A stretch of 43,819 bases of DNA from Planctomycetota bacterium (GTDB taxonomy: Bacteria > Planctomycetota > Planctomycetia > Pirellulales > Pirellulaceae). Of the stretch, positions 1 to 43,819 are shown in pieces. The DNA is taken from contig JAQCHP010000026.1 of the NCBI GenBank assembly GCA_027619595.1, positions 1 through 43,819 of the forward strand, written 5' to 3'. Under the pieces are notes generated by a model that was not told where the DNA came from, searched no databases, and worked only from the letters and a program-made list of their open reading frames with translations. Within the stretch, counting starts at the first letter, position 1. Each line of letters opens with the position of its first letter. The translations under genes and the position numbers were made by a program.

Positions 1-148
1 ACCCGTCCTGGGCGTTCCATCAATTTCGGCGCAAACTTCGACAAGGGCGGATTCGAGGCTAGGCCTTTCGTCGTGAATTTAGTTCGTGCAACAACAAGAG
101 TACGCCATGTCATCGCGGGAACGAACGGACGTCCAGTAAATTGCGTTT
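1..148. other. Left edge, no complete gene
   Basis: No complete gene lies here. An open frame runs from base 1 past base 200 without a recognisable family, so the tail of an upstream gene cannot be ruled in or out. An ATG at 107-109 opens a frame that continues into the glycosyltransferase at 149, but a TAA at 137-139 breaks it after ten codons. Confidence 0.4.
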
Positions 149-1288
149 GTGGGGCAAATGCCACCACCATTCCACGGACAAGCAATTGCCAATCAGGTGT
201 TGTCAACTGGCACCTATGAAAATCTGCTGCTACACACGATCGCCACCGACATGTCAGAAAATTTCGCTGACGTGGGGAAATGGTCCTGGAAAAAGTCACT
301 GCGACTACTCGCCTTACGCCGTCGACTTCGCGAAGTTGCCGCTATTCCCGGTTGCGACACGGCCTACTATTCCATGGGATTCCTGAACCTCGTCGGTGGT
401 ATTAAAGACGCTGTGCTACTACGAGAATGCCGCAAGCGATTTCGTCGAGTAATCGTCCACCTCCATACCGGTTCCATGACCATGGTTTTGGACAAATTGG
501 GAGGCATCGGGCGACAGACGTTTGGTCGCGTCTTCAATTCCGCCGACGCGTGGATCCTATTGTCTCCGGAAATGAATGACTTCCACCGCATATTTTCGCC
601 CCGCCGCGTGTATCACCTACCAAACGGGGTCCATGTTCCGGAGGAGCTATCGTCGACCGCCCGCTGGGAACCGTTGGTAGCCAATAGTTCCGTGCCTAAC
701 ATTGTGTTCATGAGCAATCTATTTGCCAGTAAGGGGACCGATGTCCTGATCCAGGCTGGCCGGATCCTTCGTCAACGTGGCATCCCTTTTAAAATGCAAT
801 TTGTCGGTAGCTGGCCAACCGAAAATCGTCCATCGGAACTGATGGCCCTCGCACAACGTGAAGGAATTGCTGAACAAGTGGACTTCATGGGACCACGGTT
901 CGGGGACGAAAAGTGGCAGATTCTCCGCAGTTCCGACATTTTTTGTATGCCGACCTACTTTTCCGGTGAAGCGATGCCACTCTCAATTATCGAGGCGATG
1001 GCCTGTGGCCTGCCGATCGTAAGCACTCACTGGCGTGCTATTCCAGACCTAGTCACCGACGGCGAAAACGGATTCCTTGTCCCTTGCCAAGACGCGAACA
1101 CGCTCGCTGAGCGACTCAGCGAACTCTTGCGTGATCATCAGCTTCGGCAGCGCATGGGGCGGGCCGCACGCCAACGCTTTCTCGATCGACATACGATAGA
1201 ACAATTCCACCATGGGTTCGAAAGAATCATGACGGACTTTCTTACACTCAAGCCCTCAGTTACTGTTTCGCCGGCCCATCGGTCGTAA
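149..1288 (+). CDS. Glycosyltransferase family 4, N-terminus possibly broken
   Basis: A GT4-type (GT-B fold) sugar transferase, probably acting on cell-surface polysaccharide in the cytoplasm. The N-terminal nucleotide-binding loop reads MPPPFHGQAIAN. The C-terminal half has the donor-site signature EAMPLSIIEAMACGLP (E-x7-E) near residues 274-289, followed by a typical GxxxxRQRF-type tail. The only usual start after the last stop is GTG 149 (or ATG 158), which removes most of the first beta strand: the in-frame bases just before encode I-A-F. Directly upstream, ATG 107 plus ten codons leads to TAA 137-139 and then IAFVGQMPPPFHGQ, which looks like the native N-terminus with a Lys or Gln codon turned to stop. 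There is no clear Shine-Dalgarno sequence. The 3' end overlaps the convergent gene by 29 bp. Family assignment is firm; activity is uncertain. Confidence 0.85.
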   Translation: MGQMPPPFHGQAIANQVLSTGTYENLLLHTIATDMSENFADVGKWSWKKSLRLLALRRRLREVAAIPGCDTAYYSMGFLNLVGGIKDAVLLRECRKRFRRVIVHLHTGSMTMVLDKLGGIGRQTFGRVFNSADAWILLSPEMNDFHRIFSPRRVYHLPNGVHVPEELSSTARWEPLVANSSVPNIVFMSNLFASKGTDVLIQAGRILRQRGIPFKMQFVGSWPTENRPSELMALAQREGIAEQVDFMGPRFGDEKWQILRSSDIFCMPTYFSGEAMPLSIIEAMACGLPIVSTHWRAIPDLVTDGENGFLVPCQDANTLAERLSELLRDHQLRQRMGRAARQRFLDRHTIEQFHHGFERIMTDFLTLKPSVTVSPAHRS

Positions 1289-4200
1289 CCGACTCACAAT
1301 ACCTCTTGTATTCAGCCCCGGCATCGAACGGAACCTCCGACGCCGAACGCAGGAGAATCCCGTAGCCCAGCCGAAAAGATTCGCCTTTTTTGACCACGAT
1401 CCGGCTGGCAGCCCCTTGCTTCATCGCCTCGCGCCCAAAAAGGTTGGCCACACTGAATCCATAGGCCCGATTGTGCCACCAGGAGGTCCTTAGGTTATAA
1501 GGAGCGGCCATCAACATCACGCGAACGGGCTCGCCAATTTCCCCCGACATGAGACACCAGTCGGCCGGTTGTCCCCAAGTTCCCGCAGCCCCTTCTTGAC
1601 CCGCACTGTTAAGAAAGGTCCCCGTTCCGCCATTCTCTCGCAGCGGCGCAGCCAAACGGATCCCGAGTCCCATCTCCTCCTGATCGCCAAAATCGAAGTC
1701 ATTCATCTCCGATCGAAATGTGCTATCCCAGTGGATTCGATACGCACCGTCCAACGCCAAGAACGTGTATCGAGCGACCTCTTCGCACAACACGTGAGAT
1801 CCGTCTTTGGTCATATAACGATTTCTTACGGCGAATGACCCCTGAGCCCCTGCGGCCTTCGGTGGTTCCACAAACGTATCGTGTACGACCTTGGCCTCAA
1901 GTCGCCAGGAATCGTGACCGCTCATATCACCAAACGCCAAAAACAACCCCGGATGTAAATCAGCATGGTCGGATGGTTCGTCCGGTTGCGGCGGATGGTT
2001 GCGCGTCACTTGGATTCCGCCGGGTACATGCACGTTGGCAAAAAACGGTCGCGGGATGGCCGGATCCTGGTAATTGTAGGTCGCCAGGGGCTGTCCGTTT
2101 GCCGTCACCACCACTCGTCCCGCTGACGTTGCCAACTCGATCGTCTTGGCGGCCGGTGCTATCGCCGCGACCGTCGTCGCTGTTAGAGGAAGTCCCACCA
2201 ACCTCTGCGTCATCAACCACGCGACGACATCCGCCAGCTCTTGCGGCGCCAGCAGCAAACCAAAGTTTGCTGGCATGACAGAGGTGTCAGACAATGTGCG
2301 GTCATCCACCTGGTCTTTGGCAACTTCTATCGTCTTGCCGTCTTGTTGAAATAATTGAATCACGGTATCGGTTTCTGATTTAATGACTCCGGACATGACG
2401 CGTCCGTCGATCGTTGTTACGTGCGTGATGGCAAACCCCTGCACAATCTTGCGGCTGGGATGCAGTACCGATTCGACCACATCTACCAACGATGCGCGTC
2501 GGCCAATGTCGGCCAATGAGGGAGCAAACGGTGTCCCCCGAGTCCCAACTTGATGACACGCACCACAATTGGCACGCTGCGCATCAAAAAAGATCCTTTC
2601 ACCCCGCTGGGGATCGCCATGTGCCGCCATCGCCATTACCTGCTCCATCGTTGCCGGCTCTCTTTGGATGGCGGTGACTTCAATACCTAAATGCGCTGCT
2701 ATCCGGGGCGCCAGAGAATACACACGTACATCGGCGTGCTCGGCAGCCGATTTTGCCATGTGACACAGCGTGACGAAATTGGCTCCGGAGGTTCGAAGCT
2801 CTGCTTCATTGCACGCCAAGAGGACTGCCAAGACATCCGCTTGCAGGCGAGGGTCGTCGTAACGTGTATAGGCGTCGGCAAGAAAACCAATCCAAGCATC
2901 GCTGATCGACCATCGATTCGTATCGTTGGCATGCGCTGCCAACACACCAAGGACGTGCTCTTGTGATTGGCGTGAAACCGAAGCGGGGACTTGGGCGAGT
3001 AGAAACTCGGGAGCTGCGTCCTGTCGTTTGAGAACTTCAACACAGGCTGCGCGAACGGTGCCGTCTGGATCGTTCCACATCCGCAAGACCAAGGGCAACG
3101 CTCGTGCATCGTATGCCAGAGCCCTGATGGCAGCGACACGCTCCTCCAAACCCACCGAGGTACGTCGCATCGCTGCTTCGAACGTCTGTTGTACCTGGAG
3201 CCAATCATCCCCCTGCACTCGTTTAGTCGCCAGCATTCGCCACAACCCAACGCGAACTCGTTCGTTTTCAGCCGAATCCAGATAACTTAAAATGTCAGCG
3301 AAATTTACTTGATCCTTCGATTCGACACGCGATGGTTCATTACTCACCGGGCTCGGTCGATTTCCACCCAAAATCCATTGCAAACCCCAACGTTTTGTCT
3401 CGTCGTCCTGTTCGTGCTCTAGTCGGCGCAGGACATCTTGTTTGGAAATCTCGAATTGGTCCATGAGACCAAACAGTACCGCTCGGCGCACCCCCGGACG
3501 TCGATCCTCCAGGAGCGCGAGCCGCTCCTCGACTGGCAGCAGATCGGGGAGTGCGTTCCACAGCACGTACGCAATGACTCGGTCCGCTTCCGTCGCGGCA
3601 ACGTCAACCAGAGCGGATGCTTTCGACTGGTCTTTGGCCTGCCAAATCGCCTGGATCGCAGCAAATCGCGTGCGTGCGTTGTCGTCGCGTACCGCTGCGA
3701 CGACGCACTCGGGCAGTTGAGTTCCGTGCCCCTCTCGCGTCTGCCAAGCCAGGGCACTCAAAGCTTGCACTCGCAGATTCACGCGTTCGGGTTTGCCATC
3801 CATCGCCAATTGCACCAGTTCGGCACGAGCATGGGGCAATCGACCGAGGGTCCAGACTAACCACGTCTGTTGGATCTTGGGAAGTTGGTCGGAATGTAAC
3901 GCATCCATAATCGGTTGTCGTACAGCATCGCCTCGCCGCACCAGTTCATTCTGTGCATTGATCCGCCACACAGGGAGCGCCTTGGGTCCGAGATCTTGGA
4001 TCAATTGATCGAGCGTCCAGTTGGCTGGCGGGAGCGTTCGATTGGCACCGAACCACTCAGTCCGAGGTGGGAGCGGGTTCCCTTGATACCAGACCTTGTA
4101 GATCCGCCCTTCATTGACTTGGACTTTGTTCTCCTGACCCGGCTGCCAAACCACATTCGTCTCGTTCCCCCAACTGGCGATATAGATCGCGCCGTCGGGG

Positions 4201-5381
4201 CCCATTTCGATGTCGGTCGGACGGAACAGACTGCGACCGTGTTCTACGGCGAATTCCTCAAAGGGCGCTGATTCGTTGAGCGGAACCCGCAGAGCGCCCG
4301 ACCAGGTCGAGCGAAATACATTCGTACGGCGGCTCCCCCAATCGTTCACGAAAAAGACGTTTTGTAGATGTCGCGGAAATTGTGTGCCTGTATAAAACAG
4401 CACTCCGGTACCCGAACCTTCGAACAAGGGTGCACTTGCCGGTACTGTCGGCAAGTGGTCCGCGCCAAACCAATCGTAGCTCCAGGCGTGCCCCCAACCG
4501 AAATGGGCCCCCATAAAGGGACTGAACACTTTGTCCCCTAAATCCTGGTCATTGTCGGTCCCCAGCCAGGTGAACTCGTCGTCCATTGCAATGTCCCAAG
4601 GATTGCGAAATCCGCGCGAAACGATCTCCAAATTTTTTCCGTCTTGATCGCATCGCAAGACTCCCCCTTGTCGTCCCCAATCATCCGCGGGATCGTGGTA
4701 TCCCTTCCCTTTCGTAAAATAATCCTCGCGTGTGAAGGTCTGTGATTCTGGATATTCTGCCGCGCCATCGGGGTGAGCCAAGCCCAACAATTCACGGATT
4801 GCATAGGGTGCAACTCGCCCATCCTTTTCTGGTCGATTGTGACCCTTGGAATTGCCTTTGGACATATAGAGTCGTCCATCCGGCGCCCAATTGAGGCCGT
4901 GCAAGGCATGTTCCAAATTGCCAAGATCTGTGTACACGCGAATGTACTCGTCAGCAACATCATCGCCGTTGGTATCGCGCACGACCGTTAATTCTGGCGA
5001 ATTGGCGATCCACAGTTGGTCGCCATTCCAAGCCATGCCTTGCACGTTATTCAAGCCTTCAGCAAAGACGACGACCCGGTCCGACACACCATCATCGTTC
5101 TCATCGATCACAATGAGCACCTGATCTCCGGGGGTCTCCGGCCGTGGCCCTCGATATTGCGGGCCGTGACTGACCATGAGACGCCCCTGCTGGTCGAAGC
5201 ACATCGCGCACGGATTATGGAGCGTCGGCTCGTGCGCAAATAGTTTGACCGCAAAGCCGTCGGGTAGCTGGGGAGGCCGCATGGTAAACGGGGCCCCAGA
5301 GGATGCACTGCTGCTGCAGCACAAGGCAGTAACACACGCCATCGTCACGAATGACCGGTGGAACAAGAGACCTATTTGCAT
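1260..5381 (-). CDS. PVC-type dehydrogenase / HEAT / CxxCH cytochrome fused to PmoA-like domain
   Basis: A 1373-residue exported protein. It has a signal peptide at the chosen start (MQIGLLFHRSFV...). A six-bladed sugar-dehydrogenase-like propeller follows (residues about 30-430, with PDG.IYIASWGN and the calcium-type loop TNGDDVADE). Next are HEAT-like repeats (about 470-900). A single c-type heme site NCGACH lies near residue 938, with probable Met ligand in SVMPANFG. The last ~290 residues resemble the PmoA-like DUF6807 domain (from IELATSAGRVVVTANGQPLATYNY onward). The family is known from planctomycetes and verrucomicrobia as putative membrane-bound dehydrogenases with a CxxCH module; substrate is unknown, and sugar or polyol oxidation in the periplasm is inferred. 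An upstream in-frame ATG at 5483 would add 34 Pro/Phe-rich residues encoded by a simple repeat, so I reject it. The 3' end overlaps the glycosyltransferase gene tail to tail. Confidence 0.88.
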   Translation of the reverse strand: MQIGLLFHRSFVTMACVTALCCSSSASSGAPFTMRPPQLPDGFAVKLFAHEPTLHNPCAMCFDQQGRLMVSHGPQYRGPRPETPGDQVLIVIDENDDGVSDRVVVFAEGLNNVQGMAWNGDQLWIANSPELTVVRDTNGDDVADEYIRVYTDLGNLEHALHGLNWAPDGRLYMSKGNSKGHNRPEKDGRVAPYAIRELLGLAHPDGAAEYPESQTFTREDYFTKGKGYHDPADDWGRQGGVLRCDQDGKNLEIVSRGFRNPWDIAMDDEFTWLGTDNDQDLGDKVFSPFMGAHFGWGHAWSYDWFGADHLPTVPASAPLFEGSGTGVLFYTGTQFPRHLQNVFFVNDWGSRRTNVFRSTWSGALRVPLNESAPFEEFAVEHGRSLFRPTDIEMGPDGAIYIASWGNETNVVWQPGQENKVQVNEGRIYKVWYQGNPLPPRTEWFGANRTLPPANWTLDQLIQDLGPKALPVWRINAQNELVRRGDAVRQPIMDALHSDQLPKIQQTWLVWTLGRLPHARAELVQLAMDGKPERVNLRVQALSALAWQTREGHGTQLPECVVAAVRDDNARTRFAAIQAIWQAKDQSKASALVDVAATEADRVIAYVLWNALPDLLPVEERLALLEDRRPGVRRAVLFGLMDQFEISKQDVLRRLEHEQDDETKRWGLQWILGGNRPSPVSNEPSRVESKDQVNFADILSYLDSAENERVRVGLWRMLATKRVQGDDWLQVQQTFEAAMRRTSVGLEERVAAIRALAYDARALPLVLRMWNDPDGTVRAACVEVLKRQDAAPEFLLAQVPASVSRQSQEHVLGVLAAHANDTNRWSISDAWIGFLADAYTRYDDPRLQADVLAVLLACNEAELRTSGANFVTLCHMAKSAAEHADVRVYSLAPRIAAHLGIEVTAIQREPATMEQVMAMAAHGDPQRGERIFFDAQRANCGACHQVGTRGTPFAPSLADIGRRASLVDVVESVLHPSRKIVQGFAITHVTTIDGRVMSGVIKSETDTVIQLFQQDGKTIEVAKDQVDDRTLSDTSVMPANFGLLLAPQELADVVAWLMTQRLVGLPLTATTVAAIAPAAKTIELATSAGRVVVTANGQPLATYNYQDPAIPRPFFANVHVPGGIQVTRNHPPQPDEPSDHADLHPGLFLAFGDMSGHDSWRLEAKVVHDTFVEPPKAAGAQGSFAVRNRYMTKDGSHVLCEEVARYTFLALDGAYRIHWDSTFRSEMNDFDFGDQEEMGLGIRLAAPLRENGGTGTFLNSAGQEGAAGTWGQPADWCLMSGEIGEPVRVMLMAAPYNLRTSWWHNRAYGFSVANLFGREAMKQGAASRIVVKKGESFRLGYGILLRSASEVPFDAGAEYKRYCESVTTDGPAKQ

Positions 5382-5401
5382 CGCATCTCTACCAAAAAAT
5401 A

Positions 5402-5454
5402 GGGGGAAAGTTGGGAAGGGAAGGGAAGGGGAGGGAAAGGGAGGGAAAGGGAGG
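5402..5454. repeat. Purine-only G-tract repeat upstream of the cytochrome gene
   Basis: Nine runs of three or more G separated by one to three A (one TT interruption) on the plus strand, of the form GGGAAGGGAAGGGGAGGGAA. The run sits 21-73 bp upstream of the start at 5381, in the leader or promoter of the minus-strand gene. The G-rich strand is the template strand of that gene and could fold into a quadruplex. The period is irregular (4-6 bp), so slippage is likely. Confidence 0.85.
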
Positions 5455-5619
5455 CAACCAACCGCTTCAAACGGCTGAGTCATTCTCGACTCAATTGGCT
5501 TTCAGGTTGGGCCACGCTCAGCATATTGTAACTGAGCTCTTCGACCGTGGCGAGTTGCCACCGGGTCCCGGGCGGCGCGGACCGACAATTCGAATTACCG
5601 ATTTCTCACGTACTTGAGC

Positions 5620-6519
5620 CTAGGGGAGCCAGTGGTGGGAACGCATCCAGGTTTCACACAATCGAGACCACGGTTTGACGGCCGGAAAATTTTCTGCTAG
5701 ACCGAGCCCATGATCACCAGTTTCAAAGATATGCAGTTCCGCCGGCACTTTGGCTCGACACAATGCCAGGTAGAATTCAGCGCTATTCTCCGGAGGGACA
5801 GTGTCGTCGGTATTGGTGTGCCATAGAAACGTGGGTGGTGTCTCAGCAGTCACCATTTTTTCGCTGGACATACTTTGGACAAGTTCTTTGGATGGATTTT
5901 CTCCCAATAGATTGCGTTGCGACCCACGATGCGTGTAAGGTTGATCGAACGCAATTACGGCATAACACAGCACCATAAAGTCGGGTCGACAGCTCAACCG
6001 GTCGATGGGATCGCTCGAGGTGGGATCGCCCGCGTCAAAATGCGTTCCCGCCGACGACGCCAGATGTCCCCCTGCGGAAAAGCCGATGATCCCAATTCGA
6101 TTCTGATCGACTTGCCAAGAATCGCTGTGTGATCGGACGACGCGAATCGCGCGCTGTGCATCTTGCAACGGTGCCGGGTGTGCATACCCTTTCCCGGCGA
6201 CGCGATAATCCAAAATGGCGGCAGTTATCCCCAAGGAGTTTAACCATGTGGCAATCTGTTTTCCTTCGTGCTCGATGGCCAAATTCTGGTAGCCACCCCC
6301 GGGGCAAATGACGACGGCAGTACGTGAATTCCTTGATTCCGCTGCGGGATAGACAAATAACTTCGGCACGTCGGCTTCGGCGGTTCCTTTGGCACCGGGA
6401 GCTCCGTCTGGCCAGAGCACAATCTTCGCCGGTTCTGCGAACGAGTTCGAGTGGCCTAGAGCACCGAGCAAAAAGAGGAGGACTATCAGCATCCGTGGAT
6501 ACACGCATTTGGCAAACAT
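5620..6519 (-). CDS. Secreted alpha/beta hydrolase (acetylxylan-esterase-like)
   Basis: A 299-residue exported esterase. The chosen start gives MFAKCVYPRMLIVLLFLLGA, a good signal peptide; an in-frame ATG 75 bp upstream would bury it. The mature part starts with AKIVLWPDGAPGAKG and has the oxyanion loop VICPGGGYQNLA and the nucleophile elbow GFSAGG (Ser). The probable acid is in HTNTDDTVPPENS and the catalytic His in FETGDHGLGL. This is the pattern of the BD-FAE/Axe-type esterases common in planctomycetes, which remove acetyl or feruloyl groups from plant or algal polysaccharides. Substrate is inferred. It lies 238 bp downstream of the cytochrome/dehydrogenase start on the same strand, so it is transcribed toward that gene and the two could share a message. 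Confidence 0.88.
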   Translation of the reverse strand: MFAKCVYPRMLIVLLFLLGALGHSNSFAEPAKIVLWPDGAPGAKGTAEADVPKLFVYPAAESRNSRTAVVICPGGGYQNLAIEHEGKQIATWLNSLGITAAILDYRVAGKGYAHPAPLQDAQRAIRVVRSHSDSWQVDQNRIGIIGFSAGGHLASSAGTHFDAGDPTSSDPIDRLSCRPDFMVLCYAVIAFDQPYTHRGSQRNLLGENPSKELVQSMSSEKMVTAETPPTFLWHTNTDDTVPPENSAEFYLALCRAKVPAELHIFETGDHGLGLAENFPAVKPWSRLCETWMRSHHWLP

Positions 6520-6703
6520 ACTTAATGGAATCCCCCAAGATTTGGCTTCAAGAACCCAAAGCGGAACGACCGCTAGCGCCGCAGTATAAAGCATTGCTTG
6601 CGATTGTGGTGGGGGAAAAAAAGTCCAAAAATCGCGTTCGGTTTTGCTGCAAAAGTTGTCTTAGAGGATTAGAGGGTAATCGAGGGATTTCAGCTCGATT
6701 GGG

Positions 6704-6735
6704 CGAAAACGCGGAGACGCGGAGGGCGCGGAGGG
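6704..6735 (+). repeat. Left inverted repeat of the GxxExxY cassette
   Basis: A GCGGAGACGCGGAGG-type sequence that ends in the GGGGAGAGG ribosome-binding site of the gene at 6742. The reverse complement recurs at 7164-7202, just after that gene. Confidence 0.8.
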
Positions 6736-6741
6736 GAGAGG

Positions 6742-7143
6742 ATGGCAATGAATTCGATTACTGAGGGGAGCATTGGAGCCGCAATTGAGGTTCATCGCCA
6801 GCTGGGGCCAGGGTTGTTGGAGACGGCCTATCGGAGATGCCTCGCCCATGAGCTGCGGAAAAGAGAATTTTTGGTGGTCGAAGAACAGCCGATCCCCGTC
6901 GTTTACGACGGCGTTCATATCGAATGCGGCTTTCGTGCCGATTTGCTGGTAGATCGACCGATCGTCGTCGAACTCAAAGCTAAATCGGCTATCCATCCCG
7001 TCGACAAGGCCCAATGCTTGTCGCATTTACGCCTAATGCAGCTACAGGTCGGCCTCTTGATCAACTTCCACGAAGTTAAACTCGTCGACGGCCTGCATCG
7101 AATCGTCAATCATTACCAGGGCCCCAAACCGACAGCCTCCTAA
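6742..7143 (+). CDS. GxxExxY family protein (PD-(D/E)XK-like)
   Basis: A 133-residue protein of the GxxExxY family, named for the motif seen here as GLLETAY (residues about 29-35). A PD-(D/E)XK-like core is visible: FRADLLVDRPIVVELKAK, with D, E and K in the expected order, then HLRLMQLQVGLLINF. The fold suggests a nuclease, but no biochemical role is established. ATG 6742 is preceded by GGGGAGAGG, and a second ATG lies two codons in. The gene sits alone between inverted GC-rich repeats, 5' in GCGGAGACGCGGAGG and 3' in its complement. I recall this arrangement around relatives in other bacteria, and it suggests a mobile or repeat-associated cassette. The neighbours on both sides are on the other strand and unrelated. 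Confidence 0.9.
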   Translation: MAMNSITEGSIGAAIEVHRQLGPGLLETAYRRCLAHELRKREFLVVEEQPIPVVYDGVHIECGFRADLLVDRPIVVELKAKSAIHPVDKAQCLSHLRLMQLQVGLLINFHEVKLVDGLHRIVNHYQGPKPTAS

Positions 7144-7163
7144 GCAAACCCCGGCAGGTCCGT

Positions 7164-7202
7164 CCTCAACTCCGCGATCCTCCGCGTCTCCGCGTTTCTC
7201 GA
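7164..7202 (-). repeat. Right inverted repeat of the GxxExxY cassette
   Basis: Read on the minus strand it contains AACGCGGAGACGCGGAGG, matching 6708-6725 exactly, and the flanking bases match imperfectly. It begins 21 bp after the stop codon. Together the two arms bracket about 500 bp. Confidence 0.8.
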
Positions 7203-7308
7203 AGCAATCTGAAACAGCAAGACAATTGGCACTGTCATCAAGTGGCAATCGCAGGAACCGGACCAGCCCCCGAAAAACAGATGTTTTCCAGGGCGTTCCA
7301 CAAGAGAG

Positions 7309-7381
<73 letters not shown>

Positions 7382-7727
7382 GGTACCGACAAAAACCCTT
7401 AAAAACAAGCGTTTCTTGTCGTATTGGCTACTCATAGTGCCGAGTCACGCGACGTGGCCCGCTCAACCCACCACACTGGGCCGACGACCCTTCCCTCGGA
7501 CGGATGCTCGAACGGTTCCCGCACGATGGCAGCCAAAACATGAGGATACCTTTAGTTAACATGAGGGGCAAGGACCGTCGGCCCGCGAAATCGTTTTTGG
7601 ACGAAACCCACATGGTCGGGACCGCACAAATGGAACATTCGGCGAAATTTGGTACATTGTCCCTTCGTGCTTTCGACGGCACTCCCAGCGATATTCCAAG
7701 TTTGCAATCGCCAAGGAACCTCGTCGG
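7382..7727. other. Intergenic stretch without a convincing gene
   Basis: Upstream of the tRNA and before a possible small membrane protein. It holds a repeated AACATGAGG near 7547 and 7558 and no recognisable coding frame. Short frames here are rich in Arg, Ser and Cys, as expected of antisense or random reading. Confidence 0.4.
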
Positions 7728-7946
7728 TTGCCGGAACCTCACGCTGCGGTTTCCGAACAGACTTTTCTTAACAGGCCAACACCGTGGATTCGCTTCTTCC
7801 TATTCGTCCTAGGAGGGATACCGTTGGCACTCAGCGTCGTCTTATTTGCAACCGCATTCGTGGCAGCCCCTCCCGTAATGGGCTGGACGATCGCCCGAGG
7901 ATGGCTGGCTTTTTTCGTTCGGGGGGACTATATTGGGACTCGTTGA
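7728..7946 (+). CDS. Possible small membrane protein
   Basis: A 72-residue frame starting at TTG, with no recognised family. Residues about 20-46 (IRFFLFVLGGIPLALSVVLF and on) form a strong hydrophobic helix, and a second weaker one spans VMGWTIARGWLAFFV. That composition is unlike the random frames nearby. The frame stays open upstream without an ATG, so the start is uncertain. It ends 112 bp before the DUF1501 start. It may be a real short membrane protein or a chance frame. Confidence 0.35.
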   Translation: MPEPHAAVSEQTFLNRPTPWIRFFLFVLGGIPLALSVVLFATAFVAAPPVMGWTIARGWLAFFVRGDYIGTR

Positions 7947-8058
7947 ACGGAGGCCGATGCTTTGTCCGCATGGACGCCCACGGGTTCGCCCTCCAAATTC
8001 CTGCAAGATTCCGGCCGCCAATCCCGCACCGTACCCGCCAAAAACGAAGGAAATCGCC

Positions 8059-9525
8059 ATGGCAATCCGTACCGTCGGTACTTCTTTGCTGCCGCCACTG
8101 CACCGCCGCACCATGCTCCAGGCGGGATGCATTAGCCTGCTGAACCTGGGCATGAACCACGTCTCGGCCTTGCAAGCGTCGGACATTGTGTCCGACACCA
8201 AAAAAGGGGGACTAGGGAACGGCGGCAAAGCGAAGTCGGTCATCTTTATTTTCCTGTCGGGAGGATTAGCACAGCACGATAGTTTCGATCCAAAACCCGA
8301 CGCGGCCAAGGAAATTCGTGGGGACTTCTCTGCCATTAACACAAAGACGCCAGGTATTCATGTGTGCGAACACTTGCCCCTGTTGGCGCAATGCAGCGAC
8401 AAATGGAGTCTCGTCCGCTCGCTGACCAGCCCCCATAATGGGCATTCCGCTGGACATATGACGATGCTGTCCGGCCGCAGTCCCATGCCACCGGGATTCA
8501 ACGGAAGTATGCCGCAACGGAGCGATTGGCCGTCGATCGCATCGGTGGTCGGGAGCGCAGTGCCAACACCTACCAACAATCTGCCTCCGGCCATCGCGCT
8601 GCCCGAACGTATCGTGCATCATACCGGTAGAGTGATTCCGGGGCAGTTTGGCGGCCAGATGGGAAATCAGCGTGATCCCTGGTTCATTGAAGCTTCTCCC
8701 TTCAATCCACTGAGCTACGGGGCGTATCCCGACTACGAGTTCCATTTCGTGCAAGGGCGGATGAAAAGCGAACATTTGAAGTTCGAAGCTCCTAACCTCA
8801 GCCTGCCGCAGGGGCTAACGCTATCACGCTTGGAAAGTCGTAACGAACTATTGAACTTAGTCGGAACGCAACGAACTTTTTTGAACACGACAGTAGCTGG
8901 ATCTTCCTTGGACCAGTATCGCGAGGCTGCCCTATCACTTTTGACCGACTCCAGCGTCCAGCAAGCGTTCGATGTGCATAGCGCTCCTGCCAAGGCATTA
9001 GATAAATACGGTCGCAACTCCTTCGGCTGGTCGCTGCTCATGGCACGTCAGCTCGTTCACGCCGGTGTTCGGCTCGTGCAAGTCAATCTCGGCAACAATG
9101 AATCATGGGACACGCACAACAGGAATTTCACTCTGTTGCGTGATTGCCTACTCCCTCCCATGGACCAAGCTGTTTCTGCCTTGATCAGCGACCTACATGA
9201 ATCAGGTGCGCTCGACGAAACGCTCATTGTGATGTGCAGCGAAATGGGTCGAACGCCAAAGGTTAACTACGAGACAGTGGGTGGCGGGCGCAACCATTGG
9301 GGGGCGGTGCAAACCGTCTTTATGGCGGGTGGCGGCGTACCCGGTGGGTGTGTTGTCGGCTCATCCGATAAAGATGGTGCGTACCCGCAAACAAACCCGC
9401 AGCGCCCCGAAAATATGGCCGCTACGATTTACCATGCGTTGGGGATCCCCGCCACGGCTATCTGGAAAGATGAGGTGGATCGGCCCCACAACATCTATCA
9501 CGGCGAACCGATCCGCTTCTCGTAG
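8059..9525 (+). CDS. DUF1501 domain-containing protein (Tat-type signal)
   Basis: A 488-residue protein of the DUF1501 family, abundant in planctomycetes and related to the alkaline phosphatase/sulfatase fold; its reaction is not established. The N-terminus has HRRTMLQAGCISLLNLG, which fits a twin-arginine signal. The body starts with KSVIFIFLSGGLAQHDSFDPKPDA, the usual family signature. It continues with TSPHNGHSAGHMTMLSGRSP and ends with MCSEMGRTPKVN, GRNHWG and ATIYHALGI, which carry the conserved metal-binding-type residues. ATG 8059 places the Tat motif 15-20 residues in; an in-frame start 126 bp upstream would add a basic Pro-rich stretch, so I reject it. The paired cytochrome protein usually beside this family is not adjacent, though a relative lies at 1260-5381. 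Confidence 0.9.
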   Translation: MAIRTVGTSLLPPLHRRTMLQAGCISLLNLGMNHVSALQASDIVSDTKKGGLGNGGKAKSVIFIFLSGGLAQHDSFDPKPDAAKEIRGDFSAINTKTPGIHVCEHLPLLAQCSDKWSLVRSLTSPHNGHSAGHMTMLSGRSPMPPGFNGSMPQRSDWPSIASVVGSAVPTPTNNLPPAIALPERIVHHTGRVIPGQFGGQMGNQRDPWFIEASPFNPLSYGAYPDYEFHFVQGRMKSEHLKFEAPNLSLPQGLTLSRLESRNELLNLVGTQRTFLNTTVAGSSLDQYREAALSLLTDSSVQQAFDVHSAPAKALDKYGRNSFGWSLLMARQLVHAGVRLVQVNLGNNESWDTHNRNFTLLRDCLLPPMDQAVSALISDLHESGALDETLIVMCSEMGRTPKVNYETVGGGRNHWGAVQTVFMAGGGVPGGCVVGSSDKDGAYPQTNPQRPENMAATIYHALGIPATAIWKDEVDRPHNIYHGEPIRFS

Positions 9526-10178
9526 ATTTGTCATGGCTCTGCTGCAGGTCCATGCAATCGCCGGATAACGTCGCAGGCGAAGGATCTTGGTCCGTCGACG
9601 GGGCCGGGAGATCTGTTAAACGGGCCTGGAGACCCGTTCTACATTTTCTAAAACGGGCCTGGAGACCCGTTCTACGGTACGACTTTTTTTGCGTTTGACG
9701 TTAGAAGTTCCGCGACCATTCGGCGTAGATGAAATCCGCGTCCGACCGATTGGCTGCGACAACCTTCTCGCTAGCAATTTATGCATATGTCTGTCCGATA
9801 CCCACGACAGGCACGCGAGTGATCGTATTCGCCTGACAAGCGGGACGTACAAGCGAGTGTCGAATTCAACCCGCGAGCCATGCCGCTAGCGGAGTCGGCA
9901 GATTTCGTCAGACTCCGAAGTTGTACCGCGTCTGCAATTCATTCTCCCGTGTTTCGTGTGCCCGTCGAGCTGATCAGATCGTGCTCCGAACACTTCGTCG
10001 ACCCTCCTGAGCTGCCCTTAGTTCTTGGACCCGATCGTCCGCGACGGGAAATAGTATGAAGCGCAGTGCCAATAATTCCGATTACACCATGAGTAGGGGT
10101 ATCGCTGTCCTTAACGCAATGTGAAATGGTAAGGCCTTGCGAGATCAAGGAACACAGGCCCACGCGCCGGGTGCAACT
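9526..10178. other. Intergenic region with hairpin repeats
   Basis: About 650 bp between DUF1501 and the first family-2 glycosyltransferase. The only clear structure is the pair of hairpin repeats at 9618-9675, and an eight-T run (9683-9690) follows the second. The remainder shows no recognisable gene. Short frames on both strands (for example 9689-9889 and 9939-10163) have no family features. Confidence 0.45.
9618..9675. repeat. Two 25-bp hairpin repeats (33-bp period)
   Basis: Identical 25-base units at 9618-9642 and 9651-9675. Each contains AACGGG, an eight-base loop CCTGGAGA and CCCGTT, followed by CTAC. Each can fold into a 6-bp stem. The second is followed within 8 bases by a T run, so it might act as a terminator for DUF1501. 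The repeat looks like a dispersed short palindromic element. Confidence 0.8.
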
Positions 10179-11162
10179 ATGAGTCAGAGCTACTCAGTGG
10201 TGATTGAACTGGAGAACGCCGACACAGTTCAGCCGGACGAAGTCGCGCAAACCCTCCATGTATTAGCGGCACAAATCGCCGACTGTGAAGTTAAAGCTGA
10301 GCGGTTTCCTGACGTCGTATTCGTGCACGCGGGGGAAGGGAGCAAGTCCAACGAACTTCGCTCCGGAATACTGAATCAGATACCGGAATTGGGGCAGGTC
10401 GCAAGTGTGACCTGTATTGCCGTTCCTCATGGACGTTACTACGAACTCAAGAATGCTGGCGTTCGGGCAGCGCGTGGGGACGTGATCGTATTCCTCGATT
10501 CCGACGCGATGCCGGAAGAAGGATGGCTGTCAAGTCTCTTAGCCCCCTTTCGGCACACCGACACAACGGCGGTAAGCGGGCTTACCTACTTGGGGCATAG
10601 CGACTTTATCTCGCGCACCCTGGCACTTACCTGGGTGTTCCCACTGCGACACCATGACCGCCGCGAGGCGGACCGGCGTCCGATCTTTGCTAATAACTGT
10701 GCCTTTCGAGCCGAATGGATTCGCAGCAATCCGTACCCAGATTCCAATGGTTTCAAGGTCAGCTGCACATTACTCGCCGACGTTCTAAGGAAGGCCGGCC
10801 GCAATTGCCTGCATGCTCCAGCCTACGCGCGACACGCTCCCTTGCGGGGGTTTCGGTTTGTCATCTGGCGAGCGTTTGTCACTGGACGCGACGCGGACCG
10901 AAAATATACTGCGCTGAAAAGTTCGTCGAAGTGGCAACGACTTAGAGGAGCGATCAAGTACTCACTCAAGATGCAGGGCAGGGCGGTGCGGCGGGTGTTG
11001 ACTCGCTATCGCCGCGTGGGCTTGCCTTGGTGGCAGGTCCCCGCTGCGGCCGGATTGGGTTGTGTGTTTTATGGTTTGGCATTCTTCGGTCAATTCGCCC
11101 ATCTCTTCGGGATACTTGGCGATCAGCCCGAACGCATTCCAACCTATGCGGAGGCCCACTGA
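10179..11162 (+). CDS. Glycosyltransferase family 2, membrane-associated
   Basis: A 327-residue GT-A-fold sugar transferase. Key features are YYELKNAGVRAARGDVIVFLDSDAMPEEGWL, with the metal-binding DSD at residues 107-109, and FANNCAFRAEW in the acceptor region. One or two hydrophobic segments lie near the C-terminus (VPAAAGLGCVFYGLAFF), so it is probably membrane-attached. I chose ATG 10179; a TTG 42 bp upstream is in frame but the added residues are not family-like. The N-terminal ~45 residues (VVIELENADTVQPDEVAQ) are less typical than usual GT2 starts. It is followed after 2 bp by a second GT2 frame, so the two were one operon for a surface glycan. Confidence 0.88.
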   Translation: MSQSYSVVIELENADTVQPDEVAQTLHVLAAQIADCEVKAERFPDVVFVHAGEGSKSNELRSGILNQIPELGQVASVTCIAVPHGRYYELKNAGVRAARGDVIVFLDSDAMPEEGWLSSLLAPFRHTDTTAVSGLTYLGHSDFISRTLALTWVFPLRHHDRREADRRPIFANNCAFRAEWIRSNPYPDSNGFKVSCTLLADVLRKAGRNCLHAPAYARHAPLRGFRFVIWRAFVTGRDADRKYTALKSSSKWQRLRGAIKYSLKMQGRAVRRVLTRYRRVGLPWWQVPAAAGLGCVFYGLAFFGQFAHLFGILGDQPERIPTYAEAH

Positions 11163-11164
11163 AA

Positions 11165-12148
11165 ATGAACCGAACCCCCGAAGTCTCGATTATCACTCCC
11201 ACCTATAATCGCCAACAATCGCTGGAGCGGGCGATTCGAAGTGTGCAACAGCAGACGTTTGACAACTACGAACACATCATCATCGACGATTGCTCAACGG
11301 ACGACACCCAAAAATTCGTATGGTCCCTGGATGACCCACGCATTCGCTACATTCGATTTCGTGAGTGGCGAGGTGCCAATCCGGCTCGCAACTGCGGGAT
11401 TGGAACTGCGCGTGCAGAGTATCTCACGTTCCTGGACTCGGATGATGAATACCTACCTGAGCGACTGGAAACGACGCTGCGTCATTTCCGCGAGGCTCCC
11501 GATGTACAGCTCCTTCTCAGCTCGTTCCATACGGTCAAGCGAGGTCGATTTGCCAATGCGATCAATGCAGGTGTGTATGTGTCTGGCCCTGACTTGGAGC
11601 ACGCCCTGATGGCGTCGGCCATCTATATTGCAGGCTCCAGTATCAGCGTCAAACGTGAGACCATGTAGCGTGCCGGCCAGTTCGCACCAACCTTGCGGCG
11701 GATGCAGGACAGGGAAATGCTCTTACGACTATCGCAACACTGTGGAGCATTGTTACTCAATACGGTCGATTGGATCAAACACACTTCGGCCGACTCGATC
11801 TCGGGTCAACCGACACGATACGTGGAGGCGGTGGCCGCCTTGGTAGAAGCACACCCCGATCTCGCCACGCGTTACCGCAGATTACCGTGCTACAACATTG
11901 CACGTCACCTCTTAGCTGAACTATTGCGAGGGCATCCAAGGCGGGCAATCGCGTCGTGGCAAGAAAATCGCCAATCGCACATGTTACGATTTTCAGTTTG
12001 GCAACTGGTACGCGGCTATTTAGCGGGGCGAACTGAACGCCGTGACTTAGTGACAAAACTGCGGGATTGTGCCACATCGTGTCGGCCGCAAATCCCCGCA
12101 ACTCCGGAACTGCTTGGACGACAGTTACACGCATCGCTGCGGACATGA
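11165..12148 (+). pseudogene. Glycosyltransferase family 2 interrupted by TAG
   Basis: The frame from ATG 11165 begins as a standard GT2: VSIITPTYNRQQSLERAIRS, IIIDDCSTDDT, and FLDSDDEYLPERLE with the DSDD metal site. It runs to TAG 11666-11668 after 167 residues. The same frame continues directly with RAGQFAPTLRRMQDREMLLRLS, which is the normal GT2 continuation (compare F..TLRR.QD.E.LLRLS), and stays open to 12148, giving 327 codons in all. The stop therefore falls inside the catalytic domain, before the QDRE block. This is a nonsense mutation or a base error, not a frameshift. Distances to the previous gene are those of an operon. If real, the enzyme is inactive unless the stop is read through. 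Confidence 0.85.
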
Positions 12149-12192
12149 AATCCCCAGGTACGAGCGCCGCACGTCGTAAGTCACGCGTCAAG

Positions 12193-12879
12193 TCACGACC
12201 GTGCTACTTCTTGCAGCGCCCGCTGTAGCGGACAGTCACTGGCGACGGTCTCTCCCGCGCGGTAGCGATTGAGCAACTCCTTTGATCGTGCGGCTAAAGC
12301 ACGACGTGTTTCACGCCGCTGGCCTTTAACGCGTGCGATCACCATCGAGTCGTAGGCGGTGGTTTGATGTCGCAGCCAGGCGATAACAGCGGCTTGGGCT
12401 CGCTGCTGGATCGGAATCCGTTTCGTGCGGGCGACGGTCCCGCTACCGACAGGGGTGGCATGGTCGGCCACGGCCTGGGCCAGTCGATCAGCCATTTCGG
12501 CGTGTTGGGGCGCAAAATTTAAATACTGCCGCAAAGCCTCCGTAAAATCGTCCACATAGGCCACTTGGACCCTGCTACGGCGCAGGGAGTCTGCCAGTTT
12601 TCGAGCCGAGTAAGATGGAGTGGACCGTTCTTCTACCAGATCCGCTTGGATCCGCTCGATCGTATCTTGAGGCGCCCAAACGCCCAGCGAGAAAATCTTG
12701 CGTCCTTTTTTCTCCTGCACGACCCAGTGCGCTCCCGCCGCCTTAACGCGTCGCGTCAGTGCTGCATCCCCAGGCGGAAGGAGTCGCCAGTTGCACGGTG
12801 CTGTGAGGATTTCCCCTGTGGGTCGTTGCACCGTCCGATCAGTCGGACCGGGACCAAAGACGTTCTCTCTATCGTTCAT
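12193..12879 (-). CDS. DUF2293 domain-containing protein
   Basis: A 228-residue protein. The C-terminal ~75 residues match the DUF2293 pattern: VGSGTVARTKRIPIQQRAQAAVIAWLRHQTTAYD, then R.ETRRALAARSKELLNRYR. That basic helical region may bind nucleic acid, which is inference. The N-terminal part (WRLLPPGDAALTRRVKAAGAHWVVQEKKGRK) is seen in relatives but has no known function. ATG 12879 is preferred over an in-frame start at 12930 because the latter would run further into the divergent promoter region. It is divergent from the TIM-barrel gene with 117 bp between starts, and its 3' end comes within 45 bp of the broken glycosyltransferase. Confidence 0.8.
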   Translation of the reverse strand: MNDRENVFGPGPTDRTVQRPTGEILTAPCNWRLLPPGDAALTRRVKAAGAHWVVQEKKGRKIFSLGVWAPQDTIERIQADLVEERSTPSYSARKLADSLRRSRVQVAYVDDFTEALRQYLNFAPQHAEMADRLAQAVADHATPVGSGTVARTKRIPIQQRAQAAVIAWLRHQTTAYDSMVIARVKGQRRETRRALAARSKELLNRYRAGETVASDCPLQRALQEVARS

Positions 12880-12996
12880 CGGTGCCCACCCTGAGTCGGT
12901 GATTGAGCCAATTTGGTCGTACCCATCCAAGGCTCTCTATGGTACATTGGGACTGTTCTGCCACGTACCGGTAAACTACCACGGAGCATCCGCCCC

Positions 12997-13977
12997 ATGC
13001 AAAAACGGCCTCAATCCACCCATTCGTTCACTCGGCGAGATTTCGTCGGCCTGGGTGCGGGCGCCTCGGCAGTTGGTCTGTTGGGTCCCCATTTCGCGTT
13101 AGGTTTGACTCAGGCTGCCCAGGCACAGGCAACTCAGTCAGCGGCCGCTCAAGTGCCAGCCTCCGAGTCGCGATTTCAGTTTTCTGTGAAGTCCGCAATG
13201 ATCAACGATCCGTCGTGTAAAAGCTGGCAGGAAAAACTGCAGTTACTCAAGGATCTCGGATTCGACGGAGTGGAATACGACCAAGGACTTGACGCAAACC
13301 CGCACGAAATCGCCGAGGCGAGTGCCAAGGTCGGGCTTCCGGTGCAAGGTCTCGTTAACCCGTATCACTGGAGTATTCGGCTGTCGGATCCCGATCCGGG
13401 TGTGCGGCAACGAGCCGTGCACAACATGGAGCGGGCACTCCGATTCGCCAAGACCCTCGGCGCGTCGACCGTCTTGCTCGTTCCCGGAAAGGTATCGGAT
13501 CCACAGACTGAGAACTTTGACCAAGTTTGGACGCGAAGCATCGAGGGTATACGACGCGTGATCCCGCTGGCCGCCCAGCTCGGAGTACGAATTGGCATCG
13601 AGAACGTCTGGAATCAATTCCTGTACCAACCCGATGGTCCCGACAACCAGTCGTCCGATCAGTACATCAAGTACGTGGACGAGATTAATTCCAGTTGGGT
13701 GGGGCTTTATTTGGACTTTAGCAATCACCGCAAATTTGGAAATCCAGCGGAATGGATACGGGCTATGGGGTCGCGTATCATCAAATGCGATACCAAGGAT
13801 TTTCGGGTCGCGGACGGCGGTTTTTGCGACGTCGGCGAGGGCGACGTACCGTGGCCGGAAGTGCGGAAAGCGTGCCAAGATATCAATTACTTTGGCTGGG
13901 TCTCCTCGGAGGTCGAAGGAGGTGACCGACAACGCCTCGCGAAGGTGCTCGCCGACCTACGCCGAGTCCTGTTCTAA
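12997..13977 (+). CDS. Sugar phosphate isomerase/epimerase-like TIM barrel (Tat-exported)
   Basis: A 326-residue protein of the xylose-isomerase-like TIM-barrel superfamily. The N-terminus carries TRRDFVGLGAGASAVGLLG, a twin-arginine signal, and an Ala/Gln-rich linker follows. The barrel has family landmarks: LKDLGFDGVEYDQ, VLLVPGKV, GVRIGIENVWNQF with Glu, YLDFSNHRKFG with Asp/His, IKCDTKDF, and GEGDVPWPEV with the last metal ligand near the C-terminal SSEVEGGD. This set of E, D, H and E residues binds a divalent metal in the family. Substrate is unknown; a sugar or inositol derivative in the periplasm is the usual guess. ATG 12997 puts the RR motif at residues 13-14; an in-frame upstream start would add 28 unrelated residues. 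It is transcribed alone. Confidence 0.88.
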   Translation: MQKRPQSTHSFTRRDFVGLGAGASAVGLLGPHFALGLTQAAQAQATQSAAAQVPASESRFQFSVKSAMINDPSCKSWQEKLQLLKDLGFDGVEYDQGLDANPHEIAEASAKVGLPVQGLVNPYHWSIRLSDPDPGVRQRAVHNMERALRFAKTLGASTVLLVPGKVSDPQTENFDQVWTRSIEGIRRVIPLAAQLGVRIGIENVWNQFLYQPDGPDNQSSDQYIKYVDEINSSWVGLYLDFSNHRKFGNPAEWIRAMGSRIIKCDTKDFRVADGGFCDVGEGDVPWPEVRKACQDINYFGWVSSEVEGGDRQRLAKVLADLRRVLF

Positions 13978-13982
13978 TCTCC

Positions 13983-14049
13983 GTTAAGGCTCGATGGGTA
14001 CGCAGTCCGTCAGCCGATCGCTGACGTCAACCCCATCGAAAGCCTTAAC
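13983..14049. repeat. 67-nt nested palindrome after the TIM-barrel gene
   Basis: The outer arms GTTAAGGCTCGATGGGT (13983-13999) and ACCCCATCGAAAGCCTTAAC (14030-14049) pair with a small bulge. Inside is a perfect hairpin GTCAGC-CGATC-GCTGAC (14009-14025). It starts 5 bp after the stop codon. It has no T run, so it is a 3'-end stabiliser or a dispersed palindromic element rather than a classic terminator. Confidence 0.8.
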
Positions 14050-14208
14050 GAACCGATGGCCGGAAGCGACGGGTCGGGAGTGCCACTGGACACTCGACCG
14101 GCAACCAACCGAGTCGTTTAAGGAGTGCTTTGACGAGCGGATTTTTCGCGGCTACCCAAAGCTTCAACAGGAGAGCATGCCCGCGGTAAGTATCTTGTAT
14201 GCGTTTCA

Positions 14209-14442
14209 TCAGTCGTTCCCCTCCGGAGCCTGAACTGGCCAAGAAGCAGCGCGAAGTCTCCTTCCGGACGACCGCGAGCTACCCAAGGTCACCCAATTTT
14301 GCCAACGTGACTCCAGTTCCCGCACAAGTTCGTTCATGCGTTCGTCCAAAACACGAAACGCGTCCGAACTCACGCGAACTCCAGGCAGTTGGGAACCGTC
14401 CGCTGGATGCGCAGCAACCCACAAATCTGTTTTGCGAGCCAT
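14209..14442 (-). CDS. Small hypothetical protein
   Basis: A 77-residue frame with no family I recognise. It starts MARKTDLWVAAHPADGSQLP, followed by VSSDAFRVLDERMNELVRELESRW, which reads like a structured helix, and ends in a basic tail. ATG 14442 has a strong ribosome-binding site, GGAGGGGGAGAAA, directly upstream, which is rare in this window and supports it as real. The frame is open further upstream, but that part translates the tandem repeat and is not plausible protein. The repeat at 14461-14568 lies 19-126 bp before the start, in its leader or promoter. It has no operon partner. Confidence 0.6.
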   Translation of the reverse strand: MARKTDLWVAAHPADGSQLPGVRVSSDAFRVLDERMNELVRELESRWQNWVTLGSSRSSGRRLRAASWPVQAPEGND

Positions 14443-14460
14443 TTTCTCCCCCTCCCCTCC

Positions 14461-14568
14461 GTTCCGAACCAACCCTGTTCCGAACCAACCCTGTTCCGAA
14501 CCAACCCTGTTCCGAACCAACCCTGTTCCGAACCAACCCTTCTGCCCCAACCTGTCTGCCCCAACCTG
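14461..14568. repeat. Tandem repeat: 5 x 16 bp plus 2 x 14 bp
   Basis: Five perfect copies of GTTCCGAACCAACCCT (14461-14540) followed by two perfect copies of TCTGCCCCAACCTG (14541-14568). Each 16-bp unit contains GTTC-C-GAAC, a palindrome with one central base, so it could be an array of protein-binding sites. The minus strand is rich in GGTTGG and GGTTGGGG and could form quadruplexes. It lies upstream of the small minus-strand gene. Confidence 0.92.
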
Positions 14569-15011
14569 TTTGCTCCTGTAAGCTGCGTCTCTCAGCCAAC
14601 CCTTTGCGGGCAACTCCAGCCCGGTCGGTTCCGGCTCGAAGTTTGCGTCGACTCCGCAACTCTGCCTCAGGGAGCATTTTTGGGGATCCTGCTAACATTG
14701 TATTCGGATCGCAACGAAAGACGTTGCTAAATAGTTGAGAATTTTCAGGAAATTTTTCCCGTGTGGTCCAATCGATTGTGAAAATCGATCTAGCTTGCTT
14801 CCCACGACAGCTCAAGCAGGCTGGACAGTCCGGCGATCGGGCAATCGTTGACATGGGGAACGGGCCGCGATAGGCTTAAGACGAGAGGCAGAGGCAGAGG
14901 GGTCGGAGCCATTCCATGCGGCGAAGCAATATTTAGCGCGGCGGCGTAATGTAGCTCGGCATCTTGGCACATCGCGGTGTTGTCGAAAACAACAGATTCG
15001 CGGAGCGGACT
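14569..15011. other. Intergenic region without a convincing gene
   Basis: About 440 bp between the tandem repeat and the operon leader. Frames on both strands are short and without family features. A purine-rich GAGGCAGAGGCAGAGG stretch near 14883 is the only simple sequence. Confidence 0.4.
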
Positions 15012-15057
15012 AGCGGTTCTGTGCGCAGAGCGGCTCTGTTTGCGGAGCGGCTCTATG
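15012..15057. repeat. 17-bp-period imperfect repeat before the Exb operon
   Basis: The core AGCGG(T/C)TCT(G/A)T recurs at 15012, 15029 and 15046, exactly 17 bp apart. A partial copy (GCGGAGCGG) lies at 15000. The array ends 65 bp before the operon start at 15123. Confidence 0.6.
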
Positions 15058-15122
15058 CCCCTTCTCGGGGAACGATTCTTTTTCAGTGAATCATGTCGGC
15101 TGTGGTCAAGAAGGGATAGTTC

Positions 15123-16772
15123 ATGGCGTACGGAGCGACACGTCTACCATTTTTCTCATTCGCGATCGGACTACTTTTTCTAAGTGACTCGGGTTCGGCG
15201 ATCGGCCAGGAAAAGTATACCCCCAACCACCCTGTTGTCCGCGAAATGATCCGCAAGGCGTTGCTCTTCTTAGAGAAACGGGAACACTATCAACTTGGCG
15301 AGTCGTGTTTGGCGAGCCTCGCGTTCTTGAACGAAAATGTCCCCAAGACGCACCCTAAGCTAATGGCAACGCTTAGGGATTGTGAAACCGAGAGTGGGAA
15401 AGCCCAGGTTGGTGGCCCCTCGCTCCTCGATACCTACAATACGGCACTCGCGGCAATTTTTTTAGCAAATTACGACGGGACCGGGCAAAAGGAATTGATT
15501 TCCAAATACGCTGGTTCGTTGATGGGTCGCCAGAACCAGGATGGTGCGTGGGGCTATCCGCACTCCCCGACTCTTAGCGACACCTCACAGACGCAATACG
15601 CGCTGCTGGCAATTTGGTATGCCCAGTACCATAACGCACATAATGTCCCTTCCAACGTCATGCCAAAAGCCTTGAATTGGCTGATGGCGACGCAAGATCC
15701 GACGGGAGAATGGGGATACAATGGTCAGGCAGGGACGAGCGGCAATCGGGTGCCGCAAATTGACAAGTCGCACTCGCTCACCGCCGCTGGCCTCAGTAGC
15801 GCCTACGTTTGCGCGAACCTACTTCACATGACGCTCGAAGGATCCGCACTTCCAGAAGCGGTTGGACCCCTTCGTCCCGTTCAGCGGTCCGACATTCTCG
15901 ACGCGAAAACCAAATCAAACCGCGGGACAACCAACGGCGTGTCGGCGCTGCGCCTGCGCACATGCCTCGCTGATGGTAACCAATGGTTCGATAAAAACCT
16001 TAAGTTTGATGACACCGAGTGGGCCCATTATTACATGTACGCCTACGAGCGGTACCGTAGCTTCCGCGAAATCGCCGAAGGCAAATACGAGGCGTCACCA
16101 AAGTGGTATAACCTTGGAGTGAAGTTCCTGCGTGAGACGCAGCAGTCGAACGGTAGCTGGGACGGAAAAACGGTCGCAGTCGGCCACGACACGGCCCTCA
16201 GCGTAAACACAGCGTTTGCCGTCCTTTTCTTGCAGAGGAATACGCAAAAGGCATTGGAACCGCTGCGGGCTGGTAGGCTCACGGGGGGGCGTGGATTACC
16301 CAAGAACCTGCAGGAAGCACGCGTGTTCGACGGCAAAATACAAGGACGTCAATTCGAGGGTACCATGAACGAACTCTTGGCAGCTCTGGACGACCCCAAT
16401 TTTGACAAAGCTGTTCATGCGGGTGGATCGCACGACTTGCCCCCTTTAAGCGACGATCCAAGCGAACGGAAACAGCAGCTTGAACGCCTGCGTCGTATGG
16501 TGGCTCATGATAGGCACGCACTTCGCTTGGCTGCCGTTCAAATGCTCGCTCGCTCGAAAACACTCGATGAGGTCCCCTACCTAATCTACGCCTTAACCGA
16601 TCCCGACACTGGAGTTATGCTGGCAGCTCAAGAGGGACTGCAAACGATTAGCCGTAAGACACGCGGGTTTCAACTGCCCGAACAGCCGACTCGCGCCGAC
16701 GTACTGAAACTCGCGGATGCCTGGAAGGCTTGGTATCGTTCCCTGCGCCCCAACGCAACATTTCTCGAGTAA
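15123..16772 (+). CDS. Secreted prenyltransferase/squalene-cyclase-fold protein
   Basis: A 549-residue protein starting with a signal peptide (LPFFSFAIGLLFLSDSGSAIGQ). The body is built of alpha/alpha-barrel repeats of the terpenoid cyclase/prenyltransferase fold with QW-like motifs: NQDGAWGYP (about 138-146), QDPTGEWGYN (191-200) and QQSNGSWDG (about 340-348). The cyclase DxDD acid motif is not visible, so a binding role is more likely than catalysis. The last ~100 residues (LERLRRMVAHDRHALRLAAVQMLARS) look like HEAT repeats. AAGAAGGG lies 7-14 bp before ATG 15123. It opens a plus-strand operon with exbB/exbD-type genes starting 21 bp after its stop, so it probably works outside the cytoplasmic membrane with that complex. 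Confidence 0.88.
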   Translation: MAYGATRLPFFSFAIGLLFLSDSGSAIGQEKYTPNHPVVREMIRKALLFLEKREHYQLGESCLASLAFLNENVPKTHPKLMATLRDCETESGKAQVGGPSLLDTYNTALAAIFLANYDGTGQKELISKYAGSLMGRQNQDGAWGYPHSPTLSDTSQTQYALLAIWYAQYHNAHNVPSNVMPKALNWLMATQDPTGEWGYNGQAGTSGNRVPQIDKSHSLTAAGLSSAYVCANLLHMTLEGSALPEAVGPLRPVQRSDILDAKTKSNRGTTNGVSALRLRTCLADGNQWFDKNLKFDDTEWAHYYMYAYERYRSFREIAEGKYEASPKWYNLGVKFLRETQQSNGSWDGKTVAVGHDTALSVNTAFAVLFLQRNTQKALEPLRAGRLTGGRGLPKNLQEARVFDGKIQGRQFEGTMNELLAALDDPNFDKAVHAGGSHDLPPLSDDPSERKQQLERLRRMVAHDRHALRLAAVQMLARSKTLDEVPYLIYALTDPDTGVMLAAQEGLQTISRKTRGFQLPEQPTRADVLKLADAWKAWYRSLRPNATFLE

Positions 16773-16793
16773 CCGGAAACTAAAAATCACCGG

Positions 16794-17669
16794 ATGACAA
16801 ACCCAACACCGCATCCTCCGAACGCAAAGGTGACGGCCGCAAACCGGTTGCGTGTAACGCTGTACGATCAAGTATCAAGCATGATCGTTGCGCTCCTGAT
16901 TGTAATCGGGTGCGTGGTTGCCTTGTTGGCGGTACTGGTGTATACGCGTCAGTTATTAGTACGTCGTAACATAGTGGGTGCGGAGATCGTCGAGGAGGCC
17001 GCCGGCCGGGGTGACCATCCAGCGGGATTCGAGGAGGACTTCCGCGAACCGAGCTTGGAGTCGATGCAGGACATGACCACCGTCACGACGGAGATTCTCC
17101 AAGCGCTGACCGACGACCCGACGGATTTACTCAGCGCCAACCCAGAACTGTTCGACGGCCCGAGTGCTTCGGTAAAACAAGGTCGCGGCGACCGTCGCCA
17201 ACCCGGTCCGCTAGGGCATGGCCGCGACATCATTCCCAGGTGGGAGCGTTGGGAAGTCCTTTTCAGTAGTGACAAACTGGAAACGTACGCCGCGCAACTT
17301 GACTATTTTCAGATTGAATTGGCGGCCATTGGTGGGGACCGGGAAACGATCGAGTATGCCGCGCAATTTAGCAAAGCCGCTCCGAAGGCCCGGAAAGGGC
17401 CGGGATCCTCTGAGAGTCGGCTCTACATGACCTGGAAGTCAGGAGAACTCAAGGCAGCCGATGACAGTCTCTTACGTAAGGCGGGCATCACTACGGCCCA
17501 GAAGATTCTAGTTCAGTTTTTTCCAACACCCGTCGAGAACCAATTGGCCCGACTTGAACTCGTTGCAGCTGGCGAGAAGAAACTTGAACAGATTCGCCGC
17601 ACTATTTTTGGAGTGCGTCCCAAGGGACGTGAATTTGAGTTCTATGTTGTCGAGCAGATCCTGCGTTAA
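16794..17669 (+). CDS. Single-pass membrane protein with TonB-like topology, Exb-associated
   Basis: A 291-residue protein of no named family. A short polar N-terminus is followed by one strong membrane helix (residues about 28-50, MIVALLIVIGCVVALLAVLV), an acidic, probably disordered stretch (60-140), and a compact C-terminal domain beginning PRWERWEVLFSSDKLETYAAQLDYF and ending FEFYVVEQILR. The layout (anchor, linker, folded end) and its place directly before exbB recall TonB or TolA. No TonB C-terminal signature or Pro-rich spacer is present, and RR after the helix could instead put the C-terminus in the cytoplasm. The gene starts 21 bp after the cyclase-fold gene and ends 43 bp before exbB. 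Role in the Exb complex is inferred from position. Confidence 0.75.
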   Translation: MTNPTPHPPNAKVTAANRLRVTLYDQVSSMIVALLIVIGCVVALLAVLVYTRQLLVRRNIVGAEIVEEAAGRGDHPAGFEEDFREPSLESMQDMTTVTTEILQALTDDPTDLLSANPELFDGPSASVKQGRGDRRQPGPLGHGRDIIPRWERWEVLFSSDKLETYAAQLDYFQIELAAIGGDRETIEYAAQFSKAAPKARKGPGSSESRLYMTWKSGELKAADDSLLRKAGITTAQKILVQFFPTPVENQLARLELVAAGEKKLEQIRRTIFGVRPKGREFEFYVVEQILR

Positions 17670-17712
17670 TCCTGCCGTGAGACCTTCAGAAGCCATACTT
17701 TGAGACCAAACC

Positions 17713-18375
17713 ATGGACATTAGTCAAGTCGTCGAAATCGTGGGAAACATCATCTATGCGGCACTGGCTGCCATAGCGCTCTGGGGTGCGTACTGCAGTG
17801 CGATCGTATGGATGCGAATCGCCAAGCAACGTTTTCGTAGCGAAACGACACAAGATGCCTTCTTGAGTGAACTGTCCACTCCGCTCGTGCAGGGAAACTT
17901 TGATGCGGCGCAGGCGATTTGCGAATCCGACCCGCGAGCGTTACCCCAGTTGGCCTACATGGCAATCCACAATCGTGCGATTGGCTACGCCAAGGTACGT
18001 CAATTGGTTACGGATCGCTTTCAGCGGGATGTCCTTTCGGATCTTGAACAATGGATAACTGGGGTCAATACGGCGATCAAGAGCGCGCCCATGTTAGGCC
18101 TTCTTGGTACGGTCGTCGGGATGATGGGCGCTTTTGGTAAACTAGCAGCCGGCGAAAAAGCAGACCCGGTCGGACTCGCCAATGACATCAGTTTAGCATT
18201 GATCACAACTGCCATCGGACTGTGTATCGCCATTCCACTGATTCTCTGCGTAGCCACGATCAACACGCGAATCCGTAAGCTGGAAGACTTGGTGACGGTT
18301 GGCCTAGCACAGTTCCTGGATACCTTCCGCGACGCGTTGGCCCACGATAACGAGTCCCAGGGAAAGTTGCGTTAA
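17713..18375 (+). CDS. MotA/TolQ/ExbB-type proton channel protein
   Basis: A 220-residue channel subunit of the ExbB/TolQ family, which with ExbD turns the proton gradient into mechanical work on periplasmic partners. It has an N-terminal membrane helix (IVGNIIYAALAAIALWGAYC), a cytoplasmic loop, and the diagnostic block APMLGLLGTVVGMMGAFGKLA followed by DISLALITTAIGLCIAIPLILCVA, the two pore-lining helices with the conserved Thr. Length is normal for the family. It is followed by two exbD-type genes, so the channel may use a mixed ExbD pair. Confidence 0.93.
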   Translation: MDISQVVEIVGNIIYAALAAIALWGAYCSAIVWMRIAKQRFRSETTQDAFLSELSTPLVQGNFDAAQAICESDPRALPQLAYMAIHNRAIGYAKVRQLVTDRFQRDVLSDLEQWITGVNTAIKSAPMLGLLGTVVGMMGAFGKLAAGEKADPVGLANDISLALITTAIGLCIAIPLILCVATINTRIRKLEDLVTVGLAQFLDTFRDALAHDNESQGKLR

Positions 18376-18441
18376 ACGCTCGAACTAGCCTCACGCGTTG
18401 ACTACTCGCTGCCCAAAACCATCCTTACGGATTTATCCAAG

Positions 18442-18984
18442 TTGATTCCCGAGAATAAACGATCGCCGATATATCCAACAACGGAAGAGCAGGGTACCCC
18501 GTTACCAGTACTCCCTTCAATGCGCCGACGCGCACGTCGCAAACTCGAAGAAACCGAAATGGACATCACACCCATGATCGACATTACGTTTCTCTTGTTG
18601 ATTTTCTTTATCGTGGCAACAAAGATCAGCACCAATAAGGACATTCACCTTCCACCGGCTGAGCACGGAATTAACGTAGTCCAGAAGGATTCGATCGTCA
18701 TTTCCGTGAAGGAGACACGTGATGGCGTTGTCACGGTTTCGGGCGCGCATGGATCCGGGGAGCCTCAGGCATTAAGTGCAAACGATGTAGAAGCACAAGC
18801 CCAGGCGGTCACCCAATTCGTCACGGATTCGCTACGACAGGCCGATACGCGTCCGCAGGTAATCTTGATGGCCGACCGCAATGTAAAACATCGCATCGTC
18901 GCTGCAATTGCTCGTGCTGCCTCCTCTGCAGGGGAAATATCGCTCTACGTGGCGGTTCTGGAGGAGCAAGAAAAATCATCATGA
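18442..18984 (+). CDS. ExbD/TolR-type biopolymer transport protein 1
   Basis: An ExbD/TolR subunit. After a basic stretch (RRRARRKLEETE) comes the single membrane helix MDITPMIDITFLLLIFFIVATK with the proton-carrying Asp (residue 47 of this start), then a periplasmic domain ending in QVILMADRNVKHRIVAAIARAA. The start is unsure: TTG 18442 gives a 40-residue cytoplasmic tail; ATG 18520 gives 14 residues, the usual ExbD length. Neither has a clear ribosome-binding site. Its last codon overlaps the next exbD start as ATGA, so the two are translationally coupled. Confidence 0.9.
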   Translation: MIPENKRSPIYPTTEEQGTPLPVLPSMRRRARRKLEETEMDITPMIDITFLLLIFFIVATKISTNKDIHLPPAEHGINVVQKDSIVISVKETRDGVVTVSGAHGSGEPQALSANDVEAQAQAVTQFVTDSLRQADTRPQVILMADRNVKHRIVAAIARAASSAGEISLYVAVLEEQEKSS

Positions 18985-19607
18985 CGAACGACCTAATAGT
19001 TTTTAATTGCCCTGATTGCGATGCCGTTCTTTCGGCGCGACTTGATCAGGACGGCGACGTAGTTGTTTGTCCCCAATGCGGCACCGAGCTAATTGTTCCA
19101 GATCCCGACAGTACGGGCGGCACGACCGTCGCCGAGGAAGCAAGGCAGCTTTCGCGAAGAAAACCCGCGGACGACGAAGGCGAGATGGACATGACCCCGA
19201 TGGTCGACGTGACGTTCTTGCTATTGATATTCTTTATGGTTACGGCGGCCTTTGCGGCACAAAAGTCCTTTGAAATTCCGACTCCCAATCCGGACCAACC
19301 TAGCACGCAAGTCGCGCTGATTGAAGATCCGGAGGATGACCCGACCGTCGTTACTGTTCGCATTGACGAATACAACACGTATTACGTCACTGGCAGCAGT
19401 TGGGATGACGAACAAGAGGCACCGACCAAACAGGAACTAATGTCACGATTTCGTGAAGCGCAGGATAGCCCATCGCCCCCAACCAGCATGCTCATCATTG
19501 CACACCCAGAATGCAGCCACGAAAAAGTGGTGAGCGCATTGGACGCCGGCAACGCATTTAAAATGGAAGACATCAAGCTGATGACGGCTGACCGTGACGA
19601 ATTGTAA
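18981..19607 (+). CDS. ExbD/TolR-type protein 2 with N-terminal zinc ribbon
   Basis: A 208-residue ExbD variant. Residues 10-33 form a zinc-ribbon pair, CPDC and CPQC, in a cytoplasmic extension of about 68 residues. Then comes MDMTPMVDVTFLLLIFFMVTAAF with the conserved Asp at residue 76, and a periplasmic domain with IDEYNTYYVTGSS and SMLIIAHPECSHEKVVSALDAG. Standard ExbD has only a short cytoplasmic tail, so the ribbon is an addition that could bind a regulator or nucleic acid, which is inference. It overlaps the previous exbD by four bases (ATGA). Confidence 0.92.
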   Translation: MTNDLIVFNCPDCDAVLSARLDQDGDVVVCPQCGTELIVPDPDSTGGTTVAEEARQLSRRKPADDEGEMDMTPMVDVTFLLLIFFMVTAAFAAQKSFEIPTPNPDQPSTQVALIEDPEDDPTVVTVRIDEYNTYYVTGSSWDDEQEAPTKQELMSRFREAQDSPSPPTSMLIIAHPECSHEKVVSALDAGNAFKMEDIKLMTADRDEL

Positions 19608-19670
19608 TCAACTTCGCGTTCACAGCCTGGACGCTACCTCAAAAATCAACTTCCTAAGAGCAATAAATCG

Positions 19671-22600
19671 ATGAGTGTCGACGAACTGTTAAAGAAGCTC
19701 TATCAACAAGGATTCTTGTCGAAAAGCCAGGTCCTCAAGGTAAAGGGGCAACTGGCGAAGAACCCCCGTACGGCGTCGCTCGAGAGCGTTCAGCGAGGAC
19801 TCGTCAATAGCAGGCTTGTCACCCAGGAACAGATCGACGTCGTTTTGCAAGGGGCAAGCCCGCAACGTAAGCCGAAAGATGACATATTTGTCGTTGATGA
19901 TACCGACGAAGAAGTCTTGGATCTATTGCCGGTAGATCCGCAATCGCAACCATCCCCGGCGCCGGGCCCCATCTTACCGGAACTCGGTGACCTGCTGTCA
20001 GGTACCAACCCGGGTAAAAAGAAGCCGATGGAGCGGTCTGACGTCCAAGGAATCGCTGAGCAACTGACCGAAGCAAACGATGCGAGTGACGACCAGGTGC
20101 CCTTCGACGCCCGCGGTCGGGCGCGCCGAATACGACGGCGCGGCAACCCGTGGGACTCACCTTTGATCCTTTTTGGCGGTGGTGGACTTGTTCTTTTGAT
20201 GGTGACTGGGGTCGCACTCTTTCTCTTTCTATCCCGCGGCAGCGGCGATGACCTGCTGCAGGTGGCCGATGCGGACTATAACGCCGCGAGATACGCCAAT
20301 GCCGGTCAATCGTATGAAACCTTCGTAACAAAGTATCCACGGCACCCGAAGATATCCCATGCACGCGTCTGGCGTGGATTGACTCAGATTCGACGGCAAC
20401 GTGAATCGCCAAGTGACTGGTCGAAGTCGCTTGATTTGGTGACGAATACCCTGTCCGAGCTACAATCGGAAGCGGCGTTTGTTGACGCCCGCCCCGAACT
20501 GGCTGGCCTGCTACCCGACCTGGCCGGGGGAATCGTGGAAGAGGCACTGCGTCAGGATTCCCTTGAAAACAAATCGCTATTAGTAGAGCAAGCCAAGCGG
20601 GCGATCGAACTGATCGACAACAGTGGCTATATCCCGTCATCTCAACGTAAGAACATCGAAGGACGCGTGGAAGCGATTCGCGATAATCTGCAGGTTGCAG
20701 AACGGGACGTGCAGCGGGGCGCCGAGTTATCCAAAACGCTACAGAATATGCAATCCTCGATGGTCAGCAAGAACCCGGTGGCCGCCTACGAAGCTCGGGA
20801 ACGCTTGTTACGACAATACCCTGCATTGCAAACAGATGAGTCTTTGTCAAAAAACACACAAGAGATTGCTACTGCCGAAGTGGCACTCATTCGTGCAGAA
20901 ACCGACCCCGTTTCCGCAACACAGGACGATGTACCCACGATTGCTGAACGCAAACTGATTTTTACTCGACAATCGGTCTCATCGCCTACCGACGGAGCCC
21001 AAAAGGTCCATCTGCTCAGGCTGCAAGGTCATGTTTACGCATTCAACGTCACAAATGGCAAACTCCTTTGGCGAAGATTTCTCGGATTACGCTGCGACAC
21101 GGGACCTTGGCAATTTCCGTCGTCGGGAGTGTTGTGGCATGCCGATGAGCATTGCCTACTCGCAGTCGATCTGCTGACAGGCAAATTGAAGTGGCGTCTT
21201 CCGGTCCCGGACGGCAACTTGTATGCAACACAAGATGGTCAACAACTCATCGTCACATCGGACACGGGTAAGTTGTTCCTCATTGACGTCGAACTGGGTA
21301 CTGTATCGCGTACGGCGAGTTTTCCCCGGGGCCTGTCGGCGGCGACCTGTCGAATTCCCAAGACGAACTTCGTCTTGCAACCGGCCGAACACTCGACCGT
21401 CTATCTGTTGGACGGCCAAACACTGGAGGGACGTGGCAACTTCTTCCTTGGGCATAGCGCGGGAACGCTGACCGTTCCTCCTTTCGTCTTAGGAGAAAAC
21501 GTCTTGATCGGCGTCCATTCCCAATCCAACCACACCGACTTGCATGTATTGCACTCTGGAGATGAGCCGGGACAACTGCGGCCGCGGCAGGAGCCCCTGC
21601 GTATTGCGGGCCGTATTTCGCAGCCCATGCAGGCTTTTGACAGGCGACGTCTTTTTCTGATCACGGACCGTGGAGTTCTTGCCGTCGTAGGCACAGCGGG
21701 TGAGGATTCGGGTAACAATGTGCAGGTGTTAGCCAGCACCGTGCCCAATACCGACGTCGTGTCCCGTCAAACTTACGCAACATTGTTCGCCAATCAACTC
21801 TTCGTGGGCGACGAGCAATTGGCACGGCTTGAAGTCCTGACGGCGCGAGGCCAAATTGTGCCGCGTGAATTCATGAACCAAGGGGCTAGTTACTTGACGC
21901 CATTGCAAACAGTCGGCGACGTTCTGATCCAAGTGTATCGCGGACCGGGACGCAGCGGTGCTCAAATCTCCGCTTGGCGAGGAACCGCAGATCGACCCTT
22001 GCAGCAGGTTTGGGAAACGGAGTTTGCCGTCCCGCGCGCGGGAGCACTTATTGCCGATGCGACCCGTCGCCGTCTCCTTTCGGTGTCCGCCAACGGCGCG
22101 GTACATCAGGTCGACGGAGAAGTGATGCGAACCGGAACCTCACATCAACCACTCCAACAACTGGACCTACACCCGACAGCCGGTGCGCTCCACCAAGTGC
22201 GGGGGACTTCACCACGTGACGCGGCGCGACTGCTGTTTGTCTCGGATGGACCGATTGCCAATGTGTTTCGGATCAATCTGGAAGACGAGCAGACTCCACT
22301 TCGCCGTCAAGAATTGGCACAAGTGCGCGGGCAAGTTGGCGCGATGCCGATCCCATTTGGGGGAGGCATTCTACTGGCGACGCGGCAAGGCCCCATCACA
22401 CTCACCAATATGGATGACGGTCGCCGGCTGGCCACTCCGTTCCAGCCGCCACAAGAACTCGCCAGTGATTTCCGCTGGCTTGATCCCGTCACGATTGCAG
22501 ATGACACGTTTTGCATCGCGGACACAACCGGCAAGATGTACTTGATTCAGCTTTCCGATGGACGATTGAATTTGGTGAAACAAAGTGACCTAGCCATGAC

Positions 22601-23066
22601 TTTGCAACGGGGGATGATTGGCAATAGCAAACGGCTTTGGATGTCGGGCGACCAAGGCAAGTCGGTCCTGGTGCAAGTTGACCCTCTCGGCGGCACAAAG
22701 CAGGGAGAGGTTGAACTGCCGGGACCGCTGGACTGGGGCCCCCATCTCGTGGCTGACCGCGTTTGGGTATCGTCCGACGGAACGACTCTATCTTCGGTTT
22801 CAGAAGGACCAACACTGAATTGGTCCGTTCAATTGGAAGACGGACCACTCGTGGGACAACCGCTCGTCCGTGGCGACCAGGCAATTGTGATGACTATGAG
22901 CGGCGTAGCTTTAAGTTTTGACGCCAACTCCGGCAGCATTACGGATCGACTCAAGTTACACGAGCCGGTCGCCGGCGGCTGCATTCCCTTTCAGGAGCGG
23001 TTGATCGTCCCCGGCTTGGATGGAACCCTGCATGTCTTGCCGGTTTGGCCGAAGCAGGAGCGATAG
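19671..23066 (+). CDS. Membrane-anchored PQQ-type beta-propeller protein with cytoplasmic N-terminus
   Basis: A 1131-residue protein. Residues 1-60 are a small helical domain (LLKKLYQQGFLSKSQVLKVK) resembling the N-terminal domains of type II/IV secretion ATPases. An acidic Pro-rich linker follows. After basic ARRIRRR comes one membrane helix (163-188), so the rest is outside. Residues 190-400 are TPR-like helices (ADADYNAARYANAGQSYETFVTKYPRHP). The last 700 residues are propeller repeats of the BamB/PQQ type: NGKLLWRRF, TGKLKWRLP, TLNWSVQLEDGPLVGQPLV. PQQ-type names reflect the fold; no cofactor site is evident. The next gene starts 2 bp after its stop. As the largest exported part of an Exb operon, it is a candidate scaffold across the periplasm. 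Confidence 0.85.
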   Translation: MSVDELLKKLYQQGFLSKSQVLKVKGQLAKNPRTASLESVQRGLVNSRLVTQEQIDVVLQGASPQRKPKDDIFVVDDTDEEVLDLLPVDPQSQPSPAPGPILPELGDLLSGTNPGKKKPMERSDVQGIAEQLTEANDASDDQVPFDARGRARRIRRRGNPWDSPLILFGGGGLVLLMVTGVALFLFLSRGSGDDLLQVADADYNAARYANAGQSYETFVTKYPRHPKISHARVWRGLTQIRRQRESPSDWSKSLDLVTNTLSELQSEAAFVDARPELAGLLPDLAGGIVEEALRQDSLENKSLLVEQAKRAIELIDNSGYIPSSQRKNIEGRVEAIRDNLQVAERDVQRGAELSKTLQNMQSSMVSKNPVAAYEARERLLRQYPALQTDESLSKNTQEIATAEVALIRAETDPVSATQDDVPTIAERKLIFTRQSVSSPTDGAQKVHLLRLQGHVYAFNVTNGKLLWRRFLGLRCDTGPWQFPSSGVLWHADEHCLLAVDLLTGKLKWRLPVPDGNLYATQDGQQLIVTSDTGKLFLIDVELGTVSRTASFPRGLSAATCRIPKTNFVLQPAEHSTVYLLDGQTLEGRGNFFLGHSAGTLTVPPFVLGENVLIGVHSQSNHTDLHVLHSGDEPGQLRPRQEPLRIAGRISQPMQAFDRRRLFLITDRGVLAVVGTAGEDSGNNVQVLASTVPNTDVVSRQTYATLFANQLFVGDEQLARLEVLTARGQIVPREFMNQGASYLTPLQTVGDVLIQVYRGPGRSGAQISAWRGTADRPLQQVWETEFAVPRAGALIADATRRRLLSVSANGAVHQVDGEVMRTGTSHQPLQQLDLHPTAGALHQVRGTSPRDAARLLFVSDGPIANVFRINLEDEQTPLRRQELAQVRGQVGAMPIPFGGGILLATRQGPITLTNMDDGRRLATPFQPPQELASDFRWLDPVTIADDTFCIADTTGKMYLIQLSDGRLNLVKQSDLAMTLQRGMIGNSKRLWMSGDQGKSVLVQVDPLGGTKQGEVELPGPLDWGPHLVADRVWVSSDGTTLSSVSEGPTLNWSVQLEDGPLVGQPLVRGDQAIVMTMSGVALSFDANSGSITDRLKLHEPVAGGCIPFQERLIVPGLDGTLHVLPVWPKQER

Positions 23067-23068
23067 CC

Positions 23069-25432
23069 ATGGCAAACCAAGTCGGGGAGGGTGTCGAAAT
23101 ACGGCGAAGGGAGCAGATCCCGCTCGTATTCGCAATCATTTTCTACTTTGGCCTGCACTTTGGGCAGCCTACACTTCTGGCGCAGCCTCTCCCGTTGTTT
23201 AAGGCCGATGCTTACGACCGTTTAGCAGTCAAAGATGATACTGGAAAGACTGTCGTACATCGCATACTCCCCCTGGACGCAGTACAACGCGACAAATGGC
23301 TAAAAGGAGACAAACGGGACACGACGGTCGAAGTTCGGTTGTTGGACAATCCAGAACAGCGATATGAGGTCCGACGGTCAGACATCGTAAGACTGGAGTT
23401 TTTCGAAGATCGGTTGGTAATCGAAGCGAATCGACTTCTAGCTCAGAAAAATTTTGATGATGTATTCGGTTTTCTCTTGCGACTGCAGCGGGACTATCCT
23501 GAACAAACGAAAGTGCCCGCCCTATTACGAGATTTTTTGTACTTAGAATCACGACAGCTTTTTGAGGCTGGTAGTTACGAGGCTGCGTGGATTCGACTCG
23601 ACGAAGCACAAACTCTGGCACCGAACGACGACGAAATCAATGCGTTATTGACCAAGACGATTCATCAAATGATGCAACAAGCTTGGGATACAAATAGTTA
23701 CGGAAGTGTTCTGCAATGGCAGGATCGGCTGAAATCGAGGTACGGCGAATCGCAAGTGGAGTTGCTGCAAGAATGGCAGTCACGCATCGACGCACGGGTT
23801 GGGGAACTGGCAGCACAACTGTCGACCCAGATGGAATCCAAAAACTTTGTCGGAGCCTACGAGACGGCCTATCAGGTAGCTCCCTTTCGCTCCCAGGACC
23901 CAACCCTTGCAGCAAGCCTAACTGACTTGGAGCTGCAGTTTCCCACGATCCGTATCGGTGTGGCGTACCCCATTCTTGCCCCGTCATTAAACGACGATCT
24001 TGATTGGCGGACTCGGCGGGTGGCGAGATTACTTGGCAGGACCCTCACGGAAGCAACTCAAGTCGGCGCCGAAGGGTGCCGCTACGCGAGTCCGCTGGGC
24101 AACCTAGTGCAAGGGGATAGCTTCCGGGATTTGCGTCTTGAATTTAGCGATTCTCGTCACGGCGAGGACTTTTGGTCATCGCAATCGGTGCTCGATTTTG
24201 CGAGGCAGGCCCATCCGCTGAGTAGCATCTTTGGCGGCCTGGGTCCGTCGACGTCAATTCCCCGTTCTGGGCAATTGTTATTGCGAACATCGGATACGCA
24301 TTTGATCCTGGCAGGATTCCTTCGCATTGGCTTGTCAGAAATGCTCCAGGATGCATACGCTCGGTCCAGTGACCAATTGCCGCTCGACGGAGCTTATGGG
24401 TTGCCGACGCTTCGGCCCGGAGTTGCCAGTTTTGTTGCAAATCCCGACTATCTCTTTCGATCGAATCGGCAGTACCAGCAAGTGGTCGAATCGACACTGA
24501 AGTCATCACGAGACGGACTGGAACTCTTGCGCGATGGACGAATCGATGTGATTGATCGTCTTTATCCCGCCGAGATACCGAAACTAGAAGCGAGTAACGA
24601 TTTACAATTGGTCCCCTACGCGGTCCCTTCCGTCCACGTTCTGGCTATAAATCCCAACCGACCGTGGATGGCAAATCGCACTTTCCGTCGCGCATTGACC
24701 TACCTCCTTGACCGCCAGGATATTCTTCAACGAACTCTTCTGGCGGGTCAGGAAATCGACGGCTGCCGAGTCATCAGTGGACCGATACCGGCCGGTAAAA
24801 ACCCAGAGGATCCGATTGCCTATGGCTACGATGAGTCGATCGCTCCCTACGAGACCAACCTTGGAACCGGGCTGGTCTTGATAGAGGCTGCTCTAGGGGA
24901 AATAAAACGCTCGCAAAACATTGACGTCAGCCTTGCTCAAATAGAGCTTCGTCTGGCCTACCCTGTAGGTGAAATAGCGGCCGAAGCCTGCGCAGAAATC
25001 TGCCGTCAATGGAGCGCCGTGGGCGTACGTTGCGTCCCGGTCCCGTGGGAAAATGAAGAGGCGACTCAAACCGACGATTGGGACCTCTTGTACCGCGATC
25101 TCGTCATGGTGGAACCGCTCATCGACGTTGCCTATTTCTCTGCCAATTCATCCACGCTCCCCTCGTCTGCCTATTTAACATTGGCTATCAACCGAGTTCA
25201 GGAATCTGCGGACTGGCAATCGGCGCGTACGCGTCTCCGAGAATTACACCGAGTTTTTCATGAGGACGTCAGCGTCATCTCGCTTTGGCAGCTGCAGGAC
25301 TATGCAGTACATCGCCGTGGCTTCACCGGCATCGTGCCACCGGTCATGCGACTCTACGATTCGATTGAGGACTGGCGATCCGATCGCAGTGTTATCGCCG
25401 CACCCCAGCCGGCCGGAGTTCTAACTCCATGA
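23069..25432 (+). CDS. TPR-like / peptide-type solute-binding fusion protein
   Basis: A 787-residue exported protein; ATG 23069 gives a signal peptide (IPLVFAIIFYFGLHF...LLAQP). Residues about 40-100 form a small beta domain (VEVRLLDNPEQRYEVRRSDI). Residues 110-290 are TPR-like (QLFEAGSYEAAWIRLDEAQTLAPND). The C-terminal ~480 residues resemble family-5 solute-binding proteins of peptide/nickel ABC transporters: FVANPDYLFRSN, GRIDVIDRL, NPNRPWMANRTFRRALTYLLDRQDIL, and RELHRVFHEDVSVISLWQL near the end. No ABC permease or ATPase gene lies in this window. That, and its place in the Exb operon, suggest the binding domain was recruited for another use. It starts 2 bp after the propeller gene, and its stop overlaps the next start as ATGA. 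Confidence 0.82.
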   Translation: MANQVGEGVEIRRREQIPLVFAIIFYFGLHFGQPTLLAQPLPLFKADAYDRLAVKDDTGKTVVHRILPLDAVQRDKWLKGDKRDTTVEVRLLDNPEQRYEVRRSDIVRLEFFEDRLVIEANRLLAQKNFDDVFGFLLRLQRDYPEQTKVPALLRDFLYLESRQLFEAGSYEAAWIRLDEAQTLAPNDDEINALLTKTIHQMMQQAWDTNSYGSVLQWQDRLKSRYGESQVELLQEWQSRIDARVGELAAQLSTQMESKNFVGAYETAYQVAPFRSQDPTLAASLTDLELQFPTIRIGVAYPILAPSLNDDLDWRTRRVARLLGRTLTEATQVGAEGCRYASPLGNLVQGDSFRDLRLEFSDSRHGEDFWSSQSVLDFARQAHPLSSIFGGLGPSTSIPRSGQLLLRTSDTHLILAGFLRIGLSEMLQDAYARSSDQLPLDGAYGLPTLRPGVASFVANPDYLFRSNRQYQQVVESTLKSSRDGLELLRDGRIDVIDRLYPAEIPKLEASNDLQLVPYAVPSVHVLAINPNRPWMANRTFRRALTYLLDRQDILQRTLLAGQEIDGCRVISGPIPAGKNPEDPIAYGYDESIAPYETNLGTGLVLIEAALGEIKRSQNIDVSLAQIELRLAYPVGEIAAEACAEICRQWSAVGVRCVPVPWENEEATQTDDWDLLYRDLVMVEPLIDVAYFSANSSTLPSSAYLTLAINRVQESADWQSARTRLRELHRVFHEDVSVISLWQLQDYAVHRRGFTGIVPPVMRLYDSIEDWRSDRSVIAAPQPAGVLTP

Positions 25433-27021
25433 ACAAAAGCCAACACACTGGACTTCGCTCCGCCTTCAAGTGGCCCCTAGGCGACTGTCTAAGAATGGCC
25501 CTGACGGCTTTGTTGCTGGCACTGCTTGACGGTGGCCAGCTCCGGCAGTCGAGGGCACAGACACCCTGGGAAATCACACCCTATCAGTGCCGCGTCTGGC
25601 TGACCGCTTCGATTCATCCTTCGTTTTCGCCAGAGTCCGAAGCAAAGCTGCGGGGCGAAATCGTCAACGTATTGCGTGCGCGTCATGGAGCTACCTGGGA
25701 AATCGACGTAATAGACGCACCGCTCGCCGTAAAACGGACCGTCGAAAAGCTAGCGCCACATGACTGGGGGAGTATCCAATGGTTTGACATTGACCCCACA
25801 CTTGCCTCTGCGGAACTTGATAAACTCTTCGTCGTTCGACTTGTAGCGCAACTGCAACACATCGAACTACATGTGGTTGAGTTTGATATTGCAACGCGCC
25901 AGCTGGGTAGTCTTCTATTCAAAACACGTGCCGCTAGTGACAACTTAGCGTGGTGCATCGCCGACACAGTCACCGATGCATTTTCACCGACGGCCATGGT
26001 GCATCGAGTGGAAAACCACCAGGCGGAACTCCGCGTACGAGCCGGTGAATTACTGACCGACAGGAACGAACCGGCATCGATCACCCAAGGCGCATTGCTG
26101 CAGGCCATCGCGATCCCATTCACGCCACACGGAAAAGTGCGAACAGAGGGGATTCGTGTTATTCCTTGGACGGTTTTGGAAGTTGGCGAGTCGGCAGCGG
26201 GGCGGCTACAGGCCACAATTCATTCGGGGTATGGTCAGCCGTTACGCGCACGCCGCAGTCGTCGCCTCCAGCAGCGGGCGAGTGTGCTCAAAGTGCGTCA
26301 CCCGCATACGACTGTGCAGCTGATCGCCAATCGAACGCCCGCACGTCCCTTACAGGGATACGAAGTTTTCGTGGAAGAGAGCGGTCAATCGCCAAGCCGT
26401 AGCCTTGGAATCAGCGACCGCCATGGGCGGGTCCGCATACCCTCAGCAGACGTTCCACTGCAGCAGATTATCGTTCAGCACGGCGCCAGAAAGCTATCTC
26501 GACTTCCGCTTGTAGTTGGGCATCGAGAATCCTCGCCGTTGCCGCTTACAGACGACGACGATCGACTCGAGCTGGAGGGCTACGTGCAAGGTATCATGGA
26601 CCGTCTAATCGACGCGGTTGCACAGCGGCAGCTGATCACGGCTCGCGTACGCAAGCATATCGAAGCAGGAAACTACGACGGTGCTCGCGACCTGATCGCC
26701 CAATTGCGAAAAGTAGAATCACGCAGCGAATTTTTGGACCGTATCCAGCGCAGGCAGCGTCAATTAGGTGGCAGCAACCGTGAGATGCAATCCCGTGCCG
26801 TCGACAAACTCTTTGCCGATACACGTGTGTTATTTGAGCAATTCCTTGACCCGCTGTTACCCCAACGATTGCAAGACGAACTTACCCAGCGAGAATCAAC
26901 GACCACAGCGATTCCGGTTGATACGCCAGGCATCCAGGGGCTCACGCCCACTGGCTATTGCCTCGCGCCGCGTTGCGGCGAAGAGCAATCCCATTTGTCC
27001 CAACGGGACTCAAGTCACTAG
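25429..27021 (+). CDS. Exported protein of unknown function, last gene of the Exb operon
   Basis: A 530-residue protein I cannot place in a family. The N-terminus has a signal peptide (CLRMALTALLLALLDGGQLRQSRAQ). Early residues (CRVWLTASIHPSFSPESE) look like a binding domain. The middle contains beta-rich stretches and a carboxypeptidase-regulatory-like segment (LQGYEVFVEESGQSPSRSLGISDRHGRVRIP), often found in exported proteins. The C-terminal third is helical with TPR-like features (HIEAGNYDGARDLIAQLRKVE). The last ~30 residues are encoded by a dispersed repeat (26934-27042) and are rich in G, R and C, unlike the rest, so the original C-terminus has probably been replaced. ATG 25429 overlaps the previous stop (ATGA), indicating translational coupling. 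Confidence 0.8.
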   Translation: MNKSQHTGLRSAFKWPLGDCLRMALTALLLALLDGGQLRQSRAQTPWEITPYQCRVWLTASIHPSFSPESEAKLRGEIVNVLRARHGATWEIDVIDAPLAVKRTVEKLAPHDWGSIQWFDIDPTLASAELDKLFVVRLVAQLQHIELHVVEFDIATRQLGSLLFKTRAASDNLAWCIADTVTDAFSPTAMVHRVENHQAELRVRAGELLTDRNEPASITQGALLQAIAIPFTPHGKVRTEGIRVIPWTVLEVGESAAGRLQATIHSGYGQPLRARRSRRLQQRASVLKVRHPHTTVQLIANRTPARPLQGYEVFVEESGQSPSRSLGISDRHGRVRIPSADVPLQQIIVQHGARKLSRLPLVVGHRESSPLPLTDDDDRLELEGYVQGIMDRLIDAVAQRQLITARVRKHIEAGNYDGARDLIAQLRKVESRSEFLDRIQRRQRQLGGSNREMQSRAVDKLFADTRVLFEQFLDPLLPQRLQDELTQRESTTTAIPVDTPGIQGLTPTGYCLAPRCGEEQSHLSQRDSSH

Positions 27022-27042
27022 CCAGGGGCGTGAGCCCCTGGG
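26934..27042. repeat. Inverted-repeat element at the 3' end of the Exb operon
   Basis: The arms CCAGGGGCTCACGCCCACTGGC and (opposite strand) CCAGGGGCTCACGCCCCTGGC enclose about 60 bp. The right arm alone folds perfectly as CCAGGGGC-GTGA-GCCCCTGG. The stop codon TAG (27019-27021) of the last operon gene lies at the right arm. A short GCCCC-GAT-GGGGC hairpin follows at 27066-27078. Confidence 0.85.
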
Positions 27043-27131
27043 AACGGACGCCTTGCCGCATCAAAGCCCCGATGGGGCGAAAGTCATGTCCATTTCGCCT
27101 CAATCCCAAACGGAACGCTCGTCGTATTCCA

Positions 27132-27163
27132 ATTACAAAAAGAGCCCACCGAAGTGGGCTCTT
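27132..27163 (-). terminator. Rho-independent terminator of the HU gene (UUCG loop)
   Basis: On the minus strand a perfect 10-bp stem AAGAGCCCAC / GTGGGCTCTT closes a TTCG tetraloop and runs into TTTTTGTAATT. It lies about 95 bp after the HU stop. On the plus strand the stem is preceded by an A run and not followed by T, so it serves mainly the HU side, though it could slow readthrough from the operon. Confidence 0.9.
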
Positions 27164-27257
27164 GATCGTCTCTTCACGTTGCGATTCTTCACCGCACGGA
27201 AGGTATGGTAAACCATCTCCGGACTCGGCTCAGATGGAGCCAGGCCCAGGGACAGAA

Positions 27258-27581
27258 CTAAACCATGTCCTTGAGTCTCTTGAGAGGGCGGATTTTCACG
27301 ACGTTCGAAGCCGGCTTGGCCTTGAACATCTGCTCTTCCTTAGTAAACGGATTGATTCCTTTGCGGGCCTTAGTGGCCGGTTTGTGCTTGATCATGATCT
27401 TACATAAGCCCGGTACCGTAAATTCGCCGGCTCCGCGCTTACCCAAAGCCTTGCGAATTTCTTCGACCAAGCCCTCCAGGACGCTGGCGACGTCCTTCTT
27501 TGCAAGCTGAGTCGCTTCGGCAATGTTGCCCATGATCTCGGTCTTGGTCAATGCTTTTTTGGTTGTGGTAGCTTTCGCCAT
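27258..27581 (-). CDS. HU/IHF-family DNA-binding protein
   Basis: A 107-residue histone-like protein, slightly longer than the usual 90 because of a Lys/Thr-rich N-terminus (MAKATTTKKAL). The fold is clear: LTKTEIMGNIAEATQLAKKDVASVLEGLVEEIRKALG (helices) and then the arm GEFTVPGLCKIMIKHKPATKARKGINPFTKEE, with the Pro of the DNA-intercalating tip in INPFT. It bends and packs DNA as a homodimer. ATG 27581 has a strong ribosome-binding site AAGGAGGG. It stands alone, opposite to the two large plus-strand operons it separates, and ends at its own terminator. Confidence 0.95.
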   Translation of the reverse strand: MAKATTTKKALTKTEIMGNIAEATQLAKKDVASVLEGLVEEIRKALGKRGAGEFTVPGLCKIMIKHKPATKARKGINPFTKEEQMFKAKPASNVVKIRPLKRLKDMV

Positions 27582-27587
27582 GTTGGA

Positions 27588-27595
27588 CCCTCCTT
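27588..27595 (-). promoter_or_regulatory. Ribosome-binding site of the HU gene
   Basis: AAGGAGGG on the minus strand, six bases before ATG 27581. It is one of the strongest such sites in the window and fixes the start. Confidence 0.85.
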
Positions 27596-27618
27596 GTCAG
27601 GTCATTGAAAAAGAAATC

Positions 27619-27624
27619 GTTATA
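27619..27624 (-). promoter_or_regulatory. Possible -10 element of the HU promoter
   Basis: TATAAC on the minus strand, preceded by a T-rich spacer (GTTTTTTG), about 38 bases before the HU start. No good -35 box lies at 16-18 bp, so this is tentative. Confidence 0.35.
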
Positions 27625-28098
27625 CAAAAAACACTGTTGCGACGAGCGGAATGCGAATGATTAGAAACGTTGTCGCCAAAATTGCAACCTGAAAATCACA
27701 AAACCAGCGAAAAACGAGGCTGTCGACTTACCACCAGGGCAATCCCACAGACTCCGGCCACGTCTTCAATACATGCCACTCGTCGGCTTGGAGCGAACAA
27801 CCCCAGGGGGTTTTGGCCATCGCATCCTTCGCCGCACGCAAATCTACACTACGAACGGGAACTGTAAACCACCAATTCCGGCTGTTTTCGCGTTTTTTTT
27901 GAAATTTTTCCATTTTTTCCCGGGAATTCTGGTGCATACAGGTGGCAAATGCTGACAGGGACCGAACTTTAGCCATAAACGCAACTGGCCTACGAACCGC
28001 CTATAAGATACGATTCACGCAAGGTTCTGTGGCGGGACACACGGTTCTCCGCGTGACCAACGACTGTATTTCTGACGTGTTCTCTCCAGCAGGGGGGG
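27625..28098. other. Intergenic region between HU and the giant propeller gene
   Basis: About 470 bp. A minus-strand frame (27728-27976, 82 codons) exists but lacks a ribosome-binding site and family features. An A/T-rich stretch near 27890-27920 (runs of T) is the most AT-rich part of the window and may be a promoter region. TATAAGAT at 28002 could be a -10 element for the next gene, with no clear -35. Confidence 0.4.
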
Positions 28099-28146
28099 AC
28101 CGTAGGGAGACGTTACCGTTGGGAGACGTTACCGTAGGGAGGCGAT
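28099..28146. repeat. Three 16-bp tandem repeats before the giant propeller gene
   Basis: ACCGTAGGGAGACGTT (28099-28114), ACCGTTGGGAGACGTT (28115-28130) and ACCGTAGGGAGGCGAT (28131-28146). The array ends 27 bp before ATG 28174, so it lies in the leader of that gene. Confidence 0.88.
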
Positions 28147-28173
28147 AGGGTGCGTTGGATTCAAGGTGGGATA

Positions 28174-31100
28174 ATGGTGCATCGGATTCGACGTTGGTTG
28201 CTGGCAGTGGTCGCGTGTCACATTGCCCTATCGATGCCGCCCTGGGCGCATTGCCAAAGGGTCCCGGGTGGGCCCCGCGTTCCGGCGCTCAATCTAGACG
28301 ACACACCGGAATCAGACGACGAAACACCGGAATCGCGCGAGCTGGGGGTGTTTCGTAAGCCCCCCCGAGAACTACAACGCTACCTGGACCGTGCGCACCG
28401 CGCCATCGATCGCAGTGACTACAACGAAGCGGTCGATTTGCTGGCCGCGTTGCTCGAGCGCACGTCGGCTTCCCCAGATGCGCCGCTGGATAGTGACTTC
28501 TTGATGGCTCCCTCATCCAACGGCACTGCCCAAGACAGCCTACGCACCGCCGCTTGGCAAATGCTGCGAACCCTTCCGCCGGCAGCCCTGGAACTCTATG
28601 AATTACGCCTAGGCACGGACGCTGCCGACGCTTTACAGAAAGCGACTGCGCAACAGGACTTTGAGCAACTTCGAGCGGTCGCAGCGCGTTATCGACAAAC
28701 GCGTGCTGGTAATGAAGCCATGATGCTCTTGGGACGATCCTACCTCGACCGCGGTGAACCGCGTGCTGCAGTCCGTTGCTTCGACGCATTGCTTCCATTG
28801 CCTTCCACGACGGAGTCGACTGATCCACAATTGTCCCTCCTTCGTGCGGTAGCGCTGTTCCAATCGGGACAAATGGATTTGGCCCGCGATGCATTTCAGA
28901 GACTCCAACAAACGCGTAGTACGATTCGCACAGCCGACGCCGAATACACACTTGCTTCCGAGCTCGATTCACTGGAACAACTTTCGCGGCTTGTCGGACC
29001 GATACGGCACCTCGCGCCGGCGAGCCTGCACGACTGGCCTATCCACCGCGGCAGTGCCGACCGAAACCCCGTTTCAGCCGTCGGAGGCATTCCACTTTCC
29101 TATCCACACTGGCGCACACGCGTCTCGCTTGTTTCACCCGATGAAGAGCGCCACCTGCTAGAAGAAAAAGAGTCGCTGGAACGTACTCATCAGGCATCCA
29201 TGCCCAGTCTTTCTCCGCTGGCGGTGGATGACACAGTGCTCATGCGATCCACCGATCGTCTCGTTGCCATTGACTTCGAGTCGGGAAAATACCTGTGGGA
29301 ATGGCCCTGGGACGACACTACCGATGCCTATACGGAGGATTTTGAACACTCCGTTAACAACTCGGAGGGGTTGACCCATCAGCGACTGGACGATGTCGCA
29401 CAGCGAGTGTGGGACGATGCACCCTATGGACAATTGTCAAGTGACGGCAACGCAGTCTACCTCCTGCAAGGGTTCGGTCACCAACTGGAGGCCTCGCAGG
29501 AAAATGGACCTTTCGCGACGTCACCTGATGCATTAACGAACGAATTGGTGGCATTGGACTTGAAGTCACAGGGCAAATTCCTCTGGCGGGTAGGTGGCAG
29601 TGAAAGCACGCAGGAACCGATACTTGCTGGAACGTTTTTCACCGGACCGCCGCTGCCGTATGCGGGCAGCCTGTACATCATTGGCGAAACACGCGGCGAA
29701 GTCGTGCTGTTTTGCTTGGCCAGTCAGAGTGGCAAGTTACAATGGAGCCAACAGCTTACCTTCGTACAGACCGGACTCCAACTCGATCCCTTGCGGCGGA
29801 TGCTCGGTGCCAGCCCATCACTCCAAGACGACATTCTGGTGTGCCCAACGTCGTGTGGCGCAGTCGTAGCAGTCGACCTTACCACGCGACAACTGCTCTG
29901 GGGCTATCAGTACCCACGCGTTGATGACCACCAGCCGTCTCGCGCGATTTGGTCAATTCGATCACCAAGTTTCCTTCCGCGGAACAATCGATGGCTCGAT
30001 GCGTCGGCGATGCTCTCTTCAGGTTCCGCGATCCTGAGCCCACCCGAGTCAAATCAACTGCACTGCCTGGATTTGGAAACGGGCAAGCTGCGATGGACCC
30101 TGCCGCGCGTGTCGCAAGAGAAGAATGAGGAATGGTGGTTCGCAGCCACGATCCACCACGACAAAGTCATCACGGTCGGACCACGACATGTTGCTGCGTG
30201 GAACCTGATCGATGGCACACCCGCGTGGCCCCAGCCACTGGCGATTCCAGACGACGCAGTGCCTACGGGGCGAGGGTTCTTACATGCCGGCCGATACTTT
30301 CTTCCTGCAAGTACGCCATCGTTGTTAGAAATTGACATTGAGCACGGAAGCGTCAGTGTGCACCGTTTGCCAGCGACGCTCGGAAATACGATCAACTACC
30401 GTGAACATCTGTTGAGTCAAACGCCAACGGAACTCATCTCGTATTACCAGCGAGACGCATTGGAGCGAGAAGTGGAGCGTCGACTGGCGACAGCGCCCCA
30501 CGATCCGTGGGCACTTGAGCACAAGGGACAGTTGGAGCAGTCTGCCGGCCACGTCGCACAGGCAGTCGAATTGTATCGGCTCGCGTTGGCCCAATTTCCA
30601 TCTCACGATGCGCGACGTGCACCGATCGAAAACCTCTTATTCGATGCATTGCTCTCGCAACTACGAACCGACATTACGAATCTCGATATCGCACGAGAAG
30701 CTGAATCGCTAACGGGCAGTCCACAGCAAGAATTGGCGCTGTTGCGTCTCAAAATTGAACGGTTCCTTGCCGTGGGAAACCCGATGTTGGCCGCTGCCGA
30801 ATTGTGGCAGATGAACGAAATCGCCGGCGATCCACGCACGTGGCGAGGAACCCCAGAAGGGACGGAACGCCGCCTGACCCTCGATCCAGCAGCCTCGACG
30901 CACGAAGCAAGGTGGCTCACGATGCGTTTCAAAGAAGTTTGGGAGCAGTCGAGTTTGCCTCAACGGTTGGAACTCGACTTGCTCGCCGCCAAGATTTTTG
31001 AAGCGATTCGGCACACCGACTCGTCCACCGAGATCGAACGCTTTGTCACCGTATTCCAAGGGTTCCCCACAGCGACGACGGCGACTCGAACATTGGCTGA

Positions 31101-33012
31101 ATCGTATTCCCGACGCAATGACTTGTTGGGGGCTGAGTTGCTCCTGCGGTCGGCATTTGAGCCGGCACGGTCCAACTCACAGTGGTGGACGGCTCCGGAT
31201 GCCTTACCGATTGCAGCGATGTTGGGCGAATCCTTCCAAAAATCAAATCAATCTCGTGCGTTAGCGGACGTGGTTAAACTACTTCAAGCCGAGGGAAATG
31301 GCGGGGCCGCCACGTGGCAGGACGGCACGTCCCGCGTCTGGGCGGAACGGTTTTCCCAATGGCTAAGGGACGACAGCGCACCGCCTTGGGCGGATGGAAA
31401 AGTTGACGTCCAAGTCAATGTGGCCGATGTCGCCCCCGAAAATGGGATGACTCAGGAATCGATTCCAGTGCGCCGAATGAACGGTGGCGATGGAATTCCT
31501 TGGACCGCCCATACCGACCGGCAGATGCAACTTACGTTGCGAAACGCACGCGGCGAAGATGCGGGCCAGATACGCCTCAGGACGATATCGGACGGGGTGG
31601 GTCCACAAATAGAAATCGGCCAGTTCGGTCCGATGCTCGCCGTGGCCACGAATGGCCAACTCACGTTGCTTGACACGTCAATCTCGCGCGGAAATTCGCA
31701 AGACATGGTGCGCTGGACGCACAAATTGAATGCCACAGTCACAACGACATTTGAAGATGCGACTGCGTCGGCGTTCACCAATTGGCCTTGGGGCGAACGT
31801 CGAGTCAACTTCTCCGCCTTTCCACGTCCGCGGCCTCAGTTGATGGCCCGTCTGGGTCCTGTGCTACCGCAAGGGGTCTGTATCGCGAACGAAGGACGTT
31901 TGGTCTGTGTAAGTCCGCTGACGGGCGAAACCGTCTGGGAGCGTCCTCTGATCTCCCGCAAAGCCGAACTTTGGGGCGACTCGGAAATCGTGGTGGTAGC
32001 CTACAACGACAGAGACAAAGCACAAGTCGTATCGCTCATCGATGGCGAACTCTTGGGCGAACGACAGATCCCTCCCAGCCAGCAACGATGGACCACAGTC
32101 GGACGCCAGGTACTGGCGTGGGAAAATAATCCCGTGGAAAAAACCCGCACCCTCCAGATGCTCGATCCGTGGACCACCAAAGTCGTTTGGTCGGTCACGT
32201 GTCCGGAGACGACTAAGGGGACGATCGTTGATGAGGAAGAATTAGCCCTCATGCAGCCGAGCGGCCGATTCGTCGTTTATGACCTGCGCACGGGGGATGT
32301 GCAGGTGGAAGGACAGCTGGAACCCGAACCTGAACTCACATCGATTGCCGTAACGCGATCCGACAGCCAATACTTTGTCATGACCAACGGGCGTGTGCCC
32401 GCGGAGTCGCGTCCGCCCACGGAACGGATCACGTCGATAACTCCTACTCCTTCCACACCCATTTACGGTCGGGTGTACGCCTTTTCACGTCAGGGCAGTG
32501 GACTTCAATGGCCAGTTCCGGCTTTTATTGACCAATATTTTCCTGTGCGAAGCTTGGCGCGGGACGTACCTCTGTTGGTATTCGCCCGCAATAAACAATC
32601 GCTGGCGGAACCGAATCGTCGCACGACGGAGGTCCTCGTCCTGGACGCGCGAGATGGTCGGCTACTATGGGAAGGTGCACGACCGGCCACGGGTCGGCAT
32701 GAGTTGAAGTTAGTCAGTGACCCATCAACTCAACACGCTCGTCTTTACCTCGCCGACGGCGCGACTGTACTCGATATTCATTTTACGTCAGCGCCTCGTG
32801 CCCCCGCCCCCCCTGCGCAAACCGGGCGTGCGGCGAGTCGTCTCGCAAGTTCCTCCAGCTTGCGAAATATCATGGGAGCGGTTTCGCGGGCGTTCGGTTC
32901 GCTGAATCCCCTCCAAGTGGATGATCAAGCGGCCCCAGAGTTTCAAGAGGAGCTACTGGACGAAGACGCGGACGACCAAGACGCCAACGCGTTCATCGAG
33001 GAGAACGAGTAG
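28174..33012 (+). CDS. Giant secreted PQQ-type beta-propeller / TPR protein
   Basis: A 1612-residue exported protein. ATG 28174 gives a signal peptide ([20 protein letters not shown]) and is preceded by AAGGTGGG; a GTG 24 bp upstream is less likely. Residues about 60-270 are TPR-like ([31 protein letters not shown]). A first propeller follows with repeats such as [29 protein letters not shown] and [10 protein letters not shown] middle helical/TPR part ([21 protein letters not shown]) leads to a second propeller ([21 protein letters not shown]). The C-terminus is strongly acidic ([15 protein letters not shown]). The fold is that of PQQ/BamB-type propellers; no enzyme motif is seen. It lies 89 bp before moxR on the same strand and is probably part of the same unit, perhaps as an envelope scaffold. 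Confidence 0.85.
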
Positions 33013-33101
33013 TTTCACCCGTCTGGCCGATCTTCCCTGCCCTCGATTATACTCATCAACACGCTGTTGAATGGCGATTTGTCACGAAGGAACCCGCTAC
33101 G

Positions 33102-34145
33102 ATGAGTCAGGATGCAACGTCGATCCCCCTACAACGACTACACGAAGCCCAACAGAAAATTCACGAGCAACTTGCGCGCGTGATCGTCGGCCAGCGCGAC
33201 ATACTCGATCATTTATTGGTGTGTTTATTTAGCGGAGGACATGCACTGCTTGAGGGGGTGCCTGGACTGGCCAAAACGCTGATGATTAGCACGCTGTCGC
33301 GCACGTTGGACCTCACGTTTAGTCGCGTGCAGTTCACTCCCGATCTCATGCCCGCCGACATCCTGGGCATGGAAGTCATGGAGGAAAATCGGACAACCGG
33401 TTCCCGCGAACGCCGCTTCTTGGAAGGACCCATCTTCGCCAACGTGATCCTGGCGGACGAAATCAATCGCACACCTCCCAAAACACAAGCTGCGCTCTTG
33501 GAGGCCATGCAGGAACGTCAAGTTACGGTGGGGCGGCAGCCTCGGAAGCTGGCCGAACCGTTTTTCGTCCTGGCGACGCAAAATCCGTTGGAGCAGGAAG
33601 GGACCTACCCGTTACCCGAAGCGCAACAAGACCGGTTCATGTTCAAGCTTCACGTCGACTACCCGACATTTGACGAAGAATTTGAGGTCGCCCGCCGAAC
33701 AACGGCGATCGTGGATACTCAGGTCACGACGGTGCTCAATGCTCAAGAGATACTGGCTCTACAGCGGCTCGTGCGCGACGTTCCGGCGTCCGACCATGTC
33801 ATCCGTTACGCGCTGGCACTGGTGCGACAAACGCGTGTTCGTCTGCCCGAAGCGCCCCCCTTCATGCAAGAGATGGCGGCTTGGGGCGCTGGCCCACGAG
33901 CGGTTCAATTCCTCATTTTGGGGGGGAAAGCACGCGCACTTTTGCAAGGCCGTACTCATGTCGCGACGGACGATGTTGCGGCTTTAGCCAAACCTGTGCT
34001 ACGGCATCGCCTCGTGGTCAATTTTGCCGCCGAAAGTGAAGGTATTTCGTCGGATAGTTTGATTGAGCGGCTCCTGGCAGAAACGCCCCAAAAGGAGAGT
34101 GAACTGAATCGCGATGCCCGCTTTCAAAAAATTCTTGCATCCTGA
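33102..34145 (+). CDS. MoxR-family AAA+ ATPase
   Basis: A 347-residue MoxR ATPase, a chaperone-like protein that acts with VWA-domain partners. Walker A is GVPGLAKT (52-59), Walker [10 protein letters not shown] (115-123) and the sensor [22 protein letters not shown] (from 158). The lid region ([31 protein letters not shown]) is typical. It is the first gene of a moxR-DUF58-VWA-VWA block, and its 3' end overlaps the DUF58 gene by 32 bp. TATACT at 33048-33053 may be a -10 element, without a matching -35. Confidence 0.95.
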
Positions 34146-35016
34146 TACGCTTGACCGTGTAGCGCGCCTTGAGTTGCGTGCCCAGTCAATTGTCGAAGGC
34201 CTGCTTTCCGGCATGCACCGAAGTCCGTATTTCGGTCAGTCGCTGGAATTCCGTCAGCATCGGGAATACACGCCCGGTGACGATTTGCGGCACATTGACT
34301 GGAAAGTATGGGCGCGACAGGACCGCTTGTACATCAAGCAATACGAAGAGGACACGAACCTCAACGTTTGGTTTGCGCTCGACGCGTCGAGTAGCATGCG
34401 TTACGGCCAGCTCGACAAGACAAAATTCGACTGCGCTGCGACACTAACAGCTTCGCTTGCCTATTTAGTATTGCAGCAGAACGATCGGGTCGGTGGCGCA
34501 ATCTTCGACACGGCTGTGCGGCGCGTTATCCCTTTAAGCAGCCATCGCCGCAAAGTTGTTGGATCAAATATAAAGATTGAATCGAGCAAACCTCGCGAAA
34601 AGACGGGGCTGCTTGCTGCGGTTCAACAGGTGGCACGCCAGGTCCCTCGTCGGGGCATGATTGTCCTTGTATCGGATTTATTCGTCGAAGAACAGCAACT
34701 CGATCGAAGTCTGGCGTACCTGCGTCAAATGGGCCACGACGTGCTCGTGTTTCAAGTTCTGCACGCCGACGAACTTGATTTTCCTTTTCAGGGCCCAACT
34801 CGGTTTGAGGGGCTCGAATCGGAAGAACACCTCAACTGCAATCCTCGGGCCCTGCGAGATGGTTACTTGACCGCTGTCGAGCAGTTCCTGAAGATCACTC
34901 GGCGGATCTGTGGACGATACCGAACGGACTACCAACTCGTTCGGACCGACCAGTCGACAGAACAGGTGCTCGTCAAATGCTTAGGGCGCCGTGCCGAACG
35001 AGAGCAAAGACGCTAA
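34114..35016 (+). CDS. DUF58 domain-containing protein
   Basis: A 300-residue protein of the DUF58 family, which is VWA-like and always near moxR. The signature is [19 protein letters not shown] (residues 50-68), followed by FALDASSSM, whose D-x-S-x-S forms a metal-ion-dependent adhesion site, and IVLVSDLFV. It probably links the MoxR ATPase to the membrane VWA proteins downstream. The start overlaps the moxR end by 32 bases, so the two are translationally coupled. The next gene starts 30 bp after its stop. Confidence 0.93.
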
Positions 35017-35046
35017 TCGCAACATTGGAAGCGATCGGAATCGTGC

Positions 35047-37416
35047 ATGTACTTGATCCACTCAACACTCGCCTGGGGCTTTTTGCTCGTCGCCGCACCG
35101 ATCGTCATCCACCTGCTCAACTTGCTGCGCCAGCGTCGAATCGAGTGGGCAGCCATGCAATTTCTGTTGGTCAGCCACCGCAAACAACGCCACTGGATCC
35201 GGCTTCGTCAATTTCTATTGCTGCTTTGCCGCACCGTTGCCATCGCACTGGCCGTAGCCATGTTGGCGCGAGTGGTAACGCACGAACGATGGGCGAATTG
35301 GTTTCAGGCCGAACAGACGCACTATTATTTGCTCTTGGATGACAGTTTTTCGATGGGAGAGCGCGCCGGGGCCGCCACAGCCCTCGATCGTGGCATCGCG
35401 GCGTTGAACAACCTGGTGGAGGGTTCAACACGACAGCAGCGACGCGACAAGTACTCGCTGGTGCGATTCTCGGAGGCGGAAGCGGCGGCATTACCCTCTA
35501 CTGCGTCGGCGTCAGCAGGCTTGGGCAATCCGGCCACAGAGAAAAATGCCCAACAAGATTTGGCGACCGGAAGCGACAATTCGACCACGGCGGTGGTTAT
35601 GCGTGATCTGGGTAACCCAGCCATCTGGCAGGAAACGTGGAAATCTTTACACACCTCCGAAACTGCTTGCGGCCCGTTGGCCGCCTTGCGGCTCGTGACG
35701 CAGTTAATCAAGTCCACTCAAAATGAAACGAGTGTGGTAGTTGTGGTGTCGGACTTTCGGACAGTCCCCTGGGACAATTCATCCGAAGTCCAACAAGCGA
35801 TACGCGAGCTGAGTCAAGTCGGAGCTTCTGTGGAGCTGCTTCGCTGTGTCGATCGACATCGCCCGAATTTGACAGTACGCGCTATTCGCCAAATAACACC
35901 TCAAGCGGCGGCGGGTGTCCCCGTGATCCTCTCGATCGAAGTACAAAACCACGGGCCAGAAGCTGTTTCCCAGGTCCCCTTGCGTGTAGCAACGCGACCG
36001 CTGTCGATGCAGTCCCCGGGGCCGAGTAGCACCAACTCGTTGCCGGATCAAATCATAGACAACATTCCAGCGGGTGAAACGGTGCCGGTCCGGATTCAAG
36101 TGTTTCTCAACGCCCCCGGGGACTACGTGATTGAAGCCCGCGTCCCCGAGGATGCATTGGACTTGGACAATCGTTTTTGGCAAGTACTCACCGTCGTTGA
36201 TTCTCTTCCGGTCCTAGTCATTGCCGAAGAAGAAGCGGAACAGGATGCGTTTTTTTTGCAGTCGGTCTTCCAACCGGACGCGGCGACGAGTACGGGCTTT
36301 CGAACAGAAGTGCAACCCGTTTCTTTCCTCCGTCAAGTCACAGCGATCGAGTTGCAAAAATACGTCTCCATGTATGTCGTGGACTGTCCAATCTTGGATC
36401 GAGCCAGCTACGAAAAAATCGCCAGCTACGTACGAGAGGGTGGCGGCTGTGCTCTTTTTGCTGGTCCTCGATCGGACACTGAATTCTGGAATGCTGCTCG
36501 CCCCGCCGCCGCAAAAGATGAAGTAGCGTTACTCGATTTTACGGCGCGTCGAATCGATACGCTGCCGCCCCGCATTTCCAGTGAATTACCTGACATCTCT
36601 CCCACGCATCCCATGTTTCAAGTGCTGCAAGGAGACCGAAATCCGTGGTTACCTTCTCTGCAAGTTGAACGATATCTGCAGATTGAGCTTCCGGTGCTAG
36701 AAGAGAGCGACACAGCCCCTCGCTGGGAGATCGCGGCCTCTCTGCGTAACCAGAGCCCCCTAGCTGTGACACGACGATGGGGCAATGGACAAGTCGTTGC
36801 CTTTCTTTCCACACTCGGCCCGCGCTGGAACAACTGGGCCAGGCAGCCGAGTTATGTGGTTTTTCTCCTGAGTCTCCAAGAATATTTGACACGTGCGCAG
36901 GCAGCGGCTGCAGAGCATTTTGTGGGAGCAAACTGGAAGGTACAATTTTCGTCCGCCAACTACCGACGTTCATTTGGCTTATCCGTCCCCGGAGCCGATC
37001 CATTTCAGGACTCACAAGCAGTTGCCGGTTCATTCGACGAAGACTCCGCTCGTCAAACACTTTTTCTTCAGTTGCCCGATGCGGGACGCGCCGTTCCGTC
37101 CCCCACAACACCCTTGCGTGGGCCGTACCGACTCGACGTTGTACGCACCAACGGCGCAACCGAATCGCTTGGATACGCGGTCAACGTGGATCCGGCCGAG
37201 GGGGACCTGCACCTGCTTTCCAGTCGGGAATTGGCAGACAAATTCTCAGATCTACGGGTGCTGATTCGTGATGCCGGTGAGACCCAATCGCGAGCGGTAA
37301 CATCGGACCGGGCGCAGTGGAGCCAATGGCTTCTATTGCCACTCGTATGTCTGCTCATCGTGGAACAGATACTGGCGTATTTCACCAGTTACCACCCCTC
37401 CGCCAAAGTCGCCTAG
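35047..37416 (+). CDS. BatA-like membrane protein with VWA domain
   Basis: A 789-residue protein with the BatA N-terminus: a membrane helix STLAWGFLLVAAPIVIHLLNLLRQRRIEWAAMQFL and a second helix (QFLLLLCRTVAIALAVAML). The VWA domain begins YYLLLDDSFSMGE (DxSxS at 99-103) and includes VVVVVSDFRT. After it come an Ig-like/CARDB stretch (VILSIEVQNHGPEAVSQVPL) and a glutamine-amidotransferase-like fold (YVSMYVVDCPILDRASYEKIASYVREGGGCALFAG) without a visible catalytic Cys. A last helix (WLLLPLVCLLIVEQILAYF) anchors the C-terminus. Bat proteins are tied to aerotolerance in Bacteroides, but their job in planctomycetes is unknown. It is followed by the next gene after 4 bp. Confidence 0.9.
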   Translation: MYLIHSTLAWGFLLVAAPIVIHLLNLLRQRRIEWAAMQFLLVSHRKQRHWIRLRQFLLLLCRTVAIALAVAMLARVVTHERWANWFQAEQTHYYLLLDDSFSMGERAGAATALDRGIAALNNLVEGSTRQQRRDKYSLVRFSEAEAAALPSTASASAGLGNPATEKNAQQDLATGSDNSTTAVVMRDLGNPAIWQETWKSLHTSETACGPLAALRLVTQLIKSTQNETSVVVVVSDFRTVPWDNSSEVQQAIRELSQVGASVELLRCVDRHRPNLTVRAIRQITPQAAAGVPVILSIEVQNHGPEAVSQVPLRVATRPLSMQSPGPSSTNSLPDQIIDNIPAGETVPVRIQVFLNAPGDYVIEARVPEDALDLDNRFWQVLTVVDSLPVLVIAEEEAEQDAFFLQSVFQPDAATSTGFRTEVQPVSFLRQVTAIELQKYVSMYVVDCPILDRASYEKIASYVREGGGCALFAGPRSDTEFWNAARPAAAKDEVALLDFTARRIDTLPPRISSELPDISPTHPMFQVLQGDRNPWLPSLQVERYLQIELPVLEESDTAPRWEIAASLRNQSPLAVTRRWGNGQVVAFLSTLGPRWNNWARQPSYVVFLLSLQEYLTRAQAAAAEHFVGANWKVQFSSANYRRSFGLSVPGADPFQDSQAVAGSFDEDSARQTLFLQLPDAGRAVPSPTTPLRGPYRLDVVRTNGATESLGYAVNVDPAEGDLHLLSSRELADKFSDLRVLIRDAGETQSRAVTSDRAQWSQWLLLPLVCLLIVEQILAYFTSYHPSAKVA

Positions 37417-37420
37417 TACG

Positions 37421-40159
37421 ATGCCGTTGATGATTGCTCAAGAAACGACCACCTTTCTACTATGGACTCGCACACAGTTACTACACGAGTGGTGGCATTG
37501 GCCGACACTCGTACTCATCGTAATTTCCGTTGTGGCGTTCGTAACGTGGCTGTATCGGCGAGACGCTTTGGAACTTCCGCGGTGGACTCGATTCACTCTG
37601 TACGGATTGCGATGGGTAAGCTTGATTGCCTTGCTGCTTTTCTTTTTTGGCCTTGAACGTCGGAGTGAACAACGATCGACACAGAACTCTCGTCTGGCGA
37701 TACTCGTGGATACGAGCCAAAGCATGGGAATGAGCGACGACACACAACCGTCACCGGGAAATCGGATCGACCGTGTCCGAGAACTTCTACAGCCAGACAA
37801 ATGGTTGACTACACTCCGCGACAATCACGATGTGGTGGTCTATGCGACCGGTAGTTCAGAATCACCGGAACAAGTGGCATTCTTTGCTCAACAGACCGCA
37901 AACTCAAAACTGCCTGCGGCGCCGAGGGTGGCCGATGTCTCGAATGATCGTTCTCGCCGATCTGTGCTGGAGAATCGATTATCGCTCCTGTTGGCATGTG
38001 GAGGAGTAATTCTTTTCGTTACCTTCATTTGGCAATGGATCCGTGGGCAAGAGGTGATCGCTTCTCGCTGGCTCGCGTCGTCGGTAGTTTGCCTTTTGTT
38101 AGCAGGAATCCTCGCAGCAAATCGCGATCTATTCGCCGCTCCCTTTCCGGATGTTTTGCCGTCGGCGGACGTGGCTCCAGACCGGCTCGTGGCACCCGTC
38201 ACGAATACAGATCTCGATCGAGTCCTACAGCCAACTCACGACTCAACGCGTCTGGGCGATAGCATCTTCGCGATCTTGCAGCAAAATCGTAATCAACCCT
38301 TGGCGGGTCTGATCGTGCTGACAGATGGCGGGCAAAATCAAGGCAAAGATCCCTTGACGGTAACACAGTTTGCTCGGCAACAGACAGTCCCCCTTTATCC
38401 AGTGGGCCTTGGCAACTCGTCTTTGCCGCGTAACGTGGCGATGGTCGATTTGCAAATGCCGCCGCGAATTTATCCACAGGACCAGTTCCATGCAACGGTT
38501 TACATTCAGGGGAGTCAGATGGTTGGCCGCCCAGTGGAAGTTCAACTTTACGCGCGACCGGCAACCGGCCCAAGCCTCCCCAATCAGGATACAAGCCCCG
38601 GTTCTTCGGCCACCGGTGAACAGCTCGTCGACACGCAACAGGTGACTCTCGGTGATGACAATCAATTGGTGACAACTCAGTTTAACTTGGAACCGCCTGG
38701 CGCCGGTACGTGGAGCTACCGTGCTGTAATCGTTCCTGCATCGCAGGAGACCAATCTTACCGACAACGAACGAACAGCGCGTGTCGAGATTGTCGATCGT
38801 CGTACCCGCGTGCTACTGATAGCTGGTGGGCCGACGCGAGAATATCAGTTTGTCCGCAACCAACTATTTCGTGATTCGAGTATGCAATCGGACGTTTGGC
38901 TACAGACGGGAACAAGCGGCACGGCGCAAGATACACAACAGATACTTCAGTCGTTCCCATCTACCGCAGAAGAACTATTTGCGTATGACAGCATCGTTGC
39001 GTTCGACCCCGACTGGAGTCAGCTCAATGCGGAACAGGTTGTCCTGCTGGAACGTTGGGTATCCGAAGAAGCGGGGGGCATGATGTTGATTGCTGGCCCT
39101 GTTTACTCGCCACGTCTGTCCGAAGTTGACACCCGCAATTCGCCGCTGGAGAAAATTCGGGTACTCTACCCAGTCGACTTCTACCGTCGGGGCAATAGCG
39201 GTGTGGCATTGGGCAGAACCAGTGGCGAACAGGCTTGGGCACCGCAGTTTACGGCAGAAGGCTTGGCGGCACGGTTTCTCTGGCTCGGTGATTCACAAGA
39301 AGAGAGTACCGCCCGTTGGTCCACGTTTCCCGGGTTCTACTCGTATTTAGCAGTCCGCGGCACAAAGCCCGGAGCTACTGTCTATGCTACGTTCTCCGAC
39401 CCGGACACCGAGACCCGAGGCGAATTGCCTCCCTACATTGCAGGTCAGTACTACGGATCCGGCCGGACACTGTATTTGGCCAGTGGCGAGCTATGGCGTC
39501 TGCGGGAATTGGACGTTTCCTATCAGGAACAGTTGTACACCAAGTTGGTTCGATTTGTGGCGGAGGGACGTCTCTTGCGTGACAGTCAACACGGTACGTT
39601 ATTGCTGGACAAACAGCGGTGCACAGGCGGCGAACGTGTCACGGTCCGCGTACAGCTCAAGGATCAACAACTACGACCGTGGAAGGCGGAACACGCGGAA
39701 GCCACCCTTACGCTGCCAGATGGTTCACGCCAGCCGTTCAACATTCCAGCCTTGCCTGACTCGCCCGGCATCTTCCAGACGACCATGGTCGCCGCATCAC
39801 CCGGCACCTATGTCCTATCGTTGCAGGTCCCCGACGGGAAGGAATACGATGTTTTGTCGCGAGAACTCGAAGTTCGACTAGCAGACCGCGAACTTGAACA
39901 ACCACTCCGGTCCGACAATTTATTACATACACTGGCTACTGAAACCGGCGGCGTGTATTTCGTTGGCGTCCCAGCAGTGATGGGGCAGGGGAGTGTACCC
40001 CCGCTCGCCGAATCGATTCGTCCACGACCCCAAGTGACTGTGCTCGAAGGAGCACCCGATACCAACTTTGATCAGCGATGGATGAAATGGTTGATGATTT
40101 TTTTGTGTGGAAGCCTGAGTGCCGAATGGCTCGTCAGAAGACTGCATCGGCTGGCCTAG
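37421..40159 (+). CDS. Membrane VWA protein with helices inserted in the VWA domain
   Basis: A 912-residue protein. Two N-terminal membrane helices (about 28-46 and 60-78) are followed by the VWA start ILVDTSQSMGMSD (97-106). Then come two more hydrophobic helices (187-206 and 217-233) and only afterwards the rest of the VWA domain (AGLIVLTDGGQNQGKDPLTV, 295-314). A glutamine-amidotransferase-like section follows (RVLLIAGGPTREYQFVRNQL, VLLERWVSEEAGGMMLIAGP) and one C-terminal helix. It lies 4 bp after the BatA gene, and the next gene starts 1 bp after its stop. Confidence 0.88.
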   Translation: MPLMIAQETTTFLLWTRTQLLHEWWHWPTLVLIVISVVAFVTWLYRRDALELPRWTRFTLYGLRWVSLIALLLFFFGLERRSEQRSTQNSRLAILVDTSQSMGMSDDTQPSPGNRIDRVRELLQPDKWLTTLRDNHDVVVYATGSSESPEQVAFFAQQTANSKLPAAPRVADVSNDRSRRSVLENRLSLLLACGGVILFVTFIWQWIRGQEVIASRWLASSVVCLLLAGILAANRDLFAAPFPDVLPSADVAPDRLVAPVTNTDLDRVLQPTHDSTRLGDSIFAILQQNRNQPLAGLIVLTDGGQNQGKDPLTVTQFARQQTVPLYPVGLGNSSLPRNVAMVDLQMPPRIYPQDQFHATVYIQGSQMVGRPVEVQLYARPATGPSLPNQDTSPGSSATGEQLVDTQQVTLGDDNQLVTTQFNLEPPGAGTWSYRAVIVPASQETNLTDNERTARVEIVDRRTRVLLIAGGPTREYQFVRNQLFRDSSMQSDVWLQTGTSGTAQDTQQILQSFPSTAEELFAYDSIVAFDPDWSQLNAEQVVLLERWVSEEAGGMMLIAGPVYSPRLSEVDTRNSPLEKIRVLYPVDFYRRGNSGVALGRTSGEQAWAPQFTAEGLAARFLWLGDSQEESTARWSTFPGFYSYLAVRGTKPGATVYATFSDPDTETRGELPPYIAGQYYGSGRTLYLASGELWRLRELDVSYQEQLYTKLVRFVAEGRLLRDSQHGTLLLDKQRCTGGERVTVRVQLKDQQLRPWKAEHAEATLTLPDGSRQPFNIPALPDSPGIFQTTMVAASPGTYVLSLQVPDGKEYDVLSRELEVRLADRELEQPLRSDNLLHTLATETGGVYFVGVPAVMGQGSVPPLAESIRPRPQVTVLEGAPDTNFDQRWMKWLMIFLCGSLSAEWLVRRLHRLA

Positions 40160-40160
40160 A

Positions 40161-42443
40161 ATGAACACGTCCAACCCAATACCCACTCCGTTACATCCAT
40201 CGCTGGTCGACCCCTCTGACGACATGCGCAACGTCGTGCCAGACCGGTTATCCGAATTGCGGAGGCAACTGCGCAAACATTTGGGCCTTGAGACCTTCCT
40301 GCAATTGTTGTCCATCGTCATCATGATCTTCTGGTTGACGATGGCCATCGACTACCTGCCGGTGCGACTGGTAGGTGCTGATGAGACCCCCAATATTGTT
40401 CGGAGGGGATTGCTTGTCTTGACTGGTTTGATCGTGGGATGGATCGGATATTGCCAATATCTGCGCCCGCGGTTGCGGCCACTACCCGATCGGGAAATGG
40501 CCATACTCCTCGAACGACGGTTTCCAGCGCTGGCGGAATCTCTAATCACTTCAGTTGAGTTACGCGGTGTCGCGCCACGGTCCGATTGCACCGACGCGAT
40601 GTTGCATCGAGCCAATGCGTTTGCGAGTCAGCAACTGCGTCATCTGTCTGTACAAGACGTGATCGATTTCCGATCCTTGCGACGTACCGCCTGGATCACT
40701 GCGATTTTCGGCGGATCCATCGTGCTTTTCGCGATTTTGGCCATTTCCAATTTCCAGCGCGCCTGTGTCCGATTTTATTTGCTTTCCGATGCGCCTTGGC
40801 CGCGTGAAACACGTCTGGAAGCGGTAGGATTCCGTGACAAACAACTGAAAGTGACTCGCGGCGACGACTTGGTCCTACAGGTTCGCGCTGATGCAGCACT
40901 CACCCTTCCGCCGCCAGATACGTGCTATGTGTATTATCAGACCGCCGACGGCGACCGCGGTCGAGCGGCAATGACGAAGGCGGGAACGGTGGTGGATGGA
41001 TATCAATATTATCAATACGCAGACCGACCGTTTCGCGGCATACTTGCCGACGTGCGTCTGTCGGTCGTCGGCAACGATTTCCGGCTCAAGGATCATCGCA
41101 TCGTGGCACTCGACAGTCCAATGTTTTCGCAGCCCGAACTATTGATCACTCCGCCATCCTATACTGGGCTTACTTCACGAAACGAAGTGCCACGAGATGG
41201 CCTACGCGTACCGCAAGGCTCGCAAATATCCTTTCGCGCCGCCACCAACCGCCCTCTCCAGTCGCTGAAGGTGTGGGAAGGCCGCGACCGCCACGAAACG
41301 ACGGTTACCGATCCTCCGCCCGGCGACTTTCACTATGACTTGGGACTTGTGAACGAAGAAAGGCTGTTGGAATTCCAGCTGACCGACATCGACGGACTCC
41401 GTAGCGCCGAACCTTACCGTATCTCCATCACCGCCATCCGTGACGAAGTTCCGGTGTTAAATGTGGCGTACCGCGGAATTGGTACGGCAGTCACGCCCAA
41501 CGCTCGACTACCGCTCGAAGGGATGATCGTCGACGACTACGGACTGGCCCGTGTCGAGCTGACACTTTTGTTGTCGGATTCCACGTCCAACCCAACCAAT
41601 CCAGTCGGTACAACAGATCTTCGTTGGAACGGTGGGCTGCCGAATCAAGGTATTTGGACACATGAACTCGACTTGCGACAACCCCCAACGGTTGGGGCAA
41701 ACACAACACTGAAACCAGGTCAAACAATCACGTTGACGATCCACGCCAGTGACAATTGTAATTTAGCGAGCCAGCCAGGCACGTCGGCGGTATCCCTGGC
41801 CCCGTTGACGATCGTCAGTCGCGAAGAACTATTGGCGATTATTGAGGGGAGGGAACTCGGGCTGCGCAGAAGATTCGAGCAAATGTTGCAGGAAATGGAG
41901 GAAGCTCGCGACGCATGGGTCCGCGTGAGAACCGACCTCTCGGCCATGGACGTGCCGTCGACCGACTCATCTGAAGTCCAAGAGGTACGTATCCGCCGCA
42001 ACGATGCCCACGCCAAACGGGCTCAGCCGGAACTCGATGGAATGGCCGCATCGTATGCCGACATATGGCTCGAGCTACAAAACAACCGGGTCAATACACC
42101 AGAAATCGAGGAGCGAATTACCGAATATTTGGTGAAACCTTTGGAAGAGCTTGCTCAGAACACCTTTCCGCAATACCAACAGGGGCTAAAGCAACTCCAG
42201 CAGGGGCTCCGCGATGCGAAGAATACCGACAAACAACAGGCGATCGCCCAGTGCTCTCGGACGATTGAATTGTCAGATTCTGTCTTGGTGGCCATGCGTG
42301 AGGTTCTGGCTCGCATGCTCCAACTGGAAGATTTCAACGAACTGATTGAATTGGTACGCGAGATGCTACAACAGCAAGAGGGAGTTCTGCAAGAAACGGA
42401 AAAACTGCGAAATGAATCGTTGCGCGATCTGCTGGAAGAGTAA
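40161..42443 (+). CDS. Large membrane protein with coiled coil, DUF4175-like
   Basis: A 760-residue protein without a firm family; the layout resembles DUF4175-type proteins that end such clusters. The N-terminal part has two membrane helices (LQLLSIVIMIFWLTMAIDYL and VRRGLLVLTGLIVGWIGY) and a third near residue 185 (ITAIFGGSIVLFAILAIS). Next is a long periplasmic part of beta domains. The C-terminal ~200 residues are charged, helical and coiled-coil-like (LRRRFEQMLQEMEEARDAWVR, LVREMLQQQEGVLQETEKLR). I chose ATG 40161, one base after the previous stop; an in-frame start 42 bp upstream overlaps that gene. It is the last gene of the block. Confidence 0.8.
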   Translation: MNTSNPIPTPLHPSLVDPSDDMRNVVPDRLSELRRQLRKHLGLETFLQLLSIVIMIFWLTMAIDYLPVRLVGADETPNIVRRGLLVLTGLIVGWIGYCQYLRPRLRPLPDREMAILLERRFPALAESLITSVELRGVAPRSDCTDAMLHRANAFASQQLRHLSVQDVIDFRSLRRTAWITAIFGGSIVLFAILAISNFQRACVRFYLLSDAPWPRETRLEAVGFRDKQLKVTRGDDLVLQVRADAALTLPPPDTCYVYYQTADGDRGRAAMTKAGTVVDGYQYYQYADRPFRGILADVRLSVVGNDFRLKDHRIVALDSPMFSQPELLITPPSYTGLTSRNEVPRDGLRVPQGSQISFRAATNRPLQSLKVWEGRDRHETTVTDPPPGDFHYDLGLVNEERLLEFQLTDIDGLRSAEPYRISITAIRDEVPVLNVAYRGIGTAVTPNARLPLEGMIVDDYGLARVELTLLLSDSTSNPTNPVGTTDLRWNGGLPNQGIWTHELDLRQPPTVGANTTLKPGQTITLTIHASDNCNLASQPGTSAVSLAPLTIVSREELLAIIEGRELGLRRRFEQMLQEMEEARDAWVRVRTDLSAMDVPSTDSSEVQEVRIRRNDAHAKRAQPELDGMAASYADIWLELQNNRVNTPEIEERITEYLVKPLEELAQNTFPQYQQGLKQLQQGLRDAKNTDKQQAIAQCSRTIELSDSVLVAMREVLARMLQLEDFNELIELVREMLQQQEGVLQETEKLRNESLRDLLEE

Positions 42444-42800
42444 CAGCGGTACTAGTTACCGTAACCTGCGAAATCGTTAGGCCTCCTCCTTATCAATACA
42501 AACGGTTTGCCCATGCTTGTCGCACGATTGCCCGCTTGATGGGCAGAATCGACTTCTAAAGCCTCAAAAGCAACGGCGGCACGACATGTGCAATAGGCAT
42601 CTGCGGGAAGCGACTGGCTACCTTCGCGCGTTCTTCATGGAACGCCATAGCAAGTCTTCACTAGCCCACGGTAGCTTCTATTCAATAAATGATAGCTGCC
42701 GTCATTTATGTCTGCGAACCCGTAAGGTTTATGGATTTTTGGAAGATCCTTCACGCACGGTGTTCCGCTGACTCAATTCCAGAACAAAGGAGAGAAACGT
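42444..42800. other. Intergenic region before the HAD phosphatase
   Basis: About 360 bp without a convincing gene. A short plus-strand frame (42517-42771) is rich in Arg, His and Cys with no family features. The phosphatase ribosome-binding site is at its right end. Confidence 0.45.
42786..42794 (+). promoter_or_regulatory. Ribosome-binding site of the HAD phosphatase
   Basis: AAAGGAGAG, six bases before ATG 42801, a strong site that fixes the start. Confidence 0.8.
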
Positions 42801-43673
42801 ATGCAGGGTGGATTCTTGATTGACATGGACGGTGTGCTGTATCGGGGAACACAACTGATACCTGGGGCTGAACAATTCATCAACTTGCTGTTGAGACGCA
42901 ACATTCCATTTTTGTTTCTGACCAACAATAGTCAGCGAACTCGGCGCGACGTTGCCATCAAGTTGAATCGGTTGGGAATGCCAATCGAAGAAAAGCACGT
43001 ATTCACCTGTTCGATGGCGACTGCCAGATTTCTCGCCAAGCAAAAACCAAACGGTACGGCTTACGTAATTGGTGAAGGTGGCCTGCTGCAGGCCTTACAT
43101 CAGAACGGATACGCGATCGTCGACAAGTCGCCTGACTATGTGATCATCGGCGAAGGGCGTACTCTTTCGTTCGAGATGCTGGAAGCCGCAGTGCAGATGA
43201 TTTTGGGTGGAGCCAAACTGATTGCGACCAACATGGACCCCAATTGTCCCACGCAAACAGGTACGCGTCCTGGATGTGGTGCCATTGTTGCGCTCTTAGA
43301 GCGAGCCACCGGCACTTATGCGTTTAGCCTAGGAAAACCGAGCCCGATTATGATGCGTATGGCGCGAAAGCAACTGGGGCTTGCCACGTCCGAAACGATT
43401 ATGATTGGCGACACGATGGAAACCGACATACTGGGTGGCGTGCAGATGGGCTACCGCACGATTCTCGTACTGTCCGGCAGTACCAAGAAAGAACAGCTGG
43501 CTGCTTATGCCTATCGCGCTGACCTGGTAATCCCATCGATTCAGTCACTCTGCAGTCCGCTGGAGGCGGGCCATGCGATTCTGCCGCCGCCCGCTTCCTC
43601 CGATATCGACGATACCCCCATGGATCTGTCGCAGTGGACACGGCAGAGTCACCTCTCACGGCCCGCAGGGTAA
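42801..43673 (+). CDS. HAD-IIA family phosphatase (NagD-like)
   Basis: A 290-residue HAD-superfamily phosphatase, subclass IIA. Motif I is FLIDMDGVLYRG with the nucleophile Asp8 and general acid Asp10. Motif II is FLFLTNNS. The cap domain includes IATNMDPNCPTQTGTRPGCGAIVALLE, the usual NagD-type substrate segment. Motif III is GKPSPIM and motif IV is MIGDTMETDILGG. The enzyme dephosphorylates a small phosphate ester; NagD of E. coli acts on nucleotides, but the substrate here is unknown. The C-terminal ~30 residues (SDIDDTPMDLSQWTRQSHLSRPAG) extend past the domain, and the last few codons and the stop lie in a dispersed repeat. It appears to be transcribed alone. Confidence 0.93.
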   Translation: MQGGFLIDMDGVLYRGTQLIPGAEQFINLLLRRNIPFLFLTNNSQRTRRDVAIKLNRLGMPIEEKHVFTCSMATARFLAKQKPNGTAYVIGEGGLLQALHQNGYAIVDKSPDYVIIGEGRTLSFEMLEAAVQMILGGAKLIATNMDPNCPTQTGTRPGCGAIVALLERATGTYAFSLGKPSPIMMRMARKQLGLATSETIMIGDTMETDILGGVQMGYRTILVLSGSTKKEQLAAYAYRADLVIPSIQSLCSPLEAGHAILPPPASSDIDDTPMDLSQWTRQSHLSRPAG

Positions 43674-43778
43674 CGCCATGGCTGATATTTCATGCGCACA
43701 AACGCGGTCTTGTTGAAATTGCAAGAACGAGAAAGGACCATTCTCATAGCCCGGAGGGCAACGCCGTAGCTGATTTAT
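43660..43778 (+). repeat. Two copies of a dispersed GCCCG(C/G)AGGG repeat
   Basis: Copy one at 43660-43690 (GGCCCGCAGGGTAACGCCAT and on) and copy two at 43748-43778 (AGCCCGGAGGGCAACGCCGT and on) match at about four of five bases and lie 88 bp apart in the same direction. The first contains the stop codon of the phosphatase gene. Confidence 0.75.
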
Positions 43779-43819
43779 TTAGCGTACGAAAAGATCGGGC
43801 TTGAGCCAGATTGGTAAAG

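Follow-up and report, generated by a model that had tools for sequence, protein, structure and literature searches.

A conserved gene cluster of Planctomycetia as a probable ExbBD-powered trans-envelope machine

Introduction

The well-known motors of the ExbBD type have few jobs (TonB-dependent import, Tol-Pal and gliding); what, then, is driven by such a motor when it is encoded in one run of genes with a β-propeller, a solute-binding domain and a cyclase-like fold? The question is raised by eight genes (g1 to g8) at positions 15123-27021 of the window, by which is meant the whole stretch of 43,819 nucleotides of Pirellulaceae DNA that was analysed. A first-pass annotation had proposed that they form a dedicated energised system of the envelope. 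A description of such a cluster was not found in the literature searched, in which subscription journals are mostly not covered; a term search gave no match in the accessible portion of PMC12283558, and the terms biopolymer, Tol, MotA and proton channel are absent from the main text, as far as available, of the Planctopirus limnophila essentiality paper (PMC10632474).

Results

Layout and conservation of the cluster

All eight open reading frames were confirmed on the + strand, co-directional and tightly packed as the first-pass annotation had described them; going from g1 to g8, the genes are first separated by 21, 43 and 66 bp (the longest gap), then overlap by 4 bp, lie 63 bp and 2 bp apart (the latter junction being perhaps an overlap) and finally overlap by 4 bp again. 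The choice at the sixth junction concerns the start of g7, where a TTG at 23045 sits within g6 and an in-frame ATG at 23069 lies 2 bp past the g6 stop. Promoter-like and terminator-like sites numbered 5 and 13, against shuffle means of 7.3 and 15.4, respectively; with both counts below the means, these scans were given no weight.

Seven of the genes form a core (g2, ExbB, ExbD, zinc-ribbon-ExbD, propeller/TPR, TPR/solute-binding and g8), which occurs in the same order in all 11 other genomes of the class Planctomycetia that were fetched, from three families; the orthologues share about 20-60% protein identity, and an order kept at this divergence argues that the cluster is more than a chance association. 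The stretches from relatives were the best 80 of 184, and the order count covers 79 named loci, 33 of which were left out as too short downstream; among the 46 in which 9.3 kb or more follows g2, g3-g7 are ordered on one strand in 31, with g8 also present in 29 of these, and the full order is missing in 15. The order is thus kept across much of the class; the first-pass annotation had called for a check of its conservation across Planctomycetota. Outside the core, g1 lies directly upstream of g2 in 5/11 fetched loci and in 41 of the 64 named loci with enough flank.

Of 297 class genomes, 248 contain a match to the g2 profile, in some cases a weak one (the count includes the weak matches of families f113 and f116); outside the class the profile gives four weak matches, and the genomes without a match in this wider search comprise 20 listed, all from outside the class, and 328 more. 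At five loci of other classes (L048-L052) only a solute-binding relative was seen, the rest of the set not being found. Within the class, at least 20 genomes are without the set, which is therefore not universally essential.

The motor proteins

The assignment of one ExbB and two ExbD proteins was borne out by Pfam, with g3 (17713..18375, 220 aa) matching MotA_ExbB at 81.5 bits (cut-off 22.9) and g4 (18442..18984, 180 aa) and g5 (18981..19607, 208 aa) matching ExbD at 73.4 and 75 bits (cut-off 25.4). Threonines in the channel of ExbB and an aspartate in the membrane segment of ExbD have roles in the motor; the corresponding residues of g3, Thr133 and Thr166, align with the Thr of TolQ and are invariant in 25/25 sequences, and the membrane Asp (TPMID in g4, TPMVD in g5) is present in 12/12 orthologues of each protein. 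By pattern search, the Asp was picked up in 104 of the 115 ExbD reading frames at the named loci. From these conserved residues the motor is predicted to be energised. The second ExbD/TolR-type protein, g5, carries in addition an N-terminal zinc ribbon, presumably on the cytoplasmic side, whose two CxxC motifs are found in 12/12 orthologues and in 46 of the 53 scored g5 reading frames of named loci.

The candidate transducer g2

The protein encoded by g2 (16794..17669, 291 aa) consists of a membrane helix, an acidic disordered linker and a C-terminal domain (149-291); in the model these appear as a helix of residues 23-58, a linker of low confidence and, from residue 151, a domain block with pLDDT 86-98. 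There is one membrane segment in 12/12 orthologues, and the C-terminal domain would lie in the periplasm. No match was obtained in Pfam or NCBIfam, and no clear PDB relative either by profile search of PDB sequences or by fold; in fold searches with the C-terminal domain the best Foldseek E was 0.1 and the best VIA Z 3.8, with TonB and vWA domains absent among the matches listed.

The description of g2 as TonB-like holds for its topology only: homology to TonB was not detectable, and hhalign gave a probability of 0.2% against an alignment of TonB from the same order. The histidine of the TonB/TolA membrane helix is kept in 6/6 sequences of that alignment (H21), whereas any His at g2 residues 23-50 occurs in 1 of 65, and the established docking motif therefore lends no support. 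Membership of the TonB system was accordingly rejected and the analogy retained; a reading as a vWA transducer found no support in Pfam, where g2 has no vWA match. From its architecture, we infer that g2 is a force transducer.

Propeller, solute-binding and cyclase-fold proteins

The propeller of g6 and the solute-binding domain of g7 proved to be correctly assigned, both scoring above the Pfam gathering thresholds. In g6 (19671..23066, 1131 aa), about 160 residues, presumably cytoplasmic, precede the single membrane segment (165-183), which is likewise single in 12/12 orthologues; it is followed by TPRs (YfiO-like, below cut-off) and a PQQ/BamB-type β-propeller (PQQ_2, 61.4 bits). The exported g7 (23045 or 23069..25432; 795 aa from the TTG) is a fusion of weak TPRs with a family-5 solute-binding protein (SBP_bac_5, 59.6 bits). 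The exported g1 (15123..16772, 549 aa) has a cyclase fold (α/α-toroid-like) with C-terminal HEAT-like repeats; its similarity to squalene-hopene cyclases lies below cut-off (23.2 versus 26.1 bits), and the DXDD motif, which we take to be the catalytic motif of cyclases, is absent from 6/6 orthologues, so that g1 is probably not a cyclase and squalene or hopanoid synthesis by it was rejected. Proteins of the same fold class as g1 (cyclase fold) are encoded at two further motor loci of this genome as well.

The fold of g8

For g8 (25429..27021, 530 aa, exported), Pfam and NCBIfam gave no match above cut-off. Its model comprises a TolB-N/CsgG/LpoB-like region (about residues 48-190), a small barrel like the N-domain of F1-ATPase (187-288) and a CnaB/transthyretin-like domain (290-375), followed by long helices. 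Foldseek placed it nearest to a chain of the flagellar LPHT ring (8z5n_0, E 1.5e-8), FlgT (3w1e, 8.1e-8) and TolB (7mx5, 2.8e-7), with TM-scores that are low (0.17-0.27; 0.20-0.26 for 3w1e), large rmsd and unrelated folds appearing from E 2e-4. VIA gave Z 9.2 over 195 residues for 8z5n_0 (rmsd 7.7), Z 7.9 over 194 residues for 3w1e (rmsd 9.3), where a Z near 8 may reflect a common arrangement, and Z 7.6 over 121 residues for the TolB structure 3iax (rmsd 3.3). The predicted structure of g8 therefore appears to resemble FlgT and TolB in fold; sequence kinship to either was not found in the profile search of PDB sequences. The TolB-N-like fold itself serves many roles. The family TolB_N (PF04052) is absent from the eight proteins by Pfam, and was found in 0/118 class genomes, against 3/14 in the control rings.

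Splitting and joint absence

In family f82 the operon is split: g1-g2-g6 follow one another without intervening motor genes in 8/8 loci, with g7-g8 also within the fetched stretch in 7 of them, and a g3-type ExbB, followed by g4-g5, is encoded elsewhere in 7/7 genomes searched (177-200 bits, the next best ExbB reaching at most 117). Both modules, g2/g6-g8 and ExbB/ExbD/ExbD, are thus retained in all seven. At four loci (L127, L191, L210 and L211), the only genes of the cluster next to g2 in the stretch fetched are those of the motor. In P. limnophila (G321:C1), g2 lies near 1.13 Mb and the g3-g7 region near 2.20 Mb.

Of the 49 class genomes that lack g2, the 20 listed were used to evaluate joint absence. 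In these, g8 is found in 0/20, compared with 17/17 genomes with a strong and 7/8 with a weak g2; the best g3-profile score is at most 101 bits, versus 173-328 in 6/6; and the g7 profile gives at most 55 bits, versus 139-790 in 7/7, the weak g7 matches in 11 of the 20 being read as ordinary solute-binding proteins. Genomes lacking g2 are grouped by lineage, 9 of the 20 being members of f106, so that these absences are not independent counts; the components seen in f113 are weak and dispersed. Modules that are kept when split and are absent together suggest that the set behaves as one unit.

Discussion

These considerations lead us to propose, with moderate confidence in the reading as a whole, that the cluster encodes a dedicated ExbBD-powered trans-envelope machine, with a role like that of Tol-Pal as the most likely one. 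That the eight genes make up a single motor-driven envelope machine is a proposal we hold with good confidence; that its role is Tol-like is put forward more tentatively. In the proposed machine, a ring of ExbB with an axle of ExbD and zinc-ribbon-ExbD (by inference a 5:2 motor) would draw on the proton motive force; g2, held beside the motor by its one helix, would transmit force across the periplasm through its C-terminal domain and engage an assembly of g6 (anchored in the inner membrane), g7 and g8, often with g1. The whole might serve a housekeeping purpose, pulling on the outer membrane, its presumed target, or holding it in place relative to the inner membrane or the wall. A motor set that is widespread and mostly single-copy, and that comes with a transducer of no recognised family and a partner resembling FlgT and TolB, points to one more type of energised trans-envelope machine, and would offer a genetic handle on outer-membrane upkeep without canonical TolB, on budding, on the make-up of crateriform structures and on what powers macromolecule uptake in planctomycetes. 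Deletion tools exist for P. limnophila and Stieleria maiorica, as given in the available part of PMC11958385, which makes a genetic test practical.

The same genes could be read in other ways. The envelope proteins might merely share an operon with a motor that serves TonB or other clients, as could be argued from the three further ExbB/ExbD loci and the one TonB_C protein (C159) that the genome encodes elsewhere, and from f82, where the motor genes are not adjacent; but the g3-type ExbB far outscores the other ExbBs in genomes with g2 and is missing from those without it (a contrast that is lost in f113), and TonB_C occurs in 7/12 genomes with g2 and 3/6 without it (18 genomes scored for both), so that presence of the set does not track the TonB of the genome. 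With order conserved in much of the class and this lack of correlation with TonB, the dedicated system of the first-pass annotation holds up, and a shared generic motor is highly improbable. Another reading, uptake, would draw on the family-5 solute-binding domain: g7, with g8 and g6, would take up large substrates, ExbBD and g2 driving their passage in place of TonB receptors. In its favour, uptake of dextran to the periplasm was reported for Gemmata obscuriglobus, in the portion of PMC5394234 available, in 23% of 1,065 cells and in 0/816 treated with CCCP; this species (G399), however, has only diverged, scattered copies of the set, Pfam shows no outer-membrane pore or permease in the eight genes, and presence in most of the sampled class genomes is more than would be expected of an importer for one substrate. 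We regard uptake as unlikely.

Alternatively, the set might supply the energised inner portion of the crateriform structures, complexes in the planctomycete outer membrane that make contact with the inner one. Described Phycisphaeraceae are reported to be without such structures in the available text of PMC7783415 and PMC8882080, which fits this reading. The strain descriptions, in the parts available, also provide Kolteria novifilia (G393), with none observed, g2 and g8 absent and g3 and g7 scores at background, as well as strains reported to have the structures and carrying g2: Alienimonas californiensis (G361), Maioricimonas rarisocia (G291), Isosphaera pallida (G395) and three Lacipirellulaceae (G430, G439, G518). 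Yet Thalassoglobus polymorphus (G024) and Caulifigura coniformis (G105), whose structures were likewise 'not observed', hold the core g2-g8, so that the set is missing in just one of three such strains and a link that at first seemed strong, through Kolteria, is weakened; the extra surface layer of Kolteria may moreover hide pits, and G. obscuriglobus has the structures with only diverged copies of the set. This makes the crateriform reading distinctly unlikely, and we give still less credence to its extension, in which the operon would encode the core, driven by the proton motive force, of these contact sites between the two membranes and would power the CCCP-sensitive entry of intact macromolecules into the periplasm, with g8 as outer ring, g2 as moving link and zinc-ribbon-ExbD as cytoplasmic control.

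Comparison with known systems

The usual partners of an ExbBD motor, already noted as absent in the first-pass annotation, are found by Pfam in none of the eight genes. The proposed machine shares with ExbB-ExbD-TonB the motor and the topology of g2, and departs from it in having no TonB receptor among its genes and no membrane-helix His in g2; an ABC importer with a family-5 solute-binding protein is not suggested either, with no permease or ATPase among the eight proteins by Pfam. The vWA-type force transducers of PVC bacteria, as far as the available part of PMC12204202 describes them, likewise combine an ExbBD-type motor with an unlike TolR/ExbD pair, a TPR gene and a transducer other than TonB; the cluster differs in its partners and in that g2 has neither a vWA match in Pfam nor the His of the SHLS motif. 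Motor loci C260 and C269 of the same genome were tried as examples of the vWA kind and rejected, Pfam giving cyclase-fold similarity and no vWA. The loci L178 and L179 of this genome (TPR-ExbB-ExbD-cyclase-fold) resemble the cluster in bringing together a motor, TPR-like proteins and a cyclase-fold protein, but carry the cyclase-fold domain on a membrane-anchored protein with a linker, where the window has the exported g1; BLASTP found no relation between g1 and the cyclase-fold protein of L179, and g2 and g6-g8 were not recognised at either locus. With FlgT of the flagellar H/T ring, g8 aligns across two consecutive domains (residues 48-286), but has extra CnaB-like and helical parts, and there is no flagellar gene among the eight by Pfam.

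Tol-Pal consists of TolQ, TolR, TolA, TolB, Pal and CpoB. Solute-binding proteins are not part of it, which speaks against a Tol-like role. The cluster differs from Tol-Pal in its solute-binding fusion and its two ExbD proteins, one with a zinc ribbon, in yielding no Pal match in Pfam for any of the eight proteins, and in placing its PQQ/BamB-type propeller and its TolB-N-like domain on separate polypeptides; it resembles Tol-Pal in combining a TolQ/TolR-type motor with a single-pass protein that has a periplasmic C-terminal domain (g2), and in encoding these in one operon with a TolB-N-like fold (g8), a β-propeller (g6) and TPRs (g6, g7).

Composition of the gene set

The window holds a real, well conserved ExbBD-type system; the literature searched yielded no description of such a gene set. 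The first-pass annotation had proposed eight genes on one strand, separated by short gaps or overlapping, and an ORF check confirms this arrangement (g1 to g8, window 15123-27021; the window is the whole of C78, one of the 281 contigs that make up a 5.18-Mb genome). Its family assignments are borne out above the Pfam cut-offs for g3 (ExbB), g4 and g5 (ExbD), g6 (PQQ propeller) and g7 (family-5 solute-binding protein); the cyclase-fold similarity of g1 falls below the Pfam threshold, g2, the 291-residue transducer candidate, obtained no family in Pfam or a further family search, and g8, an exported protein, obtained none above a cut-off. The membrane Asp of ExbD is kept in 12/12 sequences each for g4 and g5, and Thr133 and Thr166 of ExbB, both of which align with TolQ, are invariant in 25/25. 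In g5 (18981-19607) the ExbD domain is fused to an initial zinc ribbon, with two CxxC motifs in 12/12 orthologues; its membrane helix starts about 135-230 residues further in at L040, L041, L043 and L047. In g6, an N-terminal region precedes a single membrane segment (12/12 orthologues).

Upstream of the operon lies a perfect tandem repeat (14461-14540; five copies of a 16-base unit). Past the other end come a convergent HU-type gene (27258-27581) and then, on the + strand (28150-33012), the gene for another TPR/PQQ-propeller protein, larger at 1620 residues, which is outside the operon and perhaps linked to it; in a genome of the same family (L037), a relative with the opposite orientation is found about 2 kb upstream of g1 (complement of 83-3691).

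Conservation of gene order

A search with g7 matched 40 of 199 phylum genomes, 12 of them members of the class Planctomycetia, including the genome itself. Sixteen neighbourhoods were fetched, from 11 other class members (L037-L047; families f1, f2 and f3) and five genomes outside the class. By tblastn and ORFs combined, g2-g8 keep their order and strand in 11/11 class neighbourhoods, and g1 stands upstream in 5/11; these are not independent, because several belong to one genus. The five others (L048-L052) yielded the solute-binding relative and no other gene of the set by the same means. A g2 profile matched 44 of 392 phylum genomes, 40 from the class and four others (E 1.6e-6 to 3.3e-4); within the class it matches 248/297, counting weak matches in f113 and f116.

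Among named genomes, the best 80 of 184 stretches gave 79 loci, every named taxon being a planctomycete. Within these best 80, g3-g7 follow in order at 31 of the 46 loci with at least 9.3 kb downstream, 29 of the 31 also having g8. The 15 exceptions fall in six groups: g3 ahead of g2 (L100, L113), motor genes (g3-g5) absent (L134, L149), g3 not found (L151), the set found in part (L091, L092, L122, L126, L133), g2 alone (L096, L104, L158, L160), and motor genes on the opposite strand (L127).

Modular splits and shared absence

In family f82, g1, g2 and g6 adjoin without motor genes between them at 8/8 loci fetched, with g7-g8 in seven; in the remaining one (G457), the fetched stretch ends about 12 kb short of g8. 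A g3 profile finds a g3-type ExbB elsewhere in 7/7 f82 genomes searched (177-200 bits, against at most 117 for the next ExbB), followed by g4-g5 (L225-L231). Two f114 genomes (G397, G400) have g2-g5 at one site and g7-g8 on another contig, joined there by g6 in G397; in G321, probably a Planctopirus, 1 Mb separates g2 from a site where the g3-type ExbB and g7 are about 5 kb apart. Since g2 accompanies g6-g8 in f82 and the motor genes alone elsewhere (L127, L191, L210, L211), it is the common link.

The genes are also absent together, with the proviso that genes may be missed in draft genomes. g8 occurs in 0/20 listed g2-less genomes, against 17/17 with strong and 7/8 with weak g2 matches (Fisher test for 17/0 against 0/20, 6e-11, which ignores descent, 9 of the 20 being f106). 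With the g3 profile, none of those 20 scores above 101 bits, against 173-328 in 6/6 with g2; the g7 profile gives at most 55 bits there, 139-790 in 7/7 with strong g2 and 94-131 in five f113 genomes. The weak g7 matches in 11 of the 20 read as ordinary solute-binding proteins. Some losses look like separate events: G647 lacks the set and its congener G369 has g2; G393 lacks it, and set genes occur in two members of its family, G397 and G400. The presence of TonB_C is unrelated to that of g2 (7/12 genomes with g2, 3/6 without, among 18 common to both listings).

The transducer candidate and g8

The predicted model of g2 comprises a helix (residues 23-58), a linker (median 88 residues, 22% Asp/Glu, 8% Pro) and a high-confidence C-terminal domain. 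The earlier description as single-pass and TonB-like holds for the architecture of one helix, linker and C-terminal domain, with no kinship detected: profile comparison with TonB gives a probability of 0.2%, and the helix has a His in 1/65 sequences, while 6/6 sequences in a TonB alignment drawn from the same order have it. Residue 25, at the helix end, is Asp or Glu in 65/65. A structure search against the PDB returned no outstanding fold. Second or tandem copies of g2 (L201, at G307:C1:1378700-1398600; L093, L105, L108, L145, L150) suggest duplication of the transducer candidate.

For g8 (mean pLDDT 84), the top Foldseek matches, with low TM-scores, are a flagellar LPHT ring chain (8z5n_0, probably FlgT), FlgT (3w1e) and TolB; lower ones include CsgG, LpoB and PelC, and ubiquitin E1 enzymes from E 2e-4. 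In VIA, where Z below about 8 may merely reflect common arrangements, residues 48-286 align with 8z5n_0 over 195 residues (Z 9.2, rmsd 7.7), and the transthyretin-like domain 3e8v is matched by residues 292-374 (Z 10.6).

Other ExbB/ExbD loci of the genome

The genome has three further ExbB/ExbD loci, a MotA_ExbB-domain protein on C257 and TonB on C159. Two of the loci (C260, 5567-9655, - strand, L178; C269, 9436-12583, + strand, L179) encode, in this order, a TPR-like protein, ExbB, ExbD and a protein in which a long linker joins N-terminal membrane segments to a cyclase-fold domain at the C-terminus (SQHop_cyclase_C: 29 bits on C269, above the 26.1 cut-off; 19.7 on C260, below it); these two cyclase-fold proteins share 34% identity over 397 columns. 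The second membrane segment on C269 reads, by eye, SVFAH, resembling the S-x3-H motif of TonB and TolA. With TonB-like topology and an alpha/alpha-toroid-like end, these proteins might be force transducers of a further kind. As a cyclase-fold protein accompanies three ExbBD loci, the window's included, g1 looks less like a chance neighbour, although BLASTP finds no relation between it and the C269 protein (E 0.059). The third locus (C258, 10394-12295, - strand, L177) has ExbB then two ExbD genes, preceded by larger genes, and on C257 (263-4796, - strand, L180) the 439-residue MotA_ExbB-domain protein precedes two genes without an ExbD match.

Possible roles and known systems

As rivals to the Tol-like role favoured below, the set could power uptake of macromolecules, in line with the CCCP-sensitive dextran uptake of Gemmata obscuriglobus (PMC5394234), or belong to the crateriform structures, which according to the same paper appear to join both membranes there. 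For the latter speak the described Phycisphaeraceae, reported to be without such structures (PMC7783415, PMC8882080), and Kolteria novifilia (G393), which lacks the set and for which PMC12288469 records no crateriform structures as observed and no membrane invaginations; likewise, g2 is present in three strains reported with crateriform structures (Alienimonas californiensis, Maioricimonas rarisocia, Isosphaera pallida) and in three Lacipirellulaceae reported with such structures in PMC7717034, the strain match being approximate. However, g2-g8 are present in Thalassoglobus polymorphus (G024) and Caulifigura coniformis (G105), entered as 'not observed' in PMC7716917 and PMC7717036, and G. obscuriglobus (G399), which has the structures, carries only diverged and dispersed copies.

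By analogy, a Tol-like role is favoured: the set occurs widely in the class, g8 has a fold resembling TolB-N, and a propeller and TPR regions are among its parts. Canonical TolB_N was found in 0/118 class genomes, which agrees with the largely reduced Tol-Pal of Planctomycetes reported in PMC8871954. Tol-Pal itself differs from the window set in its TolB_N domain, which Pfam does not find in the eight proteins, and TonB and TolA differ from g2 in the membrane-helix His. The parts of PMC12204202 on vWA transducers do not describe the window set; the transducers they treat, from PVC bacteria, are a parallel to it.
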